From positions 62,001-126,000 of the forward strand of contig OY811990.1 in assembly GCA_963681505.1 (NCBI GenBank): DNA of 64,000 nucleotides, read 5' to 3'. Shown piece after piece: positions 1-64,000 of this stretch (positions are counted from its first letter, which is position 1; each line of letters begins with the position of its first letter). The position numbers and the translations under genes are program-made. This DNA is from Eunapius fragilis. Lineage: Eukaryota; Porifera; Demospongiae; Spongillida; Spongillidae. The notes beneath the pieces are model-generated. The model was not told the DNA's origin, did no database searches, and saw only the letters and a program-made list of their open reading frames with translations.

Positions 1-719
1 TACCTGCAAAACCTAAACACGTGTGCAGACTGTGCTATAATTCTATTGGTCCAATTCCATCATATTAATGACAGGGAGGGAAGGGGTGTATGTGTGTCAG
101 TTGTGCTAAAATTCTATTGGTCAAATTTGATCCAAACATGGAGGTGTAGCCTACATGCAGTTCAGTTGTATAGATGGATAGTGTGGGAACTCAGGAAGTG
201 AACTACATGGCAGCATGTAGATCAATCAATAAGGATATGTTCTCAGGTGAGGTAATATCTGTGGACAGGGTCTGCAGCTTTATGAGTGTGGGCAGAAGGT
301 CTGTTTTTTAAATGTGAGTGTGCTGCTAGAAGTACCTGATGGTGGCTTAAATAAGTTGATGTGCAATCTTATGCCCTAATCTTACTTACTGCTGCCTGTG
401 CAGATCTAGTAACAACCTATTGAACTAGCAATAGGATGATGATCAATCCTCGGGATTCGAACACTGACAAAATCTCCCACAATGGATATTTGGATCTGCA
501 TATTAAAATCATATACACAAAATTCTAGTATACATGCAAACACCCACATACCCCAAGTAATATACCTTCTTATTTTTTCCTTTGGTGTATTTCACTTACA
601 TCCTCTCAGCATTTCTGCCTGCTCTCGAATTCTTGTGTGCTTATAAGATGTAGCTAGCAAAGAGTTGGCTTTGACCATTCTTTGTGGGGAGTTGTTAGAC
701 TTTTTTTCTACTGTTATTT
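1..719. other. No gene recognised
   Basis: AT-rich sequence without a convincing reading frame. A short stretch near 451-463 resembles a tRNA B box on the minus strand, but no cloverleaf can be drawn around it. Confidence 0.5.
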
Positions 720-962
720 GTAACTGATCATCTGATTCTGAGACATCCTGAGCACGTGATTTGGAAAGATGCTGAGTGTCTGATACGAAGGAGGCTGATC
801 ATCTGACAAAGTCTGAGCATGTGACTTGGAGCAAGACTGAGCACGTGACTTAGAGGGAGGCTGATCATCTGATTCAGAGGGAAGCTGATCATCTGACAAA
901 GTCTGAGCATGTGACTTGGAGCAAGGCTGAGCATGTGCTGATCATCCGATTCAAAGGGATGA
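720..962. repeat. Irregular minisatellite with CACGTG and TGATCA motifs
   Basis: Two alternating units of about 20-24 bases, one built on CTGATCATCTGA and one on GAGCACGTGACTTGGAGCA, recur about ten times in irregular order. Short open frames across it on the minus strand (SDDQ and SHAQ patterns) follow from the repeat and are not evidence of a gene. Confidence 0.75.
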
Positions 963-984
963 TACAATGGGTCAAGGGACCTTT

Positions 985-1662
985 TATTGTCTGTGGTTTC
1001 CGCATGTGACACACAAGGCATAGGGCTGCAACTTGTCAATGGCAGATCTAGGCATGCACTCAAACAATTTCTCCACTTCAGCTATTGTCTTCTTTGTGCC
1101 AACATGGCCTTTACTTGTTGCATGGACTCCATGGATGACATCATAGAAGTCCTCCACAAATGCAATACGCCTCCAACCAGAGAGAATAGTGGTGTCATTG
1201 GGGTTCTGAAAAATGTAACTTTCATTAATATCTATAGCATTGCTAGGCTAAATGTCGTAAAAATACAAAGCTTCCCACTTGCACTAGTTTTTGCAGGTAT
1301 ACACAGCACATCCTTAAGTCCCAGAGCTGAATGGGATATGAGCAGTGAAACCCTTTGCTCTTAACCCAATGCCTGAACTTAGGAGTGTAGTCGTTCATAT
1401 CCCGTTCTTTCTTGAGCAGTCTGGTAATGTTCTCTCCTTTAGCTCTGGAGATCGTTTTGGTTCCTTTGCTGTCACCATCCATAAAAGTATCTTTGCAGAA
1501 CTCCTCAAACATCTGTTTTTGCTTGTCCATCTTTCGCTCACCGTGTTCCAAGATTGTGCACGTGCATGCGAACAGATCATGTGCGCAATTCTGGAATACG
1601 GTGCGCAACCTTGGATTGCGCGCCAATGTAAGGATTCCTAGATTGCGCTGCGCAATCCTAGG
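985..1662 (-). pseudogene. Decayed integrase-bearing element (KRBA2/gypsy-integrase type)
   Basis: Three minus-strand segments read like the N-terminal part of an integrase protein of the type found in Ty3/gypsy elements and their KRAB-A-domain-containing-protein-2-like relatives. From upstream to downstream: a basic leader ending KFRHWVKSKGF near 1345, a linker reading KDVLCIPAKTS near 1300, and a zinc-binding region with the H-x3-H...C-x2-C pattern (HGVHATSKGH, then LCVTCGNH) at about 1000-1150. The segments sit in different frames and are broken by stops, so this is a remnant. The catalytic DDE core is not visible. The upstream end approaches the assembly gap. The assignment rests on motif resemblance only. 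Confidence 0.55.
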
Positions 1663-1677
1663 ATAGCGCAAATTCTT
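1585..1677. repeat. Cluster of TTGCGC half-sites with a 17-base dyad
   Basis: Six TGCGCA/TTGCGC motifs occur within 95 bases next to the gap. One pair forms GATTGCGC-T-GCGCAATC, a perfect dyad with a one-base centre, flanked by CCTAG and CTAGG. It may be a repeat edge or a regulatory cluster in front of the decayed integrase element. Confidence 0.5.
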
Positions 1678-1877
1678 NNNNNNNNNNNNNNNNNNNNNNN
1701 NNNNNNNNNNNNNNNNNNNNNNNNNNNNNNNNNNNNNNNNNNNNNNNNNNNNNNNNNNNNNNNNNNNNNNNNNNNNNNNNNNNNNNNNNNNNNNNNNNNN
1801 NNNNNNNNNNNNNNNNNNNNNNNNNNNNNNNNNNNNNNNNNNNNNNNNNNNNNNNNNNNNNNNNNNNNNNNNNNNNN
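1678..1877. other. Assembly gap (200 N)
   Basis: Exactly 200 undetermined bases between the TTGCGC cluster and a long CT run. The round number indicates a placeholder of unknown true size. Confidence 0.99.
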
Positions 1878-1884
1878 TCTCTCT

Positions 1885-1942
<58 letters not shown>

Positions 1943-1946
1943 CCCC
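1878..1946. repeat. (CT)n microsatellite
   Basis: About 65 bases of nearly pure CT dinucleotides beginning at the gap edge, which probably caused the gap. Confidence 0.95.
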
Positions 1947-2259
1947 TCTCCCCCCACATCATGATCTAACCAACAACCAGTGTTGTCTACACCTCAAAAC
2001 ATCGCAGGGGTAGACAACCTGATGCAATTTTGTGATGGCTGTGTGTGCTTGGCAGTCCATCATACATATGAGCACCTCTCAGGGCCACACTGGGTTGTGA
2101 GTTCTTTCCACTCTGTTGATGTCTTTATTTAAGGCACCATGTACATGTAATCCTCTCTTCCTATGTACTTGGATATAATACTATTGGGATAGTGTTCAAA
2201 TACAACTGAACACAATATACCACACCTACCCTGTGTACTGAGAATTTGTATCTCCCCAG

Positions 2260-2387
2260 ACTAGTCCCTCCCACCAATGTCATCTCATTGACAAGCCCCA
2301 GTGGACATGGAGGAAGCATTGCTCTCCTCCCAGCATCAACACAGCATGCATCAAACAGAACCTCTGCACCTAATGACGTATTGCTTC

Positions 2388-2389
<2 letters not shown>
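2260..2389 (+). CDS. Candidate internal exon, Ser/Thr-rich stalk
   Basis: The segment lies between a good acceptor (TTTGTATCTCCCCAG) and a donor that begins the long GT run (CTTCAG|GTGTG). It is open in one frame and encodes about 43 residues rich in Ser, Thr, Pro and Asn with an N-glycosylation sequon (NRT), as expected of an extracellular stalk. It ends in phase 0, which does not match the next candidate exon at 2638, so either an exon is missed between them or the two belong to different transcripts. Tentative. Confidence 0.35.

Positions 2390-2474
<85 letters not shown>
2390..2474. repeat. (GT)n microsatellite
   Basis: About 85 bases of uninterrupted GT directly after a candidate splice donor. 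Smaller GT-rich patches continue to 2570. Confidence 0.97.
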
Positions 2475-2475
<1 letters not shown>

Positions 2476-2637
2476 TTTTGTGTGCTTGTGTGTTAGAGCT
2501 GCGCGATCGCAAATTTGTGTATGTGTGGTTTGTGTATGGAGCTGCACGATCGAAAATGTGTGTGTATGTGTGGGGGAAGGTAACATAGCGGTGCATATGC
2601 CCACATGTACATGCTTATCAGTTTTTTTTTTTTCCAG

Positions 2638-2668
2638 ATATTGATTGCAACATAAATGGATGGGGAAA
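2638..2668 (+). CDS. Candidate 31-base micro-exon before a membrane-span exon
   Basis: A 31-base segment follows a poly-T acceptor (T12CCAG) and is followed by GTAAGT, a near-ideal donor. Its only frame compatible with the next exon encodes about nine residues (IDCNINGWG) with a sequon formed across the junction (N-H-S). Phase is 2 nt + 9 codons + 2 nt, which matches the exon starting at 2711. Confidence 0.45.
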
Positions 2669-2710
2669 GTAAGTTAAAGTATCAGCATGCATTCTATTCA
2701 CAATTACCAG

Positions 2711-2960
2711 CCACAGTGGTTCCATTACTGCTATTAGTAGTATTATAACAGCCAGTGCTGCAAGTGTCTTTGTCACATTCATTTTAATCATCACGTTTCA
2801 TTCTTGTGAAACTGTCAAGGACTTCATTAAGCTCATCAAACAGAGGAAATTAGCTCAACACTCCAACTTACAGATAACTACAACAACCATGTATGTATAT
2901 GCCCCAGAGCCAACAGAAGCTTCTTTGCTATTGAATTACCGGGAACCACTTATAGATTAA
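2711..2960 (+). CDS. Terminal exon: membrane span and cytoplasmic tail (unknown type I protein)
   Basis: The exon starts after ATTACCAG and stays open to TAA at 2958-2960, giving 83 residues. Residues 5-33 form a hydrophobic span (about ITAISSIITASAASVFVTF onward). A basic stop-transfer stretch (KLIKQRKLAQ) and a 45-residue tail follow, with tyrosines in MYVYAPEPTE and LLLNYREPLID. Only one frame is open, and it matches the phase of the micro-exon at 2638. The arrangement of stalk, span and tail suggests the end of a single-pass surface protein whose extracellular exons lie upstream or in the gap. The family is not recognised. Confidence 0.5.
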
Positions 2961-3316
2961 TATAACAAAAACTTTATAATACTTTTAGATGAATGTAACA
3001 AAATGTTGTATAAGAACACATATGTAGAATAGAACACTAGTTTTGTATGGTTGTATGGTACATGCATGTGATACATATTGTATTTCATGACTTCAGCAAT
3101 TTGTTCATTTGTGCGGGTACAATTTTGCCACCAGTCTACGTATTACAGTAAGCAATTAAACAGTACATTAAATTGCCATTTTGGTACAGATGAATAAACA
3201 CTTTTTAATCTCACTGAGTAATATATCACCTTCCAAACATTTGCTTTTTCATCATACCAAATGATGCATCATCATTGCATTGTGCAAATGGTTCTTTGAA
3301 TTCATAAAATCAATGT

Positions 3317-3628
3317 TTGCGATATAATCTGCTGATACAACGATTAATGCATGAGGTTGGTGAGATTGGAAAGCATGCCAAGAACGATCAGATGTGTGCA
3401 AGATTGGGCTGGTCATGTATTCCATTAGTGGTGGAGGTCTATGGTGGTTGGGGATGTGAAGCCCAAGAATGCTACTCCAGATTGAGTAAGAGGCTAGCCA
3501 TGCAAGTGGGAATATGTGAAACTGAGGCACTGAGCCAAATGTACTGCCTGCTGGGTGTCACACTGATGAGGCAGAATGCAAGAGCCATTCTCCTCAGATG
3601 TGCCCGTGCTCCCCTTCTTGAGTATTAA
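3317..3628 (+). mobile_element. C-terminal fragment of a non-LTR retrotransposon-like ORF
   Basis: The 103-codon frame contains LGWSCIPLVVEVYGGWG, EAQECYSRLSKRLA and VTLMRQNARAILLR. I associate this pattern with the tail that follows reverse transcriptase in non-LTR-type polyproteins of sponges and cnidarians. A second, more decayed copy with the same order (LGWMCIPMAVEMYGNWG...) lies at 9525-9795 on the minus strand, so the segment is dispersed. No reverse transcriptase remains here, which indicates 5' truncation. The assignment is from memory of the motif, not a search. Confidence 0.55.
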
Positions 3629-3860
3629 ACTTAATTGTGTTACGTTGACTAATTTTATTATTAATGCATTAGTCAAAAATCTTCCAAATAATGATTTATC
3701 AGTCATTGGATTTCCAAATGACTTAGTCTTATAAATAGTTCTTGTGACCCTGATTTAGACAAAGGATATAGGTTATTCAACATAAATCACAAGTACAACA
3801 AATGTGTGTAATGTACAACTTCCATTCAGCCATTATTAGTAAACATTTATAGTATTATTT

Positions 3861-6800
3861 TTACACAAGTGTTCCTCGACAACTACTTCCACTACAGTCA
3901 GGATATGGGAATGTGTTGGGGACAATATTAACTTGGGTGGTAAACTCATAGATAGAATCAAGAGGACCAGGGAAAGTCGCCTGTATAGGAAATATAATTC
4001 TTATTATCTAGTCAAACGTAACAGCATCCATACCTGCAGGAAGAATGCTCTCCATCCTTTTACAGGATTGTCAACATTGACCACATATTGACCAGATGGC
4101 TACAATGAGGAAAAAAAGTGTAACTGGCTCCCCAAAAGATTATGAAATACACATAACTGACTATCCTAAATATACAAGCAGACATGACAGGGAATAAAAG
4201 TAGTAGAGACTATCACTGGTTAGTTAACAGCTTCATGTGTTATTCTTATTCTGCACAACATACACATAGTTTTGGGGCCAGTTTCTGTTGGCAGTTATTA
4301 TATTACAAGCATCATGCAGTATGGATCATCACTGCTTAGCATTACGCAATGTATTATGTACCTGTGGATCAACAGGGTAACTGAACCAGAATACAGGCTG
4401 GGGACTAGGCTTGCTTGGATCAGGAATCCCACAGAAAAGGCGAAAATCTCTCCTGCATGAATTTTTTTTTTCAATCAACGTAGCAGACAATATGGTTTAC
4501 TACCGTTCAGAAGAAAGTGATGTAGCTTCGTAAAGAATTACTGATGATGGTTTTCGATCAGTTTCAAGAGTGATGTAACCACCATCTGATGTCTGTGGAC
4601 GAGACATAAAGTCATATTTTATTGCATATCGGCTTACTAACATGATTCAGAGTCCATTTCATAACAGGCCTTGATGTACCCTGCAATTCAAGTCATTATC
4701 ATCACACTACGATCAATAAATACTTCTATCTTACTAGAAGTATTGATAGATAAAATGCTCTGGCATCTAATATCAAACTGATGACATGTCCAGCACATGA
4801 GTGCTCTGCATTTGGTAGAGTTCTACAAAATAGAATGAAAGTCAGTGAGCAATCTGCCTGGAATGTGCAAGCAAGATTGATATTATAAATGCCATGCAAT
4901 GTATGAAACAGTGACTACATTGTAATTTCAGTGATAGAGATAAATTGGGAATAGTTGGAAGTTGGCATATCCATTCCTGATTGTATATTAACCGCCAGCT
5001 AAGCCATCTGAGCATGTTATCAACACACCTACACACGTGATAGGATGTTTTTTATGTACACAACATGAGCATGCATTTCATAGTAAGTCAACACTGAGCA
5101 CCTTAAAATGTACACGGTAAATCCCTGTGTGCAATGATTAAGTTCTCATGGGAAGCAATCAATTCTATTTTCTTTTTCACTACTCAATTCGTGCCAATGG
5201 TATAGGCACTCGCTGGTTGGGACGTGGTATGCCTAAATCATTGGCATGAATCAAATGAAAAATGGTTCACGCACTTTATCTCCATATCGGATGAAGTTAA
5301 AATTAATAATTCAATAGGATGCCACTAAGAATATGAAAATATTTGAATTCTCCCACCTGAAGATATGGCAGTTTTGAACTCCATGGGGTATCAAAAATCT
5401 TACCCCGTGAGTAGGACAAAAAAATGTACTTTCATGCACATATAAATGGTGTGGAACGCAGTGTTAAGGATGGGAAGACAATAGCATTATCACTCAGACT
5501 ATATATTAATTTGATTACAAAGTTTTGCATGTAAATCTGCAAGGGTCAAAATTTTGTGACCATCTTTTGGCAAGGTGCAAACAATGGAATCATTTACAGA
5601 TCTTTATTAAGCTTTGATCAAAGTATGCTTATTACTAAACCCTGACAATACTGTATTCAAATGTAGTAATATATAACAGAGTGCTCGCATGTGCTGTAGA
5701 ATTTACTGCAATAGCAAGGTATTATTAATTCATTCATCACCATAGATGCCATGCTATTTTTGTCAATTTTTTAGAAACACAATACCATACTGCTAGCTCT
5801 GGATGTATGGAATCCTGAAACAGCCCATGACGGATATTTCTTGGAGGGTCAAACCACATGGGTCATATGTGGCTCTCCTCATTGGACTTGGTGTATTTTG
5901 TCGTCATTAACATACAATACAAATATATTGCATACATGCTGTCGAGGTGTTTGCTGTATTGGCTGGTGACCTTGTTTGGCATATACCGTCAAAGAGCGAG
6001 TTATTTTATACCCCTTTCTCCCTGGGACCTATGTTGTCACAAATGGCACAATCCAATTAACAGGATATAATTATACACACTTTAAAATGGTAGATCTGGT
6101 GTCTGTCACATGTCAAACATGGCACCTCGCACAGCAAAATGGTATGGGGTATTTTATAATTTTTACAATACTATTGAATCCATGTATGCACCTGCACAAG
6201 CTTATCTGGTCTGTGTTTGTATCAATCTCTTTCATTCTGCTATGTAATCTATCCCCTCCCACTCTCTTCGAATCCTTCATAACATTGTTCTTAATATGTA
6301 CAGTCTGTTTAATCTATATTATACCTTGGAAAACATTTCACCCACTTCTTTTGTGTCACTAATTTTAGCATAGAAAGATCAGCCAACATCATGACCCAGA
6401 CTCATTTGACGCTACACACCCTCAAGACCAGTACTTGAGTCTTGATAAGCATATTACTCCCACGAGGGCAACTAGATGGGCGGTCTGTTAGTCATTTTAG
6501 AAAAGTGTACAGTTGGTTAAACTGCGAAAATGTGATTTTCAGAAAATGGCAAACAACTCGATCTCATTATCTTCATGTAGGAAAATGGAATTTATATATA
6601 TATATACCATCAATGGGTTAATAGAAGGCCAGATAATGTCAAACCTGCATAATTAATAAACCACACATCCTCTCAGCATACCAACGTTTAGGAATATTAC
6701 GTTACAAGTTTCCTTATAAATATGAATCAGCTGATTACCCATACCGAATATACTTGTCACCCTGGAGTGCATCCCAGAAGTAGTATGAGTCATCAGGTAG

Positions 6801-8197
6801 AAAGAATTCATCTCCTCCAGTGTGAATGATCAGTTTGGGCATTACAAGTCGATCAACATAAGCTGAGTACAGGTATGCATAAGTACACATACATACATGT
6901 ATGCCAACACACTAAGCATTGGGCCTCACATAGGGGATCAATGATGGCAGCCATTGCTTTCATGTTGGGGTCGTCCAGGCGTGCAGTAATGTTCATTTCA
7001 TAGTAGTCATTGAAGGCAAATGACCAACCACCGTATGCTCGGAAGTGATGATGTAAATTCTAGATGCATGTGTTATTGTAGTATGAGTAAATCAATTTAG
7101 TGATGTGCATGCAGTTTTGTGAAATTCTGTTTTCTTACCGCTTGCATATTTAGTTCATCCATAACAATTGGCACGATGCCAATCACTCGAGGGTCAACAG
7201 CTCCAGTGGTCCAGGTGGTCCATCCCCTCTGTACAATTATATGGGCTTTCTACAGACCAGGGTATACCTTGAGGGACATACCTTGGATGCACCTGCAACT
7301 ACAAATTTAGTGAGGTTAAAAGCTGGATTCTTGCTTGCTGCAAAGGATGCCATGGTGTCCAATGCACGGACTGAGGCCTGCGTAAAAATAGTTCATTCAA
7401 AGCAGGTAATATTTATTTTACAGTGCCTTGGTCATTGGAAGACGCAAAAGGTATTCCGGGTCATCAGGGTTGTTAAGGAAGTGATACCAGGTGAAGGCAA
7501 TTATGGAATCTTCAGAGCGACTCTTATGTGTAGGATCATCCTGCAGAAAGAAATCATTTTTAGATATACTAACAAAGAGTAATGGCTGCACTCACTGTAA
7601 ACACAATTGGTGCATTTGGAATTTGGAACAACGTTGCTGCAACCCTTCAAAATCAAAAATAAAGATTCATTTTATACGGGGCTGCCTCCTTAATTAAAGT
7701 ATGACGCATGCTAAAACCTACGTTCCAGTGCTGTATGAAACAATAGGTGAAAATATACCATCTCCAGTAGCGATATCTGGAGGACTGCGGTGAAAATATT
7801 AAACCCGCCGCTATGGACTGTAATAAAACCCACCCGGAATCATCATTGCTGCCTCCAGTGATATACAGAAACCCTGTATCGGTGTGCTGCACGTTGTCTG
7901 GAATAGTGTCACCAAGTAGTGCCACCATACGGATCGTGTGACCTCAGAGGCTGCGATAAAATAATGCAAATGATCAAAAGTTATAAAGCACGGGTTCGTA
8001 TAAGCTGCAGATGGCTTACAAGAAAGCCAAGTTTGTGACGTCATGTTGATGTAGTAGCTTGTAAAACCGTCTCCTTTGACGGTGATGCCCGTGTCCTCAT
8101 AGCGATACGTCGGGTCGTACTTGTTCACATAGTCGTCCAATGGTGTTGCATAGGCAACTCCGAAGACGAAAGAAGCAAGCACAAAAAGACTTCGCAT
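3861..8197 (-). CDS. AprA/PqaA-family secreted alpha/beta-hydrolase, 15 exons, one frame break
   Basis: Member of the PhoPQ-activated/PqaA family, which includes Dictyostelium AprA (secreted proliferation repressor). The ATG at 8195-8197 opens a signal peptide (MRSLFVLASFVFGVAYA) followed by TPLDDYV. Exons, minus strand: 8197-8020, 7950-7834, 7784-7759, 7636-7596, 7540-7427, 7377-7282, 7228-7139, 7059-6930, 6862-6745, 4822-4735, 4680-4642, 4592-4504, 4452-4362, 4099-4034, 3980-3861 (stop). Landmarks in order: INMTSQTWLS, VWWHYLV, LYITGGSNDD, ATLFQIPN, RLPMTK, GASK|RGWTTW (probable nucleophile Ser), NLHHHFRAYGGW, TGGDEFF (Asp), LPNAEHS (His), RRDFRLFCG. The fold and triad are family knowledge. 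Junction phases agree throughout, giving about 467 residues, except that exon 2 has one base too few near 7906-7910. Exon 5 needs a GC donor. The true activity in animals is unknown. Confidence 0.88.
4823..6744 (-). other. Long intron 9 of the AprA-like gene
   Basis: About 1.9 kb between the GDEFF exon and the PNAEHS exon, whereas other introns of the gene are mostly 45-270 bases. It is AT-rich and holds no convincing gene. Motifs at 5180-5420 (GTGCCAATGGTATAGGC; ATGGCAGTTTTGAACTCCATGGGGTATC) partly recur near 8890-9080 and 56795-56830, which suggests repeat insertions enlarged this intron. Confidence 0.6.
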
Positions 8198-8754
8198 TGC
8201 TACAACAGCGTGCCACCCCCTTATGAATATCCTTATGCACGCTGCTGACAAGGCTGCATGGTTCGATGGTACATTACGTAATTAATTCCCCTTCTAATTA
8301 TTAATATCTCTTACTTGCATTTATATAACACGCGCAGATCCACGCATGCACTCTATGCGTTTGCCTCAGCACTTCTTGCATAATTGCGCTGGAAGAACAA
8401 GCCTATTTGAAGACACAAGTAAGTACATTGTATTCGAGAGAGGTCCTAACCATAGATAATCTATGCCCTAACGAATCGGGATGATTGACTATAAATACAA
8501 CAATAGTAGCAAAGGGGAAGTCAAACCTAAGTGGTTGGTTGTATATGTGTAATGGCTAGCTTTAATTTATATAGTAACCCGCTAAATTGAAGTCATAGAC
8601 TCAGTATTACCCCAACCAGCCCGTTAAGGCATGCATGCATGATTTTTATCCTTCTGGCTTGGGGGTACATAGGTAGCCAATCTGAACCTCCTGGCAGGGA
8701 AACATTCTTACGAGTGGCACATATAATTATGCACAATTATGTGGCAAGACAAAA

Positions 8755-9130
8755 TTTCGTGACCCTAATGAAAATCTTTAGCGTTTGATTTGTTATAACG
8801 GTAAACGCTATAACTTCCTATTTTTACTACAACATTGCTCTTATGGTATAATACATTCTTGCACTACCACCGTGCCAGTCAGTATTGCAACCTTCGATAC
8901 TCCACAGGGTTTGAAACCGACATAACTTAATTACGGCAGGAGTAATAAATCGCCGGCTTCATATTACGTGTATCTATATTTGTTCTGTTCGTTAATTTTT
9001 AGTTCATCCGTTACAGATATCAGTATATAGCTGTACAAAGTGCGTGCGCGGTTCCCTCTCGATTCGCGCCAATGATTTAGGCAATTCACTGTATGGGAGG
9101 TGGTTGCCCATAGCTCAATGGAATTTCTTG
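8755..9130. repeat. Dispersed repeat, copy 1 (GGTAAACGCTAT family)
   Basis: The stretch with GGTAAACGCTATAACTTCC, TGGTATAATACATTCTTGCA and GTGCCAGT recurs in the same orientation at 50625-50840. No coding potential is seen. Confidence 0.6.
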
Positions 9131-9524
9131 AAAACCAATTTCTGGGACGGACGCCACAGGGGAAAAAAACTGAAAAGTCCAATGAATTTTTGATTGCAGG
9201 TGATTGAGGCACACCTGCGGAAGAACTGTAATCAATCATGCATGTGGTGATTTTATATGTATGTGATTCAAAATCATTTATATGAAATCAAAGGATTGAT
9301 TCGCAGTCATTTTTTTCCTGTGTCAGTGTGTACTTTAGTGATGAACAGTTTGTATAGCCGTAACGATAAAGTGTTCAGTTTCTGGTTGAATGACTTCTTC
9401 GAAAGGGATGCGGGCAGGTTATTTATTTATTTTTTGTTTCTATTACAATTGAATGCATGGATACATGAACATGAATACATGATCGCGTAGATTGTTATTC
9501 ATAAATAGTTATAACCTAACTATA

Positions 9525-9795
9525 ATGAATACACATGAAAACACTATGGTTATATACAATGCGCTAGAGCTAAGGCCTCTTCCCTGGATGGCTCTTGCCT
9601 CAGCTCTCACCAAACAGATGTTTAGGCGGCCATATATGTCAGGCAGACTGGACTTGGAGCAGATAAGGTGGATAGCTAAATAGGTAGCCAGTCGTGAGAA
9701 CATGTGTTGGGCCTCCTTCCCCCAGTTACCATACATTTCCACTGCCATTGGTATACACATCCATCCCAGTTCTCGAGTTGAGATCGTTGCAGCGA
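9525..9795 (-). mobile_element. Second decayed non-LTR retrotransposon tail fragment
   Basis: The minus strand reads LGWMCIPMAVEMYGNWG, EAQHMFSRLATYLA and YGRLNICLVRAEARAI, parallel to the fragment at 3317-3628 but in opposite orientation. Only this C-terminal segment survives. Confidence 0.55.
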
Positions 9796-9799
9796 AATA

Positions 9800-12060
9800 G
9801 TTTTATTTTTATTTTTAATTTTGATATTTATGTTCTCTACGACTTCTTTCTTACGCACTGGAAATTGATCTATCTATCGCATCATGGAGTTATAGTCAGT
9901 GGCCAGAAAATTATGCGTACATCTTTAATTGCACGCGTCAACTTTGTTCATGGGGAAATTTTGTAATATCGCGTTAGGTCCCTTTTCGCTGCAACGATGC
10001 ATATACGTATGTACAAAAGGCACTTCAATCAATTGATATTTATAGAATATGCAGCTATGCATATATACAATAATAAACAGCTGACCATTTTATTGCGATT
10101 GAGTTCTGAATGGCGATGGCAAACTAGGTACAATTTTCTTCCAAATAACACACCGTACGTACGTCGTATCAAGGTTTTCAACATTTACCTACCACCTGAA
10201 CAGTCCCTTCTGTTCAGTCTCTAAAATAACGCGGGGGAAACCTGGGCGCGTTGGCATACTTGTCAGTATTTTATCCCTGATGATTATGTACATAAGCGTA
10301 GAGAAATAATGGTTTGTCACACCGCATTGAATTTGATACCAACTCGCACCTTCAAAGCTATACCAGAGATAATTATATATAATCTCTGGCTATACACGCG
10401 CGCTCCAACGTATGCACATACGTAATGAAATTACTAATGAAATTAAAATAATAATAATATTTAATTTACTTCCGAAAATCCATGCGGGCAGTAAACCAGA
10501 AACTAAACATTTTATCTAACATGCAAGCGGTAATGAATTAATGGTGTAAATTGCCACTGATGGCAATGTTCTGTACCATTAAAGCGCGAAGGATTTAAGC
10601 ACTTTGGCTGGGGCGGGGCATATAGAGCAGAGCAGTGTAATGGACATATGCATCCATATTTGTCTCTAGACAAAAATCGCTTCAGAATTTTTAGATAGTT
10701 AGAACTGACTCAGGTATAAAAGCTGGTATGAGTCTTTGTTGGATTCAAACTATCGTAATAAGTGATAATGCTTGCAAACAACTGAGTCATCAATAAGTAA
10801 ATCCTGACCCAGTTTGCACCAAACAAGGTTTGGCTTGGAAAGATAAAGGGCGCATATTTTCTAAATCCTGAAATGGTTTTAACAACCCACATTGAAAAGG
10901 ATGGCGAACTATAAAGGTTGCTGTTTTAATCATATTTCCTTTGATGGATAGAATAGCTTTTGAACACAAAACACATTACATACCTAAAATAAGCAATGGA
11001 AACTGGCGCTCCACTTTGACTAAGTCCCTTTGTTGACAACTACATCCATAACAAAATGAAATATGGGCACTCATCAGGTAGAGTGTGAAGTATTTGTTAA
11101 GTGGAGGAGTTTGGGTACCACTACATGTATGCTGAGGGGAGACCAACACCAGATTGTATAAATTGCATCATCACCACTCAACTAGCTTCTATTTTTTGTC
11201 ACCAAACTGACTATGTTGAGCTTGGACCTTTGCACCACTAGTCTTCTCATCAGACAGGTTTACTAGCATTCGGCTTATCTGTTTCAGTTATGAGATACCC
11301 TAAATTATTAAAGCTGATTCATGACATTCCTAGTAATCATGTTGCAAGAGACAACAAGGTCCCCTTGTCCTTCCCTTTCAATACGAAAGTATATCCACTT
11401 CACCTCCAAATGAATCCACTTAGATGTATATAGACAGCTCCTCTTACCGATAAGTTATACATATACCTCTTTCTATATATGTGCAATGTCTCCATCATCA
11501 CTGATGAGTCGTGCTTACCAATTACAACCTTTAGGAATTTAAAAATATCATTTTGGCTACATTATGATGAACATCCTTTACAATTGCAATTTTAATTACC
11601 TCCTGGGTGATATATATGCATTCAAGATAAATATCCTTGTCAATGATGTGTGTGCATTTGTGTATTCGATAGTACTGTATGTTTAGGCAACATTCAATAA
11701 CAAAAAAATTTCATGAACTATTTGCTATTGGTACTAATAAAAACTATGATCTTGTTTACCTCTTTTGATGAATACAATTTGGTAAATACACCTACAATAA
11801 GACCACAATTAACTAGTAGAAACACAATTAACAAAGGTTAATACTTCCTTAAAGATTATAATCCATTTAAAGGGATGAATTTGTGATAATAATGCAATCA
11901 TCTGGAATATGCATAAAGAAAACTTCCCATCACACTCTACATCTCCATTTTAATTAGTTTTTAATCTGTACCCATACAACCATTAATATGTTGCAGCATC
12001 AATTATATCAATTAGCATCATATTGTCATTTAGGTAGTAGAATTTCGTGTTACTTTGTAG
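9800..12060. other. Intergenic, no gene recognised
   Basis: AT-rich sequence with only short frames. The one structure noted is a small hairpin at 10363-10389 (CCAGAGAT, 11-base AT loop, ATCTCTGG). Confidence 0.5.
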
Positions 12061-12111
12061 GTATTATGCGTGATTTCATCTTCCTCATAAGGCTCTATAT
12101 AAGAGGCAGCA

Positions 12112-13044
12112 ATGAAGTCAGTCAATGGAACAAACACAACTGCAGATTTGGCAACTGCACTAATTGGCCTTGGAATAGCTCATCTGCTATGTGTTTGTGT
12201 ACTCTCCCTAGTTGTGGGGACATTTGTTACCATTCTCATCGGCAAGCTATTGAAAACAGCAAGGGACAAAACGCCTGCTATACATAACTTGTTACTTATC
12301 TTGTATCTCATTGTGATTAGTACCTGCATGCTTGGTCCGGTTAGCTATGGAATACTATGGGACATCAGTCTCATTACTGGCATCCCTGTAATGGGAAATT
12401 GTGCATCATACCCTTCAAACATAATGGGGATACTTGCATTCTGTGTTTTCCAGATGCTTTTATCATATTTGATTGGCCTGATTGCACTTATTCAACTCAT
12501 TACTGTGAAGTATGACAAAAAATTGACAGCAAAGTCATCCATTGCAGTAGTGTTTGTTATTGTATTCATGAGCACAGTCCTTTCATCTGCCGTTGTGTTC
12601 AATGAAAGGGATACAGCAGAAATAAGGGGATCACTTTGTGTGACAGATGAAAAAGCAGTACAACGAGACACAGCAATATTGCTGGCTCTTGGTTACATTC
12701 CATCATTTGCAATAACTATTGTGGCTACTGTGCTAACATATATCAAGATCAAAGATCATGTAATTGATCCGAAAACAGGAATTATTAAATCTGTGCTTGC
12801 AATCAACATTTTTAATATTGTGCAGTACAACATTTTTAGAGCTACGGCATTCCTGGTATTTTATACCGCAGTCTCAGCTGCACCCAGTGATGATGGAACA
12901 ATATTTAAAATTTGTACCGTTCTTGGAAGATACATTGCAGACCTCAGCTACCCTGTTACAATATTTGCAATACTATTTCTTCACAAAAGTATTCGTTCAC
13001 AATTATCCAGATATGTCTTTGGTACCATAATACAGAAAAAATAA
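12112..13044 (+). CDS. Seven-transmembrane receptor-like protein, paralogue 1
   Basis: A 310-residue coding exon. The N-terminus carries two sequons (NGT, NTT) and is followed by seven hydrophobic spans at about 17-44, 57-80, 102-131, 143-163, 187-211, 225-253 and 265-291. Cys97 before span 3 and Cys176 in the second outer loop sit where rhodopsin-class receptors form their disulfide. DRY and NPxxY are absent: span 3 ends TVKYDKKL and span 7 carries GRYIADLSYPVT. A paralogue at 49532-50518 shares LIGLGIAHL, DISLI, FNE, EIRG, LGYIPS and the two Cys at identical 79-residue spacing. The paired N-termini support the start at 12112. A pyrimidine-rich AG about 30 bases upstream suggests a 5' UTR intron. 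Lineage-specific GPCR-like protein; ligand unknown. Confidence 0.85.
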   Translation: MKSVNGTNTTADLATALIGLGIAHLLCVCVLSLVVGTFVTILIGKLLKTARDKTPAIHNLLLILYLIVISTCMLGPVSYGILWDISLITGIPVMGNCASYPSNIMGILAFCVFQMLLSYLIGLIALIQLITVKYDKKLTAKSSIAVVFVIVFMSTVLSSAVVFNERDTAEIRGSLCVTDEKAVQRDTAILLALGYIPSFAITIVATVLTYIKIKDHVIDPKTGIIKSVLAINIFNIVQYNIFRATAFLVFYTAVSAAPSDDGTIFKICTVLGRYIADLSYPVTIFAILFLHKSIRSQLSRYVFGTIIQKK

Positions 13045-14925
13045 AATTCTACAAACACTGTTCAGTGCATCTATGTCTGCTAACAACAGATAAATAATGT
13101 GCTTTTATTTTTTATATTTGTACTACACACTTTTCCAACATCTACCCCAAAGCACACAACCTTGTGTGTGAGAGGGAGAAAGTGTGCGCAATTGTGTATG
13201 TGCGTGTGTGTGTGCGTGCATGTAGGCACTGAAGTGGAGATAAATAGCAGTGAACAAGGAAAGCTGAATGTGAAACACATGCATGCACCAACCAGATCCT
13301 CATACAGTTATATGAGTTGAAGTCATTATTGTTTATACTTACACCAGCACATGCACACACACATCACACACATGACGTTGTGTTTACATGCTAGATAGGC
13401 ATCCACAAAAGTATGTAGCATGCACCACTATGCACATACAAACTAGATGGTATAAATACAACACGCAAAGACAATACCATATCAGACACGTGCAACCTGT
13501 TCACAGAACTGATAATGATGAGAGGAGTATCTGACAGGTGCTTTTTTGTTGGGTCTTTTTTTCTGAAATACTTTCGAGACCTTTCCTTAGAAAGAGGTAT
13601 CTACCTGACCGGTGGGGGAGGAAGGGGATGTGAAACACTGATGCCATGATTGTGGACAGCGCATGCATGGGGGGTAATTGGCCCAGCAAGGGCGAAGGTG
13701 GGGAACTCGTTCTGTAAGGCCCTCCATCAGGATCATTCAATGGAAACATTGTGACAGACTTCAGCCAAGAGGTTAATTTTTCGTATTGAGATAGAAAGCA
13801 GCCTGAATGAATGGCTTTCATAAACAGGTAAAGGGTATATTGTTAGATTCACAAGATGCACCTTCACGTAAGGTAAAGCCATTCTCCCGGCACGAATGGG
13901 TAGCCTTTTTTGTCCCACCAGTTGGATGCATCCTTTACTTGAGCCAATTCGATTCATCGTTGAGTAGAATTAGTTAGATGCAGGGGACGCATATAGTTTA
14001 TGCCGTTCTGGCTGTGTTGTCATTTTGAGCGGAATACTTCCTTTATGGCTTCAAAGCTTGAATCATGCAGGCTGCATATTTGACATTAGATTCCTGATGG
14101 TTACACATGGAATGAAATTGGACGGAGTGTTGCAATGTCAGAAACAATTCTGGCCAAATGTCCATCTATATGTAGCAATTAAATCATGCATGAGTAAATT
14201 CAGAATGCACTGCAGGCTGCAATCTGCAATGTCTGATTACGCATGTGAGCATGTCACTCACACAGTTGTCATCCTTGTTGTCCATATATTAAGTGACAAA
14301 TGACTGTGTTCCTAAGCAGAGCACCCATATGTGCCCTTGGCCCTATCAGGAGTAGTGAATGCATGAAAGTGCAGAGATATAGTGGGCAACTTTTACATTC
14401 TAGAATTATTTTTTTGCATTGGGGTAATTACCATAAGAGTGACAAGGGTGCTTCTGATCCACTCTATCAAGTTGAGACACATCATCAGCATACCATGCTT
14501 GATTCACAGTGCATGTAACCATTGAGTTGAATTGAGTTGGCTGTAAGGTACCAAGCTAAACCCACGTCAGCATTGTAAGCGTATTTCCATGCACCCTGCC
14601 CAAACACATAGGAAGATATACATATTTAAAGGTTGGGGGGTGTGGGGGGGGGGAAATAAAGGGGCGTGTCAATAGGTGGAGGTGGGGGGACCTGACATAA
14701 ATTTTAGAATTGCTATGATGGTCTGTGGCACTCCCCCTCCTCCTTTATGGTATGATTAAATAAAGATGTGCATGTGTGTGTGTGGGGGAGGGGGGGGGGG
14801 CAATTGATCCCATTGATCCCACTGCCCCTTGCTGCCTACACCACTGAAAGACATAATTGGTTGCAAGCATTCATACAACTGATCATGATTTATGTCATTA
14901 ATTCATACGCAACTCAGATCATTTT
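13045..14925. other. Intergenic with low-complexity patches, no gene recognised
   Basis: Holds a short GT patch (13196-13220) and G-rich stretches at 14634-14690 and 14780-14805. The minus-strand frames at 13501-13957 do not resemble any family I know. The motif CCTACACCACTG near 14834 resembles the right end of the short 5-base-duplication elements, but no left end was found. Confidence 0.45.
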
Positions 14926-14929
14926 CAAC

Positions 14930-15297
14930 ACCAAAGAAGATAGCTCTGTTTGCAATATATAAATCATATTTGGACAAAACCAGGCTTGCGCTTTTTTTTT
15001 TTGATAAAACCACTAAACGACCCACGTCCTTCATATTTTCCGCACTTATTGCCATATATATCTGTTCTGTATTTTATTCTACTTCTACGCATGAGCCCAT
15101 TACACTCGTCAGGGTTAAAAACAAGTAAAACTGAACGTGGAGATAGAGCGTCTCTCTAGCGTCAAAATTGCAACGCACCCGAATGAGTCCTGTTACTATT
15201 GAAATCTGCATTTAATCTATAATCAAGATATTAATGATCAAAGTCAGAACAATTTTCTCGGTCGTTTCGCAAATTTTATAAGAGGTTCCATCCATTG
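14930..15297. repeat. Dispersed repeat, partial copy of the 20.6 kb fold-back arm
   Basis: The string GCGTCAAAATTGCAACGCAC, then GAGTCCTGTTACTAT and the following TCAAGATATTAATGATCAAA match 20750-20850 in order and orientation. It is a third arm-type copy without an inverted partner. Confidence 0.7.
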
Positions 15298-15302
15298 ATA
15301 CT

Positions 15303-15493
15303 CAGTGACGTAGCAAAAGGGGGGACAGGGGGGGCAACAGTCCCCCCGGCCCACTTTTAAGGGCCATGCCCCCCTACTTTTGCACCAGCGATACTACAAT
15401 GTCTGCTATCTTGTTTTTATTAAAAACCATCTTTTTAATAAAAACCATCAAAGTTTGCCCCCCCCCCATTTTAAACTCCTTCCTACGCCGCTG
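15303..15493. mobile_element. Short non-autonomous transposon, 191 bp, 5-base target duplication
   Basis: Starts CAGTGACGTAGC and ends GCCTACGCCGCTG-like (CCTACGCCGCTG), giving imperfect terminal inverted repeats, and is flanked by ATACT on both sides (15298-15302 and 15494-15498). G- and C-runs occupy the subterminal regions. It shares ends and duplication length with elements at 54534, 61914 and 62968. A 5-base duplication fits the hAT5 type, which is an inference. Confidence 0.75.
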
Positions 15494-15869
15494 ATACTGA
15501 TTTTCATTGCTGACATATATATCAAGTGTAACTGAAAACACTTGTCCTTATTTAATACAGGAAAACCATGGTTACAAGCTTTTGGAGGTGTAAAGGCACT
15601 TGGAGAACATCTCATGCACTGGGAATATTGCCTCACTAATTTTATAATCTCTGTATACATGTAACTTTTTAGCTATTGTTGTCATCTCCACACCTTTACT
15701 GCATAGTTGTATACATGTAGATGTAGGTCTCATGCAGAAGACGGACACATATATGGCTTACTGTTCTAGTCTCAAACCAGCCAGATTTAGTTCAGAGTTC
15801 TCATGACATTAATTGCTAAGTACTATTAGTTTGTATACAACCAGCAGCCATACAATATTAACATCCCAA

Positions 15870-16292
15870 TTATGCACGCATAGCATTCAGTACGTTAAGA
15901 ATCACTGACAGGAGCATGAAGAAGGTAGCCAGAACCTGCACATGAACAAAAACAGTCCAGTCATGTACAATATCATACATGTTTTGCTTACACAGCATTA
16001 CCATATTTTTTATTGAGCTCCACTGCATACACCTTTTCTGCCACAGAGGTGGAGCTTAGGGCCACAATGAGATCATCCACAGTCCTTGGTGGTAGACTGT
16101 CCAACCTCTTCAACATCTGGGTCATAGCAGCCTCCACAGTGATGCCTCCACGTTGCTTGAGCGTGTCCAGGTCCCGAGGGTTAACACCTAGTTGAATGCC
16201 AACATCTTCCCACCGGCTTGCCACTGGGTTCAAAAACTCCACCAAAGTCTTGAGGTGAACGTCCTGAAGCAGTTGGTCATCATCAGGGATCC
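15870..16292 (-). CDS. Death-domain exon with alternative C-terminal ends
   Basis: Exon 16292-15994 follows the acceptor CTATATCACCAG and opens in phase with IPDDDQLLQDV. It then reads through a death-fold pattern: helix 1 VHLKTLVEFL, the conserved tryptophan in SRWEDVGIQLG, DLDTLKQ, AMTQMLKRLDSLPP and TVDDLIVALSS. This is an adaptor-type interaction domain of apoptosis and innate-immune proteins (family knowledge). The frame ends at TAA 15990-15988. Alternatively the GTGTAA donor at 15993 joins, over a 58-base intron, to an exon at 15935-15870 that adds a 21-residue hydrophobic tail (VLATFFMLLSVILNVL...). A slightly better donor two bases later would give a different short tail. Upstream exons were not identified. 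Confidence 0.75.
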
Positions 16293-16319
16293 CTGGTGAT
16301 ATAGGGAAAATGCATTGTT

Positions 16320-16640
16320 AATAATCATTGCCATGTGATGGGTGACCTTCTACCCCCCCCCCCCCCCCCTCTGCCCCACACACCACACACACAGGGGCAG
16401 GGGTTTTCCCACGCCTATTATAATAGCCCAGCATACATATAGGCGCTGTAGTAATGGAATGAAATATTCAGAGCTGGGAATAATATGACGTTGCGATGAA
16501 GACATACATAGCACATGTCACTGTGCTTTCATGGTACTTTGGGTGTCCACAAAAAGAACGCTACACATCATAACTCCCCACACGTGAGGTTGCCTGGCAG
16601 CAGGTTCAGCTAAGCATTAAGCAGAGAAGGTTTGGGCCTG
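16320..16640. other. Short spacer with C-run, no gene
   Basis: A homopolymer run of about 17 C at 16352-16369 followed by a CA-rich patch. Nothing else is recognised. Confidence 0.5.
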
Positions 16641-17245
16641 AGGTCACTATTAGTCTCGTCGGCCACGCATGACGTAATAATAAGGATATTACGTCTGGAG
16701 ACTATGGGCAACATTCCGTGAGCAGCAGGAATGTAATTATCGGCCAAGTCACATGCCAAGAATGTAATCAGTACCCACAAGTGGGAGTGTCAGCTGAACC
16801 ACGTGCCCACAAATCTTGCCTGCAAGATACCAGCAAGAGAGATAAGGGGGGCTAACCACAAGCACCATACTCTTCCGCTTTGCGCGTCTGAAGATGTGAA
16901 ACGCGTAGGGAAGCAGGCAATAGCCCAGTGACTTCCCACTTCAGTTGGAAGACACACAAATTCATCTCTGCCCTTCAAAAAACTTCACGCAGCTTCTCTC
17001 TGATTTTGACGCAACCCAACTGTTTAGAAGCCGTCACGATAGCGCTCTCAATATCTTCGTCAGAATACATATCATCACAAGGTGCTAAAAAAACCACAGC
17101 ATGTATTCATCGACGGTCATGTGACCGCTACAATCTGATTGGTAGTGTCGGGACTCTGGCGCTAGCACACAGAATGTTGCCCATAGTCTCCAGACATAAT
17201 ATCCTTATTATTACATCATGGCCCATGAGACTAAGGTCACACTAT
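16641..17245. mobile_element. Long-TIR transposon (Mutator-like build), 583 bp, with captured helicase fragment
   Basis: The element spans 16651-17233. Its ends are inverted repeats of about 75 bases that share ATAATAAGGATATTA, GTCTGGAGACTATGGGCAAC and a TAGTCTC terminus. Flanks read AGGTCACTAT (16641-16650) and AGGTCACACTAT (17234-17245), a roughly 10-base target duplication with a two-base CA difference. Long inverted repeats with 9-11-base duplications are typical of Mutator-like elements (family knowledge). The interior is not transposase but a piece of a RecQ-like helicase on the minus strand. Confidence 0.75.
16800..17082 (-). pseudogene. RecQ-like helicase fragment inside the transposon
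   Basis: Minus strand, in changing frames: an N-terminal stretch KQLGCVKIREKLREVF, then KGRDEFVCLPTEVG, then GKSLGYCLLPYAF, then KSMVLVVSP and PLISLAG. In order these match the start of a RecQ-type helicase: the KLRxxQ region, motif I (normally PTGSGKS; here PTEVGKS across a frameshift) and motif Ia (VVxPLISL). At least two frameshifts and a stop make it non-functional. Motifs II-VI are absent, so only about 90 residues were captured or retained. Whether the parent element carried a full helicase is unknown. Confidence 0.6.
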
Positions 17246-17360
17246 GACATCACTCCAGTGCTCAGTACATTGCTTCTTTGTCGTCCTCTGAATTTGGCAA
17301 TCAGTCCCGAGTCATCTATCTGAAACAATAGACCTCTTCTATATACCTTCAGCAGCCAAT

Positions 17361-17978
17361 ATGCAGACAAACATATTCTTATGCTGCAAGGGTTGTCACC
17401 ACCCCATGCCCAAGAACGCCAAAACGTCGAATTACAACTACCATATCAAAATTGTGGCTGAGATTGATTCGCGAATGCTGCAATCCCCCTCTGAGACCGC
17501 CATGCTCACCTTAATGTGTGACCCGCTGTACAAGTCACTCAAGTGGTGCTTGAAGCAAATGATTGCACATAAGCTTGAATCGATCCTTAAAATAGCAGTC
17601 AACAACCTCGCCAGTCAAACCCATGACGAAAAGGCCCGAGGTTTGCTCTTTTTTATTTATTGTTTGCTCTGATCCTCTGGAATTTTTTATGCAAAATTGC
17701 AGGAGCAAAAGGAGGACAAGCCTCATGCACCTATTGATCAAGTGCCGCCTCCTGAAGATGCTGTTGCTGGTGGTGGTCTTGCAGCTCATCTTGCGCGAAA
17801 GATTTCGGCAGCGCCTCCTCGATATGTATATAGAGATGCTTCAACCGCACATCGACACCAAACTTTGACTGTGTTTGGACAGAGACGCGCATCTCAATTT
17901 GGAGTTGGGGAACTGTTGATCCTGCCAGCAGAAAGTTTGTTTGGAACAATCCCTCTAGTGTATGCCAGACACCCATGA
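17361..17978 (+). CDS. Hypothetical two-exon reading frame
   Basis: Open frame 17361-17640 contains CKGCHHPMPKN and a helical segment (AEIDSRMLQ...LESILKIAVNNLA). It may join at GAG|GTTTGC to an acceptor AAAATTGCAG at 17701 and continue as EQKEDKPHAPIDQVPPPED... to TGA near 17978. The base composition is more GC-rich than the surroundings, which favours real coding. The protein is not recognised. It lies just right of the helicase-bearing transposon and could be part of another repeat. Confidence 0.35.
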
Positions 17979-18339
17979 ACATTAAATACATGTACTCCAA
18001 TGTGACTAATCAAAGCTTGTAAGTTTAAAATTGCAATGACTTATGGGGGCTCCCCCATAACCCCCTAGCTGGGCAAGAGGGATACCCCATACTACACACT
18101 CCCCATCCTTGCCTCAGTGTGGCTGGCGGAGTGCTATGTTTAGACAAGAGCATTCAAGATAAGCAGAAAACAAAATTGGTCATGCAAAATTGATGAGCGG
18201 TAAAGGTTTAGGTAGTTCATGGTAGATTTTCTAAAGAATACCACCTGGGTTCTGCATAATATATTGTAACTGTTATAGGTGAACCAATCGTTTCTAAAGT
18301 TGTAGATCAAATAAATGTTACTGATTTCGATATTTCAGC

Positions 18340-18515
18340 AGCAGTGTTAATTATGACTCCGAACATTGATGTAATTAGATGTGCCTGCTGTTGTGGACAA
18401 AGAGAATGATGAATTCGCAGTTGTACACTCCAACCCTGAAACAAATTCTGGTGACTGCTCTGTTGTTCAATATGACGATATTCACCATTATGGTCCACTG
18501 AGTTGCTACCTATGA
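18340..18515 (+). pseudogene. Broken tail exon with ITIM-like tyrosines
   Basis: After an acceptor (GATATTTCAG at 18330-18339) the plus strand reads LIMTPNID. An apparent short duplication near 18370-18386 shifts the frame, and it continues as VPAVVDKENDEFAVVHSN and SVVQYDDIHHYGPL to a stop near 18512. VVQYDDI fits the (V/I)xYxx(I/L) immunoreceptor inhibitory pattern and HYGPL adds a YxxL. This may be a dead cytoplasmic-tail exon of a receptor. No membrane span was found beside it. Confidence 0.35.
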
Positions 18516-18519
18516 AGTA

Positions 18520-20565
18520 TTGACATCAGTTGCATTTTTGATACCAATCAACATGATCAATGTCCCAATTGCATCTCTTGAAAAGATAATTAGGAATAGG
18601 TCATTTGACGTCACACGAACTACGGATGCATTTTTTAAAATATCCCCATTGGCACATAACAAGAACGTGTCATAATGAAAACCCGTGAATCAAAATGGAT
18701 ACAGAAACCTTTATGTATATGGTTCTGACGTTGGACATACAATTTTTCTTAACTTGCATGTGAAACCGAAAATTCTGTGGTAATGATTAATGCGATGGTC
18801 ATGTACACGTATATAGTTATTTATGCAAAGGGGATGTGAAGGGAGAGGGGGGGGGGGAACAGTAGCTTTATATACTTCTGCACCCCCTGTGACGGCAGGT
18901 GCACCACAATGCCACTGCCCCCCTCCAGCACTGAAACCCAGGATCTATGTATACCATGGCTATCAGTCGTCATTATTGTACCCCACTCTGAGCACTTAGG
19001 ATTATTAGTTCATACCAATTTCAGGTACCAATCAAGTGGCCATCAGGGGATGGGTGCGGGTGCAGACTGTTCCATGTGTCCAGGGAGGAGCCTTGATCAT
19101 GCCACAACTTGCAAGGATGTGGAATATGTTGTGTTTCATCACAACAAACGTCAGGATATCATGACGGAGACTTTTTGTTGTAAAATCATTCACTTGGAAG
19201 CTGACCGGAATCTAACCTCAGACCACATGTGGCAGTACACACCCAGCTGACAGCCACATTGGTGAATGGGTACAGTGGACCTGACCCATCACCCCTAAAA
19301 CCTGTAATATTATCACAAGCAGGATTGACAGCAGGGGCAGATGCAATGGCCACCACAGAGCTTTGGTAGAATGACACCAATGATGCAAAGTGTTCATATA
19401 CTGTAGCTGGGTTGTTCTGTAGTAACCAAGCAATATGGTGCTTGGAGTCCAGAAGCTAGCACACCTTACTATAACACTGGGGTAGCCCAAATCCTTTGCA
19501 CTACATGACATTTGTGGATGGCTACATCTGCACCCTTGGGAGATTCACAACACAAATGCCATCCTCACAAGGGGCTTTATTTTAGGCATCGCAAGGTGCC
19601 TTCCATCAGCTTCATTGTTTAAATGTTACATGTATAGTTATGGTATACTTAAATTCTTCGTAAATGTATTTGTATGTGCATATGGAACATTAGATTTTGA
19701 CCCTTGTGTATTTATTTCAGACAGTGTCCAGCAAAATCAGACTTCTGGGATTATAATTTTATCACTATAAAAATTGATGCTACATAAATCTATATACATT
19801 GACCGATACTGTATTCACAACCATACAATGCTTTCCTTTAAAGTCTCATACATGTGTTTCGACACCATTTTATTAACTGACTTTGGTGTTTTAACTATCT
19901 GCTTTGTCATGAGTACAAAGTTCGCCAACACGTTCGGTTAGAATTCCATGGATCTCCAGGTACAGTGTGGAGCATGCATCAAATTCAGTACAAAATCAAA
20001 AGCTTCTGATGTACACGTATGACAACTTTTATAAACTGCAGAACAACCTATTGATCCACATCACTTCGATCAGAATTTCATGGGGCGCCTTCATACTGGT
20101 GTACACTTGTACAAGATAAAGTGCTATGGCTTCACACTAGTGCATACTTTAATACCATTACTGCTGTGATAAAACTGAAGATGCCAGCCACTTATGACGG
20201 ATATGGAGTCACATCTAATTAGTAGTATGCCCTAGGGCCAGGCCGAATGCTATTATGAAGTTAGAGATGCTACTGGTGATCTGGTATCAGAATTTTACAA
20301 GAAAAGAACCAGTAGTGCAAGAGGCAAATGATGCTGAAGGTGTACCCTCCCTAGTTGCTGATCAGTGTATCAGAGGTGTATACGTGTCAGCCCCAGGCCA
20401 TTGTGATGTGGGAGATGGATTGGAGTGCAATCATTGGGTGTGACAAACCTCTGTCTGAGGGTCTTTTGCACCAAATGGAGGAGTACAGTGGGAATGAAAG
20501 ATGGTGCATCGTTGCCCGGAATCCATATTGCTAAAACTCTCAATCACTTATACTTACAAGAATCA
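18520..20565. other. Long stretch without recognised gene
   Basis: Contains a G-run (18846-18858) and several short frames on both strands (around 18909-19511 and 20255-20443) without family resemblance or good splice context. Confidence 0.4.
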
Positions 20566-20569
20566 CTTA

Positions 20570-21319
20570 TATTAAAACCGCTATAAAATAGCATCAATTT
20601 CAATCCCACATCATCTGAGCAGAACGGCCGCATTTTCAGCACTTATTGCCACATTTAATTCTATTTTTGCACACTACACTCGTCCATACCAACGTTTGGT
20701 AACCTTCAGGGCTAAGAATGCTTAAACTGAATGAAGGAGTGTCTCTCTGGTGTCAAAATTGCAACGCACCCGAAGGAGTCCTGTTGCTATCGAATTCTGC
20801 AGATCATTGAATTTTACTTAATCTATATTCAAGATATTGATGATCAAAAATCCCGGTTGTTTCGAGCCATCCTTTATTTTAGAAGAGATTCCATTCACCC
20901 GAGCAAGATTCCATTCACCTGAGCCACAGTTAATATTAATCATTAATCAAAATACCTACACTCCCTAATGAAAATTATTCCATGCTATCCTTTTTTGCAA
21001 AAGCTGCTTATTCTTCTTGACCTTAGGCTATTGAGTACTGAACATCATGCTCCAAACTAAAATCTGAAAGACGAGTACCACTGTTCTAATAGAAGCCTCG
21101 TGAGTGCGGTGGATGTTTTTGGAGTAGGCGAGGTTAACGCCATTATAAGGTCTACTGAAATTTTTATAACATAACTGTAGTAGGGCCTTCCAGTTGGTTT
21201 TCATTTAGAGCTTGTGGTGCTGCGGAATATTTTTGCCTTGGAATACTCTGTAGGCAGGCTGGCAATAATCCATCACAACATCGCAATAGACCTACAGCAC
21301 GCAGGCATGCATGCACACA

Positions 21320-21354
<35 letters not shown>

Positions 21355-22678
21355 TCGCACACACACACTCGCACACATGCACATACACAAAAATGTATAC
21401 TCACTGTCAGGGCACAAGCATGATTTAACATGCACTATGTCTTACAGCCTTCTTGCACAACATTGCACGTTCTGACTGGCATATTGCGTGTACTGGACTG
21501 GTATGTTATATGAAGGGGACAGGTGCATTGGATTGGTGTGTTGTGTGTACTACACTAGTATGTTGCATGTAATGGATTGAAGTATTGTATGGCATGTTGT
21601 ATGAGGGGGAGGGGGGGGGAGGGTCACATTTATAAACACATGCACAGGGTGTTTGCTATGATAAAATGCAAAGTCTCCCATTTAAGTCATTTTAGCACCA
21701 TAGAATGTAGAATTATGTGAGGGGGTCTGCAGTACATGCAACACATCAGTCCAGTACATACAAAAAACCATTCCAGTACATAAACTATACAACCAGTTCA
21801 GTATAACACACCAGCCCTGTATATACATCACACGCATGCGTGCGTGCGCGTGAGTGCAGGCCTATTGCGATAGTGTGATGGATTATTGTCAGCTTGCCCA
21901 CACAGCGGACTTGAGTGTCGGAACGGTGATAATAAGCAATATCAATATTCCAAAGGCAACAATGCTCTGAGGCACCATGAGCTTTAAACAAAAACCAAAA
22001 ACAAAAACTTTAAAACCTTAAAAGCTTTTTAAAAAAACTGGAAAACTCTATACCATGGTCATATCAGTGGACCTTATAAGTACGGTAACTTTAGTAGAGC
22101 ACAGTTTAATCACTCCTCATGAGCTTCTAGGCCTAGTAGAACAGTGGTACTCGTCTATCAGATAGTTCAGTGCATGAAGTTCAGTACTCAATAGCCTAGA
22201 GTCAAGAAGAATAAACAGCTTTTGCAAAAAAGGATTTTCAATTAGGGAGCGCAGGTTTGATGGACGATTAATATTCATCATGGCTCGGGTGAATGAAATC
22301 TCACTCGGGTGAATGAATTTCATCTAAAATAAAGAATGGTGTGAAACGACCAGGAAAATTGCTCTCACTTTGAAAATCAATGTCTCAATAGTAGAATAAG
22401 TAAAATTCAACGATCTGCAGAATCTGATATGAATGGGACTCCCTCGGGTATGCTGCAAATTTGATGCCAGAGAGATACATCTTCATTCAGTGCTTAAGCC
22501 TGAAGGTTACCGAACGTTGGGATGGACGAATGTAAAGGGTTGATAGTGTGTAAAAATATAATTAAATACAGATCTGATGTGGTAATAAGTGCTGAAAATA
22601 TGAATGACGTGGATTGTTCATCTCAGAAGATATGTGGGTTTGAAATTAATGCTATTTTATAGTGGTTTTATTTTAAAA
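20570..22678. repeat. 2.1 kb fold-back: two inverted arms around a microsatellite centre
   Basis: Left arm 20570-21310 and right arm 21832-22678 are inverted copies. Examples: CTATAAAATAGCATCAATTT near 20580 against its complement near 22650; GCAACGCACCCGAAGGAGTC near 20762 against the diverged complement near 22440; TCTTCTTGACCTTAGGCTAT near 21013 against the complement near 22195. The centre holds (CA)n at 21311-21374 and inverted copies of the GTACTGGACTGG minisatellite. Related single arms lie at 14930-15297 and 46311-47030. No transposase is encoded. Confidence 0.8.
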
Positions 22679-22699
22679 GCACAAGCCTGGTTTTGTCAT

Positions 22700-23173
22700 A
22701 AAACGTCCCACGTGTATATAACAACATCAATGTTCATTTTAATTTCAGCATGCATAATAACCTGAATACATTAAGAATTTCTATTGAGGTTTTACAAGTG
22801 ACAAACCTAAAAATACCTGAAGACCTGAGAAGACTACCACAATTAACTAGTTCTAACAAATATTTAGATCAAGACTTCAGAGCATGAACTTGTCTCATTT
22901 TTACAAATATTAACTGTTTCAGTACTAGGCAGTATATTAGTGCATATATATGCCATTACTTGCCTTTGTGTAATGCATGTGCGCATAAACTTTGAGTAAT
23001 ACTGACGGTAATTGCAAATGTCTCCGCAAACATATTCAGCATTGCAGGAAATAAAATGGTATGCATACATGATTATCAATAAACATACACAGCAGTGTTT
23101 GCGAGTTAGAAAATGTAGATGTTAAGCCTGGAGGTGGGAAGGTACTTTTTAAAATTTATTGGTGATTCAATAA
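22700..23173. other. No gene recognised
   Basis: AT-rich sequence leading to the second assembly gap. Confidence 0.5.
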
Positions 23174-23373
23174 NNNNNNNNNNNNNNNNNNNNNNNNNNN
23201 NNNNNNNNNNNNNNNNNNNNNNNNNNNNNNNNNNNNNNNNNNNNNNNNNNNNNNNNNNNNNNNNNNNNNNNNNNNNNNNNNNNNNNNNNNNNNNNNNNNN
23301 NNNNNNNNNNNNNNNNNNNNNNNNNNNNNNNNNNNNNNNNNNNNNNNNNNNNNNNNNNNNNNNNNNNNNNNNN
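23174..23373. other. Assembly gap (200 N)
   Basis: Exactly 200 undetermined bases, bordered on the right by a GC-rich 18-base tandem repeat that probably runs into the gap. Confidence 0.99.
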
Positions 23374-23445
23374 CGCCGTCTCCCCCTGCATCGCCGTCTC
23401 CCCTTGCACCGCCGTCTCCCCTTGCACCGCCGTCTTCTCCTGCAT
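23374..23445. repeat. 18-base tandem repeat truncated by the gap
   Basis: Four copies of CGCCGTCTCCCCTTGCAC with small changes. Because 18 is divisible by three, the minus strand reads as a Gly/Asp/Ala-rich hexapeptide repeat. The frame continues on the minus strand from an ATG-proximal stretch near 23520 (VMDLSEHDLRQMEVDQD), so a coding origin is possible but unproven. Confidence 0.8.
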
Positions 23446-23569
23446 CACTATCTTGATCTACCTCCATCTGTCTCAAATCATGTTCTGATAAATCCATTAC
23501 ATGTACTTTGCAAAGTGATGTGAGCATAGTTTTAGAAATGCTTTTATAGGCCTCACGAAGTTGGTGAAG

Positions 23570-23790
23570 AGGCTGGACTTGATGCCTTTGAAGTGAATAA
23601 ATTGCTTGTGTCGAAAATCTTGTTCGCTAGGAAGGCTGGACTTAACCTTCTTTGAAGTGTATGAATTGCTTGTGTCGAATAATCTAGTTCGCTAGGAAGG
23701 CTGGACTTAACCTTCTTTGAAGTGTATTAATTGCTTGTGTCGAATAATCTAGTTCGCTAGGAAGGCTGGACCTAACCTTCTTTGAAGTGG
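23570..23790. repeat. 65-base tandem repeat, about 3.4 copies
   Basis: The unit contains AAGGCTGGACTTAACCTTC, TTTGAAGTGTAT, AATTGCTTGTGTCGAATAA and TCTAGTTCGCTAG. The first copy is diverged, and the next ones differ by one or two bases, which indicates recent amplification. Confidence 0.9.
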
Positions 23791-24221
23791 AAAATGGGTG
23801 CTATAATGTTCATAGACGATGCTGTTGTCATCCCAGGAAGGTTCGCAGTTTCGGTGACATGCTTTTGATGTTTACGTACTATTATTGCGTCATTATGGAT
23901 GAATAATTACAACGTTACTGCCACACCCAATGACAAATCATTGAAAGCAGTGTCATATGATGCACACCATGACTAAAACACAACACAGCAACAGTTATTT
24001 ACACAAGTGCAGCAGTCTGTTCTGAGTCTCAAATCACCATTTTTGAGTCACCAGCAGTCATGTCAGAACTCCAATCGACACTGCAGGTAAATGCAAGCAC
24101 TCCAACACCACCCATGGCACTGAATCACCATGTAATTACAAGACTCTGGCAGAAGCTTTGATTGAATAACCTCCACATCTGACAGATATCACTCACTCAT
24201 CACCAATCCGATCTCTGACAA

Positions 24222-25985
24222 GTGCAGTACACAATCACTACAATAACTCCACACCTAAATTGTACACAACCATCACCAAGTCCGGTCCCATACACTGATG
24301 TGCGATGCACCATCACTGAAAGACTCCACACACCTAAATTGTCACCAAGTCTGGTCCCTGCACGATGCACCATCACTAACTCCACACACCTAAATTGTAC
24401 ACAACCATCACCAAGTCTGGCCCCTGACACCATCACTGACTCCACACACCTAAATTGTACACAATGGTCACCAAGTCTGGTCCCTGACACTGAAGTACGA
24501 TGCACCATCACTAACTCCAAACACCTAAATTGTACACAACCATCACCAGTCTGGTCCCATACACTGATGTGCGTTGCACCATCACTGACAGACTCCACAC
24601 ACCTAAATTGTCACCAAGTCTGGTCCCTGACACTGAAGTACGATGCACCATCACTAACTCCACACACCTAAATTGTACACAACCATCACCAGTCTGGTCC
24701 CATACACTGATGTGCGTTGCACCATCACTGACAGACTCCACACACCTAAATTGTCACCAAGTCTGGTCCCTGACACTGAAGTACGATGCACCATCACTAA
24801 CTCCACACACCTAAATTGTACACAACCATCACCAAGTCTGGCCCCTGACACCATCACTGACTCCACACACCTAAATTGTCACCAAGTCTGGTCCCTGACA
24901 CTGAAGTACGATGCACCATCACTGACTCCACACACCTAAATTGTACACAACCATCACCAAGTCTGGCCCCTGACACCATCACTGACTCCACATACCTAAA
25001 TTGTACACAACCATCACCAAGTCTGGCCCCTGACGCCATCACTGACTCCACACACCTAAATCGTACACAATGGTCACCAAGTCTGGTCCCTGACACTGAA
25101 GTACGATGCACCATCACCAAGTCTGGCCCCTGACACCATCACTGACTCCACATACCTAAATTGTACACAATGGTCACCAAGTCTGGTCCCTGACACTGAA
25201 GTACGATGCACCATCACTAACTCCACACACCTAAATTGTTACACAACCATCACCAAGTCTGGTCCCTGACACTGAAGTACGATGCACCATCACTAACTCC
25301 ACACACCTAAATTGTACACAACCATCACCAGTCTGGTCCCATACACTGATGTGCGTTGCACCATCACTGACAGACTCCACACACCTAAATTGTCACCAAG
25401 TCTGGTCCCTGCACGATGCACCATCACTAACTCCACACACCTAAATTATTACACAACCATCACCAAGTCTGGCCCCTGATACCATCACTGACTCCACATA
25501 CCTAAATTGTACACAATGGTCACCAAGTCTGGTCCCTGACACTGAAGTACGGTGCACCATCACTAACTCCACACACCTAAATTTTTACACAACCATCACC
25601 AAGTCTGGCCCCTGACACCATCACTGACTCCACACACCTAAATTGTACACAATGGTCACCAAGTCTGGTCCCTGACACTGAAGTACGATGCACCATCACT
25701 AATTCCACACACCTAAATTGTACACAAACATCACCAAGTCTGGCCCCTGACACTGAAGTACGATGCACCATCACTAACTCCACACACCTAAATTGTACAC
25801 AACCATCACCAAGTCTGGTCCCTGACACTGAAGTACGATGCACCATCACTAACTCCACACACCTAAATTGTACACAAACATCACCAAGTCTGGCCCCTGA
25901 CACCGAAGTGTGATGCACCATCACTGACTAATTCCACACACATAAATTGTACACAACCATCGCCAAGTCTGGTCCCTGATAAGTG
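24222..25985. repeat. 1.76 kb complex minisatellite
   Basis: Composite units combine three blocks: CACACACCTAAATTGTACAC, AACCATCACCAAGTCTGGYC and CCTGACACTGAAGTACGATGC/CACCATCACTRACTCC. They recur more than 20 times in variable order (long, short and AATGGTCACC variants). Long frames on both strands exist only because the unit lacks stops. No splice or start context supports a gene. Confidence 0.95.
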
Positions 25986-25989
25986 TGAT

Positions 25990-26480
25990 GCACCATTACC
26001 ATCTCTGGACACGTACTCCACCCACTGAACAATCACCGCAGCACGTGCCATCATTACATGGCAATGCCAACCTAAACCTCTTCAAATTTTCAGGACTAGC
26101 ATCATTCACTTTTGTAGCCAACACTACTCTCATCCTCCTATATGTAGAGTACACCAGTCAAATAGTAAATCATCTCATATTTATATCATACCTCTTTATA
26201 TATACTATGTGAAGTTAGAGCTGTCACCTGCACACAGCATGTATTAGAATGACGTGTTGATGGACTACAGGGACACTGTAAAGTTACACGCATATGAGCA
26301 AATAAATGCACACTTGCATTTGACAATACATGTATGCAATGGCCATTCAGGTAAACAGAAGCCATATCAACACCAGCAAATCTAGATATGGTCATCAGTT
26401 TAGATGTTCAAAGAAGCAATGAATATTGATTGATAATACATGCTACACACCCATATACAGGCATTTTCTTCCCACCTGTT
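25990..26480. other. No gene recognised
   Basis: Unique-looking AT-rich sequence between the minisatellite and the repeated exon cluster. Confidence 0.5.
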
Positions 26481-26489
26481 AATTAACAC

Positions 26490-27215
26490 TTACATAATGT
26501 TCCATAAAGTTGTTTTGCAAAAGAAGAACTCTGTAACCTGGAGTTGGTAGAGGCTCAGAAAATGTCACTTGTACACCACCATTACCTTTTTTACAGTGAT
26601 TACTCATTTGCAGTGAGACAGACTGCCAGCTGTACGACCAGCTGCTATATCTTCCTGATGTTCCACATAGCTGCTTTTCAAATGAAGAACTCTGTAACCT
26701 GGTGTTGTTAGAGACACAGACACAAATGCACCATTTTCAAAAATGGCAACAGACACCTGTACACAGTACATTTAAAAAATTTACCTTGCATCCAACGTGT
26801 TTACACTTAATGTGCAAGACATAGAAGCTATATCAACAACCAGTAGACCACAATAGTGGGAAGGGCCTAGCACAGAACTTCAAAAGAATCATGAATTCTG
26901 GCATGCTACAGCATGGCATGACCCTTACCTCCTTGATCCTCCTAAATTGACCTACACCTTGCTGTACCACCTATATGCCACAACATATCAAATCTCATTA
27001 GAACAGACATAGAAACCAGACAGACAGAATGTGCAAGATGGATGAATAAGGCTGCCCTGACTCACTGACTCTCCCATGGGAGCTGATTGCTGAGAAGGAT
27101 GGCAGCTGTATGACCCATTGCTGTACCATAAAGCTGCTTTGTACTCTGTAACCTGGTGTTAGTAAAGGCTCAGAACAAATGTTAAAATGTATAGTACCAC
27201 CATTACCTTTTTTAC
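26490..27215 (-). pseudogene. Three diverged copies of a TPGYRV-type exon
   Basis: Minus-strand segments at about 27215-27110, 26765-26650 and 26600-26493 share a pattern: GNGG or ENGA, a beta-like stretch (VQVTFSEPL; FVSVSLTT; CSEPLL), the invariant TPGYRV, then a polar segment ending in a phenylalanine- or tyrosine-bearing motif (NNFMEHY; SSYVEHQ; SSFMVQQ). Two are bounded by candidate splice signals (AG before GTAATGGTGG or GTGTCTG; GTAAGT-like after EHY). They look like duplicated exons of a repeat-domain protein or a repeat derived from one. The domain is not recognised. Confidence 0.45.
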
Positions 27216-27480
27216 AGCTTGATTATGTACCATATTAATTGACAAATGAGCCATTCCAATGACTGGTGTATACACTCAGCAAACAGAATAGGGCATTTGA
27301 TTAGCTGACCACATGTGTGCTGGACATGTTAGTACATTGGTCACCTGAAATTCTATGTGGTATTGCATTTTGTGTATACCCACCACACCCGCCCACACCA
27401 GTCATAGTATTCTGAGTAGACATGAGTCTTGTGTTTAAAACATAGAACACAGTGCCTTCAAGTACATCACCAGTGGTACA

Positions 27481-27850
27481 GGGTCATTGATTAGCTGCAT
27501 GTTGAATAACAGCCTTTGCCAGCACACAGCCAGCTATTTGCCCTGTCTTATGACCACAGAATATGTGATCCATGCAGGGTCATTGATTAGCTGCATGTTG
27601 AATAACAGCCTTTGCCAGCACACAGCCAGCTATTTGCCCTGTCTTATGACCACAGAATATGTGATCCATGCAGGGTCATTGATTAGCTGCATGTTGAATA
27701 ACAGCCTTTGCCAGCATATAGCCAGCTATTTGCCCTGTCTTATGACCACAGAATATGTGATCCATGCAGGGTCATTGATTAGCTGCATGTTGAATAACAG
27801 CCTTTGCCAGCACACAGCCAGCTATTTGCCCTGTTTTATGACCACATAGT
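27481..27850. repeat. 96-base tandem repeat, four copies, beside the Helitron
   Basis: Copies start at 27481, 27577, 27673 and 27769. They are almost identical (one CACACA to CATATA change in copy 3, one C to T in copy 4). A stop-free frame results because 96 is a multiple of three and should not be taken for a gene. It lies about 150 bases beyond the Helitron stop codon and could be part of the element's 3' region. Confidence 0.95.
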
Positions 27851-27852
27851 TT

Positions 27853-27995
27853 GATCACAAGAAGTACTGGCCCATGTTGTGGACAAAGACATCATGATGG
27901 CACACATCAATGTGTTGTGATCATTTGACCAAACCAGCCTATGATTGGGTATCTAGCTAACCCATCATACCTGTGGCACTCCAAATCCAGTGAAA
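27853..27995 (-). other. Probable 3' flank of the Helitron; terminus unresolved
   Basis: Between the stop and the 96-base array lies an imperfect dyad (GATCACAA at 27855, TTGTGATC at 27914). One CTAG occurs at 27951-27954. I could not pair a hairpin with a CTRR end, so the element boundary remains open. Confidence 0.35.
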
Positions 27996-30900
27996 CTAAT
28001 CATCACTGCATTGAGATGTAATTACATCAAAATGGTCATTATTAGTCCATACGATATACAATGACTTTTGTTGCACATCATCAATTAAAGCACTGTCAAG
28101 AACTATTGGGAAAATTGTCATCCAATGCATAGAAGTAGGGTTATAGGAATAAATGTTGCATTTCATCAAGTGAGCAAATGCATACATTTCTGTTTCAGTA
28201 CCCCAACCAACTGTATCCATGTCTGAGGCAATAATGTAGTGTTGTACATTACCATCTACATTAACATTGTGACATGATTCTAGTAAAGGTGCTATGTTTA
28301 GCATGTGTGCAACAATTGCCATTCGTACCGCAAAATGTTGGTCTTGTGAGCCAGTTAGGATGTATGAAAAACATCTGAAGAGGCAGTTCCCATCACCTAT
28401 TGCCTTCACCAAGGTTCTGAGGTTAGGACGTTTCAAGACAACATTTGGACCACCAGGCTCAACAAACTGACATGCACGGGTATATACAAGGTTAAGTTCT
28501 CTGCATTTTTCCCGTTGCCACTGTTCATCAGTCTGATAATACCTGTAACTTGGCCTGGCACTCTGAGGTTCAGCATGTGGAACTGTTACATCACCTTCAG
28601 TAATTTCTATAACATCAGGATTAGATATTGAATGGGCTTTGGATGACCCCAAGCCGAGAGTCTTTTGTTTTTTTCTACCTTTGCTATGTGGAACAGAGGA
28701 TGGCCTCTTGAGATGAGGTGTTACAGACCCACTTTCACCCTCCAATGGAAAAGCACTCAACTTGTGTTTGGTGGGTTTGGACTCGTCATTGGAGAGTGTG
28801 ATCGGAGGAAGGTCAGGTTTGAACTGATGCCTAAGCCTGTTTACTTCTAGAACACATTCAGTACTGACCTTGATAGATCTAGGATCAAATGCTAGCAAGT
28901 GTAATCCAGCCAGTGTTCTAACCCTAGAGATGGCTACATATGCCATTCCTGTTGCAAACACACTGCTGGAAAGGTCGACTATAGCACAATCTAACGACAA
29001 CCCTTGACACTTGTGTATTGTTACAGCAAATGCCAGTATCAAGGGAAATTGTTTTCTTTGCACATAGAACCGACGCAGAATTTGGAATTTGCTACGAATG
29101 CGTTCAATCTTAAACTGCAAATTAGGAGTGTGATCAAATGTGACCTGAATGTACTCCTTGGTGATTGCAGCTACAGTACCAAGTGCACCATTCACTAACC
29201 CCTGAGCAGTGTCTAGATTGCGTCTTAGCATGACCCTAGCCCCTACAGCTAGTTTTAATTCTGCCTCCAAACCAGCAGTTGTGTTACAATCTTTATTTAG
29301 CTTTTCTAGTTCAGATGCTGCCCTCTTGGTCCACTTTACTGTCCCTGCTGTCTCATCAAATTCATCTATACAGGGTATCTTTACATCCTCTGAACTCACT
29401 TTAGAGAGCATGTCTATGTTAAATTGGTCACATGACTTTCTTGTAGCAAATAGGCACACCGGAGACATACCCTGACCTAAAAGTTCTTGGAACTTTTCAA
29501 CAGCTGTGCATGTAATAACAGCTTTGCGCAACTGAGCAAATGTTTTATCTGAAATACAATTAACCCTGACCTCATTTAACAAGTGACCAAATTCAGGGTC
29601 CCGTTTTTGTCGCTCATTAATGGTCAGTTCATCATATACTACAGTTTCTCTCCAGATGTTCACTGATGTCATGCAGCCTAGCCTTGCGGCAATTACTTTG
29701 TTGCAAATATTCTGGAACACCATTGAGCCATTCACTGGAGGGAGCTGTAATATGTCCCCAACGAACAGGACATTCATTGCCCCAAACCATTGGTCACTTC
29801 CAAACACTTCTTCAAGTCTGAGGTGTACATAAGCTAAGCAGAGACTGCTAAGCATGCTGACCTCATCAATAATGATTAGCTTAAGATGTCTGAAAGCATT
29901 TCTCATCACTTTCAAAGTTTCTTTTGGAAGTGGCCAATAGCTTGATGTTTTAGAATCATGTTCTATTGGCAATTGGAATAGCCTGTGAACGGTGACACCA
30001 TCTATATTAAATGCTGCCAGCCCAGTTGGTGCCGCTAGTGCACACCGTACAGAGTCTTTGTTATCCTTCCACAATTCATTTACCATAGCCCTGATGGTAT
30101 GAATTAGGAAAGATTTACCTGTTCCACCAACCCCGCTTATGAACATGCACAGGGGGCTATTTTTAGTACAAGAACATTCACCACTTTCATGACGCTTTTG
30201 GTGAGAAAGATGGTCACTGACACTGTTGAAGACTCGTAGCTGATCTGCATTGAGCTTTGCAACACGTTCTTCAACTGTCTCTGTCCCTGATTTACACTCG
30301 TTGAGATGGAACAAATCTTCCATTGCTGACTTTGCCTCGCCATGGAAGAAGGCATCTTCCTCGGCAGGAGGTGCTGGTGCATCTTGCTCTTGCCTTGCCT
30401 CATTTATCTTTTTTACAGCTGTCTGTGCTTTAAGTATTGCCTGTAATTTATCATGGTGCTCTGAGAGATCAGCATTATCACCAATGAGGCGATTAAAAGC
30501 TACCTCAGCTGTTTCACCATCTGCTATTAGACTACTCTCGTCTCGAAACGGGATGAATAGCAGCATGAGAGAGTAGTAATAGTCCTCCCTTTGATTTTCA
30601 GTTGAGGGGTCAAACAGTTTGTGGTTTGGCAGGACAGGTTTCTGTAATTTCTGGTATACTCTGGAACCATTTTCATTAGTCCCACGGTATGCATACCACT
30701 TTATGAAGTCATACAGGCACACATCTTCCAGCTCTACAGGCCTAGTAGGGTAAAATATGTCCACCACATTACCCTCTAAGATATCAGTGGAACCTGGATT
30801 GTTCTTTTCTATTTGAACAAGCTGGGCATGACTCTTAAGCCTTCGCTTACGCTTATGTGGCATTGCCACATCAACCCATTTGACAGTCACAGATTTTTCA

Positions 30901-33900
30901 GTGAGATGGTCACCAAGCAGTAGGTCACTGGCCTCATAGAGGCCGCACTCTCTGGAACGCAAGGACCTTACCCCAAACGACCACAGCTTGCTATAAATGC
31001 TACTGTTAGCATTAACCTCCTGCCACACATCCTGCATGCCACTTTTCTCAGCCTTGGTTACATAACCTGTGACATAGTGAGCTAGAGTCAATGAAGATTC
31101 AGCTGTGAACTGGATATCCATGTTGGCCCTCCACAAAAGAAGCAACAGTGGATTATAGTCATTGACTCGACACTCATCTGCTGAACGTGGAAGATTGTAT
31201 ATCTTTTTCCTCGACTTAAGGCATTCCTCTACAGAGTTTAGCACTGCACTCTCGGTACAGTCACGAGGAAAGCCAAATCTGCATGTGGTAATAAAAGCAC
31301 TTTTAAGCTTTCTCCTGCGTTTGCAATAGTCTGTACACTTATGCATTTGGTACTTCGTGACTAATGCATGGAGTTCAGGATTCAGAATTGCATCAGGGAT
31401 TTTGCAGGTGATGCGTTCTTGGATCCATGCAAGAACCTCTGTTGGGTCACTCTTTCCAATCACGGGTGCACCTTGAATCCACAATAATACATGATAATGT
31501 GGGGCTCCCCGCATCTGATATTCCTTCTTGAAATAGAAGTGTTCAACTATTCCAAGCACAGACCCTTTCAATATAACAGTATTAAAAAGATCGTGAAAAT
31601 TTTGTGAAAATTTTCTGGAGACAGAAACTGCATCTTCGGTGCAAAGCTTAGATATGGGACAGCTAGCAGGTTGGTCATTGACCTTCCTGAGGTACCTAGC
31701 AATGTGCTCTGAGTCGTACTCTGCACAGCTGAAAGTAAGGAACACTGAAGGTGACCCATATTCTCTAAGCATGCATTTCAGCTCACTACTTTTATGAAAC
31801 CAGTACTGTTTAGTACCACGAACGGACTGAAATATTGTGGAAAGATTTGCCTCAACATTTTCATCAGATTTCGACACTCTAGCAAGGAATTCATGCACAG
31901 GCATTTTGCCTTTACTTGTACTCTTCAGAACATTGTAAATGCCTGCAGAAATTTGCCTCATTTCCTGCTGCCACAATAAGAAGAAAACATATTGTGGATC
32001 TTTTCGAAACCTGGAATCTTTGTTCAGTAGCCTAGACTTGGCATACTCTGATGCTGACACAGGCTTATCTCGAGGGTGAAATTCACCAAACTGTCCTGTG
32101 GGGAAAAGTGTTGGAAAACACATCACATCGAGATGTTTCTGTCTGCTTTGGATTGGATCATCTTTGACATTCAGCATCTTGTACTGTTCAACGTCCATCA
32201 ATGCTGACCCTTGTTGATCCAGTGATCGAATCGTATATGACTGTAATGCAGCTATGTCATCAACAGAGGCCTTTTCTAACATTCTGCTAGAGGCCTTGTC
32301 AACCACCTCTACCACCTTCTTTGCTGCATCATCTAAAGCTTGATCATCCAGATTTTTATACAGCCAGTTTATTTCCTTTAGTTTATGTATGGCTAACTTT
32401 AAGGCATTTACATCTACTAATGTCTGCCAGACAACCTTATTTTTAGTTGGAACACCATTCAAAATTATGAACAGCTCTGGGTCAGGCAAAGTCACTATGT
32501 CAGTTTCACTGACATGGACCTCCGATAGGGTCTCCCATGTTTTGTTTAGTGGTAAGGGCAGAAAGAACATAGTACCTTTACAGGCTTGGAGGGCATTATA
32601 GGCTGGCACTTTACCAGAATATGTACCCAATCTCACTATTGTCTGAAAAGCTTTTGCTCTCTGAATTAACTGCTTACTGAGAGCATCAAGTGACTTTAGC
32701 TCATCGGGAACAGGTTCAGTGACAAGCCCATTAAGAACACATCGTGCAGGCATAGTGTTCTTATTAAGATACGGCAGGCAATACTTACAAATGTAAAGTT
32801 TTTGGGTACCACTATTTTGCAGGATGTGAGCTTTCAATGTCAACCATGCAGCTGTTTGGTATTTGCTGAGGTTACTGAAGTCAACACAAGACACAGCTGT
32901 ACGTCGACATAAACGCTCACAGCAACAACAGGGAAACTCTGCATCATCATTGAATTTGGACTGCAGTTCAGCGATGAGTTCAGCATGTGTAACAAGCAGG
33001 TGTCTTTCAATGCAACCAAGACCAGGCAATGAATGGTCTTCACTGACTATGGGATGCTCTGCACCTTCCTCACTGAACAACTCGGTTAAGTTATCCTTCA
33101 AGCCCAGGTACTCTATTAGTTCATCAACACTCCCACTAGAAAGCATTGAATCAATAGCTTTAATGGCCATGTGTTTTTTGTTGACAGAATAAAGTTTCCA
33201 AAGGAAGCCCCTTAGCACAGGATAATGAGGTGCAGCTGCCCTTATTACCCTCAGTGGACTGGAGCATGTTGGGAACTCACAGGAAATGGGGTGCCCACGC
33301 CACTCACTAAAGCGCAAGTCTGATTGCACAGTGCTATCATGATGCACATAACCACACCCTGAATCAAGACTGTCAAGGCCAGCTCGAACATCTTCTGTGC
33401 ATTGTTGAAATAGCACCTTTGTCCCCAATACAATGTTTATTTCATGTTTAGTGAGCAGCCGACATTCTTTTGTACATTTCCATTTCAGTGGACGCATACT
33501 GACAAAATGCCTGTCGCCTACCTCCTCTGCCACTACACACCTACCATTCAGGTCTACTGGTATAGCACCAAGCTGCCTTGTGTGGTTGTAAGAGGTGTCA
33601 TAGAAGAAAGGCTCTGAATTAGCAGTATGGTACCTTGCCCCACCTAGAATGTCGCTATCAGCTAATTTTATTGCATTAATAGCCCGAACATCATGTAGAA
33701 ATTCACCTGCTATTTTTCTACGCATGTTCAGTGCTTTGTTAAGCAACGCACCTGTACTAACCTCACTAACAGCTGCATGTGCAGATCTAGTACAAACCTT
33801 TTGTGCTAACCATGGGTGGGTTTTGCAAAAGGCATCATTTAACTCATCTAACAATGTACTATTCCTTAGAATAGCCTTTTCAAGGCCACCTTTATACTCC

Positions 33901-34727
33901 CTTAGTACAGTATGGTTTGGTTCATACAGGGACTGGCTACAGTGGTAAACAAAATAAATAGTAAAATTATCAGCAGTTATACATTACATAATTACAATAG
34001 TTATGTGTTAAAAACACACGCACTAAAGGTACGTACAAATGTAGTAAGAGTAGGTAGCTACTGGTACAAGCACAAGTACGACATACCTTTGAGTGACCTT
34101 AACTCTTTTCGCCAAGCAAGCACGTTCGGTACTCTGCCAATATCGTTGTCTTTTAGCAGCCCTTTCCTTTTCAGGCCCCGCTCGATACCTGGCGCATCGA
34201 GAGGTCCGTTTCTTTTCAGGCTCTGCTCGATACATCTCACGTTCAGAGGCCCGTTTCTTTTCAGGCTCTGCTCGATACTTCTCACGTTCAGAGGCCCGTT
34301 TCTTTTCAGGCTCTGCTCGATACTTCGCACGTTCAGAGGCCCGTTTCTTTTCAGGCTCTGCTCGATACTTCTCACGTTCAGAGGCCCGTTTCTTTTCAGG
34401 CTCTGCTCGATACTTCTCACGTTCAGAGGCCCGTTTCTTTTCAGGCTCTGCTCGATAGTTCACACGTTCAGAGGCCCGTTCCTTTTCAGGCTCTGCTCGA
34501 TACCTTGCGTTTCGAGAGGCTCGTTTCTTTTCAGGCTCTGCTCGATAGTTCTCACGTTGAGAGGCCCGTTCCTTTTCAGGCTCTGCTCGATACCTTGCGT
34601 TTCGAGAGGCCCGTTTCTTTTCAGGCTCTGCTTTGTAGCTCGCTCGGGCAGAATCTAATACGTCATCTCGAGTTTTGAGGTACTTTGCTCGTCGTTTGGC
34701 TTTCTTCTTTTCCTGACGTGAAGGCAT
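27996..34727 (-). CDS. Helitron/Helentron Rep-helicase-OTU protein, two exons, intact
   Basis: Exon 1 is 34727-34087 and exon 2 is 33936-27996, joined by a 150-base phase-2 intron (CAAAG|GTATGT ... CTGTAG|C). The product is about 2193 residues with no stop. Order: about eleven 15-residue repeats YRAEPEKKRASEREK (1-200); Cys clusters CCCCERLC and CKYC (about 550-600); Rep domain with HUH motif PHYHVLLW (His 1027/1029) and two-tyrosine site HYVTGYVTKAEK (Tyr 1168/1172); PIF1-like helicase with GVGGTGKS (about 1482), IIIDEVSM, GDILQLPP, TIHKCQGLS and YVAISRVRT; basic bipartite signal; OTU protease with GDGNC (Cys 2065) and NNDHFD (His 2182). Rep-PIF1 plus OTU is typical of the Helentron branch (family knowledge). 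It nicks and unwinds DNA for rolling-circle transposition. No neighbour gene is cotranscribed. Confidence 0.9.
33937..34086 (-). other. 150-base intron in the Helitron gene
   Basis: Donor GTATGT directly after CAAAG and acceptor TTTGTTTACCACTGTAG with a pyrimidine-rich tract. Removing it converts the split codon to AGC and restores one continuous frame. Without splicing, exon 1 runs into a stop about 20 codons later. Confidence 0.8.
34135..34660 (-). repeat. 45-base coding tandem repeat in Helitron exon 1
   Basis: Eleven to twelve copies of a 45-base unit encode YRAEPEKKRASEREK-like 15-mers. The five middle copies are nearly identical at DNA level and the edge copies are diverged, the usual outcome of unequal exchange. 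The peptide should form a highly charged helix. Confidence 0.93.
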
Positions 34728-35120
34728 TCTGAGAAAAACAACTTCACTAAGTTACAAAGACCGTCAAACCAACAACGATCGAAGCACAAGAATGATTATA
34801 GTACGCACGTGCACGTTATTAAAAACATGTAGTGCAAGACCGGATACATGCCACAGTTAATTACCACTATGTGTAGTGCCCAGACCGTACACATTCGATT
34901 ACATCTGATGTATACTACTAGTACTTCGTATAAAGAGCGAAGTATGACCTATCCGAGTCGTGTCAGTGCAGTAAGCTTAACTATACGTGATTTGCTAACA
35001 CAACCACCGATATATGTCATGTAGCCTCGAGACGTTTTGACCACAGAAGCGAAAATGCCAACGAATTCTGAAGCCATTGGTGTGATTTTCATTTCTTAAA
35101 AGTGTTCCTATCCCGAGTTA

Positions 35121-35291
35121 TGCGTGGTCAAGAACAAGAACAAGAAGAAGAAGAAGAAGAACGAGAAATACGTGGGACTGGGTACGAGTTTCAAAAATTG
35201 TTTTGTTCTCTACAACCCCGCGGTTTTGTGACATCAAACAAACACGAAACTGCTTGTTGTTGCCTTCTTGTACGACGACGACAACAAGGTA
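35121..35291 (+). CDS. Hypothetical first exon, Glu/Gln-rich start
   Basis: ATG at 35121 opens MRGQEQEQEEEEEEREIRG and continues to RRRQQ, followed by AAG|GTAAGC, a good donor. It lies head-to-head with the Helitron start about 390 bases away. No downstream exon was found and the plus strand soon enters the antisense gypsy fragment. It may be Helitron 5' sequence rather than a gene. Confidence 0.25.
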
Positions 35292-35338
35292 AGCCATCCG
35301 CTCGTCGGGAGTCTTGTTAGAAGCGGGTCGCGTTTTTT

Positions 35339-35945
35339 TAATGACATTCATAATCGGGGTCAAATCCTATATGAGAGTTACTAACGTAACTCTCGACTAG
35401 TACTGTTGGCAATATCAGTTCCTTTTTTACATCACCAAAGGCTTTTTCTTGATCTGGGCCCCAAACCCATTCTTGTTTTTTGCTTAGCAGAGCACGTATT
35501 GGTTGAGACATTTCAGCTAGGCAGCTGGAAAACTTCCCCAATTGGTTAATCATACCCATCAGACGTCTGAGTTCTGTGATTTTAACTGGATTTTGGAGAT
35601 TCAGAATAGCAGAAACCTTTTCCGGATCAGGATGGATACTCTTTTGATCAATTAGATGTCCCAGGAATTTTATTTGACTTTTCCCAAACTCACACTTTTC
35701 CAAGTTAAGTGTTGCTCCTGCTACTTGGATGCGTGTTAGAGCAGCCTCTAGCCGTATGTCATGTTCGGCTTGGTCTTTAGCGAAGATCAGAACGTCATCC
35801 ATCAAACACAGAACCCCACTAAGCCCTGCCAAGATATGATTCATGATTCATTCTTTTCTGAAAGTGTTCTGGAGCACTTGATATTCCAAATGGCATTTTA
35901 TTAAAACAGTAACGACCATAAGGGGTTATAAATGTTGTTAATGGT
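35339..35945 (-). pseudogene. Ty3/gypsy reverse transcriptase-RNase H fragment
   Basis: Minus strand: a block reading LTTFITPYGRYCFNKMPFG, then FQKRMN, then LMDDVLIFAKD (the catalytic DD pair), KCEFGKSQIKFLGHLI, ITELRRLMGMINQL and the RNase H entry WGPDQEKAF. The first block is out of frame with the rest because of a 7-base direct duplication (TGAATCA twice) near 35845-35858. Everything upstream of the palm core and downstream of the RNase H entry is missing. No long terminal repeat was found at its ends. Confidence 0.88.
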
Positions 35946-35949
35946 CTTG

Positions 35950-36540
35950 AGCTCTGAGAGAGTGGTAGGGTAGATTAAGTAGTGTTCGGCACTCGCGCGT
36001 AACGAAAAAGGGGACAATAAACTTTTAGCAAAATGCTGAAGGTGTTTTAATATTAGATGTATCTTCTACCTTCCTTCCCGATAAGTATGATTTTGTATTG
36101 GAAATATAGTATCGAACTAATTCGGAAGAATTCTACAAACAAATTACGTAATGCTTTTGGCAATGTTCGGCAATGCAATTGGTCTTTCGACATGCCAAAT
36201 AGGCAGTGTTCGTCACCCCTTTACGCAGACCCACAAACATGTTTCTTGATCGATATGTAAAGCAAATGTGAACACAGGTTTATTTATTATTTACTATAGC
36301 TAATGTATGTTTTCTAATTTATTTGTATATGGTGTTAATCAGTGCAGCACATAGCAACTTGATACATAGCTGAAGCAATAATTCTGACACATTGAATCCA
36401 GTGACAAATTAAAGTCAGTCATTGTCAACAGCAGAAGCAGATAATGATGCTTGAATTAGCCAGCGTTAAGATATCGTGCAGTGGAGGTATAATCAAGCCT
36501 ATGCTATACAGTGTACATGTATCTAGGGCTTTCCTATCCG
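35950..36540. other. No gene recognised
   Basis: AT-rich sequence with short frames only, between the gypsy fragment and the PHD remnant. Confidence 0.45.
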
Positions 36541-36544
36541 CTGA

Positions 36545-36795
36545 ATTGCCGTCCTCAGTCCACCTCAATGAAATGGCAATCTGGACACAGGTATTCTTCT
36601 TCATCATGCATGATCAGACTAGAATGAAAACAAGTCTATAGGTGAATCGCTGGAATACATTTCACATGTGATGTAACCTTACACATGTTACATTGAGCCC
36701 AATCCAATTCATTTTCATTTTCTACATCAGCTTGGAAAGTTGAGTTGCATGCCATGCATATCCAGTCTTCATCGTCTACCTTTTCCCCCTTACTT
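36545..36795 (-). pseudogene. PHD-type zinc finger remnant of a transposon
   Basis: Minus strand reads WICMACNSTF, then WAQCNMCKVTSHVKC, then after an interruption at about 36640 YLCPDCHF. The spacing C-x2-C ... C-x2-C-x4-H-x2-C ... C-x2-C is that of a PHD finger, which pogo/Tigger-type transposases of invertebrates often carry at the C-terminus. The interruption may be a small intron or a decay point. Confidence 0.5.
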
Positions 36796-36849
36796 TGATG
36801 AATCCTATTTCCTTCTGTAGCAGCTTATAATGGACTTTCTGGTGTACCT

Positions 36850-37312
36850 GCTTCTTTTCATTTTCCAGCCTCCAATGGATCTTCTAGTACAACAACATTT
36901 CCAGTGTACTGGCTTCTAAAGGGTCTGGGTCTTCAAGTGTACCACCCTCTAACGGGTCTCCTTGTTTACCAATGTCTACAGTGTATTCTGGTTTACCCAC
37001 TAAAGAAGGGCCTTATGATGAATCTTTAACTGCCCAACTTTTTGGTTGTTCAGCAACTCCAGTGGATTCAACAGCAACATTGAAGTGCAAGGAATGCATA
37101 CTTCCAACTTCCATTGAAGCTTTGAACACGCACCTTTCAGAATGATAGCATTCATTACATCAAAGGAATCAAACAGGGATAAAAAGAAATGTTCAGTGTC
37201 ATCTTCAATTTATGCTCTTACAAGTAAGCATAGGAGAAAATTACAGGAAGAAGAGGAAGCAAATCAGGAAAAAAGAAAGACAGAAAAAGAAGAAGAAAAG
37301 CAAACAGAATAA
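36850..37312 (+). pseudogene. C-terminal tail of a pogo-like transposase, plus strand
   Basis: Plus strand: a Ser/Thr/Pro-rich segment in two frames, CKECILPTSIEALNTHLSE, then YALTSKHRRKLQEEEEANQE and a Lys/Glu-rich coil to a TAA at 37310-37312. A coil after an (I/L)TS(K) start is common behind the DDE domain of pogo-like transposases. Frame breaks are present. Confidence 0.4.
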
Positions 37313-37373
37313 AGGAAAACTGAAAGCTGTCAGTTAAAGATTCTTCCGGGATCCTCTAACACATCACCAGAAC

Positions 37374-37765
37374 TTTCTTCAACTTGTCTTAATATCAGCA
37401 AACCATTTGCGAATGTGTGCTTCAGTAACTGTTGCTCTTCCACCAGTTAGTTTTTCAGGAATACGTTCAGTAAACTGGGGGTGGCGGCACATGAAAGCAT
37501 GATGCCAGCAATATCCAGGCCTGTCTTTGGAAAATGGGTTCTTCTTTCAATCATTGTAGATAGCAAGTCTTCATGGTTGTAACAGTTTGATGGAATAGTT
37601 AGCCAAGGTATCCTCTTCAACTTTACCAAGAATAGGATTAAGACCCATCCGAGGAACATGGAAAGCTTTGGATGCTTCACTGCGTTACATATATTACCTG
37701 CTCTCACTGCTCATCCCATCTTCTCAATAGGGTACTTCAGATACTGCTGGTTTGACGTTATATAA
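37374..37765 (-). pseudogene. Pogo/CENP-B-like transposase N-terminal DNA-binding remnant
   Basis: Minus strand, in three frames: KAFHVPRMGLNPILGKVEEDTLANY, then a break, then MCRHPQFTERIPEKLTGGRATV and HIRKWFADI. This order (helix-turn-helix, then CENPB domain with HPxxxxRxPEKL and the IRKWF segment) is that of pogo/Tigger transposases. The DDE core is absent, and the neighbouring C-terminal remnant lies on the opposite strand, so the copy has been rearranged. Confidence 0.6.
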
Positions 37766-37769
37766 ATGG

Positions 37770-38555
37770 GCTCAATAGTATAGGTATGTATAAGAAAGCT
37801 ATAAGTAACACATTCAACTGAAGATAACAATATGCAAATGTGTATAATCACTGATACTAATATAGCTACCTTAGGTCTATGTGTAGCAATAAGAATTTAG
37901 TCCAGATTCAATCCTGAAGTAGTTCAGGATTGGCAACTTAACAGCTGCGTGACAAAAATACAGCAAAGATTAGGGTAGACAATACCATGTATGGTGTGAG
38001 TGGAGTGCCTTGTGCATGCCAAAGAAGACATGAATTAATAGGATGAAGTAGTCATCTGTATAATACTCTGGACACCCATGCATGCTCAGTGCATGCAAAG
38101 GTGCGTGGTCATGCATTTTTCTTCATGCTTACCAAGTACTAAATACCTGGTGTGGAATTCCATGTGTGCACAATACTGTAGTAGTATTGAATGCTGAAGT
38201 GCCTTTGAATGTGATCTCAATGTAGCTGGTTGTGGTTTGGATTATGAATCCCCGTCAGAAGCCGTTATCTCCGTGCCATTCATGTAGATGAACGGCATTT
38301 CAAGGGGACAAGTTAGCATTGCGTCTTGAGTAGTCGTGCTCAGAACTGTCACATCTACTGTTGCATTTGACGGCATGTAAAAACTATATATGAGGGGACT
38401 GAATTCTTAACTTGGCAGGCACACACTGACAGCACCAGTGTACATACAATATTCAGTGCCACTGAAACTTTAACCGCCATCTAAAGTGATAGCACGGAAT
38501 GGGGAGTTTAACCCTTGACCTGTGGTAATTAATATTCATTGTGCTATGTATTGCA
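37770..38555. other. No gene recognised
   Basis: Low-complexity AT-rich sequence; no supported feature. Confidence 0.45.
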
Positions 38556-38559
38556 CAAC

Positions 38560-39340
38560 TTAATTAGAATTTTCAAATTTGATGGTCGAAACGGTGCGTA
38601 TTTTCTCAACACAAGGTACAATGCGAAGCACATCTGTTATTTCCAGACCTTTGGATGTGAATACTTTTGTTCCCATTTTCTGGATGCATTCTTTTCTGCA
38701 TTCTAAGAACATCCACTGGTCTTCAATACTAGATGTAGATCTTCCTATAATGTGAACTTCTGGGCATTCAACCAGTGATGGTACATCAAAATTTGTTCCT
38801 GTGTGCACCAATACTTCCTCATAGGTGAGGTATAAAGCTGGGTGATACTAAAGCCAGTAATAGTCCATGGCCACTAACACTTGAGTGGTCATGCCAAATT
38901 TTAAGGTGCCTGATTGTTGTGTAACTGTGCTCTGTAATACATCGCAATATTCCAAGTTCTCTAGTAATTTCTTTCTGATGTAATCTTTCCTGCATGTGTT
39001 TTATTGATGACTGTGGTTACTATTCCGTTTTCTATTTTGAACGATTCACTGCTCCTTTTAACAACTTCCTCTCCCATTAGTATAAAACCTTTTTTTTACC
39101 TCGTCTGAGAGGATATTTGCTTGATGGCTTTTTAATTGGTATTGTAATGCCCTCTGGGAATTGTTTCGCCACTTCTACATGCTGATGGTATTTTACTTAC
39201 TTCTTAAAACTCTTTCACTATTTGTCCTCCATTTTTCTGCACTAACCCATGCCTTCTTGCCATGTCACTCCAATTTATTTTCTGTCCATCACTCCATGTT
39301 CTTGCCTCTGCCAAAACAACTTCTTTGTTAAATGGAACAG
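38560..39340 (-). pseudogene. Unclassified transposon remnant
   Basis: Minus strand shows LAEARTWSDGQKINWSDMARR and QKNGGQIVKEF, then a broken middle, then PSLVECPEVHIIGRSTSSI and DQWMFLECRKECIQKMGTK to a stop at 38560. The protein-like strings are in several frames with stops. The first block looks like a DNA-binding start. I cannot assign a superfamily. Confidence 0.4.
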
Positions 39341-39422
39341 AAGTCAGTTTGCATCCATGAATTCACTTTTGGACTGCTTTATCTGATGGTTTTGTATATT
39401 GGCTTTCTTAACCTTCTGCTTT

Positions 39423-39745
39423 TCTTGCCCTATCATAAGACTGCCAGCTTAGCCTGTTTCCCATTACTAATTCCATGGCAGTATCATCCATCGCTTTTTC
39501 GATCGAACTCTATTTTTTCTGGTTTCTTGGAGCTGCCTTTTTTTGTTTCTAACACCGGTGTCACTTCTGGATCCACTTTGGTGAGGTACGACTTGCTTAA
39601 GCATCCTAACCCCTCGAATACCTTTCTGTATTGACTGAGGATTCTTTGACAGCCAATGTTCATTATCAACTTGATGAGTTCAAGATCCTGGGATGCCTTT
39701 AGTCCAAGAATTTGACTCTGGTTGTCTACACCATGTAAAACTCAA
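39423..39745 (-). pseudogene. Ty3/gypsy protease-reverse transcriptase linker fragment
   Basis: Minus strand reads VDNQSQILGLKASQDLELIK, ILSQYRKVFEGLGCLSKSY and VDPEVTPVLETKK. The (V/I)FxGLGxL...V.xxVTPV pattern precedes reverse transcriptase in gypsy polyproteins. It is in the same orientation as the RT fragment at 35339-35945 and could be its displaced upstream part. Confidence 0.7.
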
Positions 39746-40029
39746 ACAGGTGACCCTACAGTGTCAGCTTCACCAGCCTAGCCAATGAGCCTAACCTTTG
39801 CAAGTGTAGATATGAGGTTTTTTACTCATCTGTTTGAAGATGTTCCAGGGCAATACGTTCACTTGACAACTCCATTCACCTCCAGAGTACCATCTGTTGA
39901 CACATGCCTTACAGCCCAATATAGACTTACAACACTTAGCCATGACTATTGGAGGTATGTACAAGACTGCTTAGCAAATGTGGTACCCTAAGCGAACCTT
40001 GCAAAAGCTTTTTTAATCCAAGAGGAATC

Positions 40030-40735
40030 GGGGAATTGCTCATAATCTTTGTCGTACATTTGCAATGGCTGAGGTGATTTCATCCTTTGCCTCAGCTAGT
40101 GTGTTGTTGGAGGCACTGCAACTACAGTTCAGAGCGGCGGTGACAGATAGTCGACTCTGTTTTCGACCTCGTTGCATTTGGAGGTCAGCATAGAATTTTC
40201 TGGCACTGGCTTTTCAAAACTTCAACCCTATATCATGAAGAACTTTTAACAACCAGTCTACATATACAATTCACACATACCTTGAGTACCAGAGGACTCT
40301 TTAACTTCGAATCCATCTGCGGACATGATAAAAAACTCGTTTCCAAGCTGTTCTTAAACGGCAGCAAGTATGTTAGGTTGGTTTGCCGATGTTTCAGTAA
40401 TGCTTACGAATACCTGATCTCTTTTTTCAAATAATGGCTTATCAGCATCAAATTGCGTGATGTTTGCAACCGCTATCTTCAGAGTTTGAGTAGCAGGAAT
40501 AGCCTTTCTTGCTGTGCACTTTGACGGGTCGCCATGTGTAACAGATGTAAAGCCTGTCCAACTGGGTGCCAATCGTTACTGGCTTGGCCCAGCGGTTGCT
40601 GACAGAGTTGTGGACGCGCTGTGCTGCCCTTCTCTTTTGTTGGACAATTGGGCACTTGCAATAGGCTGTCCCTCTACTACGAGCGTACTGTAATCCATTA
40701 CAACTACGAGCGTACTGTAATCCATTACACAAGGG
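40030..40735 (-). pseudogene. Unclassified repeat-derived ORF in two exon-like parts
   Basis: Minus strand 40660-40310 reads APSWTGFTSVTHGDPSKC, LKIAVANITQFDADKPLF and an in-frame TAA after NQPNILAAV, then EQLGNEFFIMSADGFEVK up to SSGTQ|GTATGT. After an acceptor near 40221 it resumes as ARKFYADLQMQRGRKQSRL and AEAKDEITSAIANVRQRL to a TGA. The exon-like structure suggests an element with an intron, now dead. A short direct repeat (TGTAATCCATTACA) sits at 40688-40733. The family is not recognised. Confidence 0.4.
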
Positions 40736-40739
40736 TCAT

Positions 40740-41430
40740 TCCACGGCCTGTCAGGAATAAATTGGACAGCACCCCTCAGATTTGTGTGTAATTGATCATA
40801 TTTGTTTGACCTAATACGGATGTTACTTTAACGCTATAAATCTTTTAATAACGCAAATGGTTTACGAGATAACACTGTCATGAATAATGAATTGTTTTCT
40901 ACTATGAAGAGTCATAACTCCCTACTCACAGAACGGGTATGGCTGTTTTTGGCATCACAGTGATGCTCTCTTAGTGTACAACCCAACTTTTATGGAAGAG
41001 ACGAAAGGGTTAAAGAATAAATGTTTATACAGCACGGTTTTCATTATTTAGGTCACTTGCAGGGTGATACTCCAAATTTTTTTTCGCGCAAACGGAAGCT
41101 GTTCATTGTCCTTACATTTAACAAAAAAAGTCTGAGTATCGGCTAGTTCTGGGAACCACAGAAGGTTAAATGGAAAGACGCCATTTTTAATTTCTTTGTG
41201 GTTGGTTTTAGCACTAATTCGAAATAAGTGTTGTTTAGATATGTCTCAAGGGTATTACATTACACTGTCCTCAGCTAAAACAATAATAACAAATGGTGTT
41301 GGTGATTAAAAAATGATTTTTAGTAAATCGAAATTGCGCATTTATTGGAATGTACTAAGAATGGGATCGTGGATTAGGTAAGCGTGCTCATCATAAGTGG
41401 TTAATGCTCAACGTTTCTTTTCATTGGAAG
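40740..41430. other. No gene recognised
   Basis: AT-rich; no supported feature. Confidence 0.45.
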
Positions 41431-41469
41431 TAAAAAGCAACAACACGCAATGGATAACCTCTGGCGGCC

Positions 41470-41818
41470 TCAGCTGCTCCACAGGCACCAGCTCAAGAAC
41501 CTGATGTCCCTGAGCCACCCGTAGCCAGCGTCGTACATGTACCTGATCATGATCCAGCAGCTGATGAACCACCAGTAGCCGGCGTCGTACATATACCTGA
41601 TCATGATCCAGCAGCTGATGAACCATCAGTATGCGGTGTTGTACAGTACATTACCTGATCCAGCAGCTGAGGAACCACCAGTAGCCGGCGTGCGCATCGT
41701 ACCTGATCCAGCAGCTCAAGCACCCATTCCCTTGGCCCCGGTTATGCCAGCAACACGAGCGCCCCCTGCCGCCTTTCCACACATAGCGCGTCGTGGAACA
41801 ATTCTAATAGAAACATAA
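41470..41818 (+). pseudogene. Pro/Ala-rich 20-residue repeat ORF, frameshifted
   Basis: A 60-base unit encoding VVHVPDHDPAADEPPVAG is present about three times in one frame, ending in a stop after VVQYIT. A further degenerate copy in another frame leads to a Pro/Ala-rich tail and TAA at 41816-41818. DNA copies near 41535-41640 are almost identical. It looks like the low-complexity part of an element-encoded protein, broken by an inserted stretch (GTACAGTACATTAC). Confidence 0.45.
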
Positions 41819-42085
41819 ATGGGAAAAGAATGTGTTAACAAGGACTGTCATGAGCTAAAACACGGATTGCTTTTTCTATGCCCGGCCCCCTTTTATAAAT
41901 ATATTGGCTCACTGGGTTTCATGTTGTTTCATGTTCTACGGATCCCTCTGTATCGCGTAACAGTGTTCTTGAAACATAACAGGATCTTGTTCGCTGAGGA
42001 ATTGTGCTGAATCCAGAGTCTTCTAGGTATTGTCTCTTGCGTTTGCCACTCATTCCCGGCATGAACTTTGAATTCTAATTTTCAT

Positions 42086-42097
42086 GTTGCGCATGCG
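42086..42097. promoter_or_regulatory. NRF1-type palindrome
   Basis: TTGCGCATGCGC is a nearly ideal TGCGCATGCGC site, a core-promoter motif of CpG-rich animal promoters. A candidate first exon begins about 450 bases downstream. A related site (GCGCATGCATGCGCG) lies at 53547. Confidence 0.4.
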
Positions 42098-42540
42098 CTG
42101 TGCTGTCGCAACTGACCTTTTCCTATCTACTCATGACATCTACATGTAGTGATGTACATCAATGCAATTTGCAGCTGCTCTAGTTACATGTGTTCAGTCA
42201 TGGGACTTTTGAGAGTGCGTGCATTTACTATGTTGAAACGCAAAGAAAGTGCGATGTGGAAAGGTAATAAAGCATAGGTCGCATGCATGTTTTCTTTTCT
42301 GCATGTTTCGATGTTGCTAATTTACGTAAAAATTAATAGGCCCGACTCATGCAATCGTCCACTTTGATGTGGAGAACAGCAAAGCTGTTGTTCCCTTGAA
42401 AAAATTAAGTTGACTGATTCAAACATTGGTACTCGCTATACTAAAGTGGACCGACAAGAGAACGTACTCAGCAACTGTGGAAGCATTAGATATTAATCAC
42501 TTAATAATTAATCAAGCCTACATACTTAGGATCTGCAAAT

Positions 42541-43012
42541 GAAATGCAGGTAACTTTAGAAATGGAGTCCAGCGGTAGCGATCATGACGAAGATGAGAAG
42601 CGACAAAGGGAAATGCGTGCTACTAGCAATGGTAAAATATATGGTGCTGTAGTTATAATTTGTCATGACTCACGCTAACAATGTGTGCATTGTAGGATTC
42701 AAATATATATATTTTGTGCATATGGATGGAGCGGTACAAATTTCGTCGCAGCTTTCACCGACTGGCTCAATGCTTAAGGCTAGTTCGAATTCCTATGTGG
42801 AATCTACTGATCACCTGGACGTGAGTGCGGCGACGAGAAGTGAACAAACTGCTGAAGTAATATCTGTGTGCATATGCATGTAGAAAGAGCTAGCATTTGA
42901 TATGTTTTTCTATTGGTTTCATGGGTGTTGTCGTTTCTACTAAAACCAAAATAAACACAACCAAATCCAGATTGGAAGAACTCTTACGAGTTAGCGATGA
43001 TATGCTTAAGGT
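42541..43012 (+). CDS. Hypothetical small gene start, two or three exons
   Basis: ATG at 42544 opens MQVTLEMESSGSDHDEDEKR and reaches AATG|GTAAAA. An acceptor TGCATTGTAG at 42685-42694 allows an in-frame exon (GFKYIYFVHMDGAVQIS...) to GAA|GTAATA. A further candidate exon LEELLRVSDDMLK|GTACAA near 42971-43011 does not match phase. Acidic N-terminus, no known domain. It may be the start of a transposon-derived protein. Confidence 0.3.
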
Positions 43013-43605
43013 ACAATTATATGTATAACGTGCATGGCAGCTGATGCTGATATGTTATAAGATTATACAGTGGAAATCACGGTACTTGATCCTAAAATTT
43101 TTCTTGATGTGAATTTGGTTTGCTTGAATGTTTTTTGATTGATATGCACTGAAATAAAAATCTGACAACGCACGTTCCTTACATAATTGCTTGCCAATAA
43201 GCATTCATAAATACTGTGCATCACGTGACTTTTTGGTTTCACTACGACCTTGGATAGTAAACAAATTACCATTTATAGTTTTAGGTCAATTTCTCTCTTG
43301 TTTGGTTATGAATTGTTATGAATCGTGATATATAGAAAGAGTGGTGGTTTCCCCATCGTTTGCTCGAGTTGGATTTTTAGTCCGGTAAAAGGAAACGGCG
43401 TTTTCGATACAGACACCATTTTTTATACTGCTTTGTGTTAGGTTAGAAACTTCACTTTGCACGATTTCTGTGTCCCAGAAATTTACGATAGAGTAGTACG
43501 ACCCTGTACTTTATTGTTGGAGATCTTTCTTGCTGTGCCAATGCGCAGTGTATCACTAACAAAATGCCTTCAAAGAAATCTGGCTTAAAAGCCTAGCCAT
43601 TTGCA

Positions 43606-44005
43606 ATGAATGACATTAAAATATTTAAGTTATATTCTAGTTATTCGAATATGGCTGAGGGCGTTGGTAGTGTTGTTGACAGCGAAAACAGTTCTTTTCA
43701 GAACCAAATCACTTGTCGCTTGCCGAGTCTGACATGTGACTTTGAGAATCTTTATGGATACTTACGAAAGTATGCACATGGAACAAGCAATATATTGCCA
43801 CAACTTGTAGAGTCATTTATGATGCATCAGGCCTTAAATAGTGCAGCAACACCCAAGGAAAACAACGAAGAAACAATATCTCATTTATCAAGCATTTGGA
43901 CAAAAGTCGCCAACCAGACATTGTGAGAAAATGTAAGCAATTTATACTACCTAAAGAGGAAATGGATGCTCTTATAAAGGACAGTATAAATGCCCAAGGT
44001 TAAAA
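43606..44005 (+). pseudogene. Hypothetical ORF with one frameshift
   Basis: Frame 43606-43926 encodes 106 residues including MAEGVGSVVDSEN and LPSLTCDFENLYGYLRKYA. After a one-base shift it continues as RQPDIVRKCKQFILPKEEMD and ends QG-TAA near 44001. The continuity of sense across the shift suggests a recently broken coding region. Not recognised. Confidence 0.35.
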
Positions 44006-44565
44006 CGCTTTTACGGTTGTTGCATTCATGGCAAGTTCTATAATTCAGCTTTGTGTCCATGTACCTATAAACACTCCGAAACTGATTAATTATATTGCAG
44101 CTGAACCTTTAGCTGAACCTTTTTGTTCATCATTAATGCATTATGTAATCTGTGTTGTATTGTTTTTGCTAATACTTTTTGGAATTATTTTTGTGTATTT
44201 TTGTGTGTATTAAATATTTACATTAATATTATCTACTTCTTATTAAATTCACATACCTTGTTCACATACCTATATGTATTCACATATCTATATATGGTAA
44301 AATTAGAATGACACTTAGTAAAGAGATATACATGTACATGTAAGTGAAGTTGTATTTTCTGAGCAACATCTCATGTCTCATAACTCTAGCAAACATATCC
44401 TCTCACCCACTTGAAATTTTACAAGTTCGGAGCGCACTAACGAGAACCATCCTGGACAAACGATTGCGAATCTAGTAATGAATATACAATAATAATATAT
44501 GATAACTAACATACTTCTACAGTCTTCGTATATTGGCATATATATGTATGTATATAAGAGTTAAG

Positions 44566-44940
44566 ATTTCTTGGACAAGATTTTTAGTTCGGAATCTTGA
44601 ACAAGATTCTTGAAACCTTTCTTGGAAACTTGTTTAAGATTCTCAGAACCTTGGTCAAGATCTTTTGGAATCATGGTCAAGATCTGAATCTTGGACAAGA
44701 TTCGTATTTATTTTTTATTACCTATATTTTCATTAGTTCTTGTGTGGAAATCGTGTACCTTGATGCAATCGTTCCATTTACAATCATTGCGCAGTGTTTT
44801 GCCCCATTGTGATGAAAATCCACAAGAACATTATATAATCTTGGACAAGATCTTGTGTACCATGGCCAAGAATCTTGGCCATGATGCACAAGATCATGGT
44901 CAAGAATAGCAAGATCTTGACCAAGATCCACAAGGTTTTT
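44566..44940. repeat. Array of TCTTGGACAAGA palindromes
   Basis: Two blocks (44566-44705 and 44838-44940) are built from short palindromes of the form AATCTTGGACAAGATT, GATCTTGACCAAGATC and CCATGGCCAAGAATC. Each is self-complementary and the blocks are roughly inverted to each other. The plain sequence between contains no gene. Confidence 0.75.
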
Positions 44941-45577
44941 TGGCTGGGAACAACTAGTATTATGGTGAACGTGACGTGCACTATTTGTAAGCATAGTACT
45001 GTTGCATATCCGCCACTTCTGTAACAGTAGCAATGTGCCATTCTGCACTTCGTAACAATTCACAATTGTACATAACCAAATTTTTACAAAAAATTAATGT
45101 GGTAGGTTGTCTATATGCTATTTGAAGCGCATCCACCCCTCGTTGGATGGGGTGGGGCTGGCCTGAGGTGCATGCGAAGTGATATGAGTTTACTAACGAA
45201 ATGCTGCTTATTGTAGTTATTGAAGCTAATGGCAGTGTTGAATATTATAATTACCTGCGATAGTAATTAAATTTTTGTCTTGATTTTTGTATAACGTTGC
45301 ATACTTATAATGCACTGAAAAATAAAATTTGAATTCAGACCAATTTTTAGTATTTTTTGAGTTTATTTAGAATTCAATTAGAAATAAAATGCAAGATGAC
45401 CGCTGATGTATGGGCCATTTCACGTGATCCGTTTACAATCCCTATCTATATAGAAGCCATGTGTGTATAGCTCAGCATATAAACTTTCCAGTCGCCCAAT
45501 CCTTACATTCTTTTGTGATAGGCATGAAATAAATTCAGTGACACTATCAAGGCTTCCTTCCAGTAAAAAGACATGGA

Positions 45578-45580
45578 GAT

Positions 45581-45632
<52 letters not shown>

Positions 45633-45666
45633 AGCACACAGAAACACACATACACACACACACACA
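45578..45666. repeat. (CA)n microsatellite
   Basis: About 88 bases of CA with a few interruptions. Frames through it on either strand are artefacts. Confidence 0.95.
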
Positions 45667-45839
45667 GACAGGATGTTTGTTATGACCTCTCCCATTTAAG
45701 TGATTTAGCACCATGGAATGTATAAATATGTGAGGTGGTGGTAAGCAGATAGGCCAGCTAATAGCTAATGCCTCTGTACTGTATGTAGGACTCTGGAACT
45801 ATTGACACACCCACCTGAGATCAGAGCGTTAGGTATCGT

Positions 45840-46305
45840 CACATGCAATCCAGTACGTAACATCACACCAGTCCAGTACATGCAACACCGGACCAATCCA
45901 GTAAATATAACACACCAGTGCAGTACATGCATGTATAACACATCAGTCCAGTACATAAACTAGTCCATAACATACAGCACATCAGTCCCATGCAGTAAAA
46001 CACACTAGTCAACAAAATACATCACACCAGTACATAGAACACACCGGCCCTAGTCCACAACATGCAACACACCAGTCCGGTACAACACACCTGAGTCCAG
46101 TACATACAACACACCAGTCCCACCTACATACAACACACCTACAATTCTTTATGAACACACCAATCCAGTAAATACAACACACTTGTGCACAACCCAGAAC
46201 ATTCAATACACCAGTCCAACACACCTGACCAGTACATGCAACATACCATACCAGTCTAGTACATACAACACACCAAACCAGCACACACATCACACCACAG
46301 GAGTA
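45840..46305. repeat. Degenerate minisatellite built on CCAGTACATACAACACACCAGT
   Basis: About 18 imperfect copies of a 20-28-base unit containing CCAGTACATACAACACACC. The same unit occurs at 21470-21600 (inverted), 21728-21810 and 55405-55485, each time next to a CA array or a copy of the fold-back repeat. Confidence 0.85.
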
Positions 46306-46310
46306 GGTGC

Positions 46311-47030
46311 ATGCATGCCTATTGCGATGGAGAGATAAACCCGTGCTCTACAAAAGTTGCCACGCACTTATATGACCATGGTATATGGTTTTCCAGTTGG
46401 TTTTTGGTTAGAGCTCATGATGCTAAGGAATATTTTTGCATTTGGAATACTACCGGTATGGCTACGCCAATTATTACTCAAGTTCACTGCACTGTGTGGG
46501 CAGGCTATCGATAATTCATCCCTCCTACTCCAAAACACCAACCACATAGAACAGGGGTACTCATCTTTCAGATAGTACAGGGCATGAAGTTCAGTACTCT
46601 ACAACCTGGAGTCAAGGAGGTTTTGCTAGGAAGGATTTTCATTAGGAGGCGTAGGTCTTTTATTTTCATCATGGCTCAGGTGAATGGAATCTCTTCAAAA
46701 ATAAAGAATGGTGTGAAATGGCTGGGAAAATTGCTCTCACTACCATCATCAATATCTTGAATATAAATTAGTAAAATTCAATGATCAGCAGAAACAATAG
46801 GACTCCTTAGTTGGGTTTTACATGTTCTTAACCCTGAATGATACTGAACGTTAGTATGGATGAGTGTAAAAGGTTCATAGTGTGTACAATACAGAACTGA
46901 TGTGGCAATAAGTCCTGAAGTAGGAAGGATGTGTGTTGTTTAGCTTGGAGGGTTTGAAATTGATGCTAGTTTATAGTCGTTTTATTTTATATCCACAAAT
47001 CTGGTTTTGTGATAAAACGTCCCATATACT
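46311..47030. repeat. Single arm of the 20.6 kb fold-back family
   Basis: Matches the right arm 21832-22678 in order: GCCTATTGCGAT, ACAGGGGTACTCATCTTTCA, AATAAAGAATGGTGTGAAA, GGTTTTGTGATAAAACGTCC. It has no inverted partner, so arms can exist singly. Confidence 0.8.
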
Positions 47031-47039
47031 TCAAAATTA

Positions 47040-48510
47040 GAAGTATGTTATGTTACAGCTTGATACACACGTACTTACAATAATGATACTCAATTTTAAC
47101 CACTAATCTTGAATACTGTGCCATAGCAGTACACCTCGTCTTTTTCCATTCACATAAGCTGCTTTATTTGCTAGGACCAGAAGTACCATTTAATAAGTAG
47201 CCATGATGTGTGCATGTGTTAGCCAATCTTTATGGCCTTACATACATTTGTAACCAGTCACCAAAAATGATATGTGTCTAAAAAGTATGTTTAATGTCTA
47301 ATCTACCCGTGTGTTGTATAGGACAGACGTACAAAATACAATATCTGGATCATTGTATGCCATAAATTAGATAAATCCACTACTGATAAAATGTTTTCAA
47401 CGTTCAATGAAATTAACTATGCAAGACCTAGACACATTATACTTGTGAAAAACGTCCTATAATAGGACGAAGGTAAGTATTACTTCACACAGTAAAACAC
47501 ACATGCATGCCGCACACAAACACACACACACATACAGAGAAATACAAACACCAATACACACACACACACACACACACACACATCCGCAATTATGATGATT
47601 AATTCCCGATGACCGCGCCCTTATTTATTATTTATCATCCACCCTGTATATTGAACCTGCTGCCGCAGGTTCAGAGACTCTTATGTTTTTTCACACAACT
47701 ATTGCCTTTAATCCTTATGCCACCAATGTTCTCATAAGTAATGTTTTTATTACTTGTTTCATGTATTTTTACTTCTTTCATGAGATGAGATCCATGAGAG
47801 AAAGTAACTATATGTACATGCAAATGGCTGGCGGTGCCTGGGTAGACAGACACAATGTTATTGTGATATTAATTGTAATGATGCACTCTTACCATGATAT
47901 GAATAGATTGAAGTGGATATATATCTAAGACTACTACAAAATGTGAACGAAAACAAAAGATTGTGTGAAACAGACATAAAACCATTGGCAACATTGATTA
48001 TGATCATCCAATGACTCTCATTTTATTGCCAGCAAGCAAAAAAAGTACTTATAGGTAGAGGGGTGTATGTTGTGCTTATTAGTATTATGTCATTACTACT
48101 TCGAATAATGTACTGGATCCCACTGAATGCAAAACTCCCTTATACATGGCTCCTCAAGGTCACACAATTATCAGGAATGTATAAAAGACTCAGGCTATGA
48201 AAAATGCCTTGGTGTCAACTACTTTGATTATGCTTACCTACCTCATTGTGTGTAGCTTCAAAAAAGGCTGCAATTAATTATACTCTTCTTCACCGAGTGT
48301 TATGCCGGTTGATGGTCAAGGCACAATGCTGCCAATACATGTGGTATCTATTAGTAAAACCAGGGCATTGGCATTTTTGTAATCTGCATACAATTATTTT
48401 TTAATGACCCCTGTTTGGTTGTTTGGTACATGTAGCAAAATTGTTTCATCAATTCAGATATGCAGAGCCACATCGTGAATATTTTGTCAAATAGTATATT
48501 AAGGAGGTAG
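47040..48510. other. No gene recognised; CA patches and a small hairpin
   Basis: CA-rich stretch at 47516-47582 and a perfect hairpin GAACCTGC-TGCC-GCAGGTTC at 47653-47672. The frame at 47683-47928 has no family resemblance. Confidence 0.5.
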
Positions 48511-48514
48511 GGTT

Positions 48515-48796
48515 GCAGGCTCGGTAGAGCGCAACGCTTCTGATGGCGTCCTTTATGTTCTCTCTATATATGGCCCTTGAAAATCCGAGGGAGTGATTAT
48601 TTTCTCTCCCAGTCATAATCATCATCCCTGCCCTTTGTACACATCATCCATCGCTACTACCAATTGAATGGTTTAGTGAGATCTTCAGATCGGACCCATG
48701 ATGACTGGACATGGTCATGGCAGACATCTGAGGAGTCAATCAAACTTGATCATTTAGAAGTTGCAACAAAGTTTCCGTAGGTGAACCAGTGGAAGC
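48515..48796 (+). pseudogene. Chimeric rRNA pseudogene: 28S fragment joined to 18S 3' end
   Basis: From about 48623 the sequence follows the 3' end of 18S rRNA: CCCTGCCCTTTGTACACA, GATTGAATGGTTTAGTGAGA-like, GATCTTC, GTCAATCAAACTTGATCATT and TTTCCGTAGGTGAACC. The preceding 100 bases resemble a 28S segment (GGCCCTTGAAAATCCGAGGG and surrounding). The order 28S then 18S is not the rDNA order, so this is a rearranged copy. Most differences from the conserved 18S text are C to T or G to A at former CpG sites (for example CCGCCCG to CATCCA), meaning an old, methylated, dead copy. Confidence 0.75.
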
Positions 48797-48922
48797 CACC
48801 CCCCTTCCCCCTTCTCCTCACATTATACCCTGTGTAGCAGTTATATTGCAGGCGTGAGAATCCACTAAAGATTTTACTTCAAAATAGTCTAGTTATTAGT
48901 CTAGTTAGTCTCATCTCAAGTC

Positions 48923-49120
48923 GTTGGTGGCATATAGTATTGGAAAGCAATAGTGGCGTAAAAGGGAAGCAAAAAAGGGTCTAATACATTTGGGTCCTAT
49001 ATGCATTTGTAATTATGTTGTTTGTGTTCGAAATATAGGACTACATTGTATCATATTATTAGACCCTTGTTTCCTTCCTTTTTACACCACTATCGCCTTC
49101 CAATCCTAAATGCCACCAAC
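48923..49120. repeat. Fold-back element, about 75-base arms
   Basis: GTTGGTGGCAT...GGAAAGCAATAGTGGCG at 48923-48999 is complementary to 49048-49120 (CGCCTTCCAATCCTAAATGCC, CCACCAAC) with about ten mismatches and a 48-base loop. The right-end motif GCCACCAA also occurs near 47720. A short non-autonomous inverted-repeat element is likely. Confidence 0.7.
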
Positions 49121-49531
49121 CTTCTCAGAGAGAATGTTTTTTACTTGTACAACTGCTAGATACAAGTTAACAGGTTTTGACGTCTTTCACATTACACCAT
49201 CCACCCTATACTCAGATACTTACACTAGTTATAGTGTCTTCAGGACTTGAGCTATGTAGTTGAACAAGCAACAAAAATTTAATCAGCATCACACTATTTT
49301 GGAAATATTGTATGTCCATTGCTTTTGGCAGTGTCAGCTAAATGTCGTCATAGGTAGTTATTATAACCATTGATGTACCACACACGGATTCCGAAATCTT
49401 CAACATTGATCAGTTTTCATCAATACCCTATTACAGATACGCAATACATTACATTACATTGATGAATACATGCAATCATATCAAAAATATACACTTACTT
49501 ATTAATCAATGACTGCAAATAACTAATCGTT

Positions 49532-50518
49532 TCAGTCTTTCATGACTTGCTGATCAATCATTGAAACAACTGTTGACTTTGAGAGTTCCAAATGCAATTT
49601 TTGTGGTGTGTCGATGCAAAATACTGTTTTTAGGCATGACAATAACATTGAACGGAGACTCTTATGCATCATTATGATAGAACATGTCGTTACAGGATAG
49701 CTCAAATCTGCAATGTATCGACCAACCACTACAAGTAGTTTGAAAATTGTTAAATCATCTTCAGGTGCCACAGATATGCCAACGTAAAATAAAATTACTG
49801 AAGCAGCCCTGAATAAATTGAATTGTACTATATTGAATAAGTTGATGGCTAGTACAGATCGTACTATTGCAGACTTTTTCTGGTCAAAAATACTCTTCTT
49901 CAACTTATAATGAGTGATAAGGGTAGCAGCTATAGTGATTACAAGAGAGGGAATGTACCCAAAGAGAAGTAGAATGGCTAGGTGGAGTTGAGTTGTATCA
50001 GGATCTGATGTGCATTGAATGCCACGTATTTCTAGGTAATAATATTCATTGAAAATAACAGCACAAGGGATAGTCACACTTATGGTGGCAACTAATATGA
50101 GTGCAATAATTGTTGCTTTGAGAGTAATTCGCTTTCCATATTTTAGTATCATGAATTGAAGAACTGATGCAAGTCCAATTACATTAGATAGAAGCGTATG
50201 AAATATTTTAAATGAAAGGTTACCAGCCAAGCCTGATGGATAGTACTTGCAGATCTGTGGGGCACCAATTATCAGGCTAATATCAGAAAATAGACCATAT
50301 GTGAAAGGCCCAGAAATACTGAGAACAATCATTACGGAGTACAACAATATTGTCGAATTGATCATAAATATCTGTTTCATTTTTATGAGCTGACAAATGA
50401 AAATAAGAGCAGCTGTTCCAAGTATCACAGATGGTATGCAGACTATCACAAGGTGTGCAATACCGAGACCAACCAGAGTTGTGTCCAGGGAACTTGAATT
50501 TGTTTCATTATATTCCAT
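49532..50518 (-). CDS. Seven-transmembrane receptor-like protein, paralogue 2
   Basis: A 328-residue coding exon. The N-terminus carries two sequons (NET, NSS), and seven spans lie at about 15-43, 55-77, 97-126, 134-155, 179-204, 218-246 and 258-285, with a 40-residue cytoplasmic tail ending MIDQQVMKD. Shared with the protein at 12112-13044: VGLGIAHL, SISGPFTYGLFSDISLI, FNE, EIRG, SVLAINLFNIVQFN, GRYIADLSYPVT and HKSLRS. Cys90 and Cys169 occupy the disulfide positions at the same 79-residue spacing. DRY and NPxxY are missing; LKYGKR and YPVT stand in their places. TTATTTTTTCAG eight bases before the ATG suggests a 5' UTR intron. A member of a lineage-specific receptor family. Ligand and coupling are unknown. 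Confidence 0.86.
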   Translation of the reverse strand: MEYNETNSSSLDTTLVGLGIAHLVIVCIPSVILGTAALIFICQLIKMKQIFMINSTILLYSVMIVLSISGPFTYGLFSDISLIIGAPQICKYYPSGLAGNLSFKIFHTLLSNVIGLASVLQFMILKYGKRITLKATIIALILVATISVTIPCAVIFNEYYYLEIRGIQCTSDPDTTQLHLAILLLFGYIPSLVITIAATLITHYKLKKSIFDQKKSAIVRSVLAINLFNIVQFNLFRAASVILFYVGISVAPEDDLTIFKLLVVVGRYIADLSYPVTTCSIIMMHKSLRSMLLSCLKTVFCIDTPQKLHLELSKSTVVSMIDQQVMKD

Positions 50519-50624
50519 AGGTATCCTGAAAAAATAATAACATTATTTGTTGTAATTAGTTTGGCAGCAACAAGCTAAGTGATAAATTTGCCACCATGAA
50601 TTGATCGTAAATTAGTTGGGACAG

Positions 50625-50840
50625 TTCACACGAAAATTGCTCACCGCATATATATATATATATATGAAACAGTTCACGCGAAAAGGACCCATCGCTATAT
50701 ACATAAGTTTTAATGTTTGAATGGTAAACGCTATTTACTTTTTATTTTCAACACTTCATACTACACCATTTCTCTATGGTAAAATACATTTTGGGGTCTT
50801 GCATTAATGAGCTTTGTGCCAGTGGTGTAATGTCTGATGC
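50625..50840. repeat. Dispersed repeat, copy 2 (GGTAAACGCTAT family)
   Basis: Same order of motifs as 8755-8900: TGGTAAACGCTAT, TACTTTTTATTTT, CTATGGTAAAATACATTTTG and GTGCCAGT. Confidence 0.6.
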
Positions 50841-50859
50841 GTTCAAACGCTCCATATCA

Positions 50860-51690
50860 TTCGCAATTCACTTCGATTTTGCAAAGTAATTGCACATTTC
50901 TCGTTCATTTTGCGCCAGTAACCTATTACAACCTGGTTCCCACTACTCCAAGCACATGAATATACAATAACCTCCCGTGCCCATGCCACTATATTACAAC
51001 TGAAGTACAACCGTGTTTCCACTTCTTACAAATGCCAGTGGTTCTCTTCTATAACGAACAAGATTCTTTAAGCGATCGAAATGCGTGGGTTCAGGTACCA
51101 TCACCATACACAACATGGTACGCACTACCAGTACCGATACGCGTGCACAACATGATGTAGAAATCGTGTCTCTGTCGATTCGGTCAAACTCTTCGAGTGC
51201 CACTCATTGTGTGGCCATTTTTAGGCCCACAACCTATAACAGTACGTCAGAGCCATGAGATACAATACATGGTGGATTAGCTAGGCTAGGGGAGAGGCGT
51301 GGTTGGAACACATGTAACCCTTCCTAATCGTTGGGATTTGCGTTCTGAAGGAATATAAAACGCTCACTATTTTTCATTTCATCTGCATGGCTGGCACCAC
51401 ACCCATTAACCACAACCATTAACCACAACCAAGAACAAACGCACACACACATACACATGCCTCATGTCATGCCTATACACACTCATTCCACCAAAAGACA
51501 CTTTTATTTTCCCCTTGCTGTACACCCTTTAAATTGTTACGTTGTGTGCTACATACATTCACTCATAAGCTTTGTCCATTTGAACTTTTTTTTCTATGTC
51601 TTTTGGTTACAGTGCTTTCACTGGCCTAATATACATGTACAACCTCTTTCTCATACGTTTATATTCAGATTCATTCTCTTTGTCGCGATT
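50860..51690. repeat. Left member of an inverted repeat pair 4 kb apart
   Basis: Runs of close identity to the complement of 55800-56690, for example GCAAAGTAATTGCACATTTC, TAACCTATTACAACCTGGTT, CTCCAAGCACATGAATATAC, TTTCATTTCATCTGCATGGC and GTAAATTG-like ends. It contains a minus-strand frame EEFDRIDRDTI...HFDRLKNLVRYRRE (50994-51203) that is also traceable in the other copy with stops. Confidence 0.8.
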
Positions 51691-51699
51691 CATGAGTTC

Positions 51700-52230
51700 A
51701 ATTTTTAATTCCACCTCTACTGCTGCTTTCTTTACTGGAGGCTCATCACTGTCATCAGCCTCATCCTCCCCTGCGACGTTCATCATTTTAGTTTGCAATT
51801 GGCTAAGTCTATTAGTTCAGTTTAAACATTTTATGTGCAGGATCAAGTGGGGTAACAAGTTGGAATGAAATCCTGTTGCCTCTACAGTTACAATGGGTAA
51901 CAGCTGGAAATCAAACATTGTTTTTATCCGCGTGGTAGAAACTGTCTCCAAGAAAGGGAGTGCATCGTGGCAGGGTAATAGTCATAGCAATCATCCCATA
52001 CTTTGTTTTGATAGCAATACGCATCTTTCACGCATTTTCCTTCAAGTGTTAACACATACAGTCGTTAATTTCACAGAAGATGGCACTTGTTCCGATTCAG
52101 AAACTTCAAACTACAAATGGAGACAAGGTAAAAGTTGGACAACGCTGCGATCGTCGGTATGTCGTAATTATAAAAGAGTCAATTTTTTTGCTGACATCCC
52201 ACTAGGATCGTTAACCGATATGCAGGGCAC
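51700..52230 (+). other. Weak coding-like stretch, not recognised
   Basis: The plus-strand frame at 51893-52246 has no known motif. The minus strand near 51610-51800 reads an acidic/basic segment (NVAGEDEADDSDEPPVKK) that could be an exon. Neither is supported by good starts or junctions. Confidence 0.25.
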
Positions 52231-52237
52231 TATAGAT

Positions 52238-52555
52238 GGAGCTTAGCAACTTGGACAGCGAATCGATTGCTGAAATTTGCAACAACAGTGATGAGGACGA
52301 TAAGAAAACTGAAAATGGGAGATACGCTACTGAATCCAAGAGATCAGCTGCCTTCGAGAAATCTAGAGCAGGTATTTTTTGTGCATGCATTAGCTATTTA
52401 TTTGTTGTTGTTCTACATATGTAGACACCAAGAAAAAAACGGAAGCAAAAGGACAGAAAAAGCATATTGGAGTATTTTTTAAGCAAAAGGGAAGTATCAA
52501 AAAAGGGAAGTATCAAAGCACTGGCATTCAAGCCTCACAAGCTGACAGCAACTGA
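52238..52555 (+). CDS. Hypothetical two-exon gene end, charged C-terminus
   Basis: MELSNLDSESIAEICNNSDE starts at 52238 and runs to GAGCAG|GTATTT near 52371. An acceptor ATATGTAG near 52423 joins in frame to DTKKKTEAKGQKKHIGVFFK and ends QADSN-TGA near 52555. The result is a small, highly charged protein or the tail of a larger one. The intron is about 53 bases, like others here. Not recognised. Confidence 0.4.
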
Positions 52556-53415
52556 GCTCTTCTAAGACTGTTCTGTTTTGTATTACACATTTGTATTTTG
52601 ATAACTGAAAAAGGTTTATTATGGCAACTTATAAATTTAATTAACAACATTATAGTGCTTTTTAAGCGTCGAGGTTCAACGCGCTTTAACACCTTTTTAA
52701 CGCATTAAGGTGACAGGGTACCCTCCTGGATTTTGAAAAAAAAAATCATATTAGCCTGTAGCCTGAGAGCATCTTAGAGGACCGTATCATTTTGACAGTT
52801 ATTAGATGAGCAGTAAAAATAGTACAAATTAAACTTTATAATTGGTTTGTTGAAAACTGTAGTGCTTAAAAATCACCATATTTATGAAATAAGACCTTCT
52901 TTCGTTTGGTGCATTCGTTTCGAAACAGAGCAGTAGGTTTTGTGCCAAAGCTTACACTAACCATCATTTCAGAGTGAACTAATTGGGCTACTCATGGGTT
53001 ACTCCTGCTGGACATTCCAGAACAGCTAGTTTATCATGAATACACGTTCTACATTACTTAATTGTCTTTTTGGTGCATCGATAACATTACTATCCTTTTC
53101 CACAAATTTACAGTAATGTTTTACAAAGTAATGCATCCCTGGATACAATATTTGTACCTTGAAATTGAAATAATACTAATAGATAGATTTTCGGTTTTCA
53201 GCTATTTAGAAAAAAGTAACTTATTTAGAAAACAAGGACAAGAGATTTTCCTACACGTACGCTCTTCATGGTGCTTAGCTCCTATCATAATAATATGCTC
53301 AACACTCAATCATAAGGTCTGTTGTCCTGAATGTACAGGAAAAGAGTTTTTGCCGTTCGTATTTCAAGGTGCTAAAACAAGCCGTGCTAGTGTTTCTGCG
53401 CGTTATTCAAATGCT

Positions 53416-53663
53416 ATCAAGGTGGCATATCTTAAACAATAAGGTGGATTCTCTCCGAATTATATACGGTACTTGAACAGAACTACCATTTTTTGATGAC
53501 ATTTTTAAATAATTCAGACCCCAAAAAACATGGCGGACTCAAACTGCGCATGCATGCGCGAATTAAAAGATGGAGGATGCGAAAATTCAAGGCATGCGCT
53601 CGGTTAAATACGTTACTTACCCAAATGGTATCAAGGTGGCATATCTTAACAATAAGGTGGATC
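53416..53663. repeat. Direct repeat of about 35 bases, 212 bases apart
   Basis: TATCAAGGTGGCATATCTTA then ACAATAAGGTGGAT occurs at 53416 and 53628, differing by one A. The copies flank an NRF1-like site (53547) and an ATGGCGGAC start-like context at 53530. Neither flank shows a transposon end. Confidence 0.7.
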
Positions 53664-54133
53664 TTACCAAATTTTTTCCAAAAAAACATTGTTATGGGTA
53701 CAACTACCTTAAGTCAACAACGCTTGACAATGCATTCTATCATCTATCAACGCATTATTATGTATCACAATTTATCGGCTATCGTGCTCTCATGTGCCAT
53801 TCTGACGCAATTCAGAGCGATTCAATGCACCTAATCACAGTAATTTTATTGGCACTGATGTTAATCACCAGTGCTTTAGTCGCGATAAGCGAGTCATACT
53901 GGTCAGCGCTATTTTTCACTCGGGCCCACACTCTTCAACATCTGGGCACCCCCCTCTTACATAGATGTCGCACTTCCATGTTGGAATCTGACCCTCCACT
54001 CTCCCCTTTTCCATCCAGTAGAGATCTCCCGATGGAGCCCCACCTCCTCCACATTGTCCCCCCTCCTAAACTGTGCATCTTTCACGTCACACAAAAAATA
54101 AATTGCACATCTTCCAAGACAGAGGTACAAATG

Positions 54134-54137
<4 letters not shown>

Positions 54138-54182
<45 letters not shown>

Positions 54183-54198
54183 TAACACACACACAACA
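54138..54198. repeat. (CA)n microsatellite
   Basis: About 60 bases of CA with short breaks. Confidence 0.93.
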
Positions 54199-54533
54199 TG
54201 GAAAGTCCAGTGCTACTTAGGATTAGTGGTAAGGATGGCTGTTATGTTTGCTATGACCAAATGCAATGTCTATGGATGTCACCAGTAACATGTTTGGAAG
54301 AGGTCACTATGGTCCAAATATGTACTAAAAATGACACCAGTGCCTCATTATTTGCAGAGTACTACACATAAAGTCATGAGCTATTAGCTGGCCTACCTGA
54401 TTTCAACACCAGAACCACTAAATCCAAGTAGCACTGGTGTATATATATGTGTGTATGTATGTGTGTAGCATTATGCATGGCTTCTTTCTAGGAAGCCGTG
54501 CAGTTTATTTTTATGATACCTGTAGATCCTCTC

Positions 54534-55032
54534 CAGCGGCGGATACAGGTTTTGGGGGGGGGGGGGGGCACGGATGGTGGGTGTGGCTGGGGGTGGGGTC
54601 GGCTTCTGGCCCGATACGAAAAGCGGGGGGGGGGGGGGGGGGTGCTGTCGGTTTATGGCCCGATACGAGGAGCGGGGGGGGGGGGGGGGGGGGTGCTGTC
54701 GGTTTATGGCCCGATACGAGGAGCGGGGGGGGGGGGGGGGGGGGGGGTGCTGTCAGATTCTGGCCCAAAACGAAGAGCGGGGGGGGGGGGGGGGGGGGTG
54801 CTGTTGGTTTCTGGCCCGATACGAAGGGCGGGGGGGGGGGGAGTATGATCGCGTATCGGGGGGCCCGGGATATAGTACAGTAGTAGAGTTCATGCGTGCG
54901 GATATCAATAGACAGCGCAATCGTGCAGCTATATTATAAAATGCGGCCCGAAAAGTTATGAATTTATTAATGAAGGGGGGGGGGGGGGGGGGGGCACGTG
55001 CCCCGAGTGCCCCCCCCCTGGATCCGCCGCTG
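54534..55032. mobile_element. Short non-autonomous transposon with poly-G tandem array, 499 bp
   Basis: Starts CAGCGGCGGATACAGG and ends CCTGGATCCGCCGCTG, an almost perfect inverted repeat, and is flanked by CTCTC on both sides (54529-54533 and 55033-55037). The interior holds five units of a G-run (12-22 G) plus a segment like TGCTGTCGGTTTATGGCCCG and ATACGAGGAGC. Coding frames over it are artefacts of the G-runs. Confidence 0.85.
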
Positions 55033-55149
55033 CTCTCTGAAAGAAGACCTACTTTAGTAGACCAACTTTTACTGGTATTGAAGCCCACCAGGAATATTGT
55101 TCCTGTTGTATCCCAAATGGTTGAGAACTGGGGCCTGGAAATTTTATAT

Positions 55150-55345
55150 AACAGTCAGACTGAGAAGGTAATTCCTAAGTCATTTTACACCTCTCAATGG
55201 TGCACAGTGAGTTTGAGCATACGTAGTGAATGGCATGGGATAGGTGTGAGTGGGTATGAGTGTGTGTGAGTGTGTGTGTGGTATGTGTGGTGGTCAATTT
55301 TATATATCTGGGTGCAAACTTATGGGATACTAGCATGTAATGAAT
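55150..55345. repeat. GT-rich patch
   Basis: Short GT-rich low-complexity sequence around 55255-55290; otherwise nothing recognised. Confidence 0.6.
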
Positions 55346-55404
55346 ATGGGCCATGAGCAATGGTTCACCATCATGTGGCAGGTGCTGTGAGACAGGAACA
55401 TATA

Positions 55405-55485
55405 CTCAAGTACATAGAACACACCAGTCCAGTATATACAACACACCAGTCCAGTACATACAACACATCAGTCCAGTACATACAA
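55405..55485. repeat. Minisatellite patch (CCAGTACATACAACACACCAGT unit)
   Basis: Four copies of the unit described at 45840-46305, beside a G-rich patch resembling the ends of short elements. Confidence 0.8.
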
Positions 55486-55799
55486 CTACGGTAGGCGTGT
55501 GTGTGAGGGGAGGGGGCAATGCCCCCCCTCTGATAAAAGTGCAATTGTCCCCACAGCCTCCATGCTCTTATATCACTGACTCAATTACATGGAACACATC
55601 AGTCCAGTTACATGCGTGAAAAACACATCAGCGACATAGAGACCATTGGACATGACCATGTAGATGAGACCATGGGATATGAGCATACAGTGAAGGGCTT
55701 GAGTGCATTATTGGAAGGTATGAGATATGGGTAACCAGAAAAGACATACTACCATTTTTGTGCAGATACAATTATGACCACTAAAGAAATAAGAAGGTA

Positions 55800-56690
55800 A
55801 TGAAGTTTATTTGCACATGTACATGTACAATGTAGGACCAAACATAAAGAGAATGAATCTGAATTTAAACATTGCAAAAATAGTTGTGAAAGAGGTAATA
55901 TAGGCCAACTTAACCAAAGACAAAGTATTTTTTTTTTCAAATTGTAGCACACAACATAACAATTTACAGGGTATATAAAGTAAGGGGGGAAAAGAATAGT
56001 GTCATATGGTGGAAAGAGTATGTATACGTGTGACATGAGTCGTGTGTGTGTGTGTGAGTGTGTGTGTGTGTGTGTGGTGTGTGGTGTGTGCGCGTGCACA
56101 TTCATGTGCGTTACATACAAATAGCTGCAAGTGGGTATGCCAGCCATGCAGATGAAATGAAAAACGGTGGGTAGTTGAAATAATATGAGCCAGCAGGATG
56201 CAAATTCCAACAATAAGGAAAGGGTTACATGTGTTTCAGCCCAGCTGCGCTGTGGCTTTGACCCAACCATGCCTCTCCCCCAGCTGATACACCATGCATT
56301 TTATCTCATGGCTCTGATTACTGTTAGCGCTGTGAGCTTATAAATGGCCACGCAATGAAGAGTTTGACCGAATAGACAAGCACTAGATTTCTACACGATG
56401 TTGTGCATGCCTATCGGTATTGGTAGTATGTACAGTGTTGTGTATGGTGATGGTGGCTGAATCCATGTGTTTCGATCGCTTAATGAATCTTGTTCGCTAT
56501 AGAAGAGGAAAGAGAAACACTGACATTTGTAAGAAGCGAAAAGAAGTGGTCTTTCCAGTTATATGTGTTATCATGGCATGGGCCCAGGGCTGTACAGTAT
56601 ATTCATGTGCTCGGAGTAACCCGAACCAGGTCGTAATAGGTTAATGGTGCGATATGAATGAGAAATGTGCAATTACTTTGCACAGTTGTA
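55800..56690. repeat. Right member of the inverted repeat pair
   Basis: Complement of 50860-51690 with many CpG-to-TpG/CpA differences, for example GACCTGGTTCGGGTTACTCC on its minus strand against AACCTGGTTCCCACTACTCC. It includes a GT microsatellite at 56043-56092. The HFDRL...LVRYRR frame is recognisable on the plus strand (MCFDRLMNLVRYRRG) with upstream stops. Confidence 0.8.
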
Positions 56691-56929
56691 TGTCCGTAAT
56701 GGATCAAGCAAAAAAACTAACGAACATATCAATTCAATAGGTACAGGATCTCTCTACATATAAACCAAATTTGAATGAATTGAATTTTCCTACCAAAAGA
56801 TATGGTGGTTTGAACCACAAGGGGTATTGGACATTGCAACACCAATACAAAGCATATGAAAGAGCCCAAAAAGGATTCTACCAGAGAGAAATGATGTAGT
56901 GCATACAACAGGAGCTGCTATACATAAGT

Positions 56930-57756
56930 GATTTGACGCTAACAAAGGCCTTGGACAAAATTCCTTCAATAGAGGCTGTCTAAAGTACTCAGTATACGGG
57001 AGCTTTAAAATCCTACAACAGAAGCTAAACCTGAGGATGCAGCTGCCTATAGAGTGTTCCCCTCCAAGAACGGCAGCTGTTACAGATGTGGGGGGATGGG
57101 CCACTTGGCATCTTCATGCTTTCAAAAGGATAAAACCTGCAATTCCAGTGGAAAACTGGGACACTTATCCCAAGTATGTAGAGGCAAGTTGTCAGCAGGA
57201 CGTCAATGCACATCATCCAGCTCGATAAGTACATTTGGTGGAACCAGATTTGGACCTCAGTGACTGCCAAAGCAGTGATGAGGAGCACCAGTATGTGTAC
57301 ATAGGGTAGCTAATAGGGATAGATATCCCAAGCTAAACTGGATATCAATGGTAGTGTAGTAAAATTTGAGGTCGATACAGGTGCAGACGTATCCACAATT
57401 CAAGCAAAAAACGTACAGAACAAATTAGCGTGCAACCAATGTCAGGAGTGCTCTATCAATACGATGGAACCATCCTTCCTACCGTGGGGAAGGTCTGAGC
57501 AAAGGTTTTGATGAAAAACCAGTCGGCAGAAGGCTGCTTCATCATTGTGGAGTATGCTGACAAGCATCTTCCATTGCCGAGCTGTGATTTTCTGTGTAAG
57601 CTCCGTTTGGACAGATCTAAAATGCTAAGGAGTAATACTACAGATGGTCCCAGGATACATGCTATCCACAGTGTAAACTTGTTGAATGAGTTCCCTGATG
57701 TGATGGATGAAAAGTTGGGACTACTTAAGGGAACCAAGGCTGAAATTCAGCTTTAA
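56930..57756 (+). pseudogene. Ty3/gypsy gag end, zinc knuckles, protease and linker
   Basis: Plus strand in shifting frames: a gag-tail LTLTKALDKIPSIEAV, then CYRCGGMGHLASSC (intact CCHC knuckle) and CNSSGKLGHLSQVC, where the second Cys is replaced by Ser. Next come the protease site DTGADVSTIQ near 57373-57402, and LPLPSCDFLCKLRLDRSKM, LLNEFPDVM and EKLGLLKGTKAEIQL before a stop. The pattern belongs to K02A2.6-type gypsy polyproteins. Several stops and frameshifts make it dead. The polyprotein resumes at 58993 after an insertion. Confidence 0.85.
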
Positions 57757-57780
57757 GAGGGCATAGTGCCAGTGTTCTGC

Positions 57781-58980
57781 ACAGGGTTTGTACATATATT
57801 TATGTGGTCAAAATAAGACTTTTTAATGCCTTTATAATGTAAAATACATAATAGATGTACATGTACATGCAAATGGACATTGGAGTCAGGGTTCCACCAG
57901 CTAAGATTAGCTAGCCAGTAGCCACTCCTTAGCCAGGGATAAATTGTAGCTATTAACAAATAGCCACTTAGCCAACAATGAACATAAATTCATTACCACG
58001 TGATTGCTTGCGGTTCAACTGGTGAATCAGAACAAAGTGCTAGTACAAAACTGATGCAATTTTCTTAATGAATGGTCTCTGAGTTACTTTTTTAAAAACC
58101 TTGTATCTAACAAAGCATACTATATCTGCAATCTTAAGCACATGCTTTGATGTGGTGCAGATAGAGATTGTGGAACTACATGTACATACTGTATGACCAC
58201 TGAACCTGCAAACCTTTGTTACCATCGTAAAATGCGCATGGTTTAGAAGCCCCTTTGTAACTGAAAGAACTGGTAATTCTAGCAAATGATAACAAAATTC
58301 AAAACAGATTGGCCTCGACGACAATGATATATACCTGCATTATTTGTACTACGTATTAAGCTGTTGTGCTAGCTGTCTCTGAAGGGAGCTGAACGGTTAT
58401 TCTCAACTAAGGACCTCTTATTATGTACTTTCACCAGTATCTCCAATCACAACTAAAGCACTCATCCTCACCCGCTGGAACCACGATTTGGTGAAAAGGC
58501 AGTATGTTAGAGAGTTCCCAATGGATGTACAAGATGTTGAGTTTGATGAAAAGACGTGTTTATTCCACTTTTGTCCTCATGTGCTTTATGTTATATGGTG
58601 TAAAAGCAATACTATATATTAGCCAGCTAGCCAATAAATTTTGAAATAGCCAGCTTGCCTCAATAGCTACATAGCCAGTGGAGCCCAGGTTGGAGCACAA
58701 TATTCAGTCTTACCAATAGCTCATACACCTCCATCACACTATCTCATTCCCAGGCCAGCACGGGCATGTAGTACACCACAATGTACATGTCGCTATACAT
58801 CTGGGATGCAATGCATCCAGGTTTTCTCGTTATTTGGGGATGCAGTTAAAAGACAAGAGAGACATGGGGCAAAATTAAATGCCTTTTTAATAGCCATATT
58901 GGCGCTTTATCAATAAATATACAAGACTTAATGCCCTTTTTAATAGCATTTACTGATTTAATGCCTTTTCAATACCCTGT
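57781..58980. mobile_element. 1.2 kb insertion splitting the gypsy element
   Basis: Begins ACAGGGTTTG and ends CAATACCCTGT, a short inverted terminal match. The gypsy polyprotein stops at its left edge and resumes within 15 bases of its right edge. No convincing target duplication is visible, so the exact borders are approximate. TTAATGCCTTTT motifs recur inside both ends. Another element is nested in it. Confidence 0.55.
57879..58696. mobile_element. Nested hAT-like non-autonomous element, 802 bp
   Basis: Spans 57887-58688. Left end CAGGGTTCCACCAGCTA and right end TAGCCAGTGGAGCCCAG match as inverted repeats at 13 of 17 positions. Flanks ATTGGAGT and GTTGGAGC agree at six of eight bases, as expected of an aged 8-base hAT duplication. 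AGCCA/TAGCT motifs are concentrated near both ends. No transposase frame. Confidence 0.65.
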
Positions 58981-58992
58981 AAGAACTCTGTT

Positions 58993-59690
58993 TGTAAGTA
59001 CAAACCAGTGCCATTTGCATTAAAGGAACCAGTGGAAGAGACAATAAGGCAACAAGTCAAGGAAGGAGGAGCTGGAGCCAGTGGAGCGAAGTGACTGGAC
59101 AGCCGAATATGTGCTGATTTCAAAATTACTACTAATCCACATCTCTGCCCTAAGACCTTTTGCTTGCCTACTGTGGACGAAATTTTCTCTAGAACATGAA
59201 ATGAAAATAGAATGCCCTTGCCATTATTTTTGCTGTAAAAAAGCTCCATCAGCATGTATGTGGCAAAGAGTTTGTGTTGGTTACAGACCATAAACCATTG
59301 TTGGGCATGACAATGGAATTCCAACACAAGCTGTAGTATGAGTGGATTGAGTGCAGAGATGGGGATAATATATTGGGGGCATATCAATATAAAATTGAGT
59401 ATGTCCCAGGGTCAGAAAATGTGTGCCTACTGTAGTTGCAGTTGCCAGTTCAAACGACAGTAGCTGTGGCAATGACATCTTAGCTATGGATATGGCTTCA
59501 TTACCAGTGACTGCTAAGATATTTCTAAGGGCACTGGAACAGAAAAAGATATACCAACTGTACTCCAATTTGTTCGCCATGGTAAATGGCCTTTGTCTCT
59601 AGCAGGAAAGTTGCAAACCATATCACAGGAGGCAGATTGAGTTGAGCTGTCAGGATAATTGTTTGCTGTGAGGTCGACGGATGATTATAC
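58993..59690 (+). pseudogene. Ty3/gypsy reverse transcriptase, RNase H and integrase-linker remnants
   Basis: Plus strand, in several frames: KYKPVPFALKEPVEETI, RICADFKITTNPHL and LPTVDEIFS (start of reverse transcriptase); VTDHKPLLGM, YEWIECRDGDNILGAYQYKI and YVPGSENVC (end of RNase H); FVRHGKWPLS and LFAVRSTDD (integrase linker). The catalytic palm of reverse transcriptase is missing between the first two groups, so an internal deletion has occurred besides stops and shifts. It continues the fragment at 56930-57756. Confidence 0.85.
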
Positions 59691-59699
59691 TAACATCTT

Positions 59700-60685
59700 T
59701 GTACCATACACTACTTTAATTACATTTATGTCAAATGCCCTGGGTGTACTCTGTGGAGCACGTTTGTACATCATGGCTACGCGAAACAAAGCTTTTTTTT
59801 CGTTCTGCCATTACGGCATTCTAGCGATATTTGACAGTTGCCATGTTGTACAGGTCCTTATCTGTTTGGGCCGACAGAAAGCCTAAGACCTTCTGCTACT
59901 CTTACAGCAATGCTCATAGCAGAGGTATCCGGTACCGTGCGTAACACATGTGAACTTAAAAAACAACCCAGAGTCAGAGATAACTTTAAGTGGCCATATG
60001 TATAACTTTTTTTATTGAACACGGTACCTTCAATAATTTGGACAGTAGCTAGCTGCTAATGTGAAAATTTTAAAACATACATGTATACACTGCAAGGCAA
60101 ATGCATATACACATGTGTGACTTAATTTTGCCAAATTATTTGAATGGTGAATGGAGTCATCTGTAGGGCATGGCTATTAGTATAATGCCATGTTTTTATT
60201 TTATTATTATAGGGCATGTCACATGCCATTACGAAGAATGACGTTTTCAGAAACTAACATGCCGCCTAAAAAATGACAATTCCCAAATGAAATTCAAAGG
60301 CAGAGAGGGGGTTATCGAAAGAGTCGTAAATGAAGGCAACACTATAAGTTCCCAGTCCTGTTCCAAGGGGTAGGTTACGCACTTGTCAGCACACTAATCG
60401 GCGAATTTATAATCGGTTTAGGTGAATTTGCAGCCTTATCACTAGATAGCTGGATGAATTTATGTGTTGTAGTGACATTGAAGGGACTGTTTTTGAAACG
60501 TTTTTCTTTATAGGATTCAGCTCCACACAGTCACTTCCAGGGCAATTGTGTGATCCTGCATTCATACTCCATTCACCACAAGAAATGCAACAAGCTTTTC
60601 TTGCTGCACGTACCCCTATTTTGATACTGACTCTGTATGGTGTGTAGGTGCACATGTGTACTTGTGTGGCATGTGTGAGGTGCAC
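59700..60685. other. No gene recognised
   Basis: Short frames only (for example 60462-60647 plus), without known motifs. Confidence 0.45.
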
Positions 60686-60689
60686 GTGC

Positions 60690-61030
60690 GATGTACAGTA
60701 CTGCTCGCAAGTAAGCTGAAAGAACTCGCACGTAGAGTTTTCGTTTCGTGCAACTCGTTGGCGTCGTGTGAGTAATGTGTGTGTGAAGTATTAGTAGGGT
60801 TAGTCTGTTACCTATGGTGTGAACGAGACGGTACTCGCAAACTAACTTGCGAGTAAGGTTCGTGCGAACAATACGGCAATCGTGTGGTTACTCGTTTATG
60901 TTTGCGTGCGTGTGCGTATCGGTACTTGCTTGTGCTTCGTATGCAAACGAGTGGGATACATGCATGCTCTTGAGTGGGACATGTGTGTTTCACTCGAGTG
61001 TTCCTCAACGTACTCGTGGGCAGTACTGTA
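60690..61030. other. CpG-rich ACTCG/GCGAGT tract
   Basis: About 340 bases with a much higher CpG density than the surroundings and many ACTCG or CGAGT words, including the hairpin TACTCGCAA-ACTAAC-TTGCGAGTA at 60832-60855. It may be a degenerate satellite or an unmethylated regulatory region. No reading frame is convincing. Confidence 0.55.
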
Positions 61031-61062
61031 CGGGTGACATGATATGTGTATGTGCAGTGTGC

Positions 61063-61092
61063 GATTACGTTAGCCTATAGGCTAACGTAATC
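61063..61092. repeat. 30-base perfect palindrome
   Basis: GATTACGTTAGCCTA followed at once by its exact complement, with no spacer. Confidence 0.97.
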
Positions 61093-61099
61093 CTGCAGG

Positions 61100-61905
61100 A
61101 CAGCTCGCGTGCCGATAGTATCTAGCATTATTCACACTCACTTCCGTTCAATGGACGCTTTTCTGTTCAAATGCGATCTCTTCAAAAGGTTGAGCTGCTG
61201 CCTGAAGAAGACACGTGCAATGCGATCAGATGATGCGGTTAGATGTGGTAGCGTATGAATTTTCCAACGATAGATAATTGCCATCGAACTAAATCAACAT
61301 TTTCCACGCAGGCAACTTCTTCAGCATGGCATTGAATGAATAACATTATTCGAATTAACAACACATATCCAAAACTGAAGTGGTTCAGGAGCCACACACC
61401 ACAATTGAAGAGTTCAATAGGGTGGTAAATGGCTGACAGTACAAAGACCATGTACAACAAAGACTGACCATAGTTAAGAGAAACTGATTCTACAGCATGC
61501 AAAACCATAATAAGATAATGAGTACATATGGATCTTTATATATAAGAGCAGTAATTGTTTTGTACACAACCATTACAGCAGGACCAAGTTCAACGAAGGT
61601 TGTAAAGAAAGGGGGTGAAGCAATCATGCACAACTTCTTGGACTTCACAACTTCTTGGACTCTAATTATATATGATCTTCATGTATCCTATTCAAGGATA
61701 TGAAGATTAACACTTTAATGTCCCTTTTGTGTGTGTTTTACATCAGGTCATGATGAGGCACCAGGTTCACTTTGCAACTTGCTGAAAAGATGCTGGCACA
61801 TTGTAAGTTCAAAAATAGATTTTCATGGGTAGCAGATTCCATGTAATATTTTCCAACTTGAAACACCATAGTCAGTAATGATTAATACAGGGAGAAGATT
61901 GCTCT
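61100..61905. other. No gene recognised
   Basis: Short frames without motif support on both strands. One imperfect 17-base direct repeat (CACAACTTCTTGGACTT) at 61628-61661. Confidence 0.45.
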
Positions 61906-61913
61906 AAGAGTAA

Positions 61914-62021
61914 CAGTGGCGGATCCAGCATATTTTAGGTTCATTAAAACCGGGCAATTATGGGCCCGTGCCCGTAATTGCCCGGTTTTAATGAGCCTAA
62001 AATATGCCTGGATCGCCACTG
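61914..62021. mobile_element. Snap-back short transposon, 108 bp, 5-base target duplication
   Basis: Two 46-base arms (61915-61960 and 61975-62020) are complementary with about two mismatches around a 14-base GC-rich loop. Ends are CAGTGGCGGATCCAG and CTGGATCGCCACTG, and AGTAA flanks both sides (61909-61913, 62022-62026). The low divergence of the arms suggests recent origin or gene conversion. Confidence 0.92.
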
Positions 62022-62029
62022 AGTAAGGT

Positions 62030-62960
62030 TCTTTTAAACTAAGCCATGACTTTGCAACTATAACATTCATGCAGCAGGTACCATCCACAGAAGCATCATC
62101 AGCATACCAGATCGTTTCCTTTGACAGCGCTTGCCAAACTGTCTCAAAAAGGACTTACATGTAAAAGGGACCCTCTATCAACGGTGTTGTATGACACTGA
62201 ATTACTTACTGCGAACAGTGCCATTATAGAGGGTTACCTTGGTAGCACCATGTTTATTGTATGCATGGTACGTATAGGGTGTTCTTTCCGACAACTTTAT
62301 TACATGTACTCATTTTTGTGGATAAATTGTTTGGCTTGCAAATCCGGTAGCAAACCCAAACTGACCGCATTCTGCACCACAAAGTCTTTTGTGTTGAACG
62401 CACAAAGTGTTCTGCTGCTAGGGCCTATATATAATTATATGTTGGCGTGTAGCAAGTACCTGCATAGGTACAGCTGAGACGGTTCCAGTTCATCTTCTAA
62501 AAGTGAGTCCGGTATATTGCCCAATTGTGTATTCATAGGCAGTATATCCCGCTATTCAAATGTCATGAAGTCATCCTTAGCGTAATACGCTTTTTTGTTG
62601 TTAATGTTATTGCTGTTGGGACTCATCTCGCTAGTTACATTTAACGAATGGCACGTTGTACTACAAATCATTAAAGATTCTAATAGCAGCACGCTGCATA
62701 CTAGTTGAGCTATCCGCATGTTTTTTTTTTCACAGCACGCAATGGATATATTATTTTCACGTGCCACGTTAGTGCTTGTAAACAATGCATGTTTTGGAGG
62801 TAGAGAGCTGAGTGGGTGACTTCCACGGGAATGCACACCTCATGTCTCACTGAACCACTACCAATCACGAAGTGTGAACAAAGTGCAGAATTTTCAATTG
62901 GCACTTGCAGAACTGGTCAACCTGGAATTGGGGCCACGCTGCCTGTCAGCTTTTGGCAGC
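62030..62960. other. No gene recognised
   Basis: Frames at 62121-62477 (plus) and 62552-62904 (minus) lack known motifs and splice support. Confidence 0.45.
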
Positions 62961-62967
62961 AGGGCAG

Positions 62968-63155
62968 CAGGGGCGGACGTACGAAGGAGGCGTGGCAGAT
63001 AAAGAGGGGGGGGGGAGGGGGGGGGGGGTTAATGATTTATTCATGCAGATTGCCTAATTTTCTGCTATGAATAATATTATCCAAGGGCTGGAAGGGAGGG
63101 GGTTGAACCCCCCCACCCCCCCCCCCCCCCCCCCCCTCGCCTACATCCGCTACAG
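62968..63155. mobile_element. Short non-autonomous transposon, 188 bp, 5-base target duplication
   Basis: Left end CAGGGGCGGACGTACG and right end CCTACATCCGCTACAG are imperfect inverted repeats, flanked by GGCAG on both sides (62963-62967, 63156-63160). G-runs lie near the left end and C-runs near the right, as in the elements at 15303 and 54534. Confidence 0.8.
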
Positions 63156-63164
63156 GGCAGGTAC

Positions 63165-64000
63165 AATGTCTTGAACCTTTACAATATGATGATAGATCTA
63201 TCGTGTGCTGTACTGAGGTACTTGCCACCTTTTGTCGGCCACACTTTTCATATGCAGAATCCCTGTTATTGCCAACGAATTCGTCATCCCTAGTCCTTTT
63301 TTGATGACAACGACATATACTACTTTGTCGTTTAGAGTGAATTTTTAATTACTTCATCACGCTTACAGTTACCATTCAGCCTCATAATTAGATAAGCGCC
63401 ATTTAAACATATCGGATAGATAACTATCATTGCGTATCAGAGTGGGTGTGTCACACGAAGCGGTCTAATTAATTATAATAAGCAAGGCTTTTATTGACAT
63501 CTTCCAGTCGCGTTTTTGAATCAATTAAGGTATATGCGCGGTAGAGATTCTTAGGATGCGTAATGCCACTTCATCATATTATAATCAGAATGATTTTGGT
63601 CAACCTGAGTTTGATAATAAAAGACAAGATGTCGGCCTATGTATGACCATTTCTGGATATGTCGAATAAAGGAAACATGGCAATCTGTTATATATTTTGC
63701 ATAAGAATAACATTTTATAGCATGCAAAAGCGCTAGAGAAAGACCTTATCTATTAGAGACGCACAGACATGCATAGTTGGATGTGTAATCGAGACCGTGA
63801 TAGCTACGTGGGCTTTTGCTTCTGTCTTTCAATATTTATGTTTATTCGGCACAAATTAAATTTTCTTCCGCTCTTGCATGTCTGACGGCATCATGAATGA
63901 AGAGTATACGATAGTCCTGAATATACTGTATATAAAAAAAAAACAAATGACAATAGAGATATAACATCTATGAAATGTGCATGTCTCGAATACAAGTATA
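63165..64000. other. No gene recognised
   Basis: AT-rich sequence to the end of the window without a supported feature. Confidence 0.5.

Follow-up and report, generated by a model that had tools for sequence, protein, structure and literature searches.

The replicase-helicase gene found in the window (the whole 64,000-nucleotide stretch of Eunapius fragilis DNA that was analysed) is best explained as a whole, with good probability, as belonging to a 13.25-kb Helitron that is autonomous, has moved recently and has putatively intact genes. The new part of this element was its 3' end, a giant, near-perfect palindrome with largely matched arms and a loop that occurs in both orientations. The limits originally given for the element (27996..34727) enclosed the coding part only; it runs from 35396 to beyond 23374 in the window, and full copies elsewhere in the genome measured 13,253 bp. 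The following features were identified, in window coordinates:

23374..35396, minus strand: portion of the Helitron that the window contains (positions 1-12023 of the 13,253-bp element), identical to four full-length copies over 10,195 compared positions
35373..35396, minus strand: 5' terminus, comprising TC, a perfect 9-bp stem and a GTTA loop (299 exact genomic copies, control 0)
35360..35372, minus strand: subterminal motif ATATAGGATTTGA, which in full copies recurs in each arm of the 3' palindrome
34087..34727, minus strand: exon 1 of the RepHel-OTU gene, with ATG at 34727, containing a 45-bp repeat array at 34159-34632
33937..34086, minus strand: predicted 150-nt intron (GT...AG); conservation begins at the acceptor
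27996..33936, minus strand: exon 2 of the RepHel-OTU gene, ending with the stop codon (frame, Pfam, dN/dS)
32340..32762, minus strand: DUF6570 region (Pfam)
31482..32045, minus strand: Helitron_like_N domain, with the HUH histidines at its end (Pfam and protein alignment)
29598..30173, minus strand: Pif1-type helicase domain (Pfam; Pif1 structures; helicase part of Helraiser, 7lcc)
28128..28397, minus strand: C-terminal OTU cysteine protease domain (Pfam; OTUD1, 4bop)
27479..27846, minus strand: 96-bp tandem repeat, 3.8 copies, inside the element downstream of the gene
24273..25979, minus strand: tandem repeat arrays within the element
23586..23789, minus strand: tandem repeat with a 65-bp unit, 3.2 copies, preceding the second open frame
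23374..23497, minus strand: start of the second open frame, whose repeats are rich in Gly/Asp/Arg; the frame spans 196-208 codons in those full copies that were examined
23174..23373, no strand: assembly gap of 200 N; for the window copy, the assembly lacks the remainder of the second frame as well as the 3' palindrome

The second frame and the 3' palindrome were invisible in the preliminary description because the assembly gap removes both from the window copy.

When the genome (219 Mb in 24 contigs) was searched at the DNA level, matches to the element were located in at least 39 places (39 were scored among 441 candidates). Eighteen of these, including the window copy (L002), were full-length over the query at 99-100%, one was a partial match at 100%, and 20 matched at 76-78%. 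Thirty of the 39 (L001-L030) were examined. Among them, three near-identical groups could be told apart, A (L001-L005), B (L006-L010) and C (L011-L018), as could two lineages related to these, namely D (L020-L025, L027 and, at 96.5%, L029) and E (L026, L028 and L030). The main frame was open to the end of the examined piece in 26 of the 30, these pieces stopping before the OTU domain; an insertion truncated it in L013 and L014, and it was also truncated in L027 and L029; L007 and L019 began behind N gaps. The OTU end was intact in every copy checked for it (four A, one B and one C). The four full-length A copies (L001, L003, L004 and L005) showed 0 differences over the 11,426 of 13,254 positions that lie outside 9169-10996, and the window copy showed 0 differences from them over 10,195 positions. 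These four copies had different flanks on both sides. The initial view that the element is young was supported, and activity in the recent past made probable, by these four copies without differences at different sites and by the empty sites described below. The accompanying claim that no other element in the window is intact received a light test only: outside the element there were four stop-free frames of at least 180 aa, none of which matched Pfam, and a reverse-transcriptase frame adjoining the 5' end of the element spans just positions 134-203 of a 205-position profile.

The main stop-to-stop frame (27996..33983, minus strand) extended for 1,995 aa without a stop. Its exon was uninterrupted over 1,979 codons from the base after the predicted acceptor (33936) to the stop, as first described, and the proposed N-terminal exon could be joined to it in phase by a predicted 150-nt intron, read from the sequence, with a GT donor at 34086-34085 and an AG acceptor at 33938-33937. 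The 45-bp array in exon 1 encodes a basic repeat peptide. DNA alignments to lineage D (approximately 77% alike) began at window position 33941, and when the proteins of A, C, D and E were aligned, conservation set in at residue 16, the first after the acceptor; the predicted splice is therefore indirectly supported. As A and C are 99% alike, this four-way protein alignment represents three lineages in effect. The dN/dS ratio between A and D was 0.119 over 1,808 codons (dS 1.26), which argues that the frame is not due to chance; values for A-C, A-E and D-E were 0.229, 0.126 and 0.150, respectively. Hence, the RepHel-OTU gene is under purifying selection.

The motif residues named in the preliminary description were all present. 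H829/H831, Y970/Y974, residues 1284-1291 and D1373-E1374 were invariant in the alignment of A, C, D and E; we take these to be the HUH motif, the two tyrosines, Walker A and Walker B, respectively. The OTU DGNC and final His were likewise found. Pfam matches on the frame comprised Helitron_like_N (3.4e-24), DUF6570, PIF1 (2.5e-22), Pif1_2B and OTU (5e-07). The helicase part matched Pif1 structures and the helicase portion of Helraiser (PDB 7lcc), and the OTU end matched the deubiquitinase OTUD1 (PDB 4bop; 1.5e-08) over a region that took in both the DGNC segment and that of the final His. For the Rep part, searching solved structures by sequence returned chance matches only and no solved relative. 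Judging by its motifs, this is an apparently intact two-exon RepHel-OTU gene of the Helitron superfamily, with a predicted splice.

The second open frame, downstream of the gene, had no Pfam match. Its length was 202 codons in A and 207 in each of two C copies, whereas one B copy had 208 and another 196; fixed ends and a middle made of Gly/Asp/Arg repeats were common to the examined copies of all three groups (B copy L007 was cut by a gap). This frame may be a candidate gene, with the reservation that repeat units in multiples of three keep frames open anyway. That its product is RGG-like, with a role in nucleic-acid binding, is a guess.

Comparison of copies located both termini, the 5' end at window position 35396 and the 3' end at element position 13,253. 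The element began with TCGAGAGTTACGTTAGTAACTCTC in 16 of 18 near-identical copies, the exceptions being L006, where the piece started just inside, and L007, which lay behind a gap. The preceding base was A in 15 of these 16 copies and G in the window copy. Similarly, 291 of the 299 exact genomic copies of the 24-nt 5' end were preceded by A, the window copy being one of the eight that were not. The 3' end, walked from L001, L003, L004 and L005, read ...CTACTTG^T (here and below, ^ marks a junction) at element position 13,253. It was CTTG, not CTRR, in A, B, C, N and D, while L082 read CTTA. The joined flanks read A^T in all 12 copies compared on both sides (4 A, 2 B and 6 C, of 18). For L014, the joined site was found uninterrupted at C4:2077185-2077379, with 195 of 195 nt identical; the other 39 matches listed were 95-97% over part of the query. 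The joined site of L001 was matched across the junction at 88-94% by at least 40 places, which are other repeat copies, some reaching only to nt 176. In addition, a short non-autonomous insertion in L020 was absent from L021, the remainder being identical over 6,572 nt; the empty site read ...CAATA^TAAAATA and the filled site ...CAATA^TC...CTTG^TAAAATA. The joined flanks and the uninterrupted and empty sites thus demonstrate insertion at A^T without target duplication.

The family extends well beyond the full-length copies. A word from the palindrome arm, sought genome-wide with up to two mismatches, gave 1,984 and 2,036 matches (approximately 4,000; control 0), and among the matches listed (about 100 places) many were paired roughly 200 bp apart, as two arms would be. 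Among the 5' and 3' ends listed were some that fitted five non-autonomous copies of approximately 1.3-1.5 kb, and the 5' part, compared for three of these five, was 97-98% alike to window positions 35396..34851. The same nested insertion, itself beginning with the same 5' terminus, broke the frame in the helicase part of L013 and L014; these two copies were identical over 6,804 nt and had different 5' flanks, so that movement of a broken copy in trans is the simplest reading. We infer that intact copies mobilise both the short derivatives and the disrupted copies in trans.

The 5' end of the lineages opened with TC, followed by a 9-bp stem that enclosed a 4-nt loop and next by ATATAGGA. Nineteen distinct 5' strings were compared, 18 of them taken from the roughly 100 matches listed first among 3,687 (control 39) and the last from elsewhere; strings from palindrome arms were excluded. 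The stem was perfect in 11 strings, had one mismatch in six, two in one and seven in one. Six main stem classes differed pairwise at 1-6 of 9 positions, and the hairpin covaries between stem classes. Eight of the 11 perfect stems had GNNA loops, the rest having CTTA, TATA and GCGG. When five stems were folded as DNA, a hairpin formed in all, and 0 of 200 shuffles were equally stable. A terminal hairpin 0-2 nt from the 5' end, a feature of Helitron2, is therefore present. Compensatory changes in the 5' hairpin were noted earlier in one Helitron2 pair, in the text available of PMC3627910, so the covariation seen here extends a known feature.

The 3' end was a near-perfect palindrome with arms of approximately 133 bp, common to the short non-autonomous relatives; in lineages A, B, C, N and D it extended right up to the terminus of the transposon. 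Thirty-nine palindromes were considered, from 15 autonomous-type copies, 23 other places and a single D copy (another copy from that lineage, L111, was read by eye only); 36 were extracted automatically and D by hand, while L091 and L094 were not included. Because palindromes were picked by similarity or by the presence of both arm words, the sample favours well-kept examples and under-represents decayed ones. Over 125 nt per arm, 16 of the 36 had no mismatch or gap, 11 had one mismatch and nine had more, or gaps; D had none. Across 108 nt, and with L080 serving as the N reference, 7 matched changes were carried by each of A, B and C and 19 by D, with 0 unmatched there. Between A and D there were 17 changes over 108 nt, all of them matched, and 20 per arm over 115 nt. 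B and C each had one unmatched arm change, nearer the loop and outside the 108 nt. Matched single changes occurred in L084, L092, L098 and L100, and two matched changes in L097. Unmatched changes (inner + outer arm) were found in L082 (0+1), L087 (5+3), L088 (5+4), L089 (7+6), L090 (0+2), L093 (0+10), L095 (0+1) and L096 (1+1). Thus, the arms co-change between recently multiplied lineages, and several diverged, undated single copies have lost the match.

The 28-nt loop of B was the reverse complement of the A and C loop, bar one or two letters. Among 18 N-type palindromes, the loop was reversed in L078 and L095 relative to the other 16; of the three autonomous groups, B was the one with a reversed loop. 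The motif adjoining the 5' hairpin, ATATAGGATTTGA in A and ATATAGGAATC in D, recurred in the arms in the same lineage-specific form. The inner arm started with ACAAG, the mirror image of the outer end CTTG^T. A short stem (TTCTC/GAGAA) lay approximately 17 nt from the 3' end, inside the long palindrome; it was weak, as 3 of 200 shuffles folded as well. Among the open-licence titles and abstracts listed, none reported a reversing loop or so large a 3' palindrome in a Helitron, a scope that does not prove absence; the palindrome described in the part available of PMC10797722 is mitochondrial.

These structures can be placed in a transposition cycle. According to the accessible text of PMC4778049 and PMC5876387, Helraiser uses one donor strand and forms circular double-stranded intermediates, and its 3' hairpin is a terminator whose loss raises the capture of flanking DNA. 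In the sponge element, Rep would nick a single strand at A^TC, guided by the adjoining ATATAGGA motif and by the shape, rather than the sequence, of the 5' hairpin. The strand would then be peeled away by the helicase as far as the 3' end, where the arms of approximately 133 bp would form one very long hairpin that has CTTG at its end and acts as a strong terminator, and the peeled strand would be inserted at an A^T site. While single-stranded or extruded as a cruciform, the arms would pair, with mismatches repaired or one arm re-copied from the other, which would keep the arms alike within a lineage; the same state would allow the loop to turn round. Re-copying or repair of a terminal hairpin during the transposition of a young Helitron is the best explanation overall, and probably the correct one.

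A more radical version is modelled on the parvoviruses, in which a HUH nuclease acts at a terminal palindrome that has matched arms and a middle part in two orientations. Since ACAAG on the inner arm mirrors the outer CTTG^T, the folded 3' end could prime second-strand synthesis and Rep could nick the mirror CTTG^T to resolve it, amounting to rolling-hairpin replication. Each cycle would then rewrite one arm from the other and could turn the loop round, as at parvovirus ends. This was considered a doubtful proposition. The likeness is a mechanistic analogy only, given that the sponge palindrome sits at one end of a chromosomal transposon; if true, it would mean that some Helitrons are rolling-hairpin and not purely rolling-circle elements.

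Alternatively, the palindrome could be passive. Long inverted repeats recombine and invert, so that gene conversion or cruciform repair could keep the arms alike and intrachromosomal recombination could flip the spacer, with no role in transposition; both arm matching and loop reversal could stem from such ordinary recombination. The rarity of loop reversal, in two of 18 N-type palindromes and one of the three autonomous groups, agrees with this. However, L087, L088, L089 and L093, which are undated, carry many unmatched changes and have not been homogenised, the palindrome stops at the transposon terminus in all five of the lineages named, and it is kept by short derivatives lacking the main gene, all of which make a passive palindrome unlikely. 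It was also considered whether the family is not mobile at all, its identical copies arising through segmental duplication or assembly error. Several copies do adjoin gaps of 200 N (the window copy, L007 and L019), and the 5' flanks of L016 and L017 are identical over all 97 nt compared, so this pair may be a duplication. Against this, the four A copies differ in their flanks on both sides, all 12 joined junctions read A^T, and the uninterrupted site matches at 195 of 195 nt; a non-mobile family is extremely improbable and was rejected on the strength of identical copies with different flanks.

The preliminary description had allowed for a Helentron, that is, a RepHel with an OTU domain that integrates with an endonuclease, and OTU domains are reported for that group in the text available of PMC4067079 and PMC5148889. 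No endonuclease domain was detected by Pfam in the 1,995-aa main frame or in five other element frames scanned, and the target is A^T, not TT, as seen in 12 of 12 joined junctions. The Helentron assignment is highly improbable on these grounds and was rejected.

To our knowledge, it is not settled how the Helitron strand ends and how the second strand is made. Experiments on Helitrons, as presented in the accessible parts of PMC4778049 and PMC5876387, rest on one reconstructed bat element. The sponge element offers a natural family with putatively intact genes, near-zero divergence between copies, known ends, empty sites and thousands of arm-word matches in one genome, and its terminal palindrome would bear a record of strand copying. 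The family could thus provide a direct test of whether Rep reads the structure or the sequence of an end, and of whether the hairpin primes replication.

The predicted RepHel, with HUH, two tyrosines and a Pif1 helicase, and insertion at a fixed dinucleotide without target duplication place the element in the Helitron superfamily. It resembles Helitron1 (e.g., Helraiser/Helibat) in its RepHel, 5' TC, insertion at A^T without duplication, 3' structure and non-autonomous relatives. It differs in having CTTG rather than CTRR at the 3' end, an OTU domain, a second open frame and a 5' terminal hairpin; in Helitron1 the 5' end lacks a hairpin, and the only one, at the 3' end, is short and lies about 11 nt from the terminus. 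The Helitron1 palindrome is 16-20 nt long and lies approximately 11 nt from the end, in the text available of PMC4778049 and PMC4067079, compared with arms of approximately 133 bp in the sponge. With Helitron2, as described by Bao and Jurka (2013) in the accessible part of PMC3627910, the element shares a 5'-terminal hairpin with compensatory changes, a 3' hairpin, and a short motif common to both ends in inverted form. That motif lies beside the 5' hairpin in the sponge element and inside it in Helitron2, which inserts after TTTT rather than at A^T; a giant 3' palindrome does not feature in the same portion of that description. As in Helentrons and HINE/DINE elements (PMC4067079, available text), an OTU protease occurs in the group and central tandem repeats occur in relatives; unlike in Helentrons, an endonuclease domain was not found and insertion is not at TT. 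FoHeli1/2 of Fusarium, in the part available of PMC5148889, ends its 3' side with ATTTT, inserts between TNAT and T, and has GAA hairpin loops, where the sponge element has CTTG, A^T and mostly GNNA; the OTU domain and the long palindrome of the sponge element are both absent from that part of the FoHeli1/2 description. The two nevertheless share a 5' TC followed by a short hairpin, hairpins at both ends and signs of recent activity. Overall, the ends of the sponge element mix features of Helitron1 (TC and A^T) and Helitron2 (the 5' hairpin).

The 5' end of the window copy of the Helitron broke into the following feature:

35338-35847, minus strand, reverse transcriptase fragment (Pfam RVT_1, 6e-10)

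This Helitron was preceded by G, not A, and such exceptions made up only 8 of the 299 exact 5' ends. The insertion point of L018, a group C copy, was the AT of ATATAGG as read from its 5' flank, and the sequence there looks like the palindrome arm of another family member. Additional lineages, with 5' stem classes given the working labels F, G and H, were seen at L109 near position 153 (minus strand) and among the 5'-end matches listed.

Two further group C copies, L016 and L017, lay 13.4 kb from each other, both on one strand; they had all 97 compared nucleotides of the 5' flank in common and did not differ anywhere in the sequence compared. This points either to tandem duplication or to one copy having been assembled twice. 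Assembly gaps of 200 N occurred within four family copies:

Window 23174-23373, in the window Helitron
L007 1268-1467, in this group B copy
L019, ahead of position 1501
L027, a lineage D member

Given these gaps, near-identical Helitron copies and palindromes may interrupt the assembly.

Two of the stop-free frames in the window resembled each other:

12103-13041, plus strand, 313 aa
49535-50542, minus strand, 336 aa

A Pfam scan of both produced no match. The frames were 47% identical over 295 aa and both were hydrophobic; they are perhaps membrane proteins.
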